This document shows, in pieces, positions 1 to 64,000 of a stretch of 64,000 nt of DNA (positions are counted from its first letter, which is position 1; the number at the start of each line of letters is the position of its first letter). Source of the stretch: Mesorhizobium australicum. Lineage in GTDB: Bacteria > Pseudomonadota > Alphaproteobacteria > Rhizobiales > Rhizobiaceae. The stretch lies in assembly GCF_900177325.1 (NCBI RefSeq), contig NZ_FXBL01000004.1, forward strand, positions 1,116,001 to 1,180,000, written 5' to 3'. The notes under the pieces were generated by a model that was not told where the DNA came from, did no database searches, and saw nothing but the letters and a program-made list of their open reading frames with translations. The position numbers and the translations under genes are program-made.

Positions 1-367
1 GGTTGCCGAGCGTCACCGCCATCCCGGCGAAGAACAGCCGCATCGGCGCGTCGGCCTTGGGAAGGTCGCCTTCGCCGACCTCGGCGGGCGCGGTCCACAT
101 CTTCCAGGCGAGCCATGCCAGGTAGGCGACGCCGGCCCATTTCAGCACCACGAAGGCGAGATGGAAGGTCTGCGCCACATAGGCGAGGCCGAACACGGCG
201 AGCGACAGCCAGATCGCCTCGCCGACCCACATGGCGATCAGGAACGGCAGCACGCCGGACATGCCGCGCGTCATCACGCGCGAGACGAGCGCGGCGATGG
301 ACGGCCCGGGCGAGCCGGATGCGACCAGCAAGGTGCCGGCGAAGATGAGCAGCGAGGTGAGATCCAT
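1..367 (-). CDS. LysE/RhtB family amino-acid exporter (partial, C-terminus beyond the window)
   Basis: An open frame runs leftward from an ATG at 367 to the window edge without a stop, giving the first 122 residues. The N-terminus reads MDLTSLLIFAGTLLVASGSP, followed by GPSIAALVSRVMTRG. The SPGP turn after the first membrane helix, followed by a second helix, is typical of LysE/RhtB exporters, inner-membrane proteins that expel amino acids or their analogues. Three hydrophobic segments are visible (about residues 3-22, 38-60 and 68-88). Family members are about 205 residues, so roughly 40% is missing. The substrate cannot be told. The next gene upstream (432-1346) is also leftward, 64 bases away, and could be cotranscribed. 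Confidence 0.85.
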   Translation of the reverse strand, partial: MDLTSLLIFAGTLLVASGSPGPSIAALVSRVMTRGMSGVLPFLIAMWVGEAIWLSLAVFGLAYVAQTFHLAFVVLKWAGVAYLAWLAWKMWTAPAEVGEGDLPKADAPMRLFFAGMAVTLGN

Positions 368-431
368 AGCGATCCTCCGGATGCCGGTATAGCGCAGCTC
401 CGCGGACACCGGAAGGCGGCGCCCTTGCGGG

Positions 432-1346
432 TTACACCGTCGCCTCGATCGGCTCCGCCAGCTTCGGATTGGTCCGCGCGGCGACGAGGCAACCGGCGAT
501 GATGAGGCCGGCCCCCGCCAGCGTCGTCCAGGACACGACCTCGCCGAACAGGAACCAGCCGAGCCCGATCGCCCAGACGAAGGCGGTGTATTCCATCGGG
601 ATCAGGTACTGGGCCTCGGCCCGCGCGTAAGCCCAGTTCATCATCAGGTTGCCGCCGAACGAAAGCGCCGCGACGCCGGCGATCGGTAGCCAAAGGTCGC
701 TGGACGGCGCGACGGCTACCCAGGGCGCGCCGGACGCAAGGATGATGACGAGGATCAGGTTCTGGAAAAAGGAAATCTCCAGCGGCGGCGCGATGAGCGC
801 CTGCCGGCGCATCAGGACGAGGTTGAACGCGTAGAAGACCGTCGAGAACAGAACGGCCGCCGTGCCGGCCAGGGCGTCAGAGGTATAGGTGGAATGGCCG
901 AACTGTCCGGCCATGATGATCACGACACCGCCCATGCCGGCGAGCGAGCCCCAGATCGCCTGCTTGCGGACCCGCTCGCCGAGCAGCAGCGCGGCGAAGA
1001 ACAGGGCGATCAGCGGCGCGATGAAGCTGAGCGCGATCGCCTCGGCCAGAGGCAGCTTCGCCAGACCCCAGAAGAAGGAAATCAGCGTGATGCCGATGAC
1101 GACGGCGCGCAGCGCGTGAAGTTTCAGCGCTGCCGCCCTCGGGGCCGCAGGCCGCAGGAGCGACCAGGCGCCGCCGGCGGCCATCGTCACGACAACGCTG
1201 CGCCAGAGGATGGTGTTGTAGACGCCGATCGCGATGACGAGGCCCTTCATGGCCGCATCCATCACCGACATGAGGAAGATCGCAAACGCGCACACCGCCA
1301 GCGCGATCAGTGGCGAGGCGGCGGCAGCCGTCTTCAGCTTCGTCAC
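432..1346 (-). CDS. DMT superfamily (EamA) inner-membrane transporter
   Basis: This 304-residue protein has about ten hydrophobic helices in two EamA repeats, the arrangement of drug/metabolite transporters. The N-terminal half contains LPLAEAIALSFIAPLIALFF, a typical EamA stretch. A much longer frame is open upstream, but it runs through the 3' end of typA. I chose the GTG at 1346 because a strong GGAGGAGGA ribosome-binding site lies five bases before it and the first membrane helix follows about ten residues later. EamA proteins export or import amino acids, nucleosides or small metabolites; the substrate is not predictable from sequence. It lies between typA upstream and a LysE-type exporter downstream, all on one strand. 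Confidence 0.88.
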   Translation of the reverse strand: MTKLKTAAAASPLIALAVCAFAIFLMSVMDAAMKGLVIAIGVYNTILWRSVVVTMAAGGAWSLLRPAAPRAAALKLHALRAVVIGITLISFFWGLAKLPLAEAIALSFIAPLIALFFAALLLGERVRKQAIWGSLAGMGGVVIIMAGQFGHSTYTSDALAGTAAVLFSTVFYAFNLVLMRRQALIAPPLEISFFQNLILVIILASGAPWVAVAPSSDLWLPIAGVAALSFGGNLMMNWAYARAEAQYLIPMEYTAFVWAIGLGWFLFGEVVSWTTLAGAGLIIAGCLVAARTNPKLAEPIEATV

Positions 1347-1453
1347 GGGTTCCTCCTCCGGCGTTCGGGGAGGCGGTAGCCGCGCGCCGCGCAATGCGCC
1401 AGATGGCACGCGGGGCGAGACGGCGGTCCAGCCGTCTCGCGGGACCGGCAGGC

Positions 1454-3280
1454 TTACGCCGCGCCGGCGATCTTCTGCTTCTCGAAGCGCTTGCGGTCGT
1501 TCGGGTCGAGATGCATCTTGCGCAGCCGGATCGACTTCGGCGTCACCTCGACCAGCTCGTCGTCCTGGATCCAGGCGAGCGCGCGCTCCAGCGTCATGCG
1601 GATCGGCGGGGTGAGCTTCACCGCCTCGTCCTTGCCGGCGGCGCGGATGTTGGTGAGCTTCTTGCCCTTGAGCACGTTCACTTCGAGGTCGTTGTCGCGG
1701 CTGTGGATGCCGATGATCATGCCCTGGTAGACCTTGACGCCCGCGTCGATGACCATCGGGCCGCGGTCCTCCAGGTTCCACATCGCATAGGCGACCGATT
1801 CACCCTGCTCGTTGGAGATCAGCACGCCGTTGGTGCGGCCCGGTAGCTCGCCCTTGTAGGGCTCGTAGGCGTGGAACAGCCGGTTCATCACCGCCGTGCC
1901 GCGCGTGTCGGTCAACAGTTCCGACTGGTAGCCGATCAGGCCGCGCGTCGGCGCATGGAACACCAAACGCTGGCGGTTGCCGCCGGAAGGGCGCAGCTCG
2001 ACCATCTCGGCCTTGCGTTCGCTCATCTTCTGCACGACGACGCCGGCATGCTCCTCGTCGACGTCGATGACGACCTCTTCGACCGGCTCCAGCGTCTGGC
2101 CGTTCTCATCCTTCTGCATCACGACGCGCGGTCGCGACACGGCGAGCTCGAAGCCCTCGCGGCGCATGGTCTCGATCAGCACCGCGAGCTGCAGTTCGCC
2201 GCGGCCGGAGACGAAGAACGAATCCTTGTCGGCGGATTCCTCGATCTTCAGCGCGACATTGCCTTCCGCCTCGCGCATCAGCCTGTCGCGGATGACGCGG
2301 CTGGTGACCTTGTCGCCCTCGGTGCCGGCGAGCGGGCTGTCATTGACGAGGAAGGACATGGTGACGGTCGGCGGGTCGATCGGCTGCGCCTGCAGCGGCT
2401 CGGTGACGGCCGGGTCGCAGAACGTGTCGGCGACGGTGCCCTTGGTCAGGCCGGCGATCGCGACGATGTCGCCCGCCTGGGCCTCCTCGATCGGCTGACG
2501 CTCGAGGCCGCGAAAGGCGAGGATCTTCGACACGCGGCCGGTCTCGACCAGCGAGCCGTCGCGCGCCAGCACCTTGACCGCCTGGTTGGGCTTCAGCGAG
2601 CCGGACTCGATGCGGCCGGTGATGATGCGGCCGAGGAAGTTGTTGGCCTCCAAGAGCGTGCCGATCATGCGGAACGGGCCGGGATGCACCGTCGGCGCCG
2701 GCACGTGCTTGACGATGAGGTCGAACAGCGGCGCGAGCTTCTGGTCCTTCGGGCCTTCCGGGTTCTCGGAGACCCAGCCGTCGCGGCCGGAACCGTAGAG
2801 GATCGGGAAGTCGAGCTGCTCGTCGGTCGCGTCGAGCGCGGCGAAGAGGTCGAACACCTCGTTGACCACCTCGACGTGGCGCGCATCGGGACGGTCGATC
2901 TTGTTGATGACGACGATGGGCCGCAGGCCGACCTTGAGCGCCTTGCCGACGACGAACTTGGTCTGCGGCATCGGGCCTTCGGCCGCGTCGACCAGCACGA
3001 TGGCCGAGTCGACCATCGACAGGATGCGCTCCACCTCGCCACCGAAGTCGGCGTGGCCGGGCGTGTCGACGATGTTGATGCGGGTGTCCTTCCACTCGAC
3101 CGAGGTCGCCTTGGCAAGAATGGTGATGCCGCGTTCCTTTTCGAGATCGTTCGAGTCCATCGCGCGCTCGGCGACGCGCTGGTTCTCGCGGAAAGAGCCG
3201 GCCTGTTTGAGGAGTTCGTCGACCAGCGTGGTCTTGCCATGGTCGACGTGTGCGATGATCGCGATGTTACGCAGGTTCAT
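1454..3280 (-). CDS. typA: Translational GTPase TypA/BipA
   Basis: The 608-residue protein is full length for TypA/BipA, a ribosome-binding GTPase of the EF-G family that assists large-subunit assembly, particularly in cold or stress. The G domain is at the N-terminus: G1 is AHVDHGKTTLVDELL (about residues 9-23), G3 is DTPGHADFGGEVER and G4 is NKIDRPDA. EF-G-like domains II, III and V follow, and the C-terminus carries the TypA-specific region with the conserved GLIGYQSE segment. The start is an ATG in the typical context MNLRNIAIIAHVDHG. The gene stands alone, with 137 bases upstream before a convergent or unrelated gene. Confidence 0.97.
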   Translation of the reverse strand: MNLRNIAIIAHVDHGKTTLVDELLKQAGSFRENQRVAERAMDSNDLEKERGITILAKATSVEWKDTRINIVDTPGHADFGGEVERILSMVDSAIVLVDAAEGPMPQTKFVVGKALKVGLRPIVVINKIDRPDARHVEVVNEVFDLFAALDATDEQLDFPILYGSGRDGWVSENPEGPKDQKLAPLFDLIVKHVPAPTVHPGPFRMIGTLLEANNFLGRIITGRIESGSLKPNQAVKVLARDGSLVETGRVSKILAFRGLERQPIEEAQAGDIVAIAGLTKGTVADTFCDPAVTEPLQAQPIDPPTVTMSFLVNDSPLAGTEGDKVTSRVIRDRLMREAEGNVALKIEESADKDSFFVSGRGELQLAVLIETMRREGFELAVSRPRVVMQKDENGQTLEPVEEVVIDVDEEHAGVVVQKMSERKAEMVELRPSGGNRQRLVFHAPTRGLIGYQSELLTDTRGTAVMNRLFHAYEPYKGELPGRTNGVLISNEQGESVAYAMWNLEDRGPMVIDAGVKVYQGMIIGIHSRDNDLEVNVLKGKKLTNIRAAGKDEAVKLTPPIRMTLERALAWIQDDELVEVTPKSIRLRKMHLDPNDRKRFEKQKIAGAA

Positions 3281-3417
3281 ATGGAGTCCAGGGAATCGAG
3301 GGCGGCCCGACGCTGCGGCCGGCCGATGTTCGGCGCGCTCATACAGGTTTTTTCGCAGATGCGAAAGGGGCGCGCGCCAATCGCCCAGGGCAATCGCATG
3401 ACGGCTGTGCCGCCGGG

Positions 3418-3825
3418 TCAGCCCTGATCGATATCGATGCCGTGCAGCTCGACGACCTCGGGCTGGATCATGCGGGCGTGGTGCGACAGGAGTACGATGT
3501 CGGCGTCGATGCCTGAGCCGTGGGCGAGGGCTGCGTCAACCCGGCGGCTGGCATCCGAAAGCGCCTCGTCGCCATTGGCGTGCGCGAAGGCCCCGCCTCC
3601 GAGCACGCAGTAGGCGAACAGCGCCGCGACGGGGGGATAGGCCTGCGGCGGTGGCTCGTTCTCGCCGTGGCGGTCCTTCAAGAGGTTCACCAGCGCGAGC
3701 TTGACCCCTTCGGGCACCAGGGAGGGATGCAGGTCGAAGGTCCTCAGCGCCGCGTCGACGCTGCGCAGGTCCTCCGAGCGGCCGAACCGGCCGAGGAACC
3801 CGAACGACGATCCGCGTCTTGCCAT
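3418..3825 (-). CDS. Conserved hypothetical protein, 135 aa
   Basis: I recognise no domain in this 135-residue protein. It is soluble in composition, with no signal peptide or membrane helix. A basic N-terminus (MARRGSSFGFLGRFGRSE) is followed by an alpha-helical stretch with VDAALRTFDLHPSLVPEGVK and a hydrophobic patch, VAALFAYCVLGGG. The codon use matches the neighbours and the antisense frames are less plausible, so it is likely real. It is divergent from the ribokinase gene, with 83 bases between the two starts. Small proteins of this sort are common in Rhizobiales genomes; no function is assigned. Confidence 0.6.
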   Translation of the reverse strand: MARRGSSFGFLGRFGRSEDLRSVDAALRTFDLHPSLVPEGVKLALVNLLKDRHGENEPPPQAYPPVAALFAYCVLGGGAFAHANGDEALSDASRRVDAALAHGSGIDADIVLLSHHARMIQPEVVELHGIDIDQG

Positions 3826-3908
3826 GCATCCTCCCGGGCACCTGCCGCCCTTTCGTCACGGATATGGATACTCTAACCTCCGCCGCCAAATCACGGGGGA
3901 AGCATTTC

Positions 3909-4802
3909 TTGATCACCGTCATCGGATCCATCAACCTCGACCTCATCGCGACGGTCGGCCGCTTGCCGTCGCCGGGCGAGACCGTCCCGGGCACAGGTTT
4001 CCGCTCCGCGCCCGGCGGCAAGGGCGCAAACCAGGCGCTTGCCGCGCGGCGCGCAGGCTCGGATGTGCGGATGGTCGGCGCGGTCGGAAAGGACGCGTTC
4101 GCCGGTGAGGCGCTGGCGCTGCTCAAGGAGGGAGGCGTCGATCTCTCCCTCGTCGCCGAGACGGATGCGCCGACCGGCACGGCGCTGATCCTGGTCGGCT
4201 CCGACGGTGAGAACATGATCGCGGTGGTGCCCGGCGCAAACGGCGAGGTCGCGCCGGCCGCGCTCGCGGGCCTTTCGCTTGCCGCCGGCGAGCACGTCCT
4301 CTTGCAGCACGAGATACCTCTCGACACGGTTTCGGCCGCGCTTGAGGCCGCGAGGGCGGCGGGGGCGGTCTCGATCCTCAACACCGCCCCGTTCCGCGCG
4401 GAAGCAGCCGCCTTTGTCGCGGCGGCGGACTATCTCGTCGCCAACGAGACCGAATTCGACCTTTACGCCAAGGAACTGGCGCTTTCCGGCGCCTCTCGGG
4501 AGGCGAAGATGGAAGCCTATGTGGGCAAGACAGGGCGCACGGTGATCGTCACGCTCGGGGGCGACGGCGTCGTCGCGGCCAGCCCGGGTGGAACGCTGTC
4601 GGTGCCTGCCATGAAGATCACGCCGGTCGACACGGTTGGAGCCGGCGACACCTTCTGCGGCTATCTTGGCGACGGGCTCGCGCGGGGGCTTGCCCTCGAA
4701 GCCGCGATCCGCCGCGCCTCGGTGGCGGGCTCGCTCGCCTGCCTCAAGCCCGGCGCCCAGCCGTCGATACCGCTCGATGCGGAGGTTGCCGCGTGTCTCT
4801 GA
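3909..4802 (+). CDS. rbsK: Ribokinase (PfkB family sugar kinase)
   Basis: The 297-residue protein phosphorylates ribose to ribose 5-phosphate, feeding the pentose phosphate pathway. It carries the two PfkB signatures: GGKGANQALAARRAG near residue 35 and DTVGAGDTFCGYLGDGLARG near residue 240, the latter holding the catalytic Asp. An ATG at 3864 lies in frame upstream, but it has no ribosome-binding site and would add 15 unconserved residues. A TTG at 3909 is preceded by GGGGGA at seven bases and gives the usual LITVIGSINLDL beginning, so I chose it. The next gene overlaps its end by ten bases. A nucleoside hydrolase, which releases ribose, lies 0.8 kb away on the other strand, which fits a nucleoside salvage role. 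Confidence 0.92.
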   Translation: MITVIGSINLDLIATVGRLPSPGETVPGTGFRSAPGGKGANQALAARRAGSDVRMVGAVGKDAFAGEALALLKEGGVDLSLVAETDAPTGTALILVGSDGENMIAVVPGANGEVAPAALAGLSLAAGEHVLLQHEIPLDTVSAALEAARAAGAVSILNTAPFRAEAAAFVAAADYLVANETEFDLYAKELALSGASREAKMEAYVGKTGRTVIVTLGGDGVVAASPGGTLSVPAMKITPVDTVGAGDTFCGYLGDGLARGLALEAAIRRASVAGSLACLKPGAQPSIPLDAEVAACL

Positions 4803-5122
4803 CGCCGGGCGTCCGCTTCGTCCGCCGCTTCTCCGGCCTCCTGCCGCTGGTGATCGTCGCGGCGCTGTTCGCAGCACCCGTCATCATCTGGCTGGTCAAG
4901 GACGACGGACCGGCCATCGTCACCGAACGGCTCAAGGCCCGCATCGTCGCCCTGGGCCCGGCCGCGGAAAAGGAGCGGCGCATCGTCGTCAGCCTGGAGG
5001 ACGGCATGAGCGTCGTCATCCGCACCGACAAGGTCCCGCCCGACGCGAAACCCGGCGACGATATCGAAGTCCTTCGCTCCAAAAAGCCGACGGGGGAGAT
5101 CGATTACGACCTGGATGGGTAG
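4793..5122 (+). CDS. Small membrane-anchored protein of unknown function, 109 aa
   Basis: This gene starts with a GTG inside the last codons of rbsK (ten-base overlap). A GGAGG lies seven bases before the GTG, so translation is probably coupled. The protein has one hydrophobic segment (about residues 14-33, LLPLVIVAALFAAPVIIWLV) followed by a small soluble beta-rich domain. The repeated pattern ARIVALGPAAEKERRIVVSL and DGMSVVIRTDK resembles a small barrel that could sit in the periplasm, but I assign no family. No enzymatic motif is visible. It is probably cotranscribed with ribokinase; whether it is functionally linked is unknown. Confidence 0.65.
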   Translation: MSLTPGVRFVRRFSGLLPLVIVAALFAAPVIIWLVKDDGPAIVTERLKARIVALGPAAEKERRIVVSLEDGMSVVIRTDKVPPDAKPGDDIEVLRSKKPTGEIDYDLDG

Positions 5123-5195
5123 CCACTATTAGTCGCCTGAGATTCTGCTCAGGTTAGCTTGAAAGTTTCGCCGGCCTATCCGAAATCTATCGAAC

Positions 5196-5567
5196 ATGAT
5201 GAGGATGACGGCCGCGATCATTCGATATTGGCTGGCGCAGAACGGCAAAGGCCTGGCTTCTGCCATCGCTATAGTTGCCGGTTTCGGACTTTTGGTCTTC
5301 TTGGCTGAGACTCGCGACGTGAGTCCGATCGTCTCGCGCAGGCCGATGTCGGGCACGATACTATCGATCTCGCCGACTATGGGCTGGTTCCACAACTCTC
5401 GTGGATACTACAATGACTATTCCGTTCAATTGGATGACGGCTCGACAGTGAATCTCAAGGGGCCTGTTGGCGCGCCGATGCTGATTGGCCAACGCGTCCA
5501 GATGATCCAAATTGCGCGTGAGAACGGGCGGACAAGATACATCTTGCCCGACGCCCTCGACTGGTAG
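5196..5567 (+). CDS. Hypothetical membrane protein, 123 aa, AT-richer than its surroundings
   Basis: The protein has one N-terminal membrane helix (about residues 19-37, GLASAIAIVAGFGLLVFLAE). A short beta-rich domain follows, with SGTILSISPTMGWFHNSRGY and a later QVQ-like barrel pattern. Its layout (helix plus small beta domain) resembles the 109-residue protein just upstream, suggesting distant kinship or an old duplication. Base composition is visibly lower in GC than the flanking genes, which hints at later acquisition. It ends three bases before the convergent nucleoside hydrolase gene. No family is recognised. Confidence 0.55.
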   Translation: MMRMTAAIIRYWLAQNGKGLASAIAIVAGFGLLVFLAETRDVSPIVSRRPMSGTILSISPTMGWFHNSRGYYNDYSVQLDDGSTVNLKGPVGAPMLIGQRVQMIQIARENGRTRYILPDALDW

Positions 5568-5570
5568 CCG

Positions 5571-6512
5571 CTAAAGCCGCCCCAACCGCTCCACCAGCAG
5601 CGCGAAGAAGCCGTCGTGGTCGATGTCGCGCATCACCAGCGCGTTCTTCGGCCGTTTTGTCACGCTCCACCAGTCGATGACGGTCATGCCCATCGTCAGT
5701 TCCGAGGCAGTTTCCACCGTCACGTTGCAGTCGCGGCCCGAGAACAGCTCCGGCTTCAGGAGATAGGCGATCACGCAAGGGTCGTGCAGCGGGCCGCCGT
5801 CGGAGCCGTATTTCTGCTCGTCGAAGCGCTCGAAAAATTCGAGCATCTCCGCGGTCGCGATGCCGACACGGGTTCCCAGATCCCGGAACCGCTTCACCCG
5901 CACGGCCTTGGTCAGCGCCTTGTGGGTGACGTCGAGCGGCATCATCACGATCGGCACGCCCGAGCGGAACACCACGTCGGCGGCCTGCGGGTCGACATAA
6001 ATGTTGAACTCGGCCGCAGGGGTCACGTTGCCGCCCTCGAAGAAGCCGCCGCCCATCAGCACGATCTTTTTGATTCGCTTCGCGATCTTCGGTTCGCGGA
6101 TCAGCGCCAGCGCGATGTTGGTGAGCGGCCCCAGCGGGCACAGCGTCACCGTGCCGGGCTCCTCGGCCATCAGCGTCTCGACGATGAAGTCGACGGCGTA
6201 CTGCTCCTGCAGCTTCATCGTCGGCTCGGGCAGCACCGGCCCGTTGAGGCCCGTCTGGCCATGCACCTCTTCCGCCGTCACCAGCGTGCGCGCCAGCGGA
6301 CGGATGGCGCCTGCGAACACCTTCGTCTCGGGCTTGCCTGCCAGTTCGCAGATCTTGCGGGCGTTCTTCTCGGTCAGCTTCAGCGGCACGTTTCCGGCCA
6401 CCGCCGTGATGCCGAGGATGTCGAGCTCGGGGCTCGCCAGCGCCAGCAGGATGGCGACGGCGTCGTCCTGTCCCGGATCGGTGTCGATGATGATCTTCTG
6501 CGTGTCTGCCAT
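5571..6512 (-). CDS. iunH: Inosine-uridine preferring nucleoside hydrolase
   Basis: This 313-residue enzyme hydrolyses the N-glycosidic bond of nucleosides to free base and ribose. The Asp-rich calcium site is at the N-terminus: DTDPGQDDAVAILLAL (residues 10-25). The family hallmarks MGGGFFEGGNVTPAAEFNIY and the C-terminal HDPCVIAYLL loop are also visible. Length is normal. The start is the ATG at 6512, with GAAGGGAAAC just upstream. Ribose released here could be used by the ribokinase at 3909-4802. The exact base preference cannot be told. Confidence 0.93.
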   Translation of the reverse strand: MADTQKIIIDTDPGQDDAVAILLALASPELDILGITAVAGNVPLKLTEKNARKICELAGKPETKVFAGAIRPLARTLVTAEEVHGQTGLNGPVLPEPTMKLQEQYAVDFIVETLMAEEPGTVTLCPLGPLTNIALALIREPKIAKRIKKIVLMGGGFFEGGNVTPAAEFNIYVDPQAADVVFRSGVPIVMMPLDVTHKALTKAVRVKRFRDLGTRVGIATAEMLEFFERFDEQKYGSDGGPLHDPCVIAYLLKPELFSGRDCNVTVETASELTMGMTVIDWWSVTKRPKNALVMRDIDHDGFFALLVERLGRL

Positions 6513-6550
6513 GTTTCCCTTCTCGGCCCTCCGCAGCGTCTTTCTGGCGC

Positions 6551-6579
6551 CTTGAACTGGAGGGCGGCGCGGACCATAT
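6551..6579 (+). promoter_or_regulatory. Probable RpoH (heat-shock sigma factor) promoter of hsp20
   Basis: CTTGAA at 6551-6556 and CCATAT at 6574-6579 are separated by exactly 17 bases. This matches the alphaproteobacterial RpoH consensus (CTTGAA, 17 bases, CCATnT). It lies about 70 bases upstream of a small heat-shock protein gene, the expected type of target. The assignment is by pattern only. Confidence 0.7.
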
Positions 6580-6647
6580 CAGAGGCACGCGCCGGAATGC
6601 CATCCGGGTTCGGGCGCTTTTCAGGTCGCTCTCGAAGAGGACATGAC

Positions 6648-7070
6648 ATGTCGCGTGTGACGCCCTTCTCGAACCCGCTGATGCTGGGTTTCGAGGCCAT
6701 GGAAAAGACGCTGGAGCGCGTCGCCAAATCCGGCGACGGCTATCCGCCCTACAACATCGAGCGGGTCAGGAGCGAAGGTGCGGCCGAGAGGCTGCGCATC
6801 ACCCTTGCCGTCGCAGGCTTCTCCGAATCGGACCTCGATGTCTCGATCGAAGAGAACCAGCTCTGGGTGAGAGGCAGGCAGCAGGACGAGGAGCCGCGGG
6901 AATTCCTCCACCGGGGAATAGCGTCGCGCCAGTTCCAGCGCACCTTTCTTCTCGCGGACGGAATGCGCGTGGTCGGAGCGGAGCTCAAGAACGGGCTTCT
7001 TGCGATCGACCTCGACCGGCCGGAACCCGAGCGGCTGGTACGAAAAATAAACATCTCGGTGAAAGACTGA
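6648..7070 (+). CDS. Small heat-shock protein, Hsp20/IbpA family
   Basis: The 140-residue protein is a class A rhizobial small heat-shock protein, an ATP-independent chaperone that holds unfolding proteins in oligomers. The N-terminus MSRVTPFSNPLMLGFEAMEK leads to YPPYNIERV, the entry to the alpha-crystallin domain (about residues 36-130). The domain's conserved LADGMRVVGAELKNGLLAI stretch is present near the C-terminus. The reading frame is open for a kilobase upstream, but only the ATG at 6648 fits the family. A putative RpoH promoter is 70 bases upstream. The DUF1150 gene follows at 82 bases, a pairing often seen in Rhizobiales. Confidence 0.93.
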   Translation: MSRVTPFSNPLMLGFEAMEKTLERVAKSGDGYPPYNIERVRSEGAAERLRITLAVAGFSESDLDVSIEENQLWVRGRQQDEEPREFLHRGIASRQFQRTFLLADGMRVVGAELKNGLLAIDLDRPEPERLVRKINISVKD

Positions 7071-7152
7071 CCGGGTCGTGCACCCTGGTGCGGAACCGGA
7101 AGCTCTGGCGCGGGTTGGTCCGATGAAGGACGCCCGCCTTTAGGAGGCTGAC

Positions 7153-7404
7153 ATGACGAATGAAAAGATCAACATCACCCAAGCCGAACTGGCCCATGTG
7201 GGCGAGGGCGCCCTTGCCTACCTGCGCGAAATCGGCAGCGATGAGCTCACCGCGCGCTTCCCCGGCATGCCCGAACTGGAATCCGGGCTGAAGCTGTGGG
7301 CGCTGTTCGCGGCCAACGGCCAGCCGATCCTGCTGAGCGACGCCCGCGACACCGCGCTGGCCGGTGCGTTCCAGAACGACCTGACGCCTGTCAGTCTCCA
7401 CTGA
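7153..7404 (+). CDS. DUF1150 family protein, 83 aa
   Basis: This is a small acidic protein whose segments ELAHVGEGALAYLREI and LWALFAANGQPILLSDARDT are characteristic of DUF1150, an alphaproteobacterial family of unknown function commonly found just downstream of a small heat-shock gene. The ATG at 7153 follows a good AGGAGG at about six bases. The family often reads as a single compact alpha/beta domain. Cotranscription with hsp20 from the RpoH-like promoter is likely, so it may act in stress recovery; that is inference from position only. Confidence 0.88.
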   Translation: MTNEKINITQAELAHVGEGALAYLREIGSDELTARFPGMPELESGLKLWALFAANGQPILLSDARDTALAGAFQNDLTPVSLH

Positions 7405-7417
7405 CCGGAACGGCCTT

Positions 7418-7882
7418 TCACGCGGCGTGGGAGGCCGGGGTCTCAGACAGGAATGAATGGATGGCGGCCGGGTCCGCGGTCGCGCGGATCTTCGCAACCG
7501 TGTCGCCATCCCGCAGCACCCGCGCGATGCGCGACAGGGCCTTGAGATGATCCGCTCCGGCGCCTTCGGGGGCCAGGAGGAGGAAGACAAGGTCCACCGG
7601 CTGGTCGTCCAGCGCCTCGAATTCAACCGGCTGCTCGAGCCGGGCGAAAAGCCCGGTGATCTTCTTCACGCCGGCGAGCTTGCCGTGCGGGATCGCGATG
7701 CCGTTGCCGACGCCGGTCGAGCCGAGGCGCTCCCGCTGGAGGATCGTGTCAAAAACTTCCCGCTCGGGAATGCCGGTCATTTCGGCGGCCTTCTCGGAAA
7801 GGAGCTGCAGAAGCTGCTTCTTCGAGTTTGCTCGCAGCGAGGGCATGATCGCCTTTTGGTCGATCAGGTCGCTCAGGTCCAT
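7418..7882 (-). CDS. ptsN: PTS IIA-like nitrogen-regulatory protein PtsN
   Basis: The 154-residue protein is the EIIA-Ntr component of the nitrogen phosphotransferase system, which in Rhizobiales regulates potassium transport, carbon storage and stress. It is full length and begins MDLSDLIDQKAIMPSLRA. The phosphorylated histidine lies in GVGNGIAIPHGKLAGVKKIT, and the helix DLVFLLLAPEGAGADHLKAL is typical. It sits in the classic cluster with hpf and rpoN, transcribed in the same direction. The 69-base gap to hpf suggests cotranscription. A GGGGAAG ribosome-binding site precedes the ATG. Confidence 0.96.
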   Translation of the reverse strand: MDLSDLIDQKAIMPSLRANSKKQLLQLLSEKAAEMTGIPEREVFDTILQRERLGSTGVGNGIAIPHGKLAGVKKITGLFARLEQPVEFEALDDQPVDLVFLLLAPEGAGADHLKALSRIARVLRDGDTVAKIRATADPAAIHSFLSETPASHAA

Positions 7883-7951
7883 TGTTCTTCCCCTGCTTCC
7901 GCTTCGGGCCGCCGCGCGAATCGCACAATTGCGCCCTGGAGAGCGCGTGGA

Positions 7952-8533
7952 TTAGGTGCCGCGGGTCTGCAGCGACGGGTCGATCCAGCCGATGTTTCCG
8001 TCGGGCCGGCGGTAGACGATGTTCAACTGGTCGCTTCCCGAATTGCGGAAGACGAACACCGGGCTGTCCTTCGCGTCCAGCTCGATGACGGCTGAGGCGA
8101 CGGACATGGAACGCAGGGACAAAACGCTTTCCGCCACGATGGCCGGGGCGTAGTCGGCGGGTATCTCCTCGTCATCGTCGGGGAGGGCTTCCATCACGCG
8201 ATACGACATGTCGGTCGCGTTGCCGTTGGAATTGCTGGAATTGTAAGATTTCAGCCTGCGATTGTAGCGCCGCAGGCGTTTTTCGATTCGTTCAGCGGCG
8301 GCTTCGAAGGCCGGAACCGGATCCTGGCCCTGCCCGGTGGCCTGCAGGGTCAGCCCGGTGTCGAGATGCACGATGCAGTCGGCGGTGAAGCGCGACCCCT
8401 GTTTCTCGACCGTCACATGCCCTGAGAACCCGCCGTCGAAATATTTGGCAACCGCGTCGGTGATGCGTTCCTCGATGCGTCCGCGGAACGCATCGCCGAT
8501 TTCCATCTGCTTGCCCGAAATTCGCAGGTTCAT
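7952..8533 (-). CDS. hpf: Ribosome hibernation promoting factor (long form)
   Basis: The 193-residue protein is a long HPF, which dimerises 70S ribosomes into inactive 100S particles in stationary phase. The N-terminal S30AE domain (about residues 1-105) begins MNLRISGKQMEIGDAFRGRI. The C-terminal dimerisation domain (about 135-190) contains FVFRNSGSDQLNIVYRRPDG and NIGWIDP. An in-frame ATG at 8599 would add 22 residues, but the ATG at 8533 is preceded by AGAGGT and gives the family's usual start. It sits between rpoN and ptsN, as in other alphaproteobacteria. Confidence 0.95.
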   Translation of the reverse strand: MNLRISGKQMEIGDAFRGRIEERITDAVAKYFDGGFSGHVTVEKQGSRFTADCIVHLDTGLTLQATGQGQDPVPAFEAAAERIEKRLRRYNRRLKSYNSSNSNGNATDMSYRVMEALPDDDEEIPADYAPAIVAESVLSLRSMSVASAVIELDAKDSPVFVFRNSGSDQLNIVYRRPDGNIGWIDPSLQTRGT

Positions 8534-8785
8534 TTGAGAATTGACCTCTTTTGACCGTTTTCGAACTGGACGAATCTTATACCTGTGACGGCGGTGCACA
8601 AGGTTTGTGTCGGCTTTTCAGCCGGAGTTCGGTTCAAGGTCCTGCATTGGCCGCATCGCACCCTGCTCTCTCGGCAGTGCTGGCAACCGGCGCCCGTTCC
8701 ATGCGGCGGGGCTTCTAGAGACTCCGTCTCTGGATGTCAACGAAGGCCGGGCGGACGCAACGGCGTCTGAGTGCCACATTGCCGC

Positions 8786-10303
8786 TCAGGCGTTGGCGAA
8801 GGCCATCGCGCGCTTTTCCCGGCGGCGCTGCACGGAGGACGGAATATTCATGCCCTCCCGGTATTTGGCGACCGTCCGGCGCGCGATGTCGATGCCGGTT
8901 TTCCGCAGGATATCCACAATCGCGTCGTCGGACAGCACGTCCGCCGACTGTTCCTGTTCGATCAGGCTGCGGATGCGGTGGCGGACCGCCTCGGACGAGT
9001 GCGCGTCGCCGCCCTCGGCCGACGCGATCGAGGCGGTGAAGAAGTAGCGCAGCTCGAACACGCCACGCGGGGTCAGCATGTATTTGTTCGAGGTCACCCG
9101 CGACACGGTCGATTCGTGCATGCCGATGGCGTCGGCGACCGTGCGCAGGTTCAGCGGCCGAAGATGGCTCACACCATGCGCGAGGAAGCCGTCCTGCTGG
9201 CGCACGATCTCCGCCGTGACCTTGAGGATCGTCCTGGCCCGCTGGTCGAGGCTGCGGGTCAGCCAGTTGGCGTTCTGCAGGCACTCGGCCAGGAAATCCT
9301 TTTCGCCGGCGTTGCGCGCGGTCGCATTCACCCGCGTGTAATAGGCCTGGTCGACCAGCACGCGGGGCAGGGTTTCCGGGTTGAGCTCGATCGTCCAGCT
9401 GCCATCGGGCGCGGCCTTCACGATAACATCGGCGATGATACTGGTCGTCGGCCCTGTGGAAAAGGCCAGCCCGGGCTTGGGATCGAGCGCCCGGATTTCC
9501 GCCAGCATGTCGATCAGGTCCTCCTCGTCGACGCCGCAGATGCGGCGCAGCGCCTGGAAATCGCGCCGGGCGAGGAGTTCGAGATGCGCCAGAAGCTTGG
9601 CCATGGCCGGATCGAGCCTGTTGCGGGCGCGCAGCTGCAGCGACAGGCATTCGGCGAGATCGCGGCCGAAGATGCCCACCGGATCGAAGGTCTGGCACAC
9701 GCCGAGCACGCGCTCGACCACCCTGGCCGCGATGTCGAGCCGCTCGGCGGTTTCCGCGACGTCGCCGCGGAAATAACCCGCCTCGTCGAGCGAATCGGCA
9801 AGATCGGCGGCGATCATCCGGTCGACCGGATCGACGAAGGCGAAGGAAATCTGCTCGGCGATATGGTCCCGGAGCGTCACCGGACGGGCGGCGACTGCGT
9901 CCAGGTCGAAGCCCTCGCTCGCCGGCTGCTTACCGTTGCTGTTCGATTTCCATTGTGCGGCGAGGTCCGGACCCAGACGGTCGATCGCGCCCGGCTCGTC
10001 GGGGAAGACGTTCTCGAGCGTGCTGTCGAGCTTGTCTGAAATGGTCTCGGCGCTCCATTCGAGCTCCGGCTCCAGCCAGTCGGACGAAGGCTCGTCCGGA
10101 AGGGGCGCGGCCTCTGGCCCATCCTCGCCGCCCGACGCCTCGTCCGACACGCGTTCGAGCAGGGGGTTGCGCTCGATCTCCTCGTCGATGAACCGTTCCA
10201 GCTCGGTGTGGGTGTATTGCAGCAGACGGATCGACTGCATCAGCTGCGGCGTCATGACGAGCGCCTGCGACTGTCGCATCTGAAGCTTGGCTGCTAACGC
10301 CAT
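8786..10303 (-). CDS. rpoN: RNA polymerase sigma-54 factor RpoN
   Basis: The 505-residue protein is complete. The Gln-rich activator-interacting region I is at the N-terminus (MALAAKLQMRQSQALVMTPQ, then LMQSIRLLQYTHTELERFI). An acidic region II spans about residues 50-130. The core-binding region and HTH follow. The C-terminal RpoN box ARRTVAKYREGMNIPSS is present near residues 480-496. Sigma-54 directs nitrogen metabolism, C4-dicarboxylate uptake and, in symbionts, nitrogen-fixation promoters. The lptB gene lies 113 bases upstream on the same strand; lptB-rpoN-hpf-ptsN is the conserved alphaproteobacterial order. Confidence 0.97.
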   Translation of the reverse strand: MALAAKLQMRQSQALVMTPQLMQSIRLLQYTHTELERFIDEEIERNPLLERVSDEASGGEDGPEAAPLPDEPSSDWLEPELEWSAETISDKLDSTLENVFPDEPGAIDRLGPDLAAQWKSNSNGKQPASEGFDLDAVAARPVTLRDHIAEQISFAFVDPVDRMIAADLADSLDEAGYFRGDVAETAERLDIAARVVERVLGVCQTFDPVGIFGRDLAECLSLQLRARNRLDPAMAKLLAHLELLARRDFQALRRICGVDEEDLIDMLAEIRALDPKPGLAFSTGPTTSIIADVIVKAAPDGSWTIELNPETLPRVLVDQAYYTRVNATARNAGEKDFLAECLQNANWLTRSLDQRARTILKVTAEIVRQQDGFLAHGVSHLRPLNLRTVADAIGMHESTVSRVTSNKYMLTPRGVFELRYFFTASIASAEGGDAHSSEAVRHRIRSLIEQEQSADVLSDDAIVDILRKTGIDIARRTVAKYREGMNIPSSVQRRREKRAMAFANA

Positions 10304-10416
10304 CTACCGGACTCGACCCCACCCTGATCCAGGCCACGAGATTCCACCCGGCCGGGATTTGCCGGGCAATGAAACTGGCCCAGCTCTTGCTTGTCAAGGC
10401 TAGCAGCCCGACCTTC

Positions 10417-11214
10417 CTAAAGGGTAAAGCTCTCGCCGAGGTAAAGTCGGCGCACATCGGGGTTGTTGATGATGTCGGCAGCGCGGCCGTGGGTCAGCAC
10501 TTCGCCTGCGTGCAGGATGTAGGCGCGGTCGATCAGACCCAGTGTCTCGCGGACATTGTGGTCTGTGATCAGCACGCCGATGCCGCGGCTGGTCAGGTGC
10601 CGGACAAGCTGCTGGATGTCGGCCACCGCGATCGGGTCGATGCCCGCGAAGGGCTCGTCGAGCAGCATGAAGGTCGGCCGGCTGGCAAGCGCGCGCGCGA
10701 TCTCGAGCCGCCGGCGCTCGCCGCCGGACAGCGCGATGGACGGCGATTTGCGCAGATGCGAGATATGAAACTCCTCGAGCAGCGCGTCGAGCGACCGCTC
10801 GCGCTCCGCCTTGTTCTTCTCCACGACTTCAAGCACGGCGCGGATGTTGTTCTCGACCGAGAGGCCGCGGAAGATCGACGCCTCCTGCGGCAGATAGCCG
10901 ATGCCGAGCCGCGCGCGGCGGTACATCGGCATGCTCGTGACGTCGAACCCGTCCAGCTCGATCGTGCCCTTGTCGACGGGCACCAGCCCCGTGACCATGT
11001 AGAAGCAGGTCGTCTTGCCCGCGCCGTTGGGACCGAGAAGCCCCACCGCCTCGCCGGCGCGCACGCCGATCGAGACGCCGCGCACCACGTCGCGGCCCTT
11101 GTAGCTCTTGGTCAGCCCGCGCGCGATCAGCGTGCCCTTGGCGTGCGCCTTGTCGGAGGCGATCGTGGGCCGCGCCTCGGCAGCGGCCTTCACGCCCTTT
11201 TTCGGGTCCGGCAT
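10417..11214 (-). CDS. lptB: LPS export ABC transporter ATP-binding protein LptB
   Basis: This is the ATPase of the LptBFG complex that drives lipopolysaccharide from the inner membrane onto the LptCA bridge. Walker A is GLLGPNGAGKTTCFYM, the signature is LSGGERRRLEIARALA and Walker B is FMLLDEPFAGIDPIA. About 25 residues precede the ABC domain, a Rhizobiales-type extension. A TTG at 11223 is possible, but I chose the ATG at 11214; neither has a clear ribosome-binding site, so coupling to lptA, whose stop is only a few bases upstream, is likely. LptF and LptG are not in this window. Confidence 0.96.
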   Translation of the reverse strand: MPDPKKGVKAAAEARPTIASDKAHAKGTLIARGLTKSYKGRDVVRGVSIGVRAGEAVGLLGPNGAGKTTCFYMVTGLVPVDKGTIELDGFDVTSMPMYRRARLGIGYLPQEASIFRGLSVENNIRAVLEVVEKNKAERERSLDALLEEFHISHLRKSPSIALSGGERRRLEIARALASRPTFMLLDEPFAGIDPIAVADIQQLVRHLTSRGIGVLITDHNVRETLGLIDRAYILHAGEVLTHGRAADIINNPDVRRLYLGESFTL

Positions 11215-11226
11215 CGAATTCAAGCG

Positions 11227-11784
11227 CTATTGGCCCTGCTTCTCGGGGGTGAGCAGCATCTTGACGCGTCCCGAGCCGCTGCCGCAGCCTTCCAGCTTCG
11301 CCGCGCCGGACTTCATCTCGACGGTCAGCTTGCAGCCGACGATCACGTTCTGCCCCTCGGTGAGGACGACCTCGCTGCCGGTGAGCGTCATGATCTCGGT
11401 GGCCATGTCGAACGTGCCGCGGTCGCCGGTCGCGACCTGGGTCTTCGTCTTCACGTAGACCTTGCCGTCGACTTCCATCCGCTCGATGTTGCCGCCGCCG
11501 GGCATCGTGGTGGACGACGCCTCCGCGCCTTCCTTCTTCTTGTAGTGCACGGTCATCTTGCCCGACTTCAGCAGCGTGTCGCCCTGCACGACGCTGACAT
11601 TGCCGGTGAAGATGGCGATGCTCTCGGTGTCGCGCACCTCGAGCTTGTCGCTCTCGATCTGGATGGGCTTGTCGCCCTGGAGCTGGAGGCCGGAGAAATT
11701 GCCTGTCCGTTCCTGGGCCAGCGCGCCCGTCGCCATAAGCGCGAGGCCGGCGCAAAGGCCGGCCAGAAGCCTAGTTGTACGCAT
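11227..11784 (-). CDS. lptA: LPS transport periplasmic protein LptA
   Basis: This 185-residue OstA/LptA protein forms the periplasmic bridge for lipopolysaccharide. A signal peptide is visible (MRTTRLLAGLCAGLALMATG, cleavage after ALA). The mature part has the repeated beta-jellyroll pattern of OstA: PIQIESDKLEVRDTESIAIF and GNVSVVQGDTLLKSGKM. A GTG at 11796 adds four residues, but the ATG at 11784 behind GGGGGCGG is better. The start overlaps the end of lptC by 14 bases, showing translational coupling. It is followed immediately by lptB. Confidence 0.94.
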   Translation of the reverse strand: MRTTRLLAGLCAGLALMATGALAQERTGNFSGLQLQGDKPIQIESDKLEVRDTESIAIFTGNVSVVQGDTLLKSGKMTVHYKKKEGAEASSTTMPGGGNIERMEVDGKVYVKTKTQVATGDRGTFDMATEIMTLTGSEVVLTEGQNVIVGCKLTVEMKSGAAKLEGCGSGSGRVKMLLTPEKQGQ

Positions 11785-12478
11785 TGCCGCCCCCACTCGC
11801 CGCCTCGCCTGATTTCTTGCTGGGTTCGATGTCGACGCGCACGCGATTCTCGAACACGATCACGCGGCCGTTGTCGGCCATGTTCATCGACAGCGCCTTG
11901 ATCTTCGACCCGTTCAGCAGGATCTCGACCGGGTCGCCCGTCGACATCGTGCCGGCATTCATATCCAGATTGGCCGAGTTCAGGTTGGCGGTCATGCCGT
12001 CGGTGGTCGTCACCGTCATCGGGCTGTCGATCACCAGCGTATTGTTGCCGTTGTCGTAGACGCCGCTCTTGGCGACGACCTTGGCCGTGTTCTTCGGATC
12101 CACCGGCAGCTTGGCGTCGATGCCCTCGAGATGGATGACGCTGGTGTTGCCGAGATCCTGGATCGCGCGGACGGCCGTCATCGTGTAGGGCAGCTTGTCC
12201 CTGGTGAAGCCGTCGAGCTTCGGATTGGCCATTACGAGCTTGCCGTCGCTGATGGCCGCGCCTTCGATGTCGATCCCCGCCACGGTGGGAATCGACAGAT
12301 AGGACCAGCCGATGAAGCCGACCACGCCCGCCACCGCGAGGCCCGGCAGCCATACCTTCAGCCACCGTACAAGGCGCGAATGACGCTGCGCGCGGGCGAA
12401 CACCTCGTCCGCTCGCGCGGCAGGCGTCAGCGCGCGCGTTTCGGCGCTTTCCATACCTGTTGCCTTGGCTGCCGTCAT
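11771..12478 (-). CDS. lptC: LPS export inner-membrane anchor LptC
   Basis: The 235-residue protein has one N-terminal membrane helix (VWLPGLAVAGVVGFIGWSYL). The rest is a periplasmic LptC/YrbK fold with GKLVMANPKLDGFTRDKLPY and VIHLEGIDAKLPVD. It links the LptBFG extractor to LptA. Two starts are possible: ATG at 12478 and ATG at 12454. Both are weak in ribosome-binding sequence, and the longer form is listed. It overlaps lptA. A gap of about 280 bases upstream separates it from the divergent sppA and must hold both promoters; I see no clear site there. Confidence 0.9.
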   Translation of the reverse strand: MTAAKATGMESAETRALTPAARADEVFARAQRHSRLVRWLKVWLPGLAVAGVVGFIGWSYLSIPTVAGIDIEGAAISDGKLVMANPKLDGFTRDKLPYTMTAVRAIQDLGNTSVIHLEGIDAKLPVDPKNTAKVVAKSGVYDNGNNTLVIDSPMTVTTTDGMTANLNSANLDMNAGTMSTGDPVEILLNGSKIKALSMNMADNGRVIVFENRVRVDIEPSKKSGEAASGGGNAYN

Positions 12479-12757
12479 CCTGCGGTCGATACTCCGGCTT
12501 CGCTTGATTGTGCGCTGCCCAAACGCACATGGAAATAGGTCCGCTTTCCGACGGCGGAACTCTAAATGCCTCTTACATTCCAATATGGTTATTTTTGGAT
12601 GAAATGACAGGGGCCAGACTGCCCTAACGCAGTTGCGAGAGGCAAATTGTGCGCTGCGTCAACATGATGCGCCACCGGATCGGGGTGGCGACCCGCCGCG
12701 GGTTGTTCTAGAAACGCTCATCGACAGACGAGCGCAACCGCCCGGAGCGAGACCGAC

Positions 12758-13735
12758 ATGGCCCTGAGAGCCGACGAGATGATTGATCGCCGCCGCCTGC
12801 GGCGCAAGCTGACGTTCTGGCGCGTCGTCGCGATCCTGATCGCCGCCGCGGCCATCGCCGCCTCGACCGGCTGGGCGATGCGCGACAGCCTGGGCGGCGC
12901 CGCGGTCGCCCACATCGCCAAGGTCAAGATCGAGGGCACCATCACCGAGGACGAGGAACTCCTGAAGCGCCTGAAGGACGTGACCGAGTCCGACAGCGTC
13001 AAGGGCGTGATCCTGTCGATCGATTCGCCCGGCGGCACGACCGCAGGCGGAGAGGCGATCTACGAGGCGGTCCGCAAGCTCGCCACTGCCAAGCCCACCG
13101 TCGCCCAGGTGGGCACGCTGGCGGCCTCCGCCGGTTACATGATCGCCAGCGCGTCCGACCACATCGTGGCCCGCCAGTCGTCCATCGTCGGCTCGATCGG
13201 CGTGCTGGTCCAGTTTCCCAACTTCACCGGCCTGATGGACAAGATCGGCATCACGCTCGACGAGGTGAAATCCTCCCCGCTCAAGGCCGAGCCCTCGCCC
13301 TTCAACGTCACCACCGACGAGGAGCGGGCGATGCTGCGCGCGATGATCATGGATTCCTACGACTGGTTCGTCGGCCTCGTGGACGAGCGCCGGCCGCTGT
13401 CGCGCGACGAGGTCCTGTCGCTCGCCGACGGCTCCATCTTCACCGGCCGCCAGGCGCTGGCGAACAAGCTGGTCGACGAGCTCGGCGGCGAGGAGAAGGC
13501 CAAGGACTGGCTGGTCACCAAGGGGGTCGATTCCGGGCTCGACATCGTCGAGTGGAAGCCGCGCAGGTCGACCACGGACTTCTTCCTGTCGAGCGCGCTC
13601 GGTCAGCGGATCGCCGCTTTGCTGGGTATTCCCGGCCTCGACGCGGATCTCCTGGAGAAGATCGGCGCGGACCGCATCTTTCTTGACGGTATGCTGTCGC
13701 TCTGGCACCCTAAATCAGCGGCCGTCTCGGACTAA
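12758..13735 (+). CDS. sppA: Signal peptide peptidase SppA, short (S49) form
   Basis: This 325-residue membrane-anchored serine protease of family S49 degrades cleaved signal peptides. It has an N-terminal membrane helix (about residues 24-43, VVAILIAAAAIAASTGWAM). One protease domain follows, with VKGVILSIDSPGGTTAGGEA and the nucleophile region GTLAASAGYMIASA. The segment SSIVGSIGVLVQFPN matches the family. The general-base lysine is probably one of those in DEVKSSPLKAEPSP; this is inferred. It is the single-domain form usual in alphaproteobacteria. The gene is 62 bases upstream of ihfB, an arrangement conserved in Rhizobiales. Confidence 0.95.
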   Translation: MALRADEMIDRRRLRRKLTFWRVVAILIAAAAIAASTGWAMRDSLGGAAVAHIAKVKIEGTITEDEELLKRLKDVTESDSVKGVILSIDSPGGTTAGGEAIYEAVRKLATAKPTVAQVGTLAASAGYMIASASDHIVARQSSIVGSIGVLVQFPNFTGLMDKIGITLDEVKSSPLKAEPSPFNVTTDEERAMLRAMIMDSYDWFVGLVDERRPLSRDEVLSLADGSIFTGRQALANKLVDELGGEEKAKDWLVTKGVDSGLDIVEWKPRRSTTDFFLSSALGQRIAALLGIPGLDADLLEKIGADRIFLDGMLSLWHPKSAAVSD

Positions 13736-13797
13736 GTGACGGATTTTCAAGCATCGTTCCTTTGCAGTCGTGAGTTTTCGAAGGGGGAAGCAGTCGC

Positions 13798-14082
13798 ATG
13801 ATCAAGTCCGAACTTGTCCAGCTTATCGCCAATCGCAACCCGCATCTTTTCCTGCGCGACGTCGAGAACATCGTGAATGCGATCTTCGAGGAGATCACCG
13901 ATGCGCTGGCCTCGGGCAGTCGCGTCGAACTGCGCGGTTTCGGCGCGTTTTCGGTCAAGAACCGGCCCGCGCGCACCGGCCGCAACCCCCGCACCGGCGA
14001 ATCCGTCGAGGTCGAGGAGAAGTGGGTGCCTTTCTTCAAGACCGGCAAGGAACTGCGTGAGCGCCTCAATATCGAGGATTGA
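13798..14082 (+). CDS. ihfB: Integration host factor subunit beta
   Basis: This 94-residue DNA-bending protein of the HU/IHF family begins [20 protein letters not shown]. It carries the conserved [20 protein letters not shown] segment, including the beta-arm RNPRTGE with the intercalating proline. IHF supports sigma-54 promoters, recombination and phage integration. The ATG at 13798 follows a GGGGGAAG ribosome-binding site. Its place directly after sppA and before a LapA-domain gene is the normal Rhizobiales order. Confidence 0.97.
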
Positions 14083-14115
14083 CGTCGGCAGTACCGCAGT
14101 TATGTCAGGCAGACC

Positions 14116-14466
14116 ATGCTGAACCGCGTTCTTCTCGTCGTCGTCCTTGTCCCGCTCGCGGTCATCCTGATCGTCCTGGCGGTCGCCAACCGCGTGCCGG
14201 TCGCCTTTACGCTCGACCCATTCAATCCGGGCAATCCGGCCCTCACGCTGCAGCTTCCCCTGTTCGTGATGCTCTTCCTCGCGCTGGGCGTCGGTCTCGT
14301 CCTCGGCAGTTTCGCCACCTGGTGGAAGCAGGGCCGCTACCGCAAGGAGGCGCGCAACAAGACGCGCGAGGTCCAGTCGCTGATGCGGGAGATCAGCGAC
14401 CGCAAGCCTGTGCCCCCGGCGCCCGTGGCCCCTTCCGTCGGCTCGGTTCCGGCGACGCGGCACTGA
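14116..14466 (+). CDS. LapA domain (DUF1049) inner-membrane protein
   Basis: The 116-residue protein has two membrane helices (about residues 5-25 and 43-66) followed by a charged cytoplasmic tail rich in Arg and Lys. This is the layout of LapA/DUF1049 proteins, which in enterobacteria help regulate LPS synthesis. The segment LGVGLVLGSFATWWKQGRYR is the family's most conserved part. It lies 33 bases after ihfB and is probably in the same operon. Its precise role in alphaproteobacteria is not established. Confidence 0.82.
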   Translation: MLNRVLLVVVLVPLAVILIVLAVANRVPVAFTLDPFNPGNPALTLQLPLFVMLFLALGVGLVLGSFATWWKQGRYRKEARNKTREVQSLMREISDRKPVPPAPVAPSVGSVPATRH

Positions 14467-14488
14467 ACTTATCCCGGAGAATTCCCAC

Positions 14489-15457
14489 GTGCGCATGATC
14501 TTGGCCGCAGATGTCGACCGCGTCCTCGATTTCGCCCCTCTGGTCGAAACGTTGCGCACCGCGTTCCGTGACGGCGCGGTGCAGCCCGTCCGCCATCACC
14601 ACACGATCGAGCGGCCCGATGGGACGAACCCGACGCTGCTTTTGATGCCGGCCTGGAGCGATCTGGTGCGCGCCGGAACCTCAGAGGGCGGCCATATCGG
14701 CGTCAAGATCGTCACCGTCTCGCCCGACAACAATGCCATCGGCAAGCCCGCCGTGACGGGGCTCTACCTGCTGCTCGACGCGAAGACCGGCGAGCCCCAG
14801 GCGCTCATCGACGGCCAGCGGCTCACCCAGTGGCGCACGGCCTGCGCGTCGGCGCTGGCGGCGACCTATCTCGCCCGGGAGGACGCTTCGAAGCTGCTGA
14901 TCGTCGGCGCGGGCGCCCTGTCGCGCTTCCTTGCGAGGGCGCATTCGGCGGTCCGGCCGATTGCCGACATCCGCATCTGGAACCGCACTGCCGCCAACGC
15001 CGAGGCGACCGCCGCCGATCTCAAGAAGTCGGGGCTGAACGCCTCGGTCGCCCACGACCTGGACGAGGCGCTCGGTTGGGCCGACATCGTCTCGGCGGCC
15101 ACCATCTCCACGGAGCCGCTGATCAAGGGCGCGCTGCTATCGCCGGGCGCACATGTCGATCTCGTCGGCGGCTTCACGCCGACGATGCGCGAGGCGGACG
15201 ACGACTCGATCCGCCGCGCGCGGGTCTATGTCGACACCCGCGCCGGCGCGACCAAGGAGGCGGGCGACATCGTCCAGCCGCTCGCATCCGGCGTGCTGGC
15301 GAAGGACGACATCGTCGCCGACCTGCACGAACTCGCGCGCGGCGAGAAGCCGGGTCGCGGCTCGCCCGACGAGGTCACGCTGTTCAAGTCCGTCGGCGCG
15401 GCGCTGGAAGATCTGGCGGCGGGAATCGCCGTCTACGAAAAGATCGGCCGGGCCTGA
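14489..15457 (+). CDS. Ornithine cyclodeaminase / mu-crystallin family protein
   Basis: This 322-residue NAD(P)-dependent protein of the OCD/mu-crystallin family includes ornithine cyclodeaminases, ketimine reductases and alanine dehydrogenases. The substrate-binding lysine lies in GGHIGVKIVTVSPDN. The Rossmann fold is LLIVGAGALSRFLARAHSAV, and LTQWRTACASALAATYLA is the typical preceding helix. The frame begins at a GTG (14489) with GGAGA eight bases before it; an ATG two codons later is too far from that site. Which reaction it performs cannot be told. It may be cotranscribed with the LapA-domain gene 22 bases upstream. Confidence 0.88.
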   Translation: MRMILAADVDRVLDFAPLVETLRTAFRDGAVQPVRHHHTIERPDGTNPTLLLMPAWSDLVRAGTSEGGHIGVKIVTVSPDNNAIGKPAVTGLYLLLDAKTGEPQALIDGQRLTQWRTACASALAATYLAREDASKLLIVGAGALSRFLARAHSAVRPIADIRIWNRTAANAEATAADLKKSGLNASVAHDLDEALGWADIVSAATISTEPLIKGALLSPGAHVDLVGGFTPTMREADDDSIRRARVYVDTRAGATKEAGDIVQPLASGVLAKDDIVADLHELARGEKPGRGSPDEVTLFKSVGAALEDLAAGIAVYEKIGRA

Positions 15458-15508
15458 CGTCGAGACCCTGCGCGCGGGCTTTCCGGTCGCGCGGTTGCAG
15501 CCTCACCC

Positions 15509-16642
15509 TTGCTGTGGCAGAAGCCGCGAACTCCACGGGACGATGGATCAGGTTTGAAACCGCCGCGCGACAAACGTCGGCCTTCGAAGGCAAGACCGGG
15601 ACAGCCGGCGCAGACGCCGTTCCGGCCGCTGCCGGGCGGTGCTGCTCCGAGGGTGAAATCCGACCGTGCAGAGGCCGAGCCGAGGCAAGGTTTCGCTCAG
15701 ACTCCCGTCGCGCTGCGCCAGCCTGTGCCGCGGCGGCCGGGTGCGCTGCCGGCGGAGAACCTGCCGCTGATCCTCGAAGTCCTGCCCAATGCAGATTATG
15801 CGCTGCTCGATTCCGGCGACGGCGAGAAGCTGGAGCAATACGGCCCCTACCGGATCGTGCGCCCCGAAGGGCAGGCGATCTGGCGCCGCGCGCTGCCCGA
15901 GCGCGATTGGACGAATGTCGACGCGGTCTTCACCGGCGACACCGACGAGGAAGGTATCGGCCGCTGGCGCTTTCCGAAGCAGCCGCTCGGCGAGACCTGG
16001 CCGATGACGCATGACGGCATCTCCTATCTCGGCCGTTTCACCTCCTTCCGCCATGTGGGCGTCTTCCCCGAGCAGGCTCCGCACTGGAGCCACATGGAGG
16101 GGCTGATCCGTGACGCGAACCGGCCGGTGAAGGTGCTCAACCTGTTCGGCTATACGGGGCTCGCTTCGCTCGTGGCCGCCCGTGCCGGCGCCGAGGTCAC
16201 TCATGTCGACGCCTCGAAGAAGGCGATCGGCTGGGCGCGCGAGAACCAGGAGATCGCGCGGCTGTCCGACAGGCCGATCCGCTGGATCTGCGACGACGCG
16301 ATGAAATTCGTCGAGCGCGAGGCCCGCCGCGACAGCCGCTACGACATCATCCTGTTCGACCCGCCGGCCTATGGCCGCGGCCCCAAGGGGGAGGTCTGGC
16401 AGCTGTTCGAGGACCTGCCGGCAATGGCCGATCTCTGCCGCCAGATCCTGACGCCGAAGCCGCTGGCGGTGGTGCTGACCGCCTACTCCATCCGCGCCTC
16501 GTTCTTCGCCATCCATGCGCTGATGCGAGATATCTTCGCCGGCATGGGCGGCACGGTCGAATCCGGCGAACTGATCATCCGGGAGAAGTCCGCCGGCCGC
16601 GCCCTCTCCACCTCCCTCTTCTCGCGATGGGTGGCCAAATGA
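15509..16642 (+). CDS. Class I SAM-dependent methyltransferase, 23S rRNA-type (RlmI/RlmK-like)
   Basis: About 80 Pro/Arg/Lys-rich residues of low complexity come first. From about residue 85 the protein resembles the RlmI/RlmKL-type rRNA cytosine or guanine methyltransferases. The SAM-binding motif is VKVLNLFGYTGLASLVAARA, then VTHVDASKKAIGWARENQE, and the catalytic motif is ILFDPPAYGRGPKGE. The listed start is a TTG with no good ribosome-binding site; a GTG near 15653 is an alternative. The next gene, another RNA methyltransferase, overlaps by four bases (ATGA), so the two are a translationally coupled RNA-modification pair. The target nucleotide is unknown. Confidence 0.85.
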   Translation: MLWQKPRTPRDDGSGLKPPRDKRRPSKARPGQPAQTPFRPLPGGAAPRVKSDRAEAEPRQGFAQTPVALRQPVPRRPGALPAENLPLILEVLPNADYALLDSGDGEKLEQYGPYRIVRPEGQAIWRRALPERDWTNVDAVFTGDTDEEGIGRWRFPKQPLGETWPMTHDGISYLGRFTSFRHVGVFPEQAPHWSHMEGLIRDANRPVKVLNLFGYTGLASLVAARAGAEVTHVDASKKAIGWARENQEIARLSDRPIRWICDDAMKFVEREARRDSRYDIILFDPPAYGRGPKGEVWQLFEDLPAMADLCRQILTPKPLAVVLTAYSIRASFFAIHALMRDIFAGMGGTVESGELIIREKSAGRALSTSLFSRWVAK

Positions 16643-17478
16643 CCGAAAGGCGCGCCGTCGGGCAGGTGAAGGAGGTCACGAGCCTCGCCAACCCGATCGT
16701 CAAGGACATCAAATCGCTGGCGCTGAAGAAATTCCGCGACCAGCGCAATGTCTTCATGGCCGAGGGGCTGAAGCTCGTCATCGACGCGCTCGACCTAGGC
16801 TGGACCATCGAGACGCTGGTCTTCGCCAAGTCCGCCAAGGGCAATCCAGTGGTCGAGAAGGTCGCCGCGCGCACCGTCGCCGCTGGCGGCCTGGTGCTCG
16901 AAGTGACCGAGAAGGTGCTGGCCGCGATCACCCGCCGCGACAATCCGCAGATGGTGGTGGGCGTCTTCCGGCAGCGTTGGAAGCCGCTGTCAGAGGTTCG
17001 CCCGGCCGCCGGCGATGTCTGGGTTGCGCTCGACCGGGTGCGCGATCCGGGCAATCTCGGCACGGTGATTCGCACCGCCGATGCGGTGGGCGCGAAGGGC
17101 GTCATCCTCGTCGGCGACACGACCGACCCGTTCTCGGTCGAGACCGTGCGGGCGACGATGGGGTCGGTGTTCGCAGTGCCCGTCGCGAAAGCGGGCGAGC
17201 AGGAATTCCTCGCCTGGCGGAAAGGCTTTAGCGGCCTCGTCGTCGGCACGCACCTGAAGGGCGCGGTCGACTACCGGACGGTTCCCTATGCGGGCAAACC
17301 CGTTCTCCTCCTGATGGGCAACGAGCAGCAGGGCCTGCCCGAGACGCTGGCCTCCGCCTGCGACCGGCTGGTGCTGATCCCGCAGGCGGGACGGGCGGAT
17401 TCGCTCAACCTCGCGGTCGCGACCGGCATCATGCTGTTCGAGATCCGCCGCGAAGCCTTGAAGGTCGTTGCCCGCTGA
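16639..17478 (+). CDS. TrmH/SpoU family RNA 2'-O-methyltransferase
   Basis: The 279-residue protein has the N-terminal SpoU substrate-binding domain (RNVFMAEGLKLVIDALDLG) and the C-terminal SPOUT knot with the three family motifs: RVRDPGNLGTVIRTADAVGA, LLLMGNEQQGLPE and RADSLNLAVATGIMLFE. It transfers methyl groups to ribose 2'-O positions in rRNA or tRNA. An ATG at 16627 is in frame, but the ATG at 16639 forms the ATGA overlap with the gene before, so I chose it. The end overlaps the start of lspA by one base (TGATG). Confidence 0.93.
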   Translation: MTERRAVGQVKEVTSLANPIVKDIKSLALKKFRDQRNVFMAEGLKLVIDALDLGWTIETLVFAKSAKGNPVVEKVAARTVAAGGLVLEVTEKVLAAITRRDNPQMVVGVFRQRWKPLSEVRPAAGDVWVALDRVRDPGNLGTVIRTADAVGAKGVILVGDTTDPFSVETVRATMGSVFAVPVAKAGEQEFLAWRKGFSGLVVGTHLKGAVDYRTVPYAGKPVLLLMGNEQQGLPETLASACDRLVLIPQAGRADSLNLAVATGIMLFEIRREALKVVAR

Positions 17479-17984
17479 TGTCGAAGCGTATCCTTGCGAT
17501 CTACGCGCTCGTCGCGGTCGCGGCCGCCGGGCTGGACCAGTGGATCAAGCAGCTGGTCGTGGCGAACATGGAGCTTTACGAGCGGATCGACGTGATGCCG
17601 ATGTTGTCGCTCTACCATACGCGCAACACCGGCATCGCCTTCTCGTTCCTGTCCGGCCTCGACGACACGATCATGGTCGTGCTGACGGGCGTTGTGATGC
17701 TGTTCATCGTCTGGCTGGCCGCCAAGGCCGAGCCGCACCAGCATCTGGCGCGCACCGGCTTCGCGCTGATCGTCGGCGGTGCGCTCGGCAACATCATCGA
17801 CCGCTCGACCCTCGGCTATGTGGTCGACTACGTCCTGTTCCATACGCAGACCTGGTCGTTTGCCGTCTTCAACCTGGCCGATGCCTTCATCTCGGTCGGC
17901 GCCGCGCTGGTGGTGCTGCAGGAGATCCTCGACTGGCGCCGCGGTTCCGCCGGCGCTGGCCGCAACCCGCCCGACGGCGCTTGA
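17478..17984 (+). CDS. lspA: Lipoprotein signal peptidase (signal peptidase II)
   Basis: This 168-residue membrane aspartyl protease removes signal peptides from prolipoproteins. Four membrane helices are visible. The conserved catalytic blocks are present: [18 protein letters not shown] and [18 protein letters not shown], with the two catalytic aspartates in the first and in NLAD. The early segment DQWIKQLVV also matches. It overlaps the preceding methyltransferase by one base. The last 15 residues are an unconserved tail. Confidence 0.96.
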
Positions 17985-18036
17985 AACGCCGTTCCCCAAC
18001 ACGCAAGATCGCCAAGACATCCGGAGGAATTCGACA

Positions 18037-19038
18037 ATGACCGATCGTTTCAAGGCCATCCTCATCTCGCGCGACGAGGAAAAGCGCCAGTCCGTCGCGG
18101 TGACGGAGCTGACCGAGGCGGACCTGATGGAGGGCGACGTGACCGTTGCCGTCGAGGCCTCGACCGTCAACTACAAGGACGGCCTCGCGATCACCGGCAA
18201 GTCGCCGGTCGTGCGCCGCTTCCCGCTCGTGCCCGGCATCGATTTCGCCGGCACGGTGCTTTCCTCCTCGCATCCCGACTGGAAGGCCGGCGACAAGGTG
18301 ATCCTCAACGGCTGGGGCACCGGCGAGACGCATCACGGCGCCTATGCCGGCCGCTCGCGCGTCAAGGGCGACTGGCTTGTGCCGCTGCCGGCCGGAATGA
18401 GCGTCTTCGACGCGATGTCGGTCGGCACAGCCGGCTATACCGCCATGCTGTCGGTGATGGCGCTGGAGCGCCACGGCATCACGCCCGATCGCGGCCCGAT
18501 CGTGGTGACGGGCGCGGCCGGCGGCGTCGGCTCCGTGGCGATCGCGATCCTGTCCAAGCTCGGCTACCACGTCATCGCCTCGACCGGCCGCGTCTCCGAG
18601 GAGGCCTATCTGAAGGAACTCGGCGCGGCCGAGATCATCCCGCGCGACGAACTGTCCGGACCGGCCAAGCCGCTCGCCAAGGAGCGCTGGGCGGGCGGCG
18701 TCGATGCCGTCGGCAGCCACACGCTCGCCAACGTCCTGTCGATGACCTCCTATGGCGGCGCCATCGCGGCGTGCGGCCTGGCGCAGGGCATGGACCTCCC
18801 GACAAGCGTCGCGCCCTTCATCCTGCGCGGCGTCTCCCTCCTCGGCATCGACTCGGTCATGGCGCCCAAGGCGCTGCGCCTGGAGGCATGGAAGCGCATC
18901 GGCACCGATCTCGACCACGCCAAACTGTCGGCCATCTCCACCCGAATTGGCTTCGACGGCATCATCGACGCGGCGAAGGCGATCATCGACGGCCGCATCC
19001 GCGGCCGCGTGGTCATCGACATGGCCGACGCGAAGTAG
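18037..19038 (+). CDS. MDR-family NADPH oxidoreductase, acrylyl-CoA reductase (AcuI) type
   Basis: The 333-residue protein is a zinc-free medium-chain reductase of the YhdH/AcuI group, which reduces acryloyl-CoA to propionyl-CoA and detoxifies reactive enones. The N-terminal catalytic region contains [20 protein letters not shown] and [11 protein letters not shown]. The nucleotide-binding motif is [19 protein letters not shown]. The segment [19 protein letters not shown] is family-specific. The ATG at 18037 has a CCGGAGGAAT ribosome-binding site; a longer open frame upstream overlaps lspA and is rejected. The identity to subgroup is by motif memory. Confidence 0.9.
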
Positions 19039-19126
19039 CCTGAAGTCAAGCTTTCCGGGCCTGTCGCTAAAATCTTAGCGTTCGGCCCAAACCTTTCTCC
19101 ATCGCTGCCGGGCTACCGTCCGGCGC

Positions 19127-21367
19127 ATGACGATGGGTCAGGAACCGAAAGCCGACGAACCTTCCGCGGGGCCGGTGTCCGCGAAGGGTGCGAGCGGCCG
19201 TCTCGCATTCAGGCTGCTGGTCACGATCAGCGCCTGCGTGACCTTGCTCGGCTTCGTCTCGCGTCTCACCGGCGGCCCGCTGTTCCTCGCGATCGCGCTC
19301 GTCTGCGCCGGCCTGGCCGGCCTGGTCGCGGCGCGCTGGGCCCAGATCCAGTTCCAGCGCAGCCGGGCGAGGGAGCACGACGCTGCCGCCCGCACCCATG
19401 CCGAGATCGAGACCCTCGCCGATCGCATGTGGGAGATGCAGGAGAGCGAGGAGCGCTTCCACGGCCTGATCGACGCGCTCGGCGACCTTGTGGTGCATCG
19501 CGACCGCGCCGGCCGCATCGTCTACGTCAACGCCGTCTTCGCCGGCCTGTTCGGCACCAGCCCGCGCAATCTCGCCGGCCGCACCCTCGCAGAGCTCGGC
19601 ATCGAGGTCGGGCTTGTGCCCGACGCCGCCTTCGCCGACGGTGAGTGCCTGAGCTCCACCGACGTGCCGATCCACACCGGGGGCGGCACGCGCTGGTTCT
19701 CCTGGATCGAGCTGTCGGTGCGCGACAAGTCGAACGGCGCTGTCTCGCACCGCGCGATCGCCCGCGACATCACCGCGCGCAAGCGGGCCGAGAAGTCAAT
19801 GTCTGCGGCCAAGGCCCGCGCGGAGGATGCGAGCCGCGCCAAGTCGCAGTTTCTCGCCACGGTCAGCCACGAGATCCGCACGCCGATGAACGGCATCATG
19901 GGCATGGCCAAGCTGCTCGCCGACACCGAGCTCACGCCCGAGCAGCAGACCTATGTCGGCGCGGTCTCGACCTCGGCGTCGGCCCTGCTCGCTCTGATCG
20001 ACGACCTGCTCGACTTCTCCAAGATCGAGGCCGGGCGCTTCGAGCTCGAACCGCTGCCGACCTCGGCGCGTGAGCTGGTGGAGAACGTCGTCGAGCTGCT
20101 CGCGGCCCGCGCCTACGGCAAGAATGTCGGGCTCGGCTGCCATGTATCGCCCGACGTGCCGGCGCAGTTCCTCGCCGACCCCGGCCGCCTGCGCCAGGTG
20201 CTGCTCAATCTCATCGGCAATGCGATCAAGTTCACCGACGACGGCGGCGTGCTGGTTTCGGTGACCACGTCGGGAACAGGTGCTGCGCGGCGGATCGCCT
20301 TCGCGGTCGCCGACACCGGGCCGGGTCTGCGCGAGGAAGACCTGGAGCGCATCTTCCGCGAGTTCGAGCAGGCCGACGGCACCTCGACCCGCCGGCACGG
20401 CGGAGCGGGCCTTGGCCTTGCGATCTCGCGCCGCATCGCCGAGGCGATGGGCGGCAAGATCACGGTCGAGAGCACCGAAGGCGAGGGCTCCGTCTTCACG
20501 CTCGACGTGCCGGCTCCGGCCGACACCGAGGCCGAGGCGCAGCCGTCGCGGGCGCTCGCCGGTTTCGGCGTGGTGGTCTTCTCCCACAACATCATCGAGG
20601 CGGAGGCGATCGCCCTCACCATGCGCGCGCATGGCGGCTCGGCGGCGATCGCCCGCACGCCGGAGGAGACGATCGAGCGCCTGCGCGGCAGCGATGCCCG
20701 CGCCGTGCTCATCGACGCGGCCCTTGAAAGCAGCGATGGCCGGATGCTGGCGAGGGTCCGCGGCGGCGTTGACCGGGAGATCGCCGCGCTCACGCTCATC
20801 GCGCCCACCGATCGCGGCCGCCTGGCCGAATTCCGCGCCAACGGCTACGAGACATTCCTCGCCCGGCCGGTGCGCGGCGAGACGCTGGTGCGCCTGCTTC
20901 TCCAGCGCGAGATTGCAACGTCGGGCGGAGCAGCCAGCGCCGCCGGGCCGGCCGGTCGCCGCACCTCGGCCAGCGGTCGCCTGAACGTGCTGCTCGCCGA
21001 GGACAACGAAATCAACGCGCTGCTCGCCCGCGTCGCGCTGCAGAAGGCCGGCCATTCGGTCGACGTCGTCACCAATGGCAGGGCGGCGGTCGATGCGGTG
21101 ATCGAGACCGCCAGCGTTCGCCGCTACGACGTGGTGCTGATGGACCTGCACATGCCGGTGATGGACGGTCTCGACGCCATTGCTCTGATTCGGAAATTCG
21201 AGGATGAGAAGGGTCTGCCGGCCATTCCGATCGTTGTGCTGTCCGCCGACAGCCAGGAGGCCACCCGCCACGGCGTGCTCGCCCACGGTGCCTCCGGATT
21301 CGTCACCAAGCCGCTGGATCCGGCAAAACTGGTCGAGGCGATCGAGGGCCACGCGGCCGCGGCCTAG
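19127..21367 (+). CDS. Hybrid sensor histidine kinase with PAS, HisKA, HATPase and two receiver domains
   Basis: In this 746-residue protein two N-terminal membrane helices (about 24-65) are followed by a coiled coil and a PAS domain (about 100-215). HisKA carries the phosphorylated His248 in [18 protein letters not shown]. The HATPase domain (about 355-470) has the N box [15 protein letters not shown] and the G box [13 protein letters not shown]. Next comes a degenerate receiver (about 480-600) whose acidic pair is replaced by VVFSHN. A complete receiver follows with acidic pair LLAEDNEIN and phosphoacceptor Asp673 in [13 protein letters not shown]. No response regulator or Hpt gene is adjacent. 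Signal and output are unknown. Confidence 0.94.
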
Positions 21368-21404
21368 AACCGGTCTTTCCACAGACCATCTTGCCGACAC
21401 CGTT

Positions 21405-21422
21405 CCGTCATGGTCCTGTTGC
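21405..21422 (+). promoter_or_regulatory. Possible Pho box upstream of olsB
   Basis: CCGTCAT (21405-21411) and CTGTTGC (21416-21422) are two imperfect copies of the PhoB half-site CTGTCAT, set 11 bases apart start to start as in a true Pho box. They lie 48 bases before olsB. Ornithine-lipid synthesis is known to be phosphate-regulated in Rhizobiales. The second half is weak, so this is tentative. Confidence 0.35.
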
Positions 21423-21469
21423 AGGAAACCAGTATGTCGCTTGCGACGGTGGCATTCGGAGGATAGGCG

Positions 21470-22351
21470 ATGCACACGACGCTGGAGCGCGCGCGCACCA
21501 CTTTCCCGCTTTCCCCGGCAAGGCCGGCGGCCGAGGCCGTTATTCCTGCTGGGGCACTTCTCGGACGGATCGGTCCGCTCGAGGTTCGGCTTGCCCGCAA
21601 CTCCTCGGAGATCGCGGCCGCGCAGGAGGTGCGCTTCCGGGTCTTCTACGACGAACTGGGGGCCAAGCGCGACTATGTCCACGAGCTCGAAGCGCTCGAT
21701 GCGGACCGTTTCGACGCGATCTGCGACCATCTCGTCGTCTTCGACACCGCCATCAGCGGGCCGGACCACCGCCAGATCGTCGGCACCTACCGGCTGCTGC
21801 GCCAGGAGGCTGCCTCGGTCGCGGGCGGGTTCTATTCCTCGGACGAGTTCGAGATGGACGTGCTGGTGGCTCGCCATCCCGGCCGCCGTTTCCTTGAGCT
21901 CGGGCGCTCCTGCGTGCTGCCCGAGTACCGCACCAAGCGCACGGTGGAGCTGCTCTGGCAGGGCATCTGGGCCTATGCGCGGCGTCACGGCGTCGACGTC
22001 ATGACCGGTTGCGCCTCCTTCCCGGGCGTCATTCCGGCTGCGCATGCCGAGGCGCTGTCGTTCCTGGCGCATCATTGCGCGGCGGATGCGGACTGGCACA
22101 CGCGCGCGGTTTCGGCACGCTTCCATACGATGGACCTGATGCCGGTCGAGGCAGTGAACCAGAAGGCCGCGCTGCTTGCCATGCCGCCGCTGATCAAGGG
22201 CTATCTGAGGCTCGGCGCCCGCTTTGGCGAAGGCTGCGTGGTCGACCGTGACTTCGGCACAACGGACGTCTTCGTCATCCTGCCGGTGGAACGGATCTCC
22301 GAGCGTTACATCAACTATTACGGTGCCGAGGCGACCCGTTTCGCGGCGTGA
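21470..22351 (+). CDS. olsB: L-ornithine N(alpha)-acyltransferase OlsB
   Basis: This 293-residue GNAT-fold protein matches OlsB, which transfers a 3-hydroxyacyl group from acyl carrier protein to ornithine, the first step of ornithine-lipid synthesis. Diagnostic segments are EVRFRVFYDELGAKRDYVHE, the ELGRSCVLPEYRTKRTVELL block and the C-terminal PPLIKGYLRLGARFGEGCV, characteristic of this hemolysin-like acyltransferase family. The ATG at 21470 follows GGAGGAT. OlsA, the second enzyme, is not adjacent; the two are often apart in Rhizobiales. A possible Pho box lies upstream. Confidence 0.9.
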   Translation: MHTTLERARTTFPLSPARPAAEAVIPAGALLGRIGPLEVRLARNSSEIAAAQEVRFRVFYDELGAKRDYVHELEALDADRFDAICDHLVVFDTAISGPDHRQIVGTYRLLRQEAASVAGGFYSSDEFEMDVLVARHPGRRFLELGRSCVLPEYRTKRTVELLWQGIWAYARRHGVDVMTGCASFPGVIPAAHAEALSFLAHHCAADADWHTRAVSARFHTMDLMPVEAVNQKAALLAMPPLIKGYLRLGARFGEGCVVDRDFGTTDVFVILPVERISERYINYYGAEATRFAA

Positions 22352-22439
22352 GCCGAACGTTCCGGATTTCGGTTGATCTCGGTCAAGGCGCCATTCCGCC
22401 GACGGGTTAGGTGTCTTCCATCAACAGATGGAGGATGAG

Positions 22440-22541
22440 ATGCCTGCTGATACCGTGATCGTCGTTGCCGGCGTTCTTGCCGCTTTTGCGTTTTTCACCG
22501 CGACACTGCTCTTTGTCGATATGGGTTCGGCTGAGAAGTAA
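22440..22541 (+). CDS. Small single-span membrane protein, 33 aa
   Basis: This is a 33-codon gene in the gap between olsB and the ars operon. The ATG at 22440 has a perfect GGAGG five bases upstream; a second in-frame ATG at 22428 lies before that site and is unlikely. The peptide begins MPADTVIVVAGVLAAFAFFT and ends in a short charged tail, DMGSAEK. It is one hydrophobic helix of about 22 residues, with the N-terminus short and polar. Such peptides are seen in Rhizobiales but usually missed. Function is unknown. A convergent arsC ends 64 bases downstream. Confidence 0.6.
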   Translation: MPADTVIVVAGVLAAFAFFTATLLFVDMGSAEK

Positions 22542-22605
22542 GGCTTCGTCACACGTCGGGCTCGCTTCCTTCCGCGTTCGGCGGGAAGCCACCTGAGACG
22601 TTTTC

Positions 22606-23028
22606 CTACGATACCCTTCGTCCGCCGGCGTCGATCACCACCTCGCCGTCTTCCTTCACGAATGGGCCGATGTCCGGATTCGGGAGGATGTCTAGGACGG
22701 CTTCGGAAGGTCGGCACAGCTTCGTGCCGAGCGGGGTCTCGACGATCGGCCGGTTGATCAGGATCGGATGCGCCAGCATCAGGTCGATCAGTTCGGCGTC
22801 GCTCCATTTCGGGTCGGCCAGGCCGAGATCCGCATAAGGCGTGCCCTTTTCGCGCAACAGCGCGCGGGGCGTGATGCCCATCGCGCCGATCAGGTCCACC
22901 AGCCGCTCTCGCGACGGCGGCGTCTTCAGATATTCGACGACCACCGGTTCGTCGCCGGACTGGCGGATCATCGCCAGTGTGTTGCGCGAGGTGCCGCAGT
23001 CGGGATTGTGGTAGATGGTGATGGTCAT
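22606..23028 (-). CDS. arsC: Arsenate reductase ArsC, glutaredoxin-dependent type
   Basis: The 140-residue protein of the thioredoxin-fold ArsC/Spx family reduces arsenate to arsenite using glutathione and glutaredoxin. The active-site cysteine is in YHNPDCGTSRNTLAMIRQ. The arsenate-binding arginines are expected in LLREKGTPYADLGL and HPILINRPIVET, both present. The ATG at 23028 overlaps the aquaporin gene's stop by four bases (ATGA), so it is the last gene of the arsR operon. It is the second arsenate reductase in the operon, with a different fold and electron donor from the one at 23717-24226. Confidence 0.95.
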   Translation of the reverse strand: MTITIYHNPDCGTSRNTLAMIRQSGDEPVVVEYLKTPPSRERLVDLIGAMGITPRALLREKGTPYADLGLADPKWSDAELIDLMLAHPILINRPIVETPLGTKLCRPSEAVLDILPNPDIGPFVKEDGEVVIDAGGRRVS

Positions 23029-23714
23029 TCGGCGGGTCTCGTCTCGAGGGTTTTCCGGGGCTCGGCCAGCATCCATGCGGCCAGGATCATGGCGAGCAGA
23101 GCGCCGGCGAATTCCGCGACGATGAAGCCCGGCAGGTCAGCGGGACGGATGCCGGCGAAGGTGTCGGTGAAGGCGCGTGCGATGGCGACGGCCGGATTGG
23201 CGAAGGATGTCGACGCAGTGAACCAGTAGGCCGCGGTGATGTAGAGCCCGACCAGCCAGGGGATCGCGTCGGAGCGGAAGCGCAGGCCGGCGAGGATGGT
23301 GAACACCAGGCCGAAGGCGGCGATGCCCTCCGCCAGCCATTGCGGCGCACCGGTGCGCAGCGTGGCCGACGCCTGGAGAAGCGGCAGGTCGAACATGGCG
23401 TGCGCGGCGAGCGTGCCGGCAATGCCGCCGACGACCTGCGCCACAGCATAGGCCGCAGCCGCGCCCCCGTCGATCTCGCGGCGCAGCGCGAAGACCAGCG
23501 TCACGGCCGGATTGAGATGCGCTCCCGACAGCGGCCCCAGCAGCGTGATCAGCACCACGAGGATCGCGCCCGTCGGCAGCGTGTTGCAAAGAAGCGCAAG
23601 CGCCACGTCGTCGGTCAGCCGGTCGGCCATGATGCCGGAACCGACGACGGTCGCGACGAGGAAGCCGGTTCCAAGCGCTTCGGCGGCAAGCCGGCGCAAC
23701 AGGTCGGGCGCCAT
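23025..23714 (-). CDS. aqpS: Aquaglyceroporin-type arsenite channel (AqpS-like)
   Basis: This 229-residue major intrinsic protein has six membrane helices and both pore motifs: GAHLNPAVTLVFALRRE and FANPAVAIARAFTDTFAGI. Its place inside an arsR-arsC-arsC operon, where ArsB or Acr3 would be expected, matches the Sinorhizobium meliloti AqpS arrangement. There arsenite made by ArsC leaves down its gradient through the channel. The start ATG at 23714 is two bases from the stop of the preceding gene. No ArsB, Acr3 or ArsH is in the window. Confidence 0.93.
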   Translation of the reverse strand: MAPDLLRRLAAEALGTGFLVATVVGSGIMADRLTDDVALALLCNTLPTGAILVVLITLLGPLSGAHLNPAVTLVFALRREIDGGAAAAYAVAQVVGGIAGTLAAHAMFDLPLLQASATLRTGAPQWLAEGIAAFGLVFTILAGLRFRSDAIPWLVGLYITAAYWFTASTSFANPAVAIARAFTDTFAGIRPADLPGFIVAEFAGALLAMILAAWMLAEPRKTLETRPAE

Positions 23715-23716
23715 CT

Positions 23717-24226
23717 TCAACCTGCCTTCGGCAGGTCGCGGCCGATCTCGCGGAGGCGACCCTGCAGCGTCAGCCTGTCGAGCGATTTCAGCGGCAGGGA
23801 GACGAAGAGCGAGATGCGGTTGTTGAGCATGCGGTAAGCGTCGGCGAAAGCGAGGTGCTTTTCTGCCTCGGTGCCCTCGACGGCGGCCGGGTCCGGCACG
23901 CCCCAATGCGCCGTCATCGGCTGGCCCGGCCACACCGGGCAGGCCTCGTTGGCGGCGTTGTCGCAGACGGTGAAAACGAAATCCATCACCGGCGCATCCG
24001 GCACGGCGAACTCCTCCCAGCTTTTGGAGCGGGCAAAGGATGTGTCGTGGTTGAGGCTCTTCAGCAGTTGCAGTGCATAGGGGTGCACCACGCCCTTCGG
24101 CTGCGAGCCGGCGGAGAAAGCGCGGAAACGGCCCTGGCCGACCCGGCTCAAGATCGCCTCGGCAAGGATCGACCGGGCCGAATTGCCGGTGCACAGGAAC
24201 AGTACGTTGTAGATCTGGTCGCTCAT
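23717..24226 (-). CDS. Arsenate reductase of the low-molecular-weight tyrosine phosphatase type
   Basis: This 169-residue LMW-PTP-fold protein has the CX5R loop LFLCTGNSARSILAEAIL near residue 12 and a conserved cysteine further on in FVFTVCDNAANEACPVWP, as in the thioredoxin-type ArsC family. The general-acid Asp is expected in HWGVPDPAAVEG. It lies between arsR and the aquaporin gene and is probably cotranscribed. Having both this fold and the glutaredoxin-type ArsC in one operon suggests use of two reductant pools. A role in arsenate reduction rather than protein dephosphorylation is inferred from the operon. Confidence 0.9.
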   Translation of the reverse strand: MSDQIYNVLFLCTGNSARSILAEAILSRVGQGRFRAFSAGSQPKGVVHPYALQLLKSLNHDTSFARSKSWEEFAVPDAPVMDFVFTVCDNAANEACPVWPGQPMTAHWGVPDPAAVEGTEAEKHLAFADAYRMLNNRISLFVSLPLKSLDRLTLQGRLREIGRDLPKAG

Positions 24227-24266
24227 CTTCTTGTCCTCCCGGCCCGGCTGCGCGGGCCAAAACCTC

Positions 24267-24599
24267 TCAGCAGCGGCACGTGACGGCGTCGATCACCGGG
24301 CGGCAGAGTTCCGGCCGGCCCTCGCAGCAGTCTTCCATCAGGTATGCAAGCAGGTCGCGGAAGCCGGTCATGTCGGCCGCATAGCGCACCGTCCGTCCGT
24401 CGCGCCCGGGGCTGATCAGCCCTGCCTGCGCGAGGACCTTGAGATGGGCCGAGACCGTGTTCTGCACCGCGCCGAGCCGTCCCGCGATCTCGCCGGCCGG
24501 CACGCCATCGGCGCCTGCGCGCACCAGCAGGCGGAAAATGTCGAGCCGGGTTTCCTGACCGAGGGCGGCAAGGGCGGCGAGGGATGATTTTTTGTCCAT
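24267..24599 (-). CDS. arsR: ArsR/SmtB family arsenic-responsive repressor
   Basis: The 110-residue winged-helix repressor has recognition helix region GAVQNTVSAHLKVLAQAGLI and wing GRDGRTVRYAAD. The classic ELCVCD metal site in the DNA-binding helix is absent. Instead cysteines cluster at the C-terminus: MEDCCEGRPELCRPVID and a final TCRC, likely the As(III) site. This C-terminal placement is seen in several independently evolved ArsR types. The start codon lies inside a perfect palindrome, the probable operator. It heads the ars operon. Confidence 0.93.
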   Translation of the reverse strand: MDKKSSLAALAALGQETRLDIFRLLVRAGADGVPAGEIAGRLGAVQNTVSAHLKVLAQAGLISPGRDGRTVRYAADMTGFRDLLAYLMEDCCEGRPELCRPVIDAVTCRC

Positions 24600-24622
24600 A
24601 TATCCAAGTATCCGGATATATG
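24597..24622. promoter_or_regulatory. Perfect inverted repeat at the arsR start, probable ArsR operator
   Basis: CATATATCC at 24597-24605 and GGATATATG at 24614-24622 form a perfect 9-bp inverted repeat with an eight-base spacer. It covers the arsR start codon and the bases before it. AT-rich imperfect palindromes of this size are typical ArsR/SmtB operators, and autorepression is the family rule. Confidence 0.65.
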
Positions 24623-24666
24623 AGCCACTACAAGCGCCATATGACAGGCATGTGACGGTGGGGGCG

Positions 24667-25296
24667 CTATACCTCGCGCGGAACCAGCGCGCCGGCCTCG
24701 CGATCGGATGCGCGGTCGCTGGCGAGCAGGCCGGCGGCGACGCCTTCGCGGTCCGCCGCGCTGCGGTTCTGGCTCATCTTGCGCTTGCCTTCGAGCCGGG
24801 TGATCGGCAGCCGCAAGCCGACGATGCCCTTGAGCTGCGCCCTGACGAACGGCTCCGGCGCATCTGCGACCGCCCAGGGTGCCGCGCGGCCGCCCTCGTG
24901 CAGGTCGGTCAGGCGGCGCACCACGTCGAGCAGGCGCGCATCGTCCTCGTAAAACTCCGCCGGCCCGTAGGCATGCACGGCGACATAGTTCCAGGTGGGC
25001 ACCACCTTGCCATGCTCGCGCTTGGTCTCGTACCAGGACGGCGTGACATAGGCGTCCGGCCCGGAGAAGATGACCATCGCCTCGCCGAGCGCCGGCAGCT
25101 TCCACTGCGGATTGGCCTTGGCGAGATGGCCGTGCAGCACAAACTGCCCATCGCCGCCCTCCTCGAGAAACAGCGGCAGGGGCGTCGCGACGAGCCCCTC
25201 CGATGTCGCCGTCACCAGCGTCGACAGGCGCGTGGCGCGGATGATGCGCGCGAGTTCGGCGGGATCGTCTTCGCGGAAGGCCGGAGGCACATACAT
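24667..25296 (-). CDS. paiB: PaiB family FMN-binding negative regulator
   Basis: This 209-residue split-barrel flavin-binding protein begins MYVPPAFREDDPAELARIIR, the usual PaiB start. Also typical are HLAKANPQWKLPALGEAMVI, PSWYETKREHGKVVPTWNYV and AQLKGIVGLRLPITRLEGKR. PaiB proteins are linked to control of degradative enzymes in Bacillus and may be FMN-dependent enzymes or protease-related regulators. The DMT transporter follows upstream within ten bases on the same strand, suggesting an operon. Confidence 0.92.
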   Translation of the reverse strand: MYVPPAFREDDPAELARIIRATRLSTLVTATSEGLVATPLPLFLEEGGDGQFVLHGHLAKANPQWKLPALGEAMVIFSGPDAYVTPSWYETKREHGKVVPTWNYVAVHAYGPAEFYEDDARLLDVVRRLTDLHEGGRAAPWAVADAPEPFVRAQLKGIVGLRLPITRLEGKRKMSQNRSAADREGVAAGLLASDRASDREAGALVPREV

Positions 25297-25306
25297 GGCG
25301 GGGCTC

Positions 25307-26170
25307 CTATCGTGCGAATCTGCGCGCGCCGGCGACGCAGGCGATGACGGCGACCGTAACGGCGAGCATCGCCGGCGTCACGCTTTCGCCAAGCAGCGTG
25401 GCGGCGAGCGCCAGGCCGAAGAAGGGCTGCAACAGCTGCAGCTGCCCGACCGCGGCGATGCCGCCCTGGGCGAGGCCGCGATACCAGAAGATGAAGCCGA
25501 TCAGCATCGAGAACAGCGAGACATAGGCAAGCCCGATCCAGGCCGGCGCCCCGATGCCGGCAAGGCTCGCAGGCATGGTGAGCGCGGCAAGCACCGCCAT
25601 GACCGGCAGGGACAGGACCAGCGCCCACGAGATGACCTGCCACCCGCCCAGCGTTCGCGACAGCCGCGCGCCCTCGGCATAGCCCAGCCCGCAGACGACC
25701 ACCGCCGCCAGCATCAGCGCGTCGCCGACCGGTGAGGCGGCCACGCCTTGCGACAGCGCGAAGCCGGCGACCAGCACGCTGCCGAGGATGGAGAACACCC
25801 AAAAGGCGGGCTTGGGCCGCTCGCCGCCGCGCAGCACGCCGAAGATGGCGGTCGCCAGCGGCAGGAGGCCGATGAAGACGATGGAGCGCGCCGAAGTGAT
25901 GTGCTGCAGCGCCAGCGCCGTCAGCAGCGGGAAGCCGACGACGACGCCGAGCGCCACGACCAGCAGCGAGACGATGTCGCGCCGCGCCGGCCGTCTTTCC
26001 CGGAAGGCGACGAGCAGGCCGAGCGCGAGAACGCCGGCAATCGCCGCGCGCGCGACCGTCAGGAACAGCGGGTCGAACTGCATGACGGCGACGCGGGTGG
26101 CCGGCAGCGAGCCCGAGAAGATCACGACGCCGATCAGCCCGTTGATCCACGCGATCGCCGTCCTGTCCAT
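25307..26170 (-). CDS. DMT superfamily (EamA) transporter
   Basis: This 287-residue protein has about ten membrane helices in two EamA repeats. The C-terminal repeat includes LIGFIFWYRGLAQGGIAAVG and QLQLLQPFFGLALAATLLGE, which is the conserved signature. I chose the ATG at 26170 for its GAGGTG ribosome-binding site; an upstream in-frame ATG at 26209 lacks one. It is ten bases upstream of paiB on the same strand. A LysR-type regulator (26296-27201) lies beyond, also leftward, 126 bases away, and may control the pair. The substrate is unknown. Confidence 0.9.
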   Translation of the reverse strand: MDRTAIAWINGLIGVVIFSGSLPATRVAVMQFDPLFLTVARAAIAGVLALGLLVAFRERRPARRDIVSLLVVALGVVVGFPLLTALALQHITSARSIVFIGLLPLATAIFGVLRGGERPKPAFWVFSILGSVLVAGFALSQGVAASPVGDALMLAAVVVCGLGYAEGARLSRTLGGWQVISWALVLSLPVMAVLAALTMPASLAGIGAPAWIGLAYVSLFSMLIGFIFWYRGLAQGGIAAVGQLQLLQPFFGLALAATLLGESVTPAMLAVTVAVIACVAGARRFAR

Positions 26171-26295
26171 TTTACACCTCGTCCCTGCGCCCCCGCGCGG
26201 CGCGGACAATGCGTCAGGACTGGACCAAGATATTGGGCCACGTGGCGGAGTATGGAGGGACAGCGCGGACAGTCTCGCCCGTCTGCCGGAGAGCC

Positions 26296-27201
26296 CTAGC
26301 CGCGCAACCCCCGCGACAGGAACGAATCGACCAGCGAATCGAACACGGCGCGGACGCGCGGCACGCGGGCGAGGTTTTCGTGCGTCACGATCCAGGTCTC
26401 GATCACCGTCACCTCGACCTCCGGCAGGATGCGCACGAGGTTCGGGTCGCTCTCGCCGACGGGGATCTGGGCGATGCCGATGCCGACGCCGGCGCGGGTG
26501 GCGGCGATCTGCGCCGGGTGGCTGTCGGTGCGCAGCACGAAGCGGTCGCGCGAGAGCGTGCCGCCGAGCCGTTCGGCCAGGATCGCCGCGATGGCGAGGT
26601 CGGCCCGGTTGCGGTCGGGGCCGATGATGTCGTGGTCCGCGATCTCCGACACGTCGGCGGGCGCGCCGCGCCGCGCGATATAGGCGTGCGAGGCGAACAG
26701 GCCGAGCGGGATCGCGGCGACCTTGCGCGCCACCAGCGCCTCCTGCTTCGGCGTCACGGTCCTCACCGCGACATCGACCTCCTGCGCCAGCAGGTCGGCC
26801 GGCGCGTTGGACAGCGACAGCTCGATGCGGATGCCGGGATGCTCGATGCGCAGCCGGGCGAGCATCGCCGGGATGACCTCGATGCCCATGAATTCCGGCA
26901 CGCTGACGCGCACGATGCCGGCGACCTCGCCGCCCGGGGCGGACGCCTGCCGCACGAACAGGTCAGACGCCATCGCCATCGCGCGGGCGGAATCGCGCAG
27001 CGTTTCGGCGGTCTCGGTCGGCGTCAGGCCGTTCACCGAGCGGGTGAAGAGCACCGTGCCGAGCTCGCGCTCCAGCGCCTCGATCCGGTTGCGCACCGTC
27101 GGGTGCGACAGGCCGAGCCGGCGCGCGGCGGCCGACAGGCTGCCTTCCTCGAGCACGGCGAGGAAGATGCGCTGGTCGTCCCAGGAGATCGGCAGGCTCA
27201 T
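26296..27201 (-). CDS. LysR family transcriptional regulator
   Basis: In this 301-residue protein the N-terminal winged helix-turn-helix is complete: SLSAAARRLGLSHPTVRNRI near residue 17, followed by ERELGTVLFTRSVNGL. The periplasmic-binding-like effector domain fills the rest. It is divergent from the epimerase-like gene at 27298, with about 96 bases of AT-rich DNA between the two starts (TTACTAGCAGATGTTAGATA region). This is the normal geometry for a LysR protein controlling its divergent neighbour, which is inferred as the target. Confidence 0.94.
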   Translation of the reverse strand: MSLPISWDDQRIFLAVLEEGSLSAAARRLGLSHPTVRNRIEALERELGTVLFTRSVNGLTPTETAETLRDSARAMAMASDLFVRQASAPGGEVAGIVRVSVPEFMGIEVIPAMLARLRIEHPGIRIELSLSNAPADLLAQEVDVAVRTVTPKQEALVARKVAAIPLGLFASHAYIARRGAPADVSEIADHDIIGPDRNRADLAIAAILAERLGGTLSRDRFVLRTDSHPAQIAATRAGVGIGIAQIPVGESDPNLVRILPEVEVTVIETWIVTHENLARVPRVRAVFDSLVDSFLSRGLRG

Positions 27202-27297
27202 AAAAATATTACTAGCAGATGTTAGATAATTTGCAATTTTCTTTCATGTAGCGAAAGCCCACTTTCTACCCATCGTGATGAACCGAGGAACAGAGTG

Positions 27298-28287
27298 ATG
27301 GACGGACAGAGGACGGCGCAGGTGCTGGGCGCGACGGGCGGGATCGGCGGCGGCATCGCCGCAGCGCTGGTGAGGCATGGCTGGCGGGTGCGCGGGCTGG
27401 CGCGCAACCTGGAGGCCGCCGGCAGGGCGGGGCCGGCGAAGGTCGAGTGGATCGAGGGCGACGCGATGCGGCGCGACGATGTGGTGCGGGCGGCAACGGG
27501 CGCGGAGATCATCGTGCACGCGGTGAACCCGCCGAACTATGCCAACTGGGACAAGCTGGTTCTGCCGATGATCGACAACACGATCGCGGCGGCGAAGGCG
27601 GTGGGCGCGCGCGTGGTGCTGCCGGGGACGATCTACAATTTCGACCCGGCCGAGACGCCGCTGCTCGGCGAGCATTCGCCGCAGCGGCCGAAGAGCCGCA
27701 AGGGCGCGATCCGCGTGGCGATGGAAAGGCGGCTGGAGGAGGCAGCACCCCAGGTACCGTCGCTGATCCTGCGGGCGGGCGATTTCTTCGGCCCCGGGGT
27801 GCGGTCGAGCTGGTTCGCGCAGGCGATGGTGGCGCCGGGCAAGCCGCTGCGCCGCATCGTCAACCCGGCCAGAGGGCCGGGGCACAGCTGGGCCTATCTT
27901 CCCGACCTCGCCGAAACCTTCGCCCGGCTGGTCGAGGCGCCGTCGCGCCTGCGGCCCTTCGAGCGGGTGCAGTTCGAGGGGCTCTACGACGACACCGGCG
28001 ACAGGATGGTGGAGGCGATCCGCCGCGCCGCCGGCCGCCGGCTCCCGGTCTACCGCTTCCCGTGGTGGCTGATGCGGCTCGCGGCCCCCTTCGGCGGCCT
28101 GCCGCGCGAGGCGGCCGAGATCGCGCCCCACTGGCGCCACCCCTCGCGGCTGGACAATGCCCGCCTCGTCGAACTGATCGGGCCCGAGCCGGCGACGCCG
28201 CTGGACCTTGCCGTGCGGGCGAGCCTCGCCGACATGGGCTGCCTCGCAGACGCCGCGCAGCCGGCGCTGCGCGCAGCCTCGGCCTGA
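27298..28287 (+). CDS. NAD(P)-dependent epimerase/dehydratase-like (extended SDR) protein
   Basis: This 329-residue Rossmann protein has the nucleotide-binding motif GATGGIGGGIAAALVRHGWR at the N-terminus and AEIIVHAVNPPNYANWDKLV as the typical post-strand loop. The catalytic Tyr-x-x-x-Lys is not clear, so it may be an atypical SDR or a NAD(P)H-binding sensor rather than an epimerase. A GTG at 27295 is in frame, but the ATG at 27298 sits seven bases from GAGGAA and is better. It is divergent from the LysR gene, its probable regulator. Confidence 0.85.
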   Translation: MDGQRTAQVLGATGGIGGGIAAALVRHGWRVRGLARNLEAAGRAGPAKVEWIEGDAMRRDDVVRAATGAEIIVHAVNPPNYANWDKLVLPMIDNTIAAAKAVGARVVLPGTIYNFDPAETPLLGEHSPQRPKSRKGAIRVAMERRLEEAAPQVPSLILRAGDFFGPGVRSSWFAQAMVAPGKPLRRIVNPARGPGHSWAYLPDLAETFARLVEAPSRLRPFERVQFEGLYDDTGDRMVEAIRRAAGRRLPVYRFPWWLMRLAAPFGGLPREAAEIAPHWRHPSRLDNARLVELIGPEPATPLDLAVRASLADMGCLADAAQPALRAASA

Positions 28288-28356
28288 GCTTTGGTTGTAT
28301 CCAAATGGATATAACGATGCGCGTGCAAAAACCCGCGCAAACATGCGGCCGTCGGG

Positions 28357-29202
28357 TCAGGATGTGTCCGGCGCCAGCGCCTCGCGGGCGAAATAGTTCA
28401 TGTCGCCGAGCGTCGAGTGAATGTCGAGGCGGCGCGGTCCGGGCTTGATCTGCCCGGGCGGACGCCCGGCGCGCAACGGCCATTGGCGCACGTGGCGCAA
28501 GGCCGGCCCTGCCACAGCAGCGGCGGCCTGCCTGACGCGCGCCTGGGCGGTGGCCCGCGCATCCGCCGCGGCGCGGGCCCGCCAGCGGGCGAAGCGCAGC
28601 GCCTGGCCCGGCACGTCGTCGAGGGCCGCGCGCAGGGCCGCGATGCGGCGGAAGAGCCGGCGGGCATCGATCGGGTCTCCCGGACGGCAAAGCGGGCGCA
28701 CAGGCGCGGGCGGCGGCGCGCCGGGGGCGAGAGAGAGGATGCGCGGCACGTCGCGCGCGGCGCGCGGCCGTGGCGGGCCGGGCCGCGTCAACGGATCGAG
28801 GAGCGGAAAGACGTAGGCACGCGGGCGGGGTGCTGCGCCGCGGAAGGCGGCGACGCTCATGCCGTAGGGCAGCACGACGCCGGTGCCGGCGCCCGCGCGC
28901 ACGAAGAGCGAGTTGCGCCGCGCCGCCAGCCGCGGCCGCCCCGGCCCGACCTCCACCACCACGTCCCGCGCCGCCACAACGATCAGCCGCCGCACGGCGG
29001 ATTCGGTGGGCAGCAGGAGCCTGAGCACCGCGCGGTAGGCGCGACGGGGGAGGGTGGCCCTGCCTTCCGGCAACCCGGCGCCCTGCGCCGCGCCCCGGGC
29101 GGAGGTCGCCGGAAGGGCGAGCCCGACCATGGTCATCAGCACCTCCAGCACCCGCCACAGCCGCTCCCGGTTCGTCTCGACCACCGCTTCCCACTCGATC
29201 AC
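28357..29202 (-). CDS. Hypothetical protein, 281 aa, Arg/Ala/Pro-rich
   Basis: I recognise no domain. The protein is very rich in Arg, Ala and Pro. The N-terminus MIEWEAVVETNRERLWRVLE is helical, then LTMVG-like hydrophobic residues follow. A middle segment, RLIVVAARDVVVEVGPGRPR, could be a beta-hairpin. The C-terminal part has many arginines and ends in DMNYFAREALAPDTS. Frames on both strands are open here because of the high GC. This one has the most protein-like start (an ATG behind GGAGGG) and similar proteins are carried by other rhizobia as I recall. It marks the last core-like gene before the AT-rich island. Confidence 0.55.
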   Translation of the reverse strand: MIEWEAVVETNRERLWRVLEVLMTMVGLALPATSARGAAQGAGLPEGRATLPRRAYRAVLRLLLPTESAVRRLIVVAARDVVVEVGPGRPRLAARRNSLFVRAGAGTGVVLPYGMSVAAFRGAAPRPRAYVFPLLDPLTRPGPPRPRAARDVPRILSLAPGAPPPAPVRPLCRPGDPIDARRLFRRIAALRAALDDVPGQALRFARWRARAAADARATAQARVRQAAAAVAGPALRHVRQWPLRAGRPPGQIKPGPRRLDIHSTLGDMNYFAREALAPDTS

Positions 29203-29351
29203 CGCGCCCTCCTTTCGTTGAGGCGTGGGGAGTGTGCGGGAGGTGGGGAGGGGGGTGGATAGATTTTTTTGTGCGCAGAATTCATTGATAACATGATGCG
29301 GCCCGCGTCACCTTCGGGCCGGTAACGGACTGGCAGCTTTCAGATGGCAAA

Positions 29352-29379
29352 TTGAATTCGCTAGCGCTAAAAGTATACC
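29352..29379 (+). promoter_or_regulatory. Putative promoter of the DGQHR-methyltransferase operon, with a palindrome in the spacer
   Basis: TTGAAT (29352-29357) and TATACC (29374-29379) are spaced by 16 bases, resembling a housekeeping promoter 22 bases before the first gene of the island. The spacer holds the perfect palindrome TAGCGCTA at 29362-29369, a candidate operator. The surrounding gap (29203-29401) shows no other feature. Confidence 0.5.
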
Positions 29380-29401
29380 ATAGCAGTTGGGGAATTTCTG
29401 T

Positions 29402-30925
29402 ATGGCGGGAAAAGTTCAGGCAATACGTTTCAAGCAATGGCTCCCGGAATGGGATGATTTTGACTTCGACCCCAGGCAACACAGGCGTAAGCCCGACGAG
29501 CATATCCTGCTCTTCTCTATGCCAGCCGTCCAGTTGCGAGCTCTGAGCGGTGTCTATCGGCGAACTCGCGATCATGACGGCGGCGAAGGTCTTCAGCGTC
29601 TTCATGATCCCAAGCGGTCAGCGGCAATTCGCGACTTCGTTCGCTTCGGTCACCCCTATAGCAGCCTTCCAGTTGCGGCTCGCGATGCAACCGCTGCCAA
29701 CATGCGCAAACCTGGATGGCTGCCAACCGCCATTGTCGTCAACATTCTCACAGCGAACGACGAGCGTCGTGGCCGAAAGGTCGCTGAATCTGATCTTATC
29801 TCGATAAACGATGATGAGGGAAATCGCGCCGAGTTGAAGCTACCCTATTTCGACCGTCTAGAGCGATGGATGCCATCGGATCTGGAGCCTTTCGAAGTAA
29901 TCGACGGACAACATCGCCTATGGGCCTTCGATGAAGCGTTGAAGGACGGCAGCCTGCCAGGCGACTTCGAACTCCCTGTCGTCGCCTTCACAGGTCTTGA
30001 TGTGGGCTGGCAAGCTTATCTATTCTGGTCGATCAATGTCTCGCCTAAGCGCATCAATCCAAGCCATGCCTTTGACCTTTTCCCGTTGTTGCGGTCAGCT
30101 GAATGGCTTGAGACTCTGTCGGACTTGCGCATCTATCGCCAAGCGAGAGCGCAGGAACTGACGGAAATCCTCTACACTCAGCCAGAAAGCCCATTCTACA
30201 ATCGTATCAACATGCTGGGCGAGTCGTCGAGAACCGCCCCTCCCGGTGCTGGCGTCACCCAAGCTGGCTGGGTTCAGGCAATCACCACAAGCTTTCTCTC
30301 AACCGGTAGTGGGCGGTCGGCCAGAGGTCTTTTCGCCGCTGAAATCACGCCTGTTACAGGACCGCTCCCCTGGTCACGCCCCCAGCAGGCAGCCTTCCTT
30401 ATCGCGCTGTGGGCCGCGATTCGACAGGCGATTCTTCAGGCCAGACATGACTGGATTGAGCAGCTTACTCGCCCAGATGGGCAAGAAACACTCGACCATG
30501 ATCCAACTGGTGCATTTACCGGCAACCGAACAATGCTCAATCAGGAGCAAGGAGTGCGTGGTGTCCTAGCTGTTGCCAACGATGTTTTCTTCTCACTTGC
30601 CCAGCTCAAGCCGCAGCTCTTCGAATTTGAAACCAGGATCGTAGCAGGCACAGCAACCACTCCTGAAGATGTGTCGGTTGCGCTGGAAGAACTGGAAGGT
30701 TCGGAACTCCTCGAGCGGATCAAGGATTTCGCGGCGGGGATTGTAGGTTTTGATTGGAGATCTGCCGATGCACCGGGGCTGAGTGATGACCAACGCATGC
30801 TTAAGCGTGCGTTCCGTGGCAGCAGTGGGTATGTGGCGCTGCGCGAGCAGCTTTTTAGACACCTTGCGGCGGGGCCCAAGGAGATTGCCGAAGTCGCCAA
30901 TGAAGCTCTGAAGCGGCTACCCTGA
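29402..30925 (+). CDS. DGQHR-motif protein, DndB-like
   Basis: This 507-residue protein carries the motif FEVIDGQHRLWAFDEALKDG with Asp168, the signature of the DGQHR family. That family includes DndB, the regulator of the dnd phosphorothioate genes, and distantly resembles the ParB-type nuclease fold. The helix FWSINVSPKRINPSHAFDLF that follows is also typical. The C-terminal half (about 250-507) is helical and unrecognised. An in-frame TTG lies five codons upstream, but the ATG at 29402 is eight bases from GGGGA. GC is clearly lower than in the core genome. The next gene starts one base after its stop. No dndA/C/D/E genes are nearby, so it is an orphan. Confidence 0.85.
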   Translation: MAGKVQAIRFKQWLPEWDDFDFDPRQHRRKPDEHILLFSMPAVQLRALSGVYRRTRDHDGGEGLQRLHDPKRSAAIRDFVRFGHPYSSLPVAARDATAANMRKPGWLPTAIVVNILTANDERRGRKVAESDLISINDDEGNRAELKLPYFDRLERWMPSDLEPFEVIDGQHRLWAFDEALKDGSLPGDFELPVVAFTGLDVGWQAYLFWSINVSPKRINPSHAFDLFPLLRSAEWLETLSDLRIYRQARAQELTEILYTQPESPFYNRINMLGESSRTAPPGAGVTQAGWVQAITTSFLSTGSGRSARGLFAAEITPVTGPLPWSRPQQAAFLIALWAAIRQAILQARHDWIEQLTRPDGQETLDHDPTGAFTGNRTMLNQEQGVRGVLAVANDVFFSLAQLKPQLFEFETRIVAGTATTPEDVSVALEELEGSELLERIKDFAAGIVGFDWRSADAPGLSDDQRMLKRAFRGSSGYVALREQLFRHLAAGPKEIAEVANEALKRLP

Positions 30926-30926
30926 C

Positions 30927-32192
30927 ATGACTGCCCAATTGAATGCTACTGACAAGGCGATTCTGGCGCTTGCCGATCCTAATGTTGTCATCAATGCTCT
31001 AAGCCGATTCCGCACTCAGGCTTGCCCGCCTTGGCTCCCAGCCACACACCCTTATCCGGATGGCGCTCCTCCTAAAGGAGAGGCTGCTTTTGCTGCTGTC
31101 TCTGGCGCCGATATGCTTGAGATCATCGCTGTCCGAGGTCCGCTCCATGCAATTGATGGCTGGAGTTATCTGGGCAGGGCCTTTTCATCCCTGTTGAGTG
31201 GTCAGGCCCATGCCGCCCGCCATTTGTCCTACTATGCGGAACTGCGGGCAGCGCTCTCGATCCTCGCAAGCTCGGGAATCGGTGTTTTCAATCGGCGAAA
31301 CGCCGTTGTTGATGCTTCAGGTGTGGTCCATATCATGTCTACACAGACCACCCACGACATGGCATGGCTCGCGCTCGCCGAATGGTCGGTAAGTTCCACG
31401 AGTTTGGAGTGGCTGGCCAAGCCAATACAGATTGCAGGAGCATCCTTGCTTGATCCCTTCCGGGAGTTTTTTCCCGGCGAGACATCGACTGCAGCGGGCG
31501 AACTGATGGCCGAATGGGGGTTCGACCTCCAGCAGGGAACAACAGACCGAGATCAGCGCAACTGGTCGAGCTATCAGCCAACGGCACTTGGCCCGATCCT
31601 AACAACGCCGGCGCAGGACTTCGCATTCTTGAAGATGTTCTGGAACGCGTGTAGACCAAATGGAGTCGAACTCGAGCGGCATTTGCTGCGTATTCTCCTC
31701 GAAAGAGAGGCACGATCCCATGGATCAGAGCTCTACGAATACTCACACAGCTATGCTCGATTGCAGGAAAGTGCTAAGGCTGTTGTTTCGTTCGACTTCT
31801 TGAAACGGATTGACGATCCTATCGATCATGAATTTCTCGTCCAGCTGGCAAGCCGTTCGCTGCCTGCACCACCCTATGCCATGATGTGTCGTGCAGGCCT
31901 TCTCCTCAAATTGGCGACAGGCATGGCTGAAGCAAACCTGCGCGCTGCAGGTATTCAGCCGGTAGATCATTTTAATAACTGGTGGCAGGAATTCGGTGTG
32001 CATCACGGACTGTGGCCTCCGGGTCTACCGCCGCTAACCACTGCTGATCTCTGGGAAGATATAAATGTTGCGCTCGAAGAGAGCGCTGCAGCACCCACCG
32101 ACTATCGACACGAGTGGGTTTCGACACTAGCAGGCAATGCCATGCGAATGTGTGAGACAGAACGAGTCGCCTTGTGGGGGCTCTTCCAGTGA
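30927..32192 (+). CDS. Unknown protein of the DGQHR-methyltransferase operon, 421 aa
   Basis: I do not recognise this protein. It is soluble, mostly helical and without signal peptide or membrane helix. The clearest feature is the helix pair HAARHLSYYAELRAALSILA followed by SSGIGVFNRRNAVV (about residues 95-130). This recalls the Arg/Tyr-rich helices of YaaC- and HEPN-like proteins; that is resemblance only. A second charged segment is ERHLLRILLEREARSHGSEL. No nuclease, kinase or NTPase motif is seen. It starts one base after the DGQHR gene and overlaps the methyltransferase by four bases, so all three are translated together. It is the candidate effector of the system. Confidence 0.75.
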   Translation: MTAQLNATDKAILALADPNVVINALSRFRTQACPPWLPATHPYPDGAPPKGEAAFAAVSGADMLEIIAVRGPLHAIDGWSYLGRAFSSLLSGQAHAARHLSYYAELRAALSILASSGIGVFNRRNAVVDASGVVHIMSTQTTHDMAWLALAEWSVSSTSLEWLAKPIQIAGASLLDPFREFFPGETSTAAGELMAEWGFDLQQGTTDRDQRNWSSYQPTALGPILTTPAQDFAFLKMFWNACRPNGVELERHLLRILLEREARSHGSELYEYSHSYARLQESAKAVVSFDFLKRIDDPIDHEFLVQLASRSLPAPPYAMMCRAGLLLKLATGMAEANLRAAGIQPVDHFNNWWQEFGVHHGLWPPGLPPLTTADLWEDINVALEESAAAPTDYRHEWVSTLAGNAMRMCETERVALWGLFQ

Positions 32193-33331
32193 AATACATG
32201 GGGTCGAAACGCGCGATGCTCGGCAACGGGCTCGGCGAAGCGCTCGGGCGCTCGCTAGCTGAGGCCGAACGCGTCCTCGATCTCTTCACGGGATCCGCAG
32301 CCGTAGCTTGGTATGTAGCCGAACAGCACGGAAAAGAAGTCCTCGCGAGCGATCTTCAGACGTACTCGACGATCCTCGCGGCCTCCGTCATAGAACGCAC
32401 AAAGCCGATTGCCGACCGGGACTGGGTTGAGAGCTGGATGCGCCGCGCCCGTGGTCGTGTCTCGGCACATAGGCAATGGAGGGATATCAAGGAACTCCAG
32501 ACCTCACTGGACAAGATTCCAGTCTCCGAGGCTGCATCGAATGCACGTTCCATCGACTTTGGTACGAAATTCCCAGTCAGCAAAGCTTATGGAGGCTATT
32601 ACTTTTCGCCTTGGCAGGCGGCATGGATCGACGCGCTGCGCGCAAGCATGCCCGAAGCAGAAGACCTAAAAAGTGTCGGGCTTGCTGCTCTTATTCAAGC
32701 TGCGAGTCGTTGTGCTGCCTCGCCAGGACACACTGCTCAGCCTTTCAAGCCCAACGACACCGCAGGCCGTTTCCTCATCGAAGCGTGGCAACGAGACCTT
32801 CCAGCCATTGTTCGTACACGCATCGACGATATCGCTCCTCGCAAGGCCGGGAAGAAAGGCAGAGCTTACTGCATGAGTGCCAACGAACTCGCTGAAGCGG
32901 CACGTCCCGGAGATCTTGTCTTTCTGGATCCTCCTTATTCCGGGGTACATTACAGTCGCTTCTATCATGTCCTAGAGAGTGTCGCCCGCGGCGAAGTGGG
33001 CGAAGTCTCAGGATCGGGGCGTTACCCTGAAAAGAGCGAACGCCCTATCTCCGACTTTTCTATGCTGACTACCTCTCGGCGAGCGTTTGATGACCTACTT
33101 GCCATCTTGGCTCGGAAGCATGCCAACGTCATCATCACTTTCCCAGCAGGAAAGGCATCTAATGGCCTCAGTGGAGACGATGTGAAGGCTCTTGCCACCG
33201 ACCATTTTCGGATAGAGGAAGCTAAGGTCTCTTCGCGTTTTTCGACATTGGGGGGCGACCTAAAGCATCGAGCAGCGCGCCAGGACGCTGATGAACTGAT
33301 CCTAACGTTATCGACACGTGCTCTTTATTGA
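32189..33331 (+). CDS. D12-class DNA adenine methyltransferase
   Basis: This 380-residue protein of the Dam/D12 class methylates adenine N6. It starts KYMGSKRAMLGNGL (with GTG at 32189), as D12 enzymes do. Motif I is VLDLFTGSAAVAWYVAEQ (Asp31) and the catalytic motif is LVFLDPPYSGVHYSRFYHVL (DPPY at 247-250). The long insert between (about 75-235) is the target recognition region. An in-frame GTG at 32174 is possible, but the GTG at 32189 overlaps the previous stop as GTGA and has GGGGG eight bases before. No cognate restriction endonuclease is visible. The sequence specificity is unknown. Confidence 0.92.
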   Translation: MKYMGSKRAMLGNGLGEALGRSLAEAERVLDLFTGSAAVAWYVAEQHGKEVLASDLQTYSTILAASVIERTKPIADRDWVESWMRRARGRVSAHRQWRDIKELQTSLDKIPVSEAASNARSIDFGTKFPVSKAYGGYYFSPWQAAWIDALRASMPEAEDLKSVGLAALIQAASRCAASPGHTAQPFKPNDTAGRFLIEAWQRDLPAIVRTRIDDIAPRKAGKKGRAYCMSANELAEAARPGDLVFLDPPYSGVHYSRFYHVLESVARGEVGEVSGSGRYPEKSERPISDFSMLTTSRRAFDDLLAILARKHANVIITFPAGKASNGLSGDDVKALATDHFRIEEAKVSSRFSTLGGDLKHRAARQDADELILTLSTRALY

Positions 33332-33369
33332 GGGGTAGCTTGAAGGGCGGCCCGACTTGTGGCCGGTCA

Positions 33370-33486
33370 ATCATACGATGTTGCTGCCTTTCGCTCGCAG
33401 CTCTACGATCCGCACCGGTGTGTCGAGCTGATCATCGGGCCGATGTCGGTGCAGCCGCCGAGTTTCTGCAGCACCCCGGTCGAGTC
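33370..33486 (-). pseudogene. Frameshifted remnant of the 3' end of a maeB/phosphotransacetylase gene
   Basis: The minus strand here reads STGVLQKLGGCTDIGPM in one frame and DTPVRIVELRAKGSNIV in another. These match STKMLQELGGCTVIGPM and NKPVQIVGLSAKDSDIV at the C-terminus of the intact maeB at 36067-38352. The nucleotide match runs over about 115 bases with one small indel causing the frameshift. Nothing upstream of it resembles the rest of maeB. It lies just after the DNA methyltransferase stop, at the right edge of the AT-rich island, and no other gene is seen in 33332-33551. Confidence 0.75.
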
Positions 33487-33551
33487 TACCCGCAGGACAA
33501 TGCACCGGCGAAACCCCCTGATCAGCCGCTGCAGCCGCCCCACCACCCCCC

Positions 33552-34907
33552 TCACCCAATCCTGTTCAACGCCACCCTCTCCAGAAACGCCCCATACCCG
33601 CCGACGATGCCGTTGCCGATGGGGATGCCGCGGGCGAGGACGCGGAGGGCGGTGAGGTAGCGGCTTTCGAGGCTGATGGAGTGGAATTTTCGCTGGTCGA
33701 CCCAGAGGGTGGCGAGCTCCACATGGACGCCGAAGACGCCCTGATAGTCGCGCCGCGTCTTGACGACCTCGATCACGCTCGGCCGGTAGCCGGTGGCGGA
33801 CAGGGCGGCCAGCAGCTCGTCGCGGCTGGCGAGCTTCGCCTCGATCTCGTTGAAGCGCGGGAAGATCGCGGCGAGGACGGAGGCCCTGGTGGGGAAGGTG
33901 ATCTTCTCGCTGGGCGCAAAGGCGCTGAACTCGTCGAAGGCCTCGATGATCGGCTTGACCTTCAGGCCCTCGCCCCTGAACTTGATGTTGTCCCGCTTGC
34001 CGTGCACGAACAGGTAGACGTCGCGGTTCTTCTCCTCGGCGCGGGCGACCTTGTCCTTGAGGCGACCGAAGCTGAGGGGGATGTCGACGGCATCGTCGGC
34101 CGGCCAGAAGGCGCGCCACTCCCATGTCGTTTTGGAGCGCACATAAGCGGGGCGCGCGGCGGCCGATTTCTTCTTCGCGGGCTTCGCCGGCTTCGGGACG
34201 TCGCCGGCATCGAGCAGATAGGTGCTGAGCCGCTGGCGCATGACGACGAGGGCGTCGGCGACGCCGCGCCCGACCAGGTCCATCCGGCGCAGCGCATCGA
34301 CGCGGCTGTCGTGGCCCGGCAGCCACCTGTCCGGATAGGCGCGTTCGAACACGGCGCCGATCATGCCGCAGGCATGGAGCAGCGAGATCAGCGCGGCCTG
34401 TTCCGGGTCGGGCAGGTCGTCGGTCTCGATCAGCGCCATCAGCGGGTCGCGGATGCCGTCGACTTCGGCGGCGGCATGGCCGACGATCTTCGACTGGACG
34501 AAGTCCCACAGGATATTCTGCGCGCGGACGTGAACGGCGCCCTTGGCGGCGAGGGAGGCGAGCGTCTCGGACCGCAATTCGCCGACGCGGCCGACAACCT
34601 CGTTGAGCATCACGGCCATCGGGGCCCTGCCGCCGAGGCGGTCGAGGATGGTCAGCGCGAGCGGCGGGGCGGCGTCGTGCGGATCGCTCGGCCGGACGGC
34701 GAAGACGGTGTCGAGGTCGCTGTCGATCCTGTCCTGGAACGACAGGTCCATCAGATGCGCCCCCGCCAGGGCGAAGTCCGCATCCGACCAGGCGGCCAGC
34801 GATCCGGCGGCCTTCGGCACCGCCAGGCTCAAAAGCGTGAAGGCCTCGGCGATCGAAAAGCCGTCCGGAGACGTGGACGAGAGGGGGCGCACGAGGGTCA
34901 CCGCCAT
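33552..34907 (-). CDS. GPP34-like domain fused to an unrecognised C-terminal domain, 451 aa
   Basis: The N-terminal part (about residues 15-200) has the helical pattern of the GPP34/GOLPH3 family: DADFALAGAHLMDLSFQDRI, the LTILDRLGGRAPMAV helix and DDLPDPEQAALISLLHACGM. A Lys/Pro/Ala linker (KPAKPAKKKSAAARP) near residue 240 leads to a beta-rich C-terminal domain (about 255-450). There DVYLFVHGKRDNIKFRGEGL and KVKPIIEAFDE weakly recall CYTH/triphosphate-tunnel proteins. Both assignments are by eye. The ATG at 34907 lies inside the end of the chromate transporter gene downstream of it in the operon (ten-base overlap), so the two are coupled. Confidence 0.7.
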   Translation of the reverse strand: MAVTLVRPLSSTSPDGFSIAEAFTLLSLAVPKAAGSLAAWSDADFALAGAHLMDLSFQDRIDSDLDTVFAVRPSDPHDAAPPLALTILDRLGGRAPMAVMLNEVVGRVGELRSETLASLAAKGAVHVRAQNILWDFVQSKIVGHAAAEVDGIRDPLMALIETDDLPDPEQAALISLLHACGMIGAVFERAYPDRWLPGHDSRVDALRRMDLVGRGVADALVVMRQRLSTYLLDAGDVPKPAKPAKKKSAAARPAYVRSKTTWEWRAFWPADDAVDIPLSFGRLKDKVARAEEKNRDVYLFVHGKRDNIKFRGEGLKVKPIIEAFDEFSAFAPSEKITFPTRASVLAAIFPRFNEIEAKLASRDELLAALSATGYRPSVIEVVKTRRDYQGVFGVHVELATLWVDQRKFHSISLESRYLTALRVLARGIPIGNGIVGGYGAFLERVALNRIG

Positions 34908-35428
34908 GCGGGGAGGAGATAGGACAGGGCGCCGCCCGCCGCGCCGAGGCCGAGGATAACGGCGATGGGGCTGGTCCTCGTGCGGACGATCAGGAGATAG
35001 GACAGGACCGCGAGCGCAACGGTGATCGGCCCGGTCAGCGCGGTCTTGGCCACGGCATAGATGCCGGAGCACATCAGGCCGATCGAGATCGGTTCGAGGC
35101 CGTTCTGCACCGCGCGCCGCCAGGGCGTCTCGCCGATCCGGTTCCAGACCCGGCCGACCCACAGGCACAGCACGCTGGACGGGACGAAGAAGGCGAGGCC
35201 CGCGACGACAGCGGCGAGCGCGCCGCCGATCTGGGCGCCGAGCAGCACCACCATCGTCATGTTGGGGCCCGGCGCAAGCTGGCCGATGCCGTAGGTCTTG
35301 ATGAAGACCTGTGGGCCGATGCCGAACTGCGCCGAAAGCACGTCCTGCATCTCGTGCAGCACGGCTGTCCCGCCGCCCACCGCGAACACGGACAACAGGA
35401 CGAAGGTGAAAGCGAGCTTAATCAGCAT
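34898..35428 (-). CDS. Chromate transporter, ChrA half-protein
   Basis: This 176-residue protein is one half of a split CHR transporter. It contains FAVGGGTAVLHEMQDVL and the loop YGIGQLAPGPNMTMVVLLGA, the conserved GxGxxxPGPN pattern of CHR domains. Five membrane helices are likely. It overlaps the upstream half-gene by 11 bases and the downstream GPP34-like gene by ten. The two halves should form a heterodimer that effluxes chromate or another oxyanion; the substrate is inferred from family only. Confidence 0.9.
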   Translation of the reverse strand: MLIKLAFTFVLLSVFAVGGGTAVLHEMQDVLSAQFGIGPQVFIKTYGIGQLAPGPNMTMVVLLGAQIGGALAAVVAGLAFFVPSSVLCLWVGRVWNRIGETPWRRAVQNGLEPISIGLMCSGIYAVAKTALTGPITVALAVLSYLLIVRTRTSPIAVILGLGAAGGALSYLLPAWR

Positions 35429-35993
35429 CCGGCCGCTTCGCTTTCGCCGGGCGGTTGAGGAAGATCGCGATGGGGGCCACGACCATCAGCACCTGCGGCA
35501 GGGAGAGGCCGGCAAGGCTCATCAGCACGAAGGTGAGGAGCGCGATGGCGAGATATTTCAGCTCGAGGATGCGGCCCTCGGCCAGCCGGACGGTGACCGA
35601 GGACAGCAAGCCGACGGCGGCCGCCGCCACGCCGACGAGGAAGTAGCCGGCGACGGCGCTGTCGGGATTGCTGAGATAGAGCATGCCGACGGCGACGACG
35701 AAAAGGCAGCCGGGCAGCAGCAGGGCGGCCGCGGCGACGAAGGCGCCCACCGTGCCGCGCAGCCGGTCGCCCGCCAGAACCGCGATGTTGACGGCGTTGA
35801 GCCCGGGCATCGTCTGGCTGATGGCGAGCATGGCCTTGAACTCGTCAAGGCTGAACCAGCGCTTCTTCTCGGTGAGGAGGATCTTCTGATAGGCGACGAC
35901 GCCGCCGCCGAAGCTCGCCGCGCCGACGATGAGGAACTCCCGGAAGATCTCGCCGAGGAGTGCGGCTTTCCGTTCAACGACCAGTTCCGTCAT
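35418..35993 (-). CDS. Chromate transporter, ChrA half-protein
   Basis: This is the 191-residue first half of the split CHR transporter. The family signature is FLIVGAASFGGGVVAYQKIL followed by LAISQTMPGLNAVNIAVLAG. It has about six membrane helices. It comes first in the operon and overlaps the second half by 11 bases. The charged N-terminus with VVERKAALLGEIFREFLIV is normal for the family. The maeB gene lies 74 bases away on the same strand, but no promoter was identified between them. Confidence 0.9.
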   Translation of the reverse strand: MTELVVERKAALLGEIFREFLIVGAASFGGGVVAYQKILLTEKKRWFSLDEFKAMLAISQTMPGLNAVNIAVLAGDRLRGTVGAFVAAAALLLPGCLFVVAVGMLYLSNPDSAVAGYFLVGVAAAAVGLLSSVTVRLAEGRILELKYLAIALLTFVLMSLAGLSLPQVLMVVAPIAIFLNRPAKAKRPDAD

Positions 35994-36066
35994 CGACCTC
36001 GCCCGGCTTGGTTGCCCGACCCGTCCAAAAAGCCCTCTGCCGGCAGCCTTGCGGGCTGCCGGGTCC

Positions 36067-38352
36067 TCACGCGCCTGCGTTATACGCCGCGATCGCGGCC
36101 ATGTTGACGATGTCAGAGTCCTTCGCCGACAGGCCGACGATCTGCACCGGCTTGTTGAGGCCGACGATCATCGGCCCGATGACGGTGCAGCCGCCGAGTT
36201 CCTGCAGCATCTTGGTCGAGATCGAGGCGGAGTGGAAGGCGGGCATGACGAGCACGTTGGCTGGGCCGGAGAGGCGGCAGAAGGGGTAGCGCTGCTGCAT
36301 CAGGCGATGGTCGAGCGCGACGTCGGCGGCCATCTCGCCGTCATATTCGAAGTCGACGCGGCGCTTGTCGAGAATCTTCACCGCCTCCTGCACGCGCTCG
36401 GAGCGCTCGCCGGCGGGGTGGCCGAAGGTGGAGTAGGCGAGCATGGCGACGCGGGGTTCATAACCCATCCTGCGCGCGAAGCCGGCGGTCTCCTCGGCGA
36501 TGTCGGCGAGCTCCTCGGCGTTCGGCATGTCGTGCACGGCGGTGTCGGCGACGATGACGGTGCGGCCGCGGCAGAGCGCGAGCGACACGCCGACGACGCG
36601 GTGGCCGGGCTTGGCGTCGATGACGCGGCGCACGTCTTCCAACGCGGTCGAATAGTTGCGGGTGACGCCGGTCACCATCGCGTCCGCGTCGCCCAGCGCC
36701 ACCATGCAGGCGGCGAAATGGTTGCGGTCGTTGTTGATCAGCCGCTGGCAGTCGCGCAGCAGGAAGCCCTTCCGCTGCATCTTCTCGTAGAGATGGTCGG
36801 CATAGATGGCGTTGCGGCGCGAGAGCCGCGCATTGATGACCTCGATGCCCTGCTTGTTCAGGTCGACGCCGGCATTGCGCGCATTCTCGCGCACGACCTC
36901 CTCGCGGCCGACAAGGATGGCGGTGCCGAGCTTCTGATTCACGTAGGAGACGGCGGCGCGCATCACCTGCTCCTCCTCGCCCTCGGCAAAGACGGTGCGC
37001 TTGGGCTGGCGGCGCACGCGGTCGTAGATGCGCTGCAGGGTGGACGCGATTGGGTCGCGGCGGGCCGACAGCTCCTGCGCGTAGCGGTCGAAGTCGAGGA
37101 TCGGCCGGCCGGCGACGCCCGAGTCGATCGCCGCGCGGGCGACCGCGACGGGGATGGCGGAGATCAGGCGCGGGTCGAAGGGGACGGGGATGATGTAGTT
37201 CGGGCCGAACTTCGGCCGGTTGCCCTGATATGCGGCCGCGACGTCGTCGGGCACGTCCTCGCGGGCAAGCGCCGCGAGTGCGCGCGCGGCGGCGATCTTC
37301 ATCGGCTCGTTGATGGTGGTCGCGCGGACATCGAGCGCGCCGCGGAAGATGTAGGGGAAGCCGAGCACGTTGTTGACCTGGTTCGGATAGTCCGAGCGGC
37401 CGGTGGCCATGATGGCGTCGGTGCGGATCTCGGCGACCTCCTCCGGCGTGATCTCGGGGTCCGGATTGGCCATGGCGAAGATGATCGGGTTCTTGGCCAT
37501 GGATTTCACCATCGCCGGCGTCAGTGCGCCCTTGGCGGAGAGGCCGAAGAAGATGTCGGCGCCATCGAGCGCGTCGGCGAGCGAGCGCGCGTCGGTCTTC
37601 GCCGCATGCGCCGACTTCCACTGGTTCATGCCCTCGGTGCGGCCCTGGTAGACCACGCCCTTGGTGTCGCAGAGAATGACGTTCTCCGGCGCGAAGCCGA
37701 GCGACTTGACCAGCTCGATGCAGGCGATGCCGGCCGCACCCGCGCCGTTGCAGACGAGCTTGGCCGTCTTCATGTCGCGGCCGGTGATCTCCAGCGCGTT
37801 GATCAAGCCGGCGGTGGCGATGATGGCCGTGCCGTGCTGGTCGTCGTGGAAGACCGGAATGTTCATCAGCTCGCGCAGGCGTTGCTCGATGATGAAGCAC
37901 TCCGGCGCCTTGATGTCTTCCAGGTTGATGCCGCCGAAGGACGGGCCAAGCAGCTTGACGCAGTTGATGAACTCGTCGGCGTCCTCGGTCTCGACCTCGA
38001 GATCGATGGAATCGACGTCGGCGAAGCGCTTGAACAGCACCGCCTTGCCTTCCATGACGGGCTTGGAGGCAAGCGCGCCGAGATTGCCGAGGCCGAGGAT
38101 CGCGGTGCCGTTGGAGATGACGGCGACCATGTTGCCGCGCGTGGTGTAGTCGTAGGCGCGGGACGGGTCCTCGGCGATCGCCTTCACGGGAACGGCGACG
38201 CCGGGCGAATAGGCGAGCGAGAGATCCCGCTGCGTTGCCATCGGCTTGGTCGGCGAGATTTCCAGCTTGCCGGGCCGTCCGGTCGCGTGGAAGTCGAGCG
38301 CCTCCTGCGCGGAGACCTGCGGCCCGCTCTCGTTCCTGTCCCTCGATGCCAT
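36067..38352 (-). CDS. maeB: NADP-dependent malic enzyme with C-terminal phosphotransacetylase domain
   Basis: This 761-residue bifunctional-type malic enzyme converts malate to pyruvate with CO2 and NADPH. The malic N-terminal domain (about 20-165) includes SPGVAVPVKAIAEDPSRAYD. The NAD-binding domain contains LVCNGAGAAGIACIELVKSL. The C-terminal PTA-like domain (about 430-761) includes PANVLVMPAFHSASISTKML and GGCTVIGPMIVGLNKPVQIV. In most rhizobial MaeB the PTA domain regulates rather than catalyses. It is divergent from mutS across about 170 bases that hold an inverted repeat. A broken copy of its 3' end lies at 33370-33486. Confidence 0.97.
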   Translation of the reverse strand: MASRDRNESGPQVSAQEALDFHATGRPGKLEISPTKPMATQRDLSLAYSPGVAVPVKAIAEDPSRAYDYTTRGNMVAVISNGTAILGLGNLGALASKPVMEGKAVLFKRFADVDSIDLEVETEDADEFINCVKLLGPSFGGINLEDIKAPECFIIEQRLRELMNIPVFHDDQHGTAIIATAGLINALEITGRDMKTAKLVCNGAGAAGIACIELVKSLGFAPENVILCDTKGVVYQGRTEGMNQWKSAHAAKTDARSLADALDGADIFFGLSAKGALTPAMVKSMAKNPIIFAMANPDPEITPEEVAEIRTDAIMATGRSDYPNQVNNVLGFPYIFRGALDVRATTINEPMKIAAARALAALAREDVPDDVAAAYQGNRPKFGPNYIIPVPFDPRLISAIPVAVARAAIDSGVAGRPILDFDRYAQELSARRDPIASTLQRIYDRVRRQPKRTVFAEGEEEQVMRAAVSYVNQKLGTAILVGREEVVRENARNAGVDLNKQGIEVINARLSRRNAIYADHLYEKMQRKGFLLRDCQRLINNDRNHFAACMVALGDADAMVTGVTRNYSTALEDVRRVIDAKPGHRVVGVSLALCRGRTVIVADTAVHDMPNAEELADIAEETAGFARRMGYEPRVAMLAYSTFGHPAGERSERVQEAVKILDKRRVDFEYDGEMAADVALDHRLMQQRYPFCRLSGPANVLVMPAFHSASISTKMLQELGGCTVIGPMIVGLNKPVQIVGLSAKDSDIVNMAAIAAYNAGA

Positions 38353-38450
38353 GCGTGTTTCCTGCCCGGTCGCGTTTCTTTTGTGGAGCGTTCGGGATTA
38401 AGGCTACACTTCGCCTTCGTAAAGCGACAAGGACGGTCTGGAGAAAAAAG

Positions 38451-38582
38451 TCCCCCTCCCCCTTGTGGGGAGGGGTTAGGGGGTGGGGGTTATCGGCCCG
38501 TCCCCAGACATGGAAGCCGTGATGGAGTGGCAGACGGATCATACCCCCACCCCTAACCCCTCCCCACAAGGGGGAGGGGGAG
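38451..38582. repeat. Pair of 40-nt inverted repeats (intergenic palindromic element), one arm read into mutS
   Basis: The segment 38451-38490 (starting TCCCCCTCCCCCTTGTGGGG) and the segment 38543-38582 (ending ACAAGGGGGAGGGGGA) are reverse complements over about 40 nt with a single length difference in one G run, 52 bases apart. Each unit is itself C/G-run rich and partly palindromic. The second arm reads in the mutS frame as [13 protein letters not shown], a peptide often produced when this kind of dispersed rhizobial repeat falls inside a gene. Confidence 0.85.
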
Positions 38583-41293
38583 ACGCGACCGTCCCGGCCG
38601 TGGCGATCCCCTCAGCTGCGGGTGCCACGCCGATGATGGAGCAGTTCATCGAGATCAAGGCGGCGAACCCGGACTCGATCCTGTTCTACCGCATGGGCGA
38701 CTTCTACGAGATGTTCTTCGCCGACGCGGAGATCGCCAGCCGTGCGCTCGGCATCACGCTGACCAAGCGCGGCAAGCATGCGGGCGAGGACATCCCGATG
38801 TGCGGCGTGCCGGTGCATGCCGCCGACGACTACCTGCAGAAGCTGATCGGCCTCGGCTACCGGGTCGCGGTGTGCGAGCAGGTGGAGGACCCGGCCGAGG
38901 CGAAGAAGCGCGGCTCGAAATCGGTGGTGCGGCGCGACGTGGTGCGGCTGGTGACGCCCGGCACGATCACCGAGGAGAAGCTGCTCGACGCCAACGAGGC
39001 GAGCTATCTCATGGCGCTGGGGCGCGTGAAGGGCGAGGAGGCGCGGATGGCGCTCGCCTGGATCGACATCTCGACCGGCGCGTTCCGCGTCGCGGAGACG
39101 ATGCCGGACCGGCTGCTCGCCGACATCCTCCGGGTCGATCCGCGCGAGCTGATCCTGGCCGACCCGGTATTCCACGATCCGCAGCTGCGGCCGGTGCTCG
39201 ACGTGATCGGCCGCAGGGCCAACCCGCAGCCGCCGATCCTGTTCGATTCGGCGACGGCCGAGACGCGCATTTCGCGCTATTTCGGCGTGGCGACGCTGGA
39301 CGGGTTCGGCAAGTTCTCGCGGCCCGAGCTGTCGGCCATCGCGGGCGCCATCGCCTATGTGGAGAAGACGCAGAAGGCCGAGCGCGCGCCGCTGTCGCGA
39401 CCGGAGCGCGAAGAGGCGGGCGCTGCGCTGTTCATCGACGCGGCCACGCGCTCGAACCTCGAACTGCTGCGTACCCTGTCCGGCAGCCGCGAAGGCAGCC
39501 TGGTGAAGGCGGTGGACCGCACGGTGACGGGCGGCGGGGCGAGGCTGCTGGCCGAGCGGATCATGTCGCCGCTGACCGACCCCGACGCGGTCAACGAGCG
39601 GCTGGATTCGGTGTCGTTCTTCCGCGCCGAGCCACGGGTCTGCGAGGCGGTACGCACGGCGCTGAAGGGTGCGCCGGACATGCCGCGCGCGCTGTCGCGG
39701 CTGGCGCTGAACCGCGGCGGACCGCGCGACATGGGCGCGCTGGCGGCGGGGCTGAAGGCGGCGCGCGAGATCGCCGGGCTGTTTGCGGACCGGCCGTTGC
39801 CCGCCGAGATCGCGACGGCGGTGGAGGCGATGAGGGCGCTGCCGACGGCCCTCGGCGAGCATCTCGACCGGGCGCTTGCCGACGAGCTGCCGCTGCTCAA
39901 GCGCGACGGCGGCTTCGTGCGGGGCGGCTATGACGGCGAGCTGGACGAGATGCGGGCGCTGCGCGACCAGTCGCGGCGGGTGATCGCCGGCATGGAGCGG
40001 GATCTCATCGAAGAGACCGGCATCCGCTCACTGAAGATCCGGCACAACAACGTGCTCGGCTACTACATCGAGGTGACGGCGAACCATCACGAGACCATGA
40101 CCGGCACCGACGCCGCCAAGGCGCGCTTCATCCACCGCCAGACCATGGCGAGCGCCATGCGCTTCACCACGACGGAACTGGCGGGGCTGGAGACCAAGAT
40201 CGCCAACGCCGCCGACCGGGCGCTGAGCGTCGAGCTCACCGTGTTCGACCGGCTGCTCGAGGAGATCGTCGCGGAGGCCGACGCGATACGGGCCGGGGCC
40301 GGGGCGCTGGCCGTGCTCGACGTGTCGTCGTCCTTCGCCTATCTCGCCGAGCGCGAGGACTATTGCCGCCCGCTGGTCGACGGCTCGCTCGCCTTCCGCA
40401 TCGAGGGCGGGCGCCATCCGGTGGTCGAGCAGGCATTGCGCCGGCAGGCGGCCGACCCCTTCGTCGCCAACGACGCCGATCTCTCACCGCAGGGCAACGA
40501 CCGCCATGGCGCGATCTGGCTTTTGACTGGCCCGAACATGGGCGGCAAGTCGACGTTCCTGCGGCAGAACGCGTTGATCGCGATCCTGGCGCAGGCGGGT
40601 TCGTTCGTACCGGCGAAAGCCGCGCATATCGGCGTGGTGGACCGGCTGTTCTCCCGCGTCGGCGCTTCGGACGACCTGGCGCGCGGGCGCTCGACCTTCA
40701 TGGTGGAGATGGTCGAGACCTCGGCGATCCTGAACCAGGCGGGCGAGCGGGCGCTGGTGATCCTGGACGAGATCGGCCGTGGCACGGCGACCTATGACGG
40801 CCTGTCGATCGCCTGGGCGGCGGTGGAATACCTGCACGAGAAGAACCGCTGCCGCGCGGTCTTCGCCACGCATTTCCACGAACTGACCGTGCTCGCCGGC
40901 AAGCTGCCGCGGCTGCACAACGTGACGATGCGGGTGAAGGAATGGGAAGGCGACGTCGTCTTCCTGCACGAGGTGGGCAAGGGCGCGGCTGACCGCTCCT
41001 ACGGCCTGCAGGTGGCGCGGCTCGCGGGCCTGCCCGATGCGGTGATCGAGCGTGCCAAGGCGGTGCTGACGGAACTGGAGGCGGGCGAGACCTCCGGCAA
41101 GGCCTCGCGGCTGGCCGACGACCTGCCGCTGTTCAGCGCGGCGGTGCGGCGCGAGCCGGGGCCGAAGCCCGCGAAACAGGACGACGCGGCGCGGCCGCTG
41201 GTCGAGGCGGTCGCAGCACTCCATCCGGACGAGATGACGCCGCGCGAGGCGCTGGAGGCGCTCTACCGGCTGAAGGGCCTGACGCCGCAGTAG
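38522..41293 (+). CDS. mutS: DNA mismatch repair protein MutS
   Basis: This is the MutS ATPase that recognises mismatches. The mismatch-binding motif is [20 protein letters not shown]. The C-terminal ATPase has Walker [16 protein letters not shown], Walker [21 protein letters not shown] and the [10 protein letters not shown] segment. The conserved protein begins near [19 protein letters not shown]. The listed ATG at 38522 adds about 38 residues, including the repeat-derived [13 protein letters not shown]. ATGs at 38510 and 38633 and a GTG near 38600 are alternatives, none with a strong ribosome-binding site. The usual rhizobial MutS has about 25 extra N-terminal residues, so an in-frame repeat insertion is plausible. 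Confidence 0.93.
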
Positions 41294-41528
41294 ACGGCGG
41301 CATCCGAGACCACGACAGCGCGGTTCTTCCGCTTCGCCGGGACGGCGCCGACGCCCGCGAAATAAACGCGGGTCGTTACATTTCTCCATCGTCGCTCTAT
41401 CAATTCATTAAACTCCGGACATCATCATCCTGCGTGGGACGGAGCGGCGCCTGTGAGGTTCTGTATCGGGGAGTCGGCTGCACCGCTGCACAGGAATATC
41501 CCTGCCGCAGCGTTCATGAGGGTCGCGA

Positions 41529-43994
41529 GTGGACATTGAGCGCGATACGGACAGGGCGCGCTACACGCCAGGACGGCTGCTTGCCGTCATTTGGCCTTTC
41601 GCGATCGTCGTGCTGGCCCAGACGCTCGTCGCGTCGCTGAGCATCTACACGCTGTCAGCCGTCCGCAGCTATGTCGGCGGCGAGAGCATGTGGTCGAAGG
41701 GCTACAAGCAGGCCATCCATTCGCTTGAGCACTACGTTACGAGCGGTGACGTGGACGACTTCCGCCGTTTCGAAAGTTCCATTGCCATTCCGTTGGGCGA
41801 CCGGAAGGCGCGGCTTGCTCTCCAGGCCTCGCCGCCAGATCTCGATCGCGCCCGCCAAGGGCTGCTGACCGGCCGCAATCATCCGAGCGACATTCCCGGC
41901 ATGATTTGGCTCTTTCGCTATTTCAGCGAGATGCCTTACCTCGCAGAGGCGATCGAGAAATGGTCGCTGGCGGATCCGAAGATCGTCGAACTGGTCGAGA
42001 TCGGGCACGATATCAAGCGCGAGCGCGACGGGATGGTGGAGATCAGTCGGGCGCAGATGGACGCCTGGATCTCGCGCGTCGATGCGCTCGACCGGGAGAT
42101 CAACCCGCTTACCCTGCAGTATGCGGAGGCGCTCGGACGAGGCTCGCGCGCGATCACTTACACCCTCTTCGGCGTCAACGTCGTGTCGGCGCTGCTTCTT
42201 ATCCTGCTTGCCGTGATGCGCACGCGCGGCCTGCTGATCCAGCGCGCGGGGTTCGAGGTAGCGCTGATCGCCGAACGGGCGCGCGCGAACGTCACCCTCG
42301 CCTCGATTGGGCAGGCTGTGCTGACGACCGACCACGAGGGCCGGCTTCTGTTTCTCAACCGCGTGGGGGAGAAGCTGTTGGGCGTGAAACCCGAGGAGGC
42401 CAGGCAGGCGCGGATTGCCGACCTGTTCTCATTCGACGACGACAATGCGCGGCACACGGTGAATGCGACGCTCGAAACGCTTTTCGAAGGTGGTTCAGTG
42501 ACCTCGACGCTGACCCCGAGAATGCTCATCCGTCGCGACGGGCGCCGCGTTCCGGTGTCGATGGTGGCGGCACCGCTGCGAATGGACGGCAAGGTGTCGG
42601 GCGCGGTGATCGTGCTGCACGACATGACGCGCGAGAACGAATATATCAGCCGCCTGTCGCACCAGGCGACGCATGACGCCCTGACGGAACTCGCCAACCG
42701 GCGGGCCTTCGAGGCGAGGCTGGAGGAACTGATCGCCGGGCTGGCCGAGACGCCGGCCTCGCACGCGATGATGTTCATCGACCTCGACCAGTTCAAGATC
42801 GTCAACGACACCTGCGGGCACGCAGCCGGCGACGAACTGCTGAAGCAGGTGGCGGGCGCGCTGGGGCAGGGCCTCGCACCGTCGGACATGCTGGCCCGCA
42901 TCGGCGGCGACGAGTTCGGCATCGTCCTGCCCGGCCGCTCGCCGGAGGATGCCGCCCATGTGGCCGAGCGGCTGCGGGCCGCCGTCGAGGACCTGGACTT
43001 CCGCTGGAAGGGGCGCGCCTTCGCGGTCAGCGCCAGCATCGGCCTGATCGAGCTGTCCCAGCCGTCGACATCGCTGGAGGAGGCGCTGCAGGCGGCCGAC
43101 GTCGCCTGCTACCTCGCGAAGGAAAAGGGCCGCAACCGCGTGCAGACGCATATTTCGGGCGACGCGGAGCTGGAAGCGCGGATCGGCGAGATGGCCTGGG
43201 TGCAGCGCATCCGCCGCGCGACGGAGGAGGACGGGTTCCTGTTTCTGGCGCAGGAGATCGTGCCGCTGGCGGAGCCGGACACTGGCCGCCACATCGAGCT
43301 GCTGCTGCGCCTCGCGGATGCGAATGGCGGATATGTGTCGCCCGCGGCCTTCATGCCGGCGGCGGAGCGCTTCGGCCTGATGCCGCTCATCGACCGCTGG
43401 GTGGTTTCGCACGCTTTCGCGGCGATCGGTGCGCACCTTGCCGATCCGGGCGCAGCGGCGATCTCGACCTGGGCGATCAATCTTTCCGGCCAGACGATCG
43501 GCGACACCGAGTTCAGCGTCTTCGTGCGCGACGAGTTCCGCCGCCACGGCGTGCCGCACGACCTGGTGTGCTTCGAGATCACCGAGACGAGCGCGATCTC
43601 GAACCTCGCCACCGCGCGATGCTTCATCGATGGGATGAAGGCGCTGGGCTGCCGCTTCTCGCTGGACGATTTCGGCACCGGCATGTCCTCCTTCGGCTAC
43701 CTGAAGAACCTGCCGGTCGATTATCTCAAGATCGACGGCAGCTTCGTGAAGAATATCGTCGAGGACAATATCGACCGCGCCATGGTCGAGACGATCCACC
43801 GGATCGGCCACATCACCGGCAAGAAGACGATCGCGGAGTTCGTCGAGAACGACGCGATCCTCGATGCGCTGAGGGAGATCGGGGTCGACTATGCGCAAGG
43901 CTACGGCGTCGCCGCGCCGAAACCGCTGGCGGAGTTCCGGCGGGAGGTGAGCGGACGCCAGCGACGGGCCGGGCCGCTGAAGCGGGTCGTGTAG
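41529..43994 (+). CDS. Membrane PAS-GGDEF-EAL protein (c-di-GMP turnover)
   Basis: In this 821-residue protein two membrane helices (about 18-40 and 213-233) frame a sensor region of about 170 residues. A PAS domain follows (about 250-355). The GGDEF domain has an intact motif at 459-463 in ARIGGDEFGIVLPGR, but the inhibitory site five residues upstream reads APSD rather than RxxD, so product inhibition is probably absent. The EAL domain has ELL (from E590) in HIELLLRLADANG and DDFGTGMSSFGYLKNLPVDY with KIDGSFVK, so catalysis is plausible. The start is a GTG with GAGGG upstream. It stands alone; the 235 bases before it show no gene. Confidence 0.93.
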   Translation: MDIERDTDRARYTPGRLLAVIWPFAIVVLAQTLVASLSIYTLSAVRSYVGGESMWSKGYKQAIHSLEHYVTSGDVDDFRRFESSIAIPLGDRKARLALQASPPDLDRARQGLLTGRNHPSDIPGMIWLFRYFSEMPYLAEAIEKWSLADPKIVELVEIGHDIKRERDGMVEISRAQMDAWISRVDALDREINPLTLQYAEALGRGSRAITYTLFGVNVVSALLLILLAVMRTRGLLIQRAGFEVALIAERARANVTLASIGQAVLTTDHEGRLLFLNRVGEKLLGVKPEEARQARIADLFSFDDDNARHTVNATLETLFEGGSVTSTLTPRMLIRRDGRRVPVSMVAAPLRMDGKVSGAVIVLHDMTRENEYISRLSHQATHDALTELANRRAFEARLEELIAGLAETPASHAMMFIDLDQFKIVNDTCGHAAGDELLKQVAGALGQGLAPSDMLARIGGDEFGIVLPGRSPEDAAHVAERLRAAVEDLDFRWKGRAFAVSASIGLIELSQPSTSLEEALQAADVACYLAKEKGRNRVQTHISGDAELEARIGEMAWVQRIRRATEEDGFLFLAQEIVPLAEPDTGRHIELLLRLADANGGYVSPAAFMPAAERFGLMPLIDRWVVSHAFAAIGAHLADPGAAAISTWAINLSGQTIGDTEFSVFVRDEFRRHGVPHDLVCFEITETSAISNLATARCFIDGMKALGCRFSLDDFGTGMSSFGYLKNLPVDYLKIDGSFVKNIVEDNIDRAMVETIHRIGHITGKKTIAEFVENDAILDALREIGVDYAQGYGVAAPKPLAEFRREVSGRQRRAGPLKRVV

Positions 43995-44073
43995 GCCGGC
44001 CGGGCTGGCCCAAGCCGGCGCGGCGCCATGGCGGTTTGGCCGGGGCGCCGGCATCTGCTATCGCCCCGGCCGC

Positions 44074-45006
44074 ATGAGCAACGCATCGACAGCAGGCGCC
44101 GCACGGCACGATTCGGACAGGGCGACCCGGCTGGGCATCGCCTTCATGCTGCTCGCCATCCTGATGTTCGCGCTGAACGACACGCTCGGCAAATGGCTGC
44201 TCGGAAGCTACGGCGTCGGGCAGCTCCTGTTCATCCGCACCGTCTCGGCGCTGCTGGTGATGGTGCCGATCCTGATGCGGGTCGGCTGGCGTTCGCTGTT
44301 TCCGGCGAGCCGAGGCTGGCTGCTCGCCGCGCGCGCGCTGATCGCGACGCTGGAGATCGGCGCGTTCTACGTCGCCGTGTCTTACCTGCCGCTCGCCGAC
44401 ACGATCACCTACTGGATGGCGGCGCCGATCTATGTCGCCGCACTTTCGCCGTTTCTGCTCGGCGAGCATGTCGGCTGGCGCCGGTGGACGGCGATCATCG
44501 TCGGCTTCGTCGGCGTGCTGATCGCGCTGAACCCCTCGGCCGAGACGCTGACCTTGCCGGCGCTGGTGTCGATCGGCGGCAGCCTGCTGTTCACGCTTCT
44601 GATGATCACAGGGCGGGCGCTGCGCGGCACGCCGGACGCGGCGATGGTGTTCTGGCCGCTGGTGACGTCGGGCATCGCCGGCGCGATGACGATCCCCTTC
44701 GCCTGGACGCCGCCCGCGCTCGACGATCTGGCGCTGCTCGCCCTGCTCGGCATCGTGGCGCTCGGCGCGCACTACTTCACCAACCGCTCGCTGGCGCTGG
44801 CCGACGCGTCGACCGTCACGCCCTACCAGTACACGCTGCTGGTGTGGGCCATGCTGTTCGGCTGGCTGTTCTTCGGCGAGGTGCCGAAGGCGAACGTGCT
44901 GGTCGGCGGCGCGGTAATCGTGGCGGCGGGGCTCTACATCTTCTTCCGCGAGCGGCGGCTGGGGCGGACGAACACGGCAGACCCGTCGGCCGGCTCGGTG
45001 GCGTGA
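44074..45006 (+). CDS. DMT superfamily (EamA) transporter
   Basis: This 310-residue protein has ten predicted membrane helices. EamA segments are AFYVAVSYLPLADTITYWMA and the second-repeat DASTVTPYQYTLLVWAMLF. The N-terminus has about 20 polar residues before the first helix, IAFMLLAILMFALNDTLGK. It ends in a short basic tail. It is followed by a 24-base hairpin and then the Tet(A)-like transporter, on the same strand. The substrate is unknown. It is one of three EamA transporters in this window; they are not close copies of each other. Confidence 0.9.
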   Translation: MSNASTAGAARHDSDRATRLGIAFMLLAILMFALNDTLGKWLLGSYGVGQLLFIRTVSALLVMVPILMRVGWRSLFPASRGWLLAARALIATLEIGAFYVAVSYLPLADTITYWMAAPIYVAALSPFLLGEHVGWRRWTAIIVGFVGVLIALNPSAETLTLPALVSIGGSLLFTLLMITGRALRGTPDAAMVFWPLVTSGIAGAMTIPFAWTPPALDDLALLALLGIVALGAHYFTNRSLALADASTVTPYQYTLLVWAMLFGWLFFGEVPKANVLVGGAVIVAAGLYIFFRERRLGRTNTADPSAGSVA

Positions 45007-45028
45007 GGATCCGCCCGGGGCGCGGGCG

Positions 45029-45052
45029 CTCCTGACATCGACCTGTCAGGAG
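45029..45052. promoter_or_regulatory. Perfect 9-bp inverted repeat between two transporter genes
   Basis: CTCCTGACA (45029-45037) and TGTCAGGAG (45044-45052) are exact reverse complements with a six-base loop (TCGACC). No T-tract follows, so it is a weak terminator candidate. An operator for the Tet(A)-like efflux gene 79 bases downstream is equally possible. No regulator gene is adjacent. Confidence 0.5.
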
Positions 45053-45130
45053 GTGGCGCGATGGTGGCGGCAGCGGCTGGCATCGTCCGGTGCCCGCAGC
45101 TAAAAGGCGCCTCCCTTTCGGACCAGAACC

Positions 45131-46357
45131 ATGCAGCAGCTCGCCACAACCTCCCGATCCGCGATCGGCTTCATCCTCGTCGTCGCGATCCTCGACATCG
45201 TGGCGATGGGCATCGTCATTCCCGTCCTGCCGCCGCTGATCGAGGAATTCGCCGGCTCGACGGCCGATGCCGGCTGGATCAACGGCGTGTTCGTGGCGCT
45301 GTGGGCGTTGATGCAGTTCGTCGCCTCGCCGGTGATCGGCTCGCTGTCGGACCGCTATGGCCGCCGGCCGGTCATCCTGCTCTCCGCGGCGGGCCTGGCA
45401 GCGGACTATGTGCTGATGGCGCTGGCGCCGGACCTGTGGTGGCTGGCGGTCGGGCGCATCGTCGCCGGCATCACCTCGTCGTCGTTCACCACGGTCTACG
45501 CCTACATGGCCGACGTGACGCCGCCCGAGGGCAGGGCGAAGGCCTACGGGCTGATCGGTGCGGCCTTCGGCGGCGGCTTCGTGCTCGGGCCGCTGATCGG
45601 CGGCGTGCTGGGCGAGATCTCGCCGCGCGCTCCCTTCTGGTTCGCGGCGGCGTTGAGCAGTGTCGTCTTCGTCTACGGTCTGTTCGTGATGCCGGAATCG
45701 CTGGCGCCGGAGAAGCGGATGGCGTTCTCGTGGCGGCGCGCCAACCCTTTCGGGGCGCTGATGCTCTTGAAGTCGCACCGCGAACTGTCCGGACTGGCGA
45801 CGGTGAACTTCCTGCTGCACTTCTCGCACCACGTCTTCTCGGCGGTCTGGGTGCTTTATGCCGGCCATCAGTTCTCTCTGACCACGGCGCAAGTCGGCAT
45901 GCTGCTCGCAGGCGCGGGCGGGCTGGACATGGTCGTGCAGGGCCTGTTCGTCGGGCCGGTGACGAAGCGGCTCGGCGAGCGCGCGACGATGATTGTCGGC
46001 CTGCTCGGCGGCGCCGCCGGGCTGGCGTCAATGGGGCTCGCGCCGGACGCGCTCTGGTTCGCGCTGGCGCTGCTGCCCAACGCGCTGTGGGGCCTCGCCA
46101 TGCCGACGCTGCAATCGCTGATGACAAGGCTGGTCTCGGAAAGCGAGCAGGGGCAGTTGCAGGGCGCCAACATGAGCGTCGCCTCGATCGCCGGCGTCGC
46201 CTCGCCGCTCTTCTTCGGCTGGGTCTATTCGGTGACGGTCGCCGCCGGTGCGGAGGCGCCCTATCCCGGCGCATCCTTCGTGATCGCCGCCGCGATTCTG
46301 GCCCTAGGGGCTTGCCTCGGCTGGGCTGTTGCCCGTCGCGCGATGCGGGCGGTATAG
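45131..46357 (+). CDS. MFS drug efflux transporter, Tet(A)/TCR type
   Basis: This 408-residue protein has 12 membrane helices. It begins with the family's FILVVAILDIVAMGIVIPVL, has motif A GSLSDRYGRRPVILLSAAGL, and shows VTPPEGRAKAYGLIGAAFGG, which is typical of the Tet(A)/multidrug DHA1 group. Such proteins swap protons for tetracycline or other drugs. No TetR-like regulator is beside it. A second MFS gene follows after 25 bases on the same strand. Confidence 0.92.
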   Translation: MQQLATTSRSAIGFILVVAILDIVAMGIVIPVLPPLIEEFAGSTADAGWINGVFVALWALMQFVASPVIGSLSDRYGRRPVILLSAAGLAADYVLMALAPDLWWLAVGRIVAGITSSSFTTVYAYMADVTPPEGRAKAYGLIGAAFGGGFVLGPLIGGVLGEISPRAPFWFAAALSSVVFVYGLFVMPESLAPEKRMAFSWRRANPFGALMLLKSHRELSGLATVNFLLHFSHHVFSAVWVLYAGHQFSLTTAQVGMLLAGAGGLDMVVQGLFVGPVTKRLGERATMIVGLLGGAAGLASMGLAPDALWFALALLPNALWGLAMPTLQSLMTRLVSESEQGQLQGANMSVASIAGVASPLFFGWVYSVTVAAGAEAPYPGASFVIAAAILALGACLGWAVARRAMRAV

Positions 46358-46382
46358 AGCCGGCACTTTCGGGAGAGTCGCC

Positions 46383-47597
46383 TTGACCGACATTGCCGCA
46401 CCCGCGCCACGCCTCAACGCCAGCACGACCGTCTTCGGCGTGCTGTTCGCGGTGAGCGGCTGCCATCTGCTCAACGACATGATGCAGTCGCTCCTGTCGG
46501 CGCTTTATCCGATGCTGAAGGCGGACTACGGCCTCGCCTTCTGGCAGGTGGGGCTGCTGACCTTTGCCTTCCAGGTGACGGCCTCGCTGCTGCAGCCGGT
46601 GGTGGGACTCTACACCGACAAGCGGCCGATGCCCTATTCGCTGCCGTTCGGCAGCGCCTCGACGATGCTGGGCCTGCTGCTTCTGGCGACCTCTTCGACC
46701 TATCCGCTGCTGGTGCTGGGCGCTGCCTTCATCGGCATCGGCTCGGCGATCTTCCATCCCGAATCCTCGCGCATCGCCCGCCTCGCCTCCGGCGGCCGCT
46801 ACGGGCTGGCGCAGTCGCTGTTCCAGGTGGGCGGCAATTTCGGCACCGCCATCGGTCCGCTGCTCGCGGCCTTCATCGTCGTGCCGCGCGGCCAGGGCAG
46901 CGTCGCCTGGTTCACGGTGGCTGCGCTGCTGTCGATGGTCATCCTCTACCAGGTCGGCGGCTGGTACAGCCGCTACCGCGCGAACGCCGCCAAGCGGCCG
47001 GCGGTGGCGGACCCGGCGCGCCTGCCGCGCAGGACGGTGATCACCGCGCTGGTGGTGCTGGCGCTGCTGACCTTCACCAAGAACATCTACCTGGTGAGCC
47101 TGTCGAGCTATTACACCTTCTTCGTGATCGACAAGTTCGGCGTGACCGTGCAGGGCGCGCAGGTGATGCTGTTCATCTTCCTCGGCGCGGTGGCGCTGGG
47201 CACCATCCTCGGCGGGCCGATCGGCGACCGGTTCGGCGCCCGCACGGTGATCTGGTTCTCGATCCTCGGCGCGCTGCCCTTCACGCTCGCCATGCCCTAT
47301 GTCGACCTGTTCTGGACGCAGATCCTCTCGGCAGTCATCGGCCTGATCATGGCGTCAGCCTTCCCGGCGATCGTGGTGTTCGCGCAGGAGCTGGTGCCGG
47401 GCCGCGTCGGCCTGATCGCGGGCGTGTTCTTCGGCTTCGCCTTCGGCATGGCCGGCATCGCCGCAGCGGTGCTCGGCGTGGTGGCTGACGCCTGGGGAAT
47501 ACGCTTCGTCTACGACATCTGCTCCTACCTGCCGCTGCTCGGCCTGCTGACGATTTTCCTGCCGAACCTGCGCAGCCTGCGCGGGACGGCGGGCTAA
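46383..47597 (+). CDS. MFS transporter, fosmidomycin-resistance (Fsr) type
   Basis: This 404-residue protein with 12 membrane helices has segments HLLNDMMQSLLSALYPMLKA, QPVVGLYTDKRPMPYSLPFG and GIGSAIFHPESSRIARLASG, which are diagnostic of the Fsr group. These export fosmidomycin and related compounds in E. coli; the substrate here is unknown. I chose the TTG at 46383, with GGGAGA about eight bases before, because the conserved sequence starts just after and the upstream frame runs into the previous gene's end. Confidence 0.9.
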   Translation: MTDIAAPAPRLNASTTVFGVLFAVSGCHLLNDMMQSLLSALYPMLKADYGLAFWQVGLLTFAFQVTASLLQPVVGLYTDKRPMPYSLPFGSASTMLGLLLLATSSTYPLLVLGAAFIGIGSAIFHPESSRIARLASGGRYGLAQSLFQVGGNFGTAIGPLLAAFIVVPRGQGSVAWFTVAALLSMVILYQVGGWYSRYRANAAKRPAVADPARLPRRTVITALVVLALLTFTKNIYLVSLSSYYTFFVIDKFGVTVQGAQVMLFIFLGAVALGTILGGPIGDRFGARTVIWFSILGALPFTLAMPYVDLFWTQILSAVIGLIMASAFPAIVVFAQELVPGRVGLIAGVFFGFAFGMAGIAAAVLGVVADAWGIRFVYDICSYLPLLGLLTIFLPNLRSLRGTAG

Positions 47598-47644
47598 GGG
47601 CCCCCATTCCCCAGCCGGGTCAAATCGGGTTATAGACGCCGCCG

Positions 47645-50455
47645 ATGGCGAAGATTCCCCTGAAGCTGGAACGTATTGTCGACGGCGAGGCGCTGCGCCG
47701 CGAGCTCACCGCGCTGACCGCCGACACCGGCGGCGACGGGTCGAACCCGGCAGTGCGGCAGAAGGCGGTGGAGCTGTTCAAGCGCACCATCCTCGAAGGC
47801 CGCAAGGTGGCGGAGGAGATGCTGCTGCAGGACGGCAGCGGGAATGCCTGTGCCGAACGCCTGTCGCATCTGATGGACGAGGTGATCCGGGCGCTCTACG
47901 ACTTTGCCACCGTCCACGTCTACCGCTCCAAGAACCGCTCGGCCGCCGAGCGAATGGCGGTGATCGCCGTCGGCGGCTACGGCCGCGGCACGCTGGCGCC
48001 GGGCTCCGACATCGACCTCCTGTTCGTGCTGCCCTACAAGCAGACGCCGTGGGGCGAGCAGGTCGCCGAATATATGCTCTACGTGCTGTGGGATCTCGGC
48101 CTGAAGGTCGGCCACGCCACCCGCAACATCGACGAATGCATCCGCCTGTCGCGCGGCGACATCACCATCCGCACCTCTATCCTCGAAGCCCGCTTCCTGT
48201 GGGGCGACGAGAAGCTGTTCGACGACCTCGTCGCGCGCTTCGACGAGGAGGTGGTGAAGGATACCGGGCCGGAATACGTCCAGGCGAAGCTTGCCGAGCG
48301 CGACGAGCGCCACCGCAAGGCGGGCGAGAGCCGCTACGTGGTCGAGCCGAACGTCAAGGACGGCAAGGGCGGCCTGCGCGACCTGCATACGCTGTTCTGG
48401 ATCGGCAAGTATTTCTACCGCGTCCGCACCGGCGAGGAACTGGTAGAGCAGGGCGTCTTCACCTCCGCCGAATACAGGCAGTTCCTCAAGGCCGAGGACT
48501 TCCTCTGGGCGGTGCGCTGCCACATGCACTTCGCCACCGGCAAGGCGGAGGAGCGGCTGCATTTCGACATCCAGCGCGAGATTGCCGAGCGGCTGGGCTA
48601 TACCACCCATCCCGGCCTGTCGGCGGTCGAGCGCTTCATGAAGGACTATTTCCTCGTGGCGAAGGATGTGGGCGACCTGACCCGCATCTTCTGCGCCGCG
48701 CTCGAGGAAGAACAGGCCAAGCATGTCCCAGGTTTCAACCGGCTGTTCCTGAACTTCTCGCGCCGCAAGAAGAAGCTGCCCGGCACCAGCGACTTCCTGG
48801 TCGACAACAACCGCATCACCATCGCGGCCGACGATGTGTTCACCAAGGACCCGGTGAATCTCGTCCGGCTGTTCTGGTTGGCCGACAAGCACGGGCTGGA
48901 ATACCATCCGGACGCGCTGAAGCTGGTTACACGTTCGCTCGGCCTCATCGACCGCAACCTACGGCGCGACGCGGAGGGCAACCGCCTGTTCATGGATATC
49001 CTGACCTCGGACAGGAATCCGGAGCTGAACATGCGCCGGATGAACGAGGCGGGCGTGCTCGGCCGGCTGATCCCCGATTTCGGCAAGATCGTCGCAATGA
49101 TGCAGTTCAACATGTATCATCACTACACGGTGGACGAGCACCTGATCCGCTGCATCGGCGTGCTGTCGGAACTGGAGCACGGCGACGGCGAGAAGCTGCA
49201 CCCGCTGTCGCACAAGCTGATGCCCGGCCTGAAGGCGCAGCGCGAGATGCTCTACACGGCGGTGCTGCTGCACGACATCGCCAAGGGGAGGCCGGAGGAC
49301 CATTCGGAGGCCGGCGCCAAGATCGCACGGCGGATTTGCCCACATATGGGCTTCAATCCCGCCGAAACGGACACGATCGCCTGGCTGGTGGAGAACCACC
49401 TGGTGATGTCGCTGACGGCGCAGACGCGCGACCTGAACGATCGCAAGACGATCGAGGATTTCGCCGCGGTCGTGCAGTCGGTCGAGCGGCTGAAGATGCT
49501 TCTGATCCTCACCGTCTGCGACATCCGCGGCGTGGGGCCAGGCGTATGGAACGGCTGGAAGGGCCAGCTCTTGCGCACGCTCTACTACGAGACGGAGCTG
49601 CTGCTGACGGGCGGCTTTTCGGAGGTGGCGCGCGAGACCCGCGCCGCCGCCGCGCGGGCGCGGTTGCTGGAGGCACTGTCCGGCTGGAGCGAACGCGACG
49701 CCAAACGCCTCGTGAAGCTGCACTACGACAACTACCTTCTGACCGTCGACCTTGCCGACCAGCTGCGCCACGCAGAGTTCATCCGCCAGGCCGACCAGTC
49801 AAAGAAGAGCCTCGCCACGATGGTGAAGACGCTCGAATTCGAGGGCGTGACGGAGATCACCGTGCTTGCGCCCGACCATCCGCGCCTGCTGTCGGTGATC
49901 GCCGGCGCCTGTGCGGCGGCGGGCGGCAACATCGTCGACGCGCAGATCTTCACCACCACGGACGGGCGAGCGCTGGACACGATCCTGATCAGCCGCGAGT
50001 TCGACATGGACGAGGACGAACGCCGCCGGGGCGAGCGCGTCGGCCGGCTGATCGAGGACGTTCTGTCCGGCCGTACCTGGCTGCCGGAGATGATCGAGAA
50101 GCGCACCAAGCCGAAGCGCGGCTCGAAGGCCTTCACGATCGAGCCGTTCGCCGAGGTCCGCAACACGCTGTCGAACCGCTTCTCGGTGGTCGAGGTCGAG
50201 GGGCTGGACAGGCCCGGCCTCTTGTCGGAGATCACCGGCGCGATCTCGGACCTGTCGCTCGACATTGCCTCGGCGCACATCACCACCTTCGGCGAGAAGG
50301 TGATCGACACATTCTACGTGACCGACCTGACCGGGCAGAAGATCGAGAACCCGACGCGGCAGGCCGCGATCCGCGACCGACTGATCGCGACGCTGGAAAA
50401 TGGTGAGGCGCGGCCGCAGCGCGCGAAGGCGGCCGAAGCGGTGGCGGCGAAGTGA
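47645..50455 (+). CDS. glnD: [Protein-PII] uridylyltransferase / uridylyl-removing enzyme GlnD
   Basis: This 936-residue bifunctional nitrogen sensor uridylylates and de-uridylylates PII in response to glutamine. The nucleotidyltransferase motif is [20 protein letters not shown] (about residue 110), followed by [20 protein letters not shown]. The HD domain with [19 protein letters not shown] lies near residue 540. Two C-terminal ACT domains follow ([20 protein letters not shown] and [20 protein letters not shown]). The murJ gene follows after 19 bases. The order mutS, glnD, murJ, trpS is conserved in Rhizobiales; here four extra genes lie between mutS and glnD. Confidence 0.97.
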
Positions 50456-50474
50456 GGCGGGAGAGCGTCGCGCG

Positions 50475-52061
50475 ATGAGCCTGGTCAAGAAGTTCGCGAC
50501 GGTCGGATCGGGAACGATGGCGAGCCGCATCCTCGGCTTCGCCCGCGAGATGTTGATGGCGGCGGCGGTGGGCACCGGCCCGGTCGCGGAGGCGTTCTAC
50601 GCCGCGTTCCAGTTTCCGAACACCTTCCGCCGGCTGTTCGCCGAAGGCGCGTTCAACGCCGCCTTCGTGCCGCTGTTCGCCCGCGAGATCGAGGCGAACG
50701 GGGTTGAAGGGGCGAAGAAGTTCTCCGAGGAAGTGTTCGGGGTCCTCTTCACCATTCTGACCGTGCTGACGATCGCCATGGAACTGGCGATGCCGTTCGT
50801 CATCCGCTACGCGATCGCCCCCGGATTCGCCGACGATCCCGCCAAGCTGGACATGACGGTGACGCTGGCGATGATCATGTTCCCCTATCTGGTGTGCATG
50901 TCGCTCGGCGCGATGATGGCGGGCATGCTGAACTCGCTGCACCGCTACTTTGCCGCGGCAATCGCGCCCGTGTTCCTGAACGTGATCCTGGTCGGCATCC
51001 TCGGCATGGTCTGGTATCGCGGCGCCGAGGGCCAGGTGGTCGGCGAGGCGCTCGCCTGGGGTGTGCTGGCGGCGGGGCTGGTGCAACTCGCCATCGTCTG
51101 GGGCGCGGTCCGCGGCGCCGGCATCCATGTCGGCCTGCGCCGGCCGCGGCTGACGCCGAACGTCAAGCGGCTGCTGTGGCTGGCGCTGCCGGCGGCGATC
51201 ACCGGCGGCATCACCCAGATCAACACGCTGATCGGCACAGCCATTGCCTCGGGCCGCGACGGCGCGGTGCCGTCGCTCAATCTCGCCGATCGCGTCTATC
51301 AGCTGCCGCTCGGCGTCGTCGGCGTCGCGGTCGGCGTGGTGCTGCTGCCTGAGCTCGCCCGCGCGCTGCGTGCTGGCCACCTGAAGGACGCGGCCAATCT
51401 GCAGAACCGGTCGGTCGAGTTCACGCTTTTCCTGACCTTGCCGGCGGCCGCCGCGCTGATGGTGATCGCCGAGCCGATCGTGCGCGTGCTCTACGAGCGC
51501 GGGGCGTTTACGCCGCAGGACACCGCGGTCGTGGCCGAAGTGCTGGCGATCTTCGGCATCGGGCTACCGGCCTTCGTGCTCATCAAGGCCTTCACGCCCG
51601 GCTTCTTCGCCCGCGAAGACACGCGCACGCCGATGATCTTCGCGGCGATCTCGGTGGCTTTGAACATCGCTGTCGCGCTGACCCTGTTCCCGTCGATGGG
51701 CGCGCCCGGCATCGCGACGGCGTCCGCGATCTCGGGCTGGACGAATGCGGGCCTGCTGTTCGGCACGCTGGTCTGGCGCGGCCACTGGGGCAGCGACCGG
51801 CCGCTCCTGCTGCGGCTGCCGCGCATTCTTCTGAGCGCGGGCGTGATGGCCGGCTTCCTCTGGTTTGCCGAGGACTGGCTCGCGGCCTGGCTCACGCACG
51901 ATGCGCTGTTCGTGAACCAGGCGGCTGCGCTCGGCATGCTCGTTCTCGGCGCGATGGCCATCTACTTCGCCCTCGCCTTTGCATCGGGCGGGGCCGATGC
52001 CGGGATGCTGCGGCGGAATGTGAGGCGCGGCGAGCGCTATCCGCAGCCGCCGATCGAGTAG
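50475..52061 (+). CDS. murJ: Lipid II flippase MurJ (MviN)
   Basis: This 528-residue protein of the MOP superfamily has 14 membrane helices. It flips lipid II across the inner membrane for peptidoglycan synthesis. The N-terminal motif [31 protein letters not shown] and the segment [20 protein letters not shown] are diagnostic. The frame is open upstream to 50400, but the ATG at 50475 starts the conserved protein. It is probably cotranscribed with glnD. Confidence 0.96.
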
Positions 52062-52186
52062 CCTTCCGTCGGGCGGCAGAGCCCTTGATTGTGACCCCGC
52101 CATCCGCCATAAGCCGCCTCGTTTCGCCTGCCCCAGACGGGAATCCTCCCGGGGGCTTGGGCCCTCCACCAGCCACGGAACCAGCC

Positions 52187-53251
52187 ATGTCGTTCAAGAA
52201 ACTCGTCTTCTCCGGCGTCCAGCCGACCGGAAACCTCCACCTCGGCAACTATCTCGGCGCAATCCGCAAGTTCGTCGCCCTGCAGGAGCAGTCCGACTGC
52301 ATCTACTGCGTCGTCGACATGCACGCGATCACCATGTGGCAGGAGCCGGCGGAGCTGGAGAACTCGACGCGCGAGGTGACGGCGGCGTTCCTGGCGGCCG
52401 GCATCGACCCGACGAAGCACATCGTCTTCAACCAGAGCCGGGTGATGCAGCACGCGGAGCTCGCCTGGGTGTTCAACTGCGTCGCCCGCATGGGCTGGCT
52501 GAACAAGATGACCCAGTTCAAGGACAAGGCCGGCAAGGACCGCGAGAACGCCTCGGTGGGCCTGTTCGCCTATCCGACGCTGATGGCGGCCGACATCCTC
52601 GTCTACCGCGCCACGCACGTGCCGGTGGGCGACGACCAGAAGCAGCACCTGGAGTTGACGCGCGAGATCGCCCAGAAGTTCAACCACGACTTCTCCGACC
52701 GCATCCGCGACCTTGGCGTGGGCGTCGAGATGAAGTCGGGCGAGGAGACGGTGCACGGCTTCTTCCCGATCACCGAGCCGGTGATCGAGGGCGAGGCGAC
52801 GCGCGTGATGAGCCTGCGCGACGGCACCAAGAAGATGTCGAAGTCGGACCCGTCCGACCTGTCGCGCATCAACCTGACCGACGACGCCGAGACGATCGCC
52901 AAGAAGATCCGCAAGGCCAAGACCGATCCGCAACCGCTGCCCTCCGAGGTCGAGGGGCTGAAGGAGCGGCCGGACGCGGACAATCTGGTGGGCATCTATG
53001 CCGCGCTCGCCGGGAAGACGCGCGAACAGGTGCTTGGCGAGTTCGGCGGGCAGCAGTTCTCGGTGTTCAAGCCGGCGCTGGCCGATCTCGCCGTGGACAA
53101 GCTCGCGCCGATCGCCTCCGAGATGCGGCGCATCTCGGCCGACCGGGCCTATGTCGATTCCGTCCTGCGCGACGGCGGCGAGCGCGCGGGCGCGCTGGCC
53201 GAGAAGACGATGAAGGACGTGCGCCGGATCGTCGGCCTGCTGGGCGACTGA
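52187..53251 (+). CDS. trpS: Tryptophanyl-tRNA synthetase
   Basis: This 354-residue class I synthetase charges tRNA-Trp. The HIGH-like motif is [20 protein letters not shown] (about residue 11) and the KMSKS motif is [16 protein letters not shown]. The [20 protein letters not shown] segment is also typical. The ATG at 52187 gives the usual [10 protein letters not shown] start; an in-frame ATG at 52085 only adds low-complexity residues. No T-box or other leader regulator was seen in the 125 bases before it. Confidence 0.96.
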
Positions 53252-53324
53252 TCCTGCCCTTGTGGCCTGCTTGCCGCCGGGCCCGCCCGGTGGCAGATTG
53301 CCGCCGATCAACCGGACGCATTGA

Positions 53325-53816
53325 ATGGTCTCCAAACGCCTGATCCGCGAAGCCGGCCACCGGCGGAAATTCCTCGCGGTGATCGACGAAACGCCCGAAT
53401 GCGAGCGCGCGGTGGCCTATGCCTCGCGCCGCGCCAAGACGACGGGCGGCGCGCTGGTGCTGCTGTTCGTGATCGAGACGGCCGAATTCCAGCATTTCCT
53501 CGGCGTCGAGGCGGTGATGCGGCAGGAGGCCACGGCCACCGCGCAGGCGGCCCTCGACTCGGCGGCGGCCACCGTGAGAAGCCGCCACGGCATCGAGCCG
53601 GAACTGGCGATCCGCGAGGGCACCAAGGCGGGCGAGATCCATAAGCTGATCGAGGAAGACCAGGACATCGCCATCCTGGTGCTGGCGGCGGGCGCCGCGA
53701 AGGAGGGGCCTGGCCCGCTGGTCGCCTCGATCGCCGGCAAGGGCGCGGCCTTCCCCATCCCGGTCACGATCGTGCCCTATAATCTGACGGATGAGGATAT
53801 CGACAGTCTCGCCTGA
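53325..53816 (+). CDS. Universal stress protein (UspA family)
   Basis: This 163-residue USP-fold protein begins with KRLIREAGHRRKFLAVIDET, then CERAVAYASRRAKTTGGALV. The C-terminal ATP-binding loop (GxxGxGxxxxGS) is not intact; instead AAGAAKEGPGPLVASIAGKG is found, so nucleotide binding is uncertain. It lies 73 bases after trpS. Its stop codon is the left flank of a MITE-like element. Confidence 0.9.
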   Translation: MVSKRLIREAGHRRKFLAVIDETPECERAVAYASRRAKTTGGALVLLFVIETAEFQHFLGVEAVMRQEATATAQAALDSAAATVRSRHGIEPELAIREGTKAGEIHKLIEEDQDIAILVLAAGAAKEGPGPLVASIAGKGAAFPIPVTIVPYNLTDEDIDSLA

Positions 53817-53959
53817 GAGACTGTCTGGAAATTCTGCCCTGGCGGCCATCTGATGGCGGTTTCTGCGCTTCCGGTGCTCACGGACCCAAATGTCCGCTCC
53901 GCTCCGGTTCTCGAAACCACCACCAGCTGACTCGCCAGAGCGAATTTCGAAACAGTCTC
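53817..53959. mobile_element. MITE-like element, 143 bp, with near-perfect terminal inverted repeats
   Basis: The ends are GAGACTGTCTGGAAATTC (53817-53834) and, reversed and complemented from 53942-53959, GAGACTGTTTCGAAATTC. They match at 16 of 18 positions. TGA flanks both sides (53814-53816, which is the stop codon of the stress protein, and 53960-53962), a possible three-base target duplication. No open reading frame is inside. I recall similar sequences as dispersed intergenic repeats in Mesorhizobium-type genomes. Confidence 0.7.
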
Positions 53960-53976
53960 TGAGCGGGAAATCTCGC

Positions 53977-54019
53977 TTGAAACCCGCCTCGCGCAGGTCT
54001 ATTTTAGAACAATTCCAAA
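53977..54019 (+). promoter_or_regulatory. nfuA promoter overlapping an Irr-type iron-control (ICE) box
   Basis: TTGAAA (53977-53982) and TATTTT (54000-54005) are separated by exactly 17 bases, a good housekeeping promoter. TTTAGAA-CAA-TTCCAAA (54003-54019) overlaps its -10 and matches the rhizobial Irr box TTTAGAA-N3-TTCTAAA with one mismatch. It sits 36 bases before an iron-sulfur cluster assembly gene, the expected kind of target. Confidence 0.65.
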
Positions 54020-54054
54020 CTCGACCCTTGAAGTCGACCACGTGGAGAAACGGC

Positions 54055-54735
<681 letters not shown>

Positions 54736-54742
54736 CCAAAAC

Positions 54743-54774
54743 AAAAAAGCCGGGTCCCCCGACCCGGCTTTTTC
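54743..54774. terminator. Bidirectional rho-independent terminator
   Basis: GCCGGGTC (54749-54756) and GACCCGGC (54761-54768) form a perfect 8-bp stem with a four-base loop. Runs of A before and T after lie on either side. It serves the convergent nfuA and L,D-transpeptidase genes. Confidence 0.9.
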
Positions 54775-54807
54775 TTCAGGCGCCCCCGCCCATGAAACTG
54801 AAGCGGA

Positions 54808-55425
54808 CTACTTGACGATCACCTTCGCGCCCACCTCGACGCGGTTGTAGAGATCGATGACGTCCTGGTTGATCAGCCGGATGCAGCCCGACGACATCGC
54901 CTTGCCGATCGACCACCATTCGGGCGTGCCGTGCAGGCGGTAGCCCGTGTCGCCGCCCTTGTTGAAGAGATACATGGCGCGCGCGCCGAGCGCGTTGTCG
55001 AGGCCGGGGCCCATGCCGCCGCGATACTTGGCGAGGTCCGGACGGCGCTTGATCATGGCCGCCGGCGGCGTCCACACCGGCCATTCCTTCTTCATGGCGA
55101 CGCGCGAGGTGCCCTTCCACTCGAAGCCCTCGCGGCCGACGCCGATGCCGTAGCGCACCGCCTTGCCACCGCCCATCACGTAGTAGAGGTGCTTCGCGCC
55201 GGTGTCGACGATCACGGTGCCGGGCACTTCGGTCGTGTCGTAGCGCACCACCTGGCGACGGTATTCCTTCGGAAGCTTCGCCAGCGGGATAGCGGGGAGC
55301 TGGTAGCCGGCGTCCTTCTTCCCGCCATAGGAATTGGCGAACATGGACGCGCCGTCGGTCGCGCAGCCTGATATGGCGGTTGCGGCGGCAAGCAGGCCGG
55401 CAACGAGCAATGATCTGAATTTCAT
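54808..55425 (-). CDS. L,D-transpeptidase (YkuD domain) lipoprotein
   Basis: This 205-residue cell-wall enzyme makes 3-3 peptidoglycan crosslinks or attaches proteins to peptidoglycan. The signal sequence ends in a lipobox (ATAISGC, Cys about residue 21), indicating a lipoprotein. The catalytic motif is HGTPEWWSIGKAMSSGCIRL, with the Cys in SSGCIRL. The ATG at 55425 gives a proper signal peptide; the upstream ATG at 55488 does not. It is convergent with nfuA and shares the terminator. Confidence 0.94.
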   Translation of the reverse strand: MKFRSLLVAGLLAAATAISGCATDGASMFANSYGGKKDAGYQLPAIPLAKLPKEYRRQVVRYDTTEVPGTVIVDTGAKHLYYVMGGGKAVRYGIGVGREGFEWKGTSRVAMKKEWPVWTPPAAMIKRRPDLAKYRGGMGPGLDNALGARAMYLFNKGGDTGYRLHGTPEWWSIGKAMSSGCIRLINQDVIDLYNRVEVGAKVIVK

Positions 55426-55635
55426 GTCGAATCCCGCAAGTGACCCAGCAGCAATGCAGCCCGATTCGAGCCGCAATTTCGTCAACATTACTAAGCGGCA
55501 GGTTGTGCGCTTGCCAAGCTTATTGCGTCGGGCTTTGCTCCGACCCGGCCATTGAGGTCCGGTCTATGGCATTTCTGCAACAGCACACCCATCTGTCCGC
55601 AAGGCGAAGTACATGAACGGCAAGGGAGATTCGAC

Positions 55636-56031
55636 ATGAATATCGGACGCGCAGCGGAGCTTTCCGGCCTGCCGGCGAAGACCATCCGGTATTACGAAGA
55701 CATCGGCCTGATCAGCGCCGACCGCGCGACGAACGGCTATCGCGACTATTCGCAGGCCGACATCCACCGGTTGTCCTTCCTGCACCGGGCCCGCGCGCTC
55801 GGCTTCTCGATCGAGGACTGCCGCCAGCTCCTCGACCTCTACCGCGACCGCAACCGCGCCAGCCACGATGTGCGCGAGATCGCCAAGTCGCATGTCTCGG
55901 CGATCGACGAAAAGCTGAAGGAACTGCAGTCGATGCGTGCGACGCTGAGCCGCCTCATCCACGCCTGCCATGGCGACGACCGGCCGGATTGTCCGATATT
56001 GGAGGATATTGCGGGGGAGGTCAGGCAGTAG
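55636..56031 (+). CDS. cueR: MerR-family copper-responsive regulator (CueR/HmrR)
   Basis: This 131-residue protein begins [20 protein letters not shown], the MerR helix-turn-helix start. The C-terminal metal loop is [17 protein letters not shown]: two cysteines spaced CX7C, as in CueR and rhizobial HmrR, which sense Cu(I), Ag(I) or Au(I) with very high affinity. The ATG at 55636 is preceded by GGGAGA. The usual target, a copA P-type ATPase gene, is not beside it. Its stop codon lies at the edge of the second GGCAGTA element. Confidence 0.94.
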
Positions 56032-56050
56032 TGGTAGGGGAGTAAGGGAG

Positions 56051-56151
<101 letters not shown>

Positions 56152-56163
56152 GTGCTCCAAACG

Positions 56164-56188
56164 AAAACCGCCGGCCAGAGGCCGGCGG
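56164..56188 (-). terminator. Rho-independent terminator of the BMP-family gene
   Basis: CCGCCGGCC (56168-56176) and GGCCGGCGG (56180-56188) form a perfect 9-bp stem with a three-base loop. On the minus strand it is followed by TTTT. It lies 28 bases past the stop of the leftward binding-protein gene. Confidence 0.85.
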
Positions 56189-56216
56189 CTCGCTAAGTCA
56201 CAGACCGTTCTGCCGA

Positions 56217-57206
<990 letters not shown>

Positions 57207-57376
57207 GTGATCCACACCCTGTTGGTTTTCTCTTCCGGTCGCCGTCCTACGGTCAGTTCCCTTGCCCGTGGCGTCTCCCCGCAGGCGCGAAAACGCCCGC
57301 TCGACTTTCAATCTTGCATGGCGTCGCGCAAATTTCACGCGGAATCTTTGACCGTCTGGAAAAGGCCGGTTCATGC

Positions 57377-57413
57377 AAAGGCCCGGGGAACGACGCCGCT
57401 CCCCGGGCCCTTT
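57377..57413 (-). terminator. Hairpin terminator after msrA
   Basis: GGCCCGGGG (57380-57388) and CCCCGGGCC (57401-57409) form a 9-bp GC stem with a 12-base loop, flanked by AAA and TTT. On the minus strand it lies about 30 bases past the msrA stop. The U-tract is short. Confidence 0.7.
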
Positions 57414-57442
57414 CATGTCAAAACCGCTGGTGCGGAATGCGC

Positions 57443-58108
57443 TCAGGCGGCGGCCGGAGCCGGCACAGCGCATTCGACGCCGGTGCCCCGCAGCCCGCAA
57501 TAGCCATAGGGGTTCTTCGCCAGATATTGCTGGTGATCCTCCTCGGCGTAGTAGAACTCCGGTGCGGAGCGGATCTCGGTGGTGATCTTCTCCCGGCCGG
57601 CCTTGGAAAGCGCGGCGGCATAGGCATCGCGCGAGGCGAGCGCGGCGTCGAGCTGCTGCGGCGTGGTCGTGTAGATGGTCGAGCGATAGGTCGTGCCGAC
57701 ATCGTTGCCCTGGCGCATCCCTTGAGTCGGGTCGTGGCTTTCCCAGAACAGCTTGAGCAGCGCCGACAGGCTGACCTGCGCGGGATCGAAGATCACCTTC
57801 ACCACCTCGGCGTGGCCGGTCATGCCGGTGCAGGTCTCCTGGTAGGTCGGGTTCGGCGTCTCGCCGCCGGAGTAGCCGACGGCCGTGAGCCAGACGCCCG
57901 GCGTCTGCCAGAACAGCCGCTCGGCGCCCCAGAAACAGCCCATGCCGAAATAGATCGTCTCGAAGCCTTCCGGCGCGGCGTCCTTGAGCGGCCGCTTGAA
58001 GACATGGTGGCGCGACGCGGTCGGGATCGGCCGCTCGCGGCCGGGCAGCGCCTCACCGGGCTTCGGCATCTGGATCTTCTTGTTCATGATGTCAGTCAGG
58101 AAGAACAT
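57443..58108 (-). CDS. msrA: Peptide-methionine (S)-S-oxide reductase MsrA
   Basis: This 221-residue enzyme repairs methionine S-sulfoxide. The catalytic motif is [20 protein letters not shown], and [20 protein letters not shown] and [11 protein letters not shown] are typical. The C-terminus has [15 protein letters not shown], supplying the resolving cysteines. It starts with an ATG at 58108 behind GGAAAG, and the start lies 13 bases inside the upstream membrane-protein gene, so they are coupled. Confidence 0.96.
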
Positions 58109-58455
58109 GCTTGCTTTCCTTTCGAAAGAGACCAGCGACCGGCGGCGAACAGGCCGGCGGCAGGTTGTGGCTTGTGTCCGACCGCATAGAGCAGGAGGGC
58201 GAGTGCCGCGAAGAAGATGAAGGCCGGAACCTTCAGGAGCGTCAGCAGCGCCGGATCCCACAGGAAGCCCCAGGCCCCGGCCAACAGGCCCTGGAGCGCC
58301 GTCAGCGAGGAGGGCGCGTGCTCGTACCACAGCGCGCCGAGCGGCGTCGGATCGAATTTCGACAGCGCGATCGAGCGCGTCGCATCCATCACCGCCAGGA
58401 TCACCGAGAGCGCGAGGGAAACGGCAGCCAGCAGCCTGAAGAGGAACCTCACCAT
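58096..58455 (-). CDS. Small membrane protein, 119 aa, upstream of msrA
   Basis: Two hydrophobic segments are visible: residues about 4-22 ([20 protein letters not shown]) and about 72-90 ([20 protein letters not shown]). A loop lies between them. A basic tail ends KGKQACSS. It resembles PetM/DUF-type small membrane proteins of Rhizobiales, but I assign no family. It overlaps the start of msrA by 13 bases, suggesting a shared operon. Confidence 0.7.
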
Positions 58456-58550
58456 CCGATTTGTTCGCCGTGTCGCCAGGAATGACGCTTATGTAGGCCC
58501 GCGCGCCGCGATCATCAATCCGGGCACGGGGATTTGACGGCGCGTGAGAA

Positions 58551-59255
58551 TCAGGCCCTGCGCCCGCGCCGGGTGCGCAGGACGGCGAAGATCGGTCCGC
58601 CGACGGCGCCGAGGATGAGCCCGAGCAGGCCGATCGCCGCGGCCGCATAGCCGCAGCCGCCCTCGAAGCAGGAGACGTCCAGCCAGTCGACGATGACCGA
58701 GCCGGCCAGCAGGCCGATGCCGAGCCCCGCCGCGCCGCCGAGGATGAGGCCGAGCACGGCATTGAGGATGAGCACGCCGACGGGCACGGGCCCGGCAGGG
58801 GCGGCGGGAGCGCTCGCGACGGCGACCGTGCGGGGGCGCCGCACCAGCGTGATCGTCCACGCGGAGATCGCAATGGAAACGGCGGCGATCAGCCAGGGCG
58901 ACCAGGTCGGCACGAACGCGCCGATGAACAGGGACGCCACGGGAAAGCCGATGTCGGCGAGGATGGCGATCGCCGCCCAGACGGTGAACCAGAAAGGAAA
59001 GCGCGGCGACCTGCGCCAGGCGAGGCCGAGCACATAGAGGCCGAGGAGAACCTGCACCACGCCGGCCGCCTGGCTGGCATAGATGTAGCCCATGACGCCG
59101 GGCGGCAGTTCGATCCCGAACACGGCCCACCCGCTCTGCCAGAGCCCCCGCAGCGACAGGAGCGTCGAGGCGCAGAGCCAGATGACGGGTGCCGCCGCGA
59201 CGAGATCCTGGTGGAAGGCGCGCCCGCCCTGCGCCGGCTCCTGGTTCGTCGTCAT
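58551..59255 (-). CDS. Multi-span membrane protein, 234 aa, unknown function
   Basis: Six hydrophobic segments are visible. The N-terminal four-helix part resembles DUF2569-like proteins ([20 protein letters not shown], then [20 protein letters not shown]). A Pro/Ala linker ([12 protein letters not shown]) joins it to a Gly-rich two-helix C-terminal part with paired cysteines in [20 protein letters not shown]. The ATG at 59255 has AAGGAG before it; the upstream ATG at 59315 does not. Function is unknown. Confidence 0.7.
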
Positions 59256-59444
59256 GGCTTCTCCTTGCGTTTTGCCGGCGTCGGCGCGCCGGAACCAGCG
59301 CCGCAGACTTGCCACCGCTGCGTAACGGCCGGGTGCCGGGCGGAAGCCGGCTTGTAATTATGATCCGCGGGCCGCCCAAAAGGCTTGGCTTTCGCGGATC
59401 GATCGACTACATGCAGGCCGCATTCGCGGCCCGCCCGCGATCGC

Positions 59445-59534
59445 GGAGGGGTGGCCGAGTGGTTGAAGGCGCACGCCTGGAAAGTGTGTATACGGGAAAC
59501 CGTATCGCGGGTTCGAATCCCGCTCCCTCCGCCA
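59445..59534 (+). tRNA. tRNA-Ser (anticodon GGA)
   Basis: A 90-nt class II tRNA with a long variable arm. The acceptor stem GGAGGGG pairs with TCCCTCC. The D-loop GGCCGAGTGGTTGAAGGC, the anticodon loop CTGGAAA (anticodon GGA, reading UCC/UCU) and the T-arm GGGTTCGAATCCC are all present. CCA is encoded, ending at 59534. It borders a phage-like region to the right and could be the attachment site. Confidence 0.97.
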
Positions 59535-59601
59535 GATCGTATTGATTTTATTGCGTTTTAACCGAATTCAGGTTCACAACATACAAAGCCACGCACAACG
59601 C

Positions 59602-59655
59602 AAAACCCGCCACCGTTGCCGATGGCGGGCGTTCAAGTCGCAAACATTGCGACTT
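59602..59655 (-). terminator. Terminator hairpin and second palindrome past the phage-region operon
   Basis: CCCGCCA (59606-59612) and TGGCGGG (59623-59629) form a stem followed on the minus strand by TTTT, a rho-independent terminator for the leftward genes. A second perfect palindrome, AAGTCGCAA/TTGCGACTT with a three-base loop, lies at 59635-59655, between the terminator and the last stop. The rest of 59535-59657 holds nothing I recognise. Confidence 0.75.
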
Positions 59656-59657
59656 GA

Positions 59658-59759
59658 TCAGTCGTCACGTCTTCGCAGCGCCTTCAATTTCCGCCACGAC
59701 AGGACGACGGACAGGATCAGTCCGGCGGCAACTGCCGCGATGATGGCGATATCGATCAT
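59658..59759 (-). CDS. Tiny single-span membrane protein, 33 aa
   Basis: A 33-codon gene whose ATG at 59759 overlaps the stop of the preceding gene (ATGA). It starts MIDIAIIAAVAAGLILSVVL, a single hydrophobic helix, and ends in a strongly basic tail, SWRKLKALRRRDD. The overlap and the terminator directly downstream support it. It is the last of three leftward genes (60531 to 59658). The short length and shape recall phage or toxin-type membrane peptides, but no function is known. Confidence 0.6.
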   Translation of the reverse strand: MIDIAIIAAVAAGLILSVVLSWRKLKALRRRDD

Positions 59760-60076
59760 AGGCCGGAATGGTTCCGAGGGGCATCTTCTCCGCCACCCCA
59801 AATGACGCCGGGCGCGTCGAAATCAATCATGCCCTCATCATCGCACTGACCGCCCTCGTCCTCGCACTCCTCTTCCCGGTCGTCGTGCTCGACACCCTTC
59901 GCTAAGGCTTGCGGTCCTTTATCCGTCCAGCCTAGCCACGGCTCTGCGTCTCCGCCTTCCTCCAGATCCACGTCTGGCTCTAGAACGTCCAGAAGGTTGA
60001 TCAGGCGTTCGATCGTCGTGGCGATCGTCAACCGGTCGCGCGGGTTGACGCTTAGCATGATGGTGTTGTCGTTCAT
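59756..60076 (-). CDS. Hypothetical acidic phage-region protein, 106 aa
   Basis: The protein begins MNDNTIMLSVNPRDRLTIAT, a helical start, followed by TIERLINLLDVLEPDVDLEE and a long acidic region (EHDDREEECEDEGGQCDDEG). The ATG at 60076 is chosen for its GGTGG. A GTG at 60091 overlaps the previous stop (GTGA) and is a good alternative, adding five residues. Its stop overlaps the 33-aa gene. No domain is recognised. Confidence 0.6.
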   Translation of the reverse strand: MNDNTIMLSVNPRDRLTIATTIERLINLLDVLEPDVDLEEGGDAEPWLGWTDKGPQALAKGVEHDDREEECEDEGGQCDDEGMIDFDAPGVIWGGGEDAPRNHSGL

Positions 60077-60087
60077 CGCGCCCACCG

Positions 60088-60531
60088 TCACTTGTGCCCG
60101 ATAAGCATGAAGATGCCGACACTTCTTTCATTGTCCGCGCAGTGCGCCGTAGGGGTGAGAACGCGCCAGTCCGACACGTCGGGATATGCTGCCTTCGTCG
60201 CGTCGATCAGTTCGCGGCGAGCAAGATCAACACGCTCTTGCGGTGTAGGCTGGAAACGCTGGGTAACATGCTCGAACCAGATCGCATGTTCGTGCACGCT
60301 CGCGGGCCAGATATGAGCCTGCCATAGGTCGGGAACGCCGTCGCGGCCAAGATCGGCCATCCAGTCATCCATAGCATGCGATAGCTCTTTGGCGAGGCGG
60401 TTGACCCGCTGCACCGGCTCTTCTGCCGCCTGGGCGGACGAAGCCGCGAGGGGGACAGTTGATAGAGCAGCGCCGGCAGCAGCACCGTGGCGCATGAATA
60501 GGCGTCTTGTGATAAGGCGTGAATCAGCCAT
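60088..60531 (-). CDS. Secreted protein with Tat-type signal, 147 aa
   Basis: The N-terminus has a twin-arginine signal: SRLITRRLFMRHGAAAGAAL with a hydrophobic stretch and an AQA cleavage site near residue 35. The mature protein is helical, with a Trp-rich middle, DLWQAHIWPASVHEHAIWF. Folded export in a phage-type region is unusual. It is the first gene of the leftward trio; 105 AT-rich bases separate it from the divergent regulator at 60637. Confidence 0.65.
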   Translation of the reverse strand: MADSRLITRRLFMRHGAAAGAALSTVPLAASSAQAAEEPVQRVNRLAKELSHAMDDWMADLGRDGVPDLWQAHIWPASVHEHAIWFEHVTQRFQPTPQERVDLARRELIDATKAAYPDVSDWRVLTPTAHCADNERSVGIFMLIGHK

Positions 60532-60636
60532 GACCCGTTCCTCCTGTGAACGTGTTGCGGTTAGGGCTGGTCGGGTGTTGCAAGCGCCCGGTCAGCCTGC
60601 TATTTTATGGGCTCATTTAATTAAGATTGTCAATAT

Positions 60637-60837
60637 ATGAGCACAAAAAATCAGCGAGGAAGAGGGCGACCGAGCATTGATAGTGAGTTGGTGCGGGCTA
60701 GACTGCCACGCACCGACATTGAGGCGATCGATGCCTTCGCCTCAACGGAACACGACAACCCGTCCCGCTCAGAGGCGGTGCGCCGAATACTGCGGGATTG
60801 GCTTATTGGTCATGGGTATCTCGAGCTAGAAACCTAG
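60637..60837 (+). CDS. Ribbon-helix-helix DNA-binding protein, 66 aa
   Basis: This is a small basic protein, MSTKNQRGRGRPSIDSELVR, then VRARLPRTDIEAIDAFAS and PSRSEAVRRILRDWLI. The strand-helix-helix layout matches the RHH (CopG/Arc) family of repressors. GCTCAT (60611-60616) and ATGAGC (60637-60642) form an inverted repeat across its start, a possible autoregulatory site. It is divergent from the Tat-signal gene and probably regulates both. Confidence 0.75.
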   Translation: MSTKNQRGRGRPSIDSELVRARLPRTDIEAIDAFASTEHDNPSRSEAVRRILRDWLIGHGYLELET

Positions 60838-61074
60838 GACACGGCTCAGGGGCGTGGAGCTACCGGTCAGTTCCATAACGATCCACAGAATCCAAGTGAT
60901 CGGCCATATCGCAGCGAGGACAGCGTCCATGGTGAGATTAATCAGAAGCTTAAGCCAGACCGCGCTATCACCTTGCCAGGTGTCCACAACGTTGAGAATG
61001 TAAGTAACCGGCGCTGCGAACGAGAACACCATCGCACCGACGACGCCAAAAGTGTTCTTGAGCGCCTCAAACAT
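60826..61074 (-). CDS. Small two-span membrane protein, 82 aa
   Basis: It begins MFEALKNTFGVVGAMVFSFA, and a second helix is in LLINLTMDAVLAAIWPITWI with LWIVMEL after it. The ATG at 61074 has GGGGGG before it; a TTG twelve bases upstream is possible. Its end overlaps the convergent regulator's end by 12 bases. Function is unknown. A holin-like role in a prophage is possible but unproven. Confidence 0.6.
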   Translation of the reverse strand: MFEALKNTFGVVGAMVFSFAAPVTYILNVVDTWQGDSAVWLKLLINLTMDAVLAAIWPITWILWIVMELTGSSTPLSRVLGF

Positions 61075-61204
61075 TTCACCCCCCAAGCAATCGTGGGTAT
61101 ATTGATCCTAACCGAAACCGAGGGCAAGACGTTCAGGCGGCGCTTGGTGAAGAGAGTAGGTTTCGGTGAGCAAGCGAGCTGCTCCGATCGGGAGTAAAGG
61201 TGTA

Positions 61205-61405
61205 ATGCGTGACTTGTCGGATATCGAGGACGACGACCCTATAACGCTCACGGAAGCGAGCGAGGTTGTCCTGCGCGGGGCTGTGTCCGTCTCCACCTTG
61301 CGCGCCGAAATTCGGCGGGGCAACTTGTCGGTCGAGAGGATCGGGAAGAACCTCTTCACGACGCGTACCTATATCAAGCAGATGCGGGAACGCTGTCGGC
61401 AATGA
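61205..61405 (+). CDS. Small helix-turn-helix (excisionase-like) protein, 66 aa
   Basis: The segment DPITLTEASEVVLRGAVSVS followed by TLRAEIRRGNLSVERIGKNL matches the winged-helix, MerR-like domain of phage excisionases (strand-turn-helix with RxGxxLxxxxxG). The ATG at 61205 has AAGG five bases before it; a GTG at 61166 would add 13 residues. Excisionases direct prophage excision. An integrase should be near but is not seen in the window. Confidence 0.65.
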   Translation: MRDLSDIEDDDPITLTEASEVVLRGAVSVSTLRAEIRRGNLSVERIGKNLFTTRTYIKQMRERCRQ

Positions 61406-61473
61406 ACACATGAGGGTGATTGGCTGGTCAGACGTGGGTATCTGAGAAGTTGAAATAACCGAGGCGCACGCGC

Positions 61474-61911
61474 ATGTGGGCGATTTTGCTGGGGCTTGTC
61501 GGGTTAGCGTTCGATCTGATCGGTTTCGTGATCGTGTGGACCCACGTCCAGGCATTAAACAGTCGCGTGGTGGAGGCGCCTCGGCTTGCGATGGAAGAAC
61601 TCAAAACCTCTTTTGACCGCCTGATGGCGCAGGTGGGTCAGCGAGCGCCTAGACCACCGATAGGAACACCCATTGACGCCGAATCGGCCTACCTACTTCA
61701 AGAGCGCCATCGGGAACGCCGGCTCGACTACGTTAATCTGACGGCTCAAACAGTAGCCGCAGTTCTGAAACAGGCGATCAACGAATTAGCATCTTCAGAA
61801 AAGCAGGCTAAGACCGACGCTCGCAAATCCTTGTGCCGGGAATGGAGCGGTGCAATCTTCGTGTTGTTCGGAACCCTGCTCCAAGCGGCGGCGCTGTTTG
61901 TTAACGTATAG
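61474..61911 (+). CDS. Hypothetical protein with terminal membrane helices, 145 aa
   Basis: A first helix (MWAILLGLVGLAFDLIGFVI) and a last helix (WSGAIFVLFGTLLQAAALFV) flank a charged, helical middle of about 95 residues with many Glu and Arg. Both ends in the membrane with a cytoplasmic or periplasmic coil suggests a spacer-like protein. No family is recognised. The upstream gap holds only a short leader. Confidence 0.6.
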   Translation: MWAILLGLVGLAFDLIGFVIVWTHVQALNSRVVEAPRLAMEELKTSFDRLMAQVGQRAPRPPIGTPIDAESAYLLQERHRERRLDYVNLTAQTVAAVLKQAINELASSEKQAKTDARKSLCREWSGAIFVLFGTLLQAAALFVNV

Positions 61912-61984
61912 AGGACTTATTGTAGAGTTTTAGCGTTCTGGGCATCGTGATCTGCGCACTGGGTGATCGACGGGAGGAACGGAT

Positions 61985-62299
61985 ATGGATTATCACGACA
62001 AGATCACCGGGCCATTCGAAGTGAAGGAAGTGGCGACCGTCTACGGCATGATAACGGACATGGCCGTGGTGCACAGAGGTGGTCGGCTGGACCTGCACGG
62101 ATTGATTGCAGGCGAGCTGGTGGTTGAGGCCGGCGGCGTAGCGTTCATACACGGCATGGTCAGCGGCCTGATGCGAAACGAAGGCCAAGCGGTTGTTCTC
62201 GGCATGGTCGATCACATTGTGACAGGACCAAGCGGCAATACCGATATCAGGGCGGGAGCACTGGTCAAATCTCACCAGAGGCTCGACGATCTAGCCTAG
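61985..62299 (+). CDS. Polymer-forming (bactofilin-like) protein, 104 aa
   Basis: It begins MDYHDKITGPFEVKEVATVY. Repeats of a short pattern follow: VVHRGGRLDLHGLIAGELVV, EAGGVAFIHGMVSGLMRNEG, QAVVLGMVDHIV. Such hydrophobic-glycine repeats of about 12 residues suggest a right-handed beta-helix like bactofilins (DUF583). No membrane helix is seen. The upstream gap of 73 bases has a GGAGG site. The role in the phage-like region is unknown. Confidence 0.6.
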   Translation: MDYHDKITGPFEVKEVATVYGMITDMAVVHRGGRLDLHGLIAGELVVEAGGVAFIHGMVSGLMRNEGQAVVLGMVDHIVTGPSGNTDIRAGALVKSHQRLDDLA

Positions 62300-62350
62300 G
62301 ACGAAAAGCAGGATGAACCCGCACGCGGCATAGAAAGCCAGGTGGGCCAT
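62291..62350 (-). CDS. Possible 19-aa membrane peptide
   Basis: This is a very short frame with an ATG at 62350 behind AGGAAG. It reads MAHLAFYAACGFILLFVLG, almost entirely hydrophobic. It follows the 31-aa frame after six bases. Two such tiny hydrophobic frames in series, downstream of a tail gene, are suggestive of a lysis-related unit, but the length leaves open that they are chance. Confidence 0.25.
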   Translation of the reverse strand: MAHLAFYAACGFILLFVLG

Positions 62351-62356
62351 GGCTTC

Positions 62357-62452
62357 CTAGCTCAGGAATAGGATGTAGCACGCCACAGTTAAGCCAGCCG
62401 CTACGGTGGCGTGCGGGTATGGTACCAGTGCCTCGCACCAAAGCAGCGTCAA
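62357..62452 (-). CDS. Possible 31-aa membrane peptide with TTG start
   Basis: A TTG at 62452 overlaps the stop of the helical gene before it (TTGA). The frame ends in the hydrophobic stretch ATVAAGLTVACYILFLS. It is small and begins with an unusual codon, so it is tentative. Together with the 19-aa frame it fills the otherwise empty stretch 62300-62448. Confidence 0.25.
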   Translation of the reverse strand: MTLLWCEALVPYPHATVAAGLTVACYILFLS

Positions 62453-62727
62453 AGGCTCCGCCGCGCTAGCTGAGCGGCAAGGAAGTCGAGCCGTTCCTGT
62501 TCAATCTGTTCGTCTCTGGCCTGTCTGGCCGCCGCGCGCGAGCCGTCAGCGTCCAAGGCGGCTTCCTCCCGCCGTCGTAGCTCCGACTGCCAGTAAGCCG
62601 CCTGAGCGGCTGCGCGCGATTGCTTTTCAGCAAGAATTGCCGCCGTCCGGCGACGTTCTTTCGCCGCTGCGGCTAGGCACCGGGAAGAGGCATAGGCGAA
62701 AGCCTTTGTGATCCGCCCCAAATTCAT
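62449..62727 (-). CDS. Charged helical phage-region protein, 92 aa
   Basis: This protein is rich in Ala, Arg, Glu and Gln. It starts MNLGRITKAFAYASSRCLAA and continues with AKERRRTAAILAEKQSRAAA and RQARDEQIEQERLDFLAAQL, suggesting one long coiled helix. The ATG at 62727 is five bases past the stop of the tail-fibre-like gene, so the two are cotranscribed. An open frame upstream of the ATG is only the shadow of that gene. Confidence 0.65.
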   Translation of the reverse strand: MNLGRITKAFAYASSRCLAAAAKERRRTAAILAEKQSRAAAQAAYWQSELRRREEAALDADGSRAAARQARDEQIEQERLDFLAAQLARRSL

Positions 62728-62732
62728 TGAAA

Positions 62733-63998
62733 CTAAGCCGTCTCGTACGTGCCGGAAAGATAGATGGTCTCGCCCGATGCGACGGGATAGGCGTTGTTCG
62801 CCAGGACAATACTGACATAGGTTCCGTTGGCGACGATCTGACCAAAAACCGGGACGCCCGTATTGAGGTTTCGGCCAAGCCAATGCGCCGTGAACACTCC
62901 CGATCCCGAGGCCGTCGCGGGAAGCGTGAAGCGAAGCGCCCCAGCCCCTGTCCCGTTGTTGGTGATGGTCGCCACGATCGACACAAACCGCATCTTGTCG
63001 GCAAGCTGCGTCCAACGGCCCAAAACGGAGGAGGTTGTGATCGTCCCGCTAGAGGCTGTCGCGGTGGGCGTGTAATTGACCGGGACCGGACTCGCAGGAG
63101 AAACGATAGCCCCGCCCGAGTCCGCGATCGTCAGGACGCCAGACGCCACTTTCATCGTGACGTAATTGGCGGGATTGTCGAACTCGAAGAGGATCAGAGC
63201 CGCATCCGAGGTGCGCTGTAGCACTTGATTCTTGCCCTTGTGAGCGAGCCGCAGGCCATAATCCCAACCGGCGGGAGCATTGCTGAAGCCGTAGAACGCC
63301 GTGCCGCCCTCCCCAACGGTCTTTGCGGCGTTGTATCCATATTCGCCGCCGTCTCGGTCATTGACGACACCGATCTGAATTTGCATCTGATGCTTTGCGG
63401 CGAAAGAAACCGGATCGACGGACTGAGTGGTTGCCTCGGCAAACGCCGCAAAGCCGTTGATGATAGCGCCATTGCCAAGAATGGCGGCGGCATCACCGTT
63501 CACCTGTCGAAAAGTGAGCAGCGTCGTGTCTATTTCACCGTCAGCAGCAGCGGTTGACGGATATCCTGCCTTAAATGCGGCGGCCGAAAACGTGTAGCCG
63601 GCACGCGCAGGACCGCTTTCGGCACCTGACCCGGAATTGACCTGCTGAAGATGAAGCAGCGACTTCGCGGTCGTGTGCTCTTCTGTCAGTTCACCGGAGA
63701 TCTTGATTGCCGCGTCCGCATTGTTGGCGGTCGCGGCATAGTAAGCCGCTTGCTTGTCATACTGAACGGCTGTCTTGATGATTTCGCGCTCTAGATTTTC
63801 GAGCTTTTCCACCGCCGTGGCGTGACCGCTGTCGGATATAGAATCCACGACCAAAACATAGGGCTCGACCGCTCCGGCCTCAGGTGAGACGAAGATCAGA
63901 TCATAGATGCGCAGCCCATGATCTTTTGCGTTCTGAAAATAGTCCGTTCCGAGCAGAACGTCCCCGTTGTCGTCCGACTGGTAGTCGAACCACCGCAT
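62733..63998 (-). CDS. Phage tail-fibre/spike-like protein (may continue past the right edge)
   Basis: There are at least 421 residues. The N-terminal part includes KDHGLRIYDLIFVSPEAGAV and EPYVLVVDSISDSGHATAVE. A coiled region (EKLENLEREIIKTAVQYDKQ) follows. The C-terminal third is beta-rich with many Ser/Thr/Gly/Ala (TPTATASSGTITTSSVLGRW), typical of phage tail-fibre or receptor-binding tips. The ATG at 63998 is the last in-frame start inside the window, so the true N-terminus may lie beyond it. It supports a prophage in this region. Confidence 0.7.
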   Translation of the reverse strand: MRWFDYQSDDNGDVLLGTDYFQNAKDHGLRIYDLIFVSPEAGAVEPYVLVVDSISDSGHATAVEKLENLEREIIKTAVQYDKQAAYYAATANNADAAIKISGELTEEHTTAKSLLHLQQVNSGSGAESGPARAGYTFSAAAFKAGYPSTAAADGEIDTTLLTFRQVNGDAAAILGNGAIINGFAAFAEATTQSVDPVSFAAKHQMQIQIGVVNDRDGGEYGYNAAKTVGEGGTAFYGFSNAPAGWDYGLRLAHKGKNQVLQRTSDAALILFEFDNPANYVTMKVASGVLTIADSGGAIVSPASPVPVNYTPTATASSGTITTSSVLGRWTQLADKMRFVSIVATITNNGTGAGALRFTLPATASGSGVFTAHWLGRNLNTGVPVFGQIVANGTYVSIVLANNAYPVASGETIYLSGTYETA

Positions 63999-64000
63999 AC

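Follow-up and report, generated by a model that had tools for sequence, protein, structure and literature searches.

Restriction-modification is usually described as a DNA methylase paired with an endonuclease that is matched to the same site. In the Dnd and Dpd systems, a DGQHR/ParB-fold protein (DndB and DpdB, respectively) is encoded beside DNA-modification genes, as it is in the locus described here. The closest precedent for this locus, in the available text of the source, is the group of ParB-HEPN(MAE_28990)-DNA methylase operons (Anantharaman et al. 2013, PMC3710099, Table 1), in which a DNA methylase is present sometimes. No description of a unit such as the present one, composed of a DGQHR gene, a gene of an unnamed family (MID) and a methylase gene, was found among the matches listed in the open-licence literature, as represented by the available parts of those texts.

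Results

Inspection of a 64,000-nucleotide stretch of the Mesorhizobium australicum genome (hereafter the window) revealed three genes on the forward strand, which encode a DGQHR-domain protein (29402-30925, 507 aa), MID (30927-32192, 421 aa), for which a HEPN-like fold is suspected, and a D12-class DNA adenine methyltransferase (32189-33331, 380 aa, GTG start). The DGQHR and MID genes lie 1 base apart (TGA-C-ATG) and the MID and methylase genes share a 4-base overlap (GTGA), confirming the three-gene operon with one-base and four-base junctions recognized in the initial annotation. The promoter that was placed ahead of the operon was not recovered, in that a consensus scan of 29150-33700 for sites of the sigma-70 type gave none upstream of 29402; the three matches obtained, against a chance expectation of 1.7, were all within genes.

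The operon lies in a low-GC island of ∼4.3 kb (29261..33547, edges taken from alignment to one genome of the same genus, G781) that carries all three genes. The GC content of the island is 0.561, compared with 0.658 for the whole window, 0.71 for the left flank (24001-29260) and 0.675 for the right flank (33548-38800), in line with the earlier observation that the operon is lower in GC than the core genome. The minimum among 598 island-sized intervals was also 0.561, in the interval that begins at 29201. The flanks are 91-94% identical to those of G781, but the DNA between them differs, the same site in G781 being occupied by a 3.2-kb stretch with a gene for a 632-aa ORC-CDC6-like ATPase. The border with a broken gene copy that had been noted corresponds to a decayed fragment (33390..33484) resembling the 3′ end of ORF 36067-38352, which we take to be malic enzyme-like (80% over 100 columns, against window positions 36122-36220). 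Because the cargo stretch of G781 also matches the end of this ORF (window 36074-36159, 81%), the fragment may be older than the presence of the operon at the site.

In each of the 20 distinct loci, the DGQHR gene comes before the MID gene and the pair has an adenine methylase gene beside it. Whether the genes occur together or scattered had been set beforehand as one test of the proposed system, and they behave as one co-inherited unit throughout the 20 loci. This count leaves out duplicate copies of contigs already included (L002, L003, L028, L035-L037, L039-L046, L048 and L051) and three additional Zymomonas plasmid records of 30,952 bases each, in which all three genes are at least 99% identical. 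The DGQHR gene is split in two in two of the 20 loci (L010 and L052), which were excluded, unmended, from the DGQHR tree; the insertion in L010 also interrupts the start of MID, and this locus was included in the MID tree by its longer MID piece, unaltered.

The methylase matches PF02086 (56.8 bits, cut-off 22), is called MTase_II by PADLOC (E 4.7e-22) and contains a DPPY motif (32927..32938, forward strand), which has a catalytic role in methylases. This family match points to a putative site-specific DNA methyltransferase, the modification component of Type II restriction-modification. The methylase is of the long D12 class in 11 of the 20 loci, Dam-type in 7 and MT-A70 in 2, and well-supported tree branches force at least four changes both for the D12 label and for the Dam label. 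The label is barely more clustered on the trees than expected by chance (28/200 and 36/200 shuffles as low), which fits swapping of the methylase and means that its class says little on ancestry. Since methylase class is swapped on the trees, DGQHR-MID is a fixed core and the methylase an exchangeable cassette.

No family in Pfam, NCBIfam, PADLOC or PHROGs matched MID above cut-off. Its predicted structure (pLDDT 93.9) places an acidic residue, Glu-105 (31239..31241; Glu in 86/95 aligned rows), in the second long helix, an invariant histidine, His-143 (31353..31355; 95/95), after a beta insert, and the sequence R211-N-x-x-S-Y216 (31557..31574; all three features on the forward strand) at the end of the helix spanning residues 203-216. 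Arg-211, Ser-215 and Tyr-216 are kept in 95/95 rows and Asn-212 in 93/95. This motif is R211-x4-Y216, without the histidine of canonical Rx4-6H, and is proposed as the HEPN counterpart with tyrosine replacing histidine; AbiV and similar HEPN families likewise do without it, according to the available text of PMC3710099. From weak fold matches and the order of its motifs, MID may be a divergent HEPN ribonuclease. Alignment to HEPN families by hhalign gave a probability of 0.1 (0.2-0.3 for an unrelated alignment) in a comparison of low power, where a positive control of two true HEPN families fails too, and Foldseek returned no significant match in PDB or BFVD. The four best of 10 PDB profile matches were designed helical proteins (best E 0.0009) and were attributed to composition. 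PF18737 matched neither MID nor 75 members of A1, nor anything in the organism's own genome, where control matches were likewise absent, and 100 genomes yielded a single, weak match to PF18728 (AbiV) that fell short of the cut-off, too little for comparison.

The DGQHR protein matches TIGR03187 (70.3 bits, cut-off 58.85). A ParB-like nucleotide-binding fold was recognized by fold resemblance in its ParB/Srx-like domain (residues ∼32-216; 29495..30049), within which all five residues of the D168-G-Q-H-R172 motif (29903..29917; both on the forward strand) are invariant in 65/65 aligned proteins. Foldseek gave no significant match in PDB, and the best E value of a PDB sequence profile search was 0.61. 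The suggestion that this protein is a DndB-like regulator of phosphorothioation is not supported: it scores 25.6 bits against PF14072 DndB (cut-off 29.1), 11.2 against TIGR03233 (328), and 20.3 against NF041060 DpdB (300), with 19.1 bits for the PADLOC DpdB model. The absence of dndACDE was upheld for the island, where only the three operon genes, and no dnd or dpd gene, were recognized; a Dnd/DndB assignment was rejected on the model scores and these partner genes missing from the island. The DGQHR protein is a member of the wider DGQHR/ParB group that is co-inherited with MID and the methylase.

Resemblance to GmrSD_N (PF03235, DUF262) is one of fold only, with no match to the DGQHR protein up to E 1; in hhalign comparison with five GmrSD_N proteins the DGQHR and DG-QR motifs align, at a nonsignificant probability of 2.8. 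No HNH family matched the DGQHR protein or MID. Membership of the GmrSD/SspE group was rejected, as neither a GmrSD_N nor an HNH domain was found, and is retained as a mechanistic analogy only.

Wider DGQHR relatives apparently without MID occur in 6 of 385 genomes of the class (E 3e-7 to 3e-4), and plasmid matches apparently without MID were found in Acinetobacter and Leptospira (24-30% identity). Such relatives count against the favoured reading, as does the split DGQHR gene of L010 and L052.

Discussion

In its make-up the operon resembles a relative of restriction-modification that has yet to be described. The host-marking system with a separate effector that the initial annotation envisaged is the best reading of the co-inherited unit, and it is somewhat probable that this is a restriction-modification-like self/non-self module whose effector arm is unusual: self would be marked by the methylase, and a HEPN-like MID licensed by the DGQHR protein. 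The adenine methylase, if active as its family predicts, would mark host DNA at its own site. The DGQHR protein, as a ParB/Srx-fold protein expected to bind NTP, would scan DNA and, by analogy with SspE and ParB, switch state at unmarked sites. It would then license MID as a divergent HEPN ribonuclease, with a putative AbiV-like alternative active site of Glu-105, His-143, Arg-211–Asn-212 and Tyr-216, such that infected cells would stop growing or invading RNA would be cut. The DGQHR-MID pair is probably alarm and weapon; we infer the HEPN identity, the sensing, the toxicity and an anti-phage or plasmid-maintenance role. A more specific form of this proposal, a suicide system without a DNA endonuclease in which absence of m6A is read by the DGQHR protein, a HEPN ribonuclease of a new family is unleashed and three methylase classes are exchangeable, is put forward tentatively and is less likely than not.

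An ordinary Type II-like restriction-modification system with a DNA endonuclease that has escaped recognition, either MID or the C-terminal half of the DGQHR protein, acting on unmethylated DNA and kept off methylated DNA by the methylase, is unlikely. Co-inheritance of an m6A methylase in all 20 loci, the PADLOC name MTase_II and the invariant His, Asp and Arg residues of MID are consistent with it, as is a weak hint of a NurA nuclease in MID. The NurA matches (2ygk, E 1.8; NF041033, E 0.038) were set aside as weak, short and twice the same archaeal family. However, no nuclease family in Pfam, NCBIfam, PADLOC or PHROGs is above cut-off for either protein, and one would not expect methylase class to change around a closely conserved core if one site has to be shared, unless the sites are alike.

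Relatives of the operon are placed in prophages and on plasmids: on a 31-kb plasmid, next to transposition genes on a 756-kb plasmid, and next to phage genes. The operon looks like a small mobile gene set; a search of 50,697 phage records gave no match to the MID of the window itself. These settings would suit an addiction module of prophages or plasmids, with MID as toxin, the DGQHR protein as antitoxin or regulator, the methylase as immunity mark and phage defence secondary, and modules of this type often carry HEPN toxins (PMC3710099, available text). Such a module is nonetheless improbable, given that chromosomal copies also exist (the window and L001, with no mobility gene noticed adjoining on an unsystematic look) and that toxin-antitoxin pairs normally need no DNA methylase. 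An epigenetic or regulatory unit, in which the DGQHR protein is a DndB-like transcription regulator of its own operon and MID assists the methylase in modifying host or phage DNA, recalls a DndB-like protein that binds ATP and GTP and the description of DndB as a repressor (PMC12704722, PMC10853773, in their available parts), but is very improbable in view of the failed DndB-specific models, the catalytic look of the invariant polar residues of MID and the service of one core by three methylase types.

For the self/non-self module, the motif RGATCY emerges from published Zymomonas methylomes as a candidate for the mark of one operon relative. The host of that relative, Zymomonas mobilis, grows readily and is used industrially to produce ethanol. 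Counting against the reading, the ZM4 methylome, in the available text of PMC8432527, contains no mark that requires the methylase of the operon, although one database record labels the operon-bearing Zymomonas plasmid ZM4.

Repeated change of methylase class while the partners stay implies either that methylation is read generically or that site preference is set elsewhere, both of which would be informative. DGQHR proteins outside Dnd and Dpd systems also gain a testable role and, should MID prove to be a HEPN ribonuclease, DNA self-marking would be tied directly to RNA cleavage in this module.

Compared with known systems, the locus differs from Dnd and Dpd in that its modifier is an adenine methylase and its DGQHR protein falls below their equivalog models, and from Ssp (SspE) and GmrSD/BrxU in that a protein of its own would serve as effector. 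It resembles Type II restriction-modification in coupling a D12 methylase with a restriction-like core, but differs in having no recognizable restriction endonuclease and a methylase that is interchangeable across classes. MID shares with AbiV/AF0298-type HEPN proteins, as described in the available text of PMC3710099, a basic residue closing helix 3, the lack of the motif histidine and a conserved histidine in the helix 2-3 insert, whereas it has 421 residues with large inserts, compared with 155 positions in the AbiV model, and no significant sequence match. With MAE_28990-type operons the locus has in common a ParB-fold gene with a DG-Q-R-type motif placed immediately before the gene of a helical effector, an order found in 5/5 PF18737 loci fetched, these being the ones over cut-off among eight matches. 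In those operons, GmrSD_N (PF03235, 349-362 aa) serves as the ParB-fold protein and PF18737 (206-229 aa, with Rx4H in all five) as the HEPN protein; here, their counterparts are a DGQHR protein of 507 aa and a MID of 421 aa with Rx4Y and no Pfam match. In a scan of the adjacent gene, a C5 methylase adjoins one of those five loci, whereas an m6A methylase lies beside the core in 20/20 loci here.

Co-inheritance of the Three Genes and Exchange of the Methylase

When co-occurrence in other genomes was examined, as the initial annotation had advised, the DGQHR gene lay upstream of the gene for the middle protein (MID) in 20 of 20 distinct loci, the window included. An adenine methylase gene adjoined the pair in all 20 of these loci, which had been found by MID searches or a DGQHR search. 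Two of the 20 were damaged (L010, 4228–9122, and L052, 2836–4142), each carrying DGQHR in two pieces. In L010, the start of MID was additionally interrupted by an insertion sequence-like open reading frame (5962–7524), presumably an IS66-like transposase.

The methylases, typed by similarity and in 11 of the 20 loci also checked against Pfam, were long D12 (11 loci), Dam-type D12 (7 loci, two of them convergent), and MT-A70 (2 loci, both convergent). Six changes of type were counted on the MID tree (20 rows) and five on the DGQHR tree (18 rows), and well supported branches of both trees force at least four changes for long D12 and at least four for Dam-type, the two most populous types. The clearest exchange was observed in L008, where DGQHR and MID share 77 and 58% identity, respectively, with their counterparts in the window, yet the methylase is Dam-type. 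These changes on both trees point to the DGQHR-MID pair as the stable core of what is almost certainly one functional unit of three genes.

Operon and Genomic Island

In the window, DGQHR (29402–30925), MID (30927–32192), and the D12 adenine methylase (32189–33331) are open genes on the forward strand. The tight packing described initially was confirmed, with a one-base DGQHR/MID junction and a 4-base MID/methylase overlap, as was the lower GC content of the island (29261–33547; 0.561 versus 0.71 and 0.675 in the flanks). By contrast with the initial annotation, a consensus scan revealed no sigma-70-like promoter ahead of the operon.

Alignment with one same-genus genome revealed both island flanks at 91–94% identity, with about 3.2 kb of different DNA between them, and the site thus appears variable among relatives, like those of cargo islands. 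This DNA includes a gene for a 632-residue ORC-CDC6-like ATPase (L027, 7558–9456; PF24389, 45 bits; weak PADLOC matches), perhaps another defence gene. The broken gene copy noticed at the border (33390–33484) is a decayed copy of the 3′ end of a nearby open reading frame, which we take to be malic enzyme-like. The cargo of the sister genome is unrelated to that of the island and also contains a decayed copy of this 3′ end (L027, 9609–9693), hinting at an older insertion border that was used repeatedly. Elsewhere in the window, ∼4 kb of lower GC DNA (0.555–0.605 from 60001 on) follows a tRNA-Ser gene (59445–59534) as far as 64000 and may mark where a further island begins.

Protein Families and Distribution

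Family searches identified the third gene product as a D12-class methylase, as proposed. The DGQHR protein passed the general DGQHR model (70.3 bits) and fell far short of the DndB and DpdB equivalog models, which argues against the suggested DndB-like regulator. For MID, none of the families in Pfam, NCBIfam, PADLOC, or PHROGs scored above cut-off. Its relatives number at least 157 among the candidates scored by protein search, and a Pfam scan of 75 relatives yielded no more than scattered weak matches. Separately, in a 701-residue relative (P0238) a DGQHR-type protein is fused to a Schlafen AlbA_2 domain (34.5 bits against a cut-off of 25.3), possibly another effector coupling.

MID was rare, being found in 2 of 385 class, 1 of 397 order, and 2 of 398 phylum genomes, in overlapping draws that each include the window's own genome. 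Close DGQHR matches (E < 1e-100) were confined to the two MID-bearing genomes of the 385, and distant DGQHR-type matches occurred in six others. Several MID matches agreed with DGQHR matches in the size of the longest contig, among them those in Brucella gallinifaecis (1468018), Granulibacter (2729888), Cypionkella (3078615), Xanthobacter (423769), and Acetobacter (38411).

All 10 flanking proteins, from nine loci, matched phage families (tail tape-measure, tail, portal, integrase or Zot-like), and the window's MID had no match among 50,697 phage records. One relative adjoins transposition genes on a Rhizobium plasmid, and in L007 an HNH type II restriction enzyme-like protein (3613–4557; PADLOC E 3.7e-23) is encoded about 1.9 kb before the unit. 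Another relative, from Zymomonas (L005), is plasmid-borne, with DarT (PADLOC E 8e-70) and macro-domain genes (10992–12742) about 2 kb downstream.

A Candidate Methylation Mark in Zymomonas

The plasmid that carries the Zymomonas unit, 30,952 bases long, is on record for CP4 and B-12526, and once under the name ZM4. In B-12526, this plasmid carries one type I restriction-modification system and the unit with its Dam-type methylase; its gene table, possibly incomplete, contains no other annotated DNA methylase. CP3, CP4, and B-12526 are described as one group, with plasmids apparently common within each group, and the m6A motifs reported for CP3 besides GANTC are RGATCY (98.6%) and CRAAN6CTC (100%) (excerpted text of PMC8088579). 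The bipartite CRAAN6CTC suits the type I system, leaving RGATCY to suit the Dam-type methylase, of which it is probably the mark. This assignment, which covers the Zymomonas enzyme and not the window's long D12 enzyme, assumes that CP3 carries the plasmid, its assembly having been left in 22 linear contigs (PMC8088579); a chromosomal methylase may alternatively be the source.

The record labelled ZM4 (NC_013788.1) encodes three genes 100% identical to those of the CP4-group plasmids. Its strain label may be wrong, given that ZM4 is described as having four plasmids (PMC8088579). The ZM4 methylome, as excerpted, comprises CAGN4CTG, GAAGN7TCC, and GANTC only (PMC8432527).

Proposed Mechanism and Comparison with Known Operons

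With moderate confidence, we regard a restriction-modification-like module with HEPN as the effector chemistry as the best account. The methylase would mark self DNA, DGQHR would read unmarked DNA through an NTP switch, and MID would be the executor. That the effector role is filled instead by a new DNA endonuclease seems unlikely, and readings of the locus as an addiction module or a regulatory unit are less probable.

Searches of open-licence papers found none that names a DGQHR-MID-methylase unit. The MAE_28990 HEPN genes are listed in operons with ParB nuclease and DNA methylase genes (Table 1 of PMC3710099). PF18737 matched in 8 of 200 phylum genomes, and in all five loci over cut-off, which were those fetched, a GmrSD_N (ParB-fold) gene immediately precedes the HEPN gene; a C5 methylase gene adjoins the pair in one of the five (immediate neighbours scanned). 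The window's unit resembles these loci in gene order, whereas the families differ throughout. This parallel is the chief ground for regarding the unit as a variant of a known arrangement, and it lends independent support to HEPN as the identity of MID.
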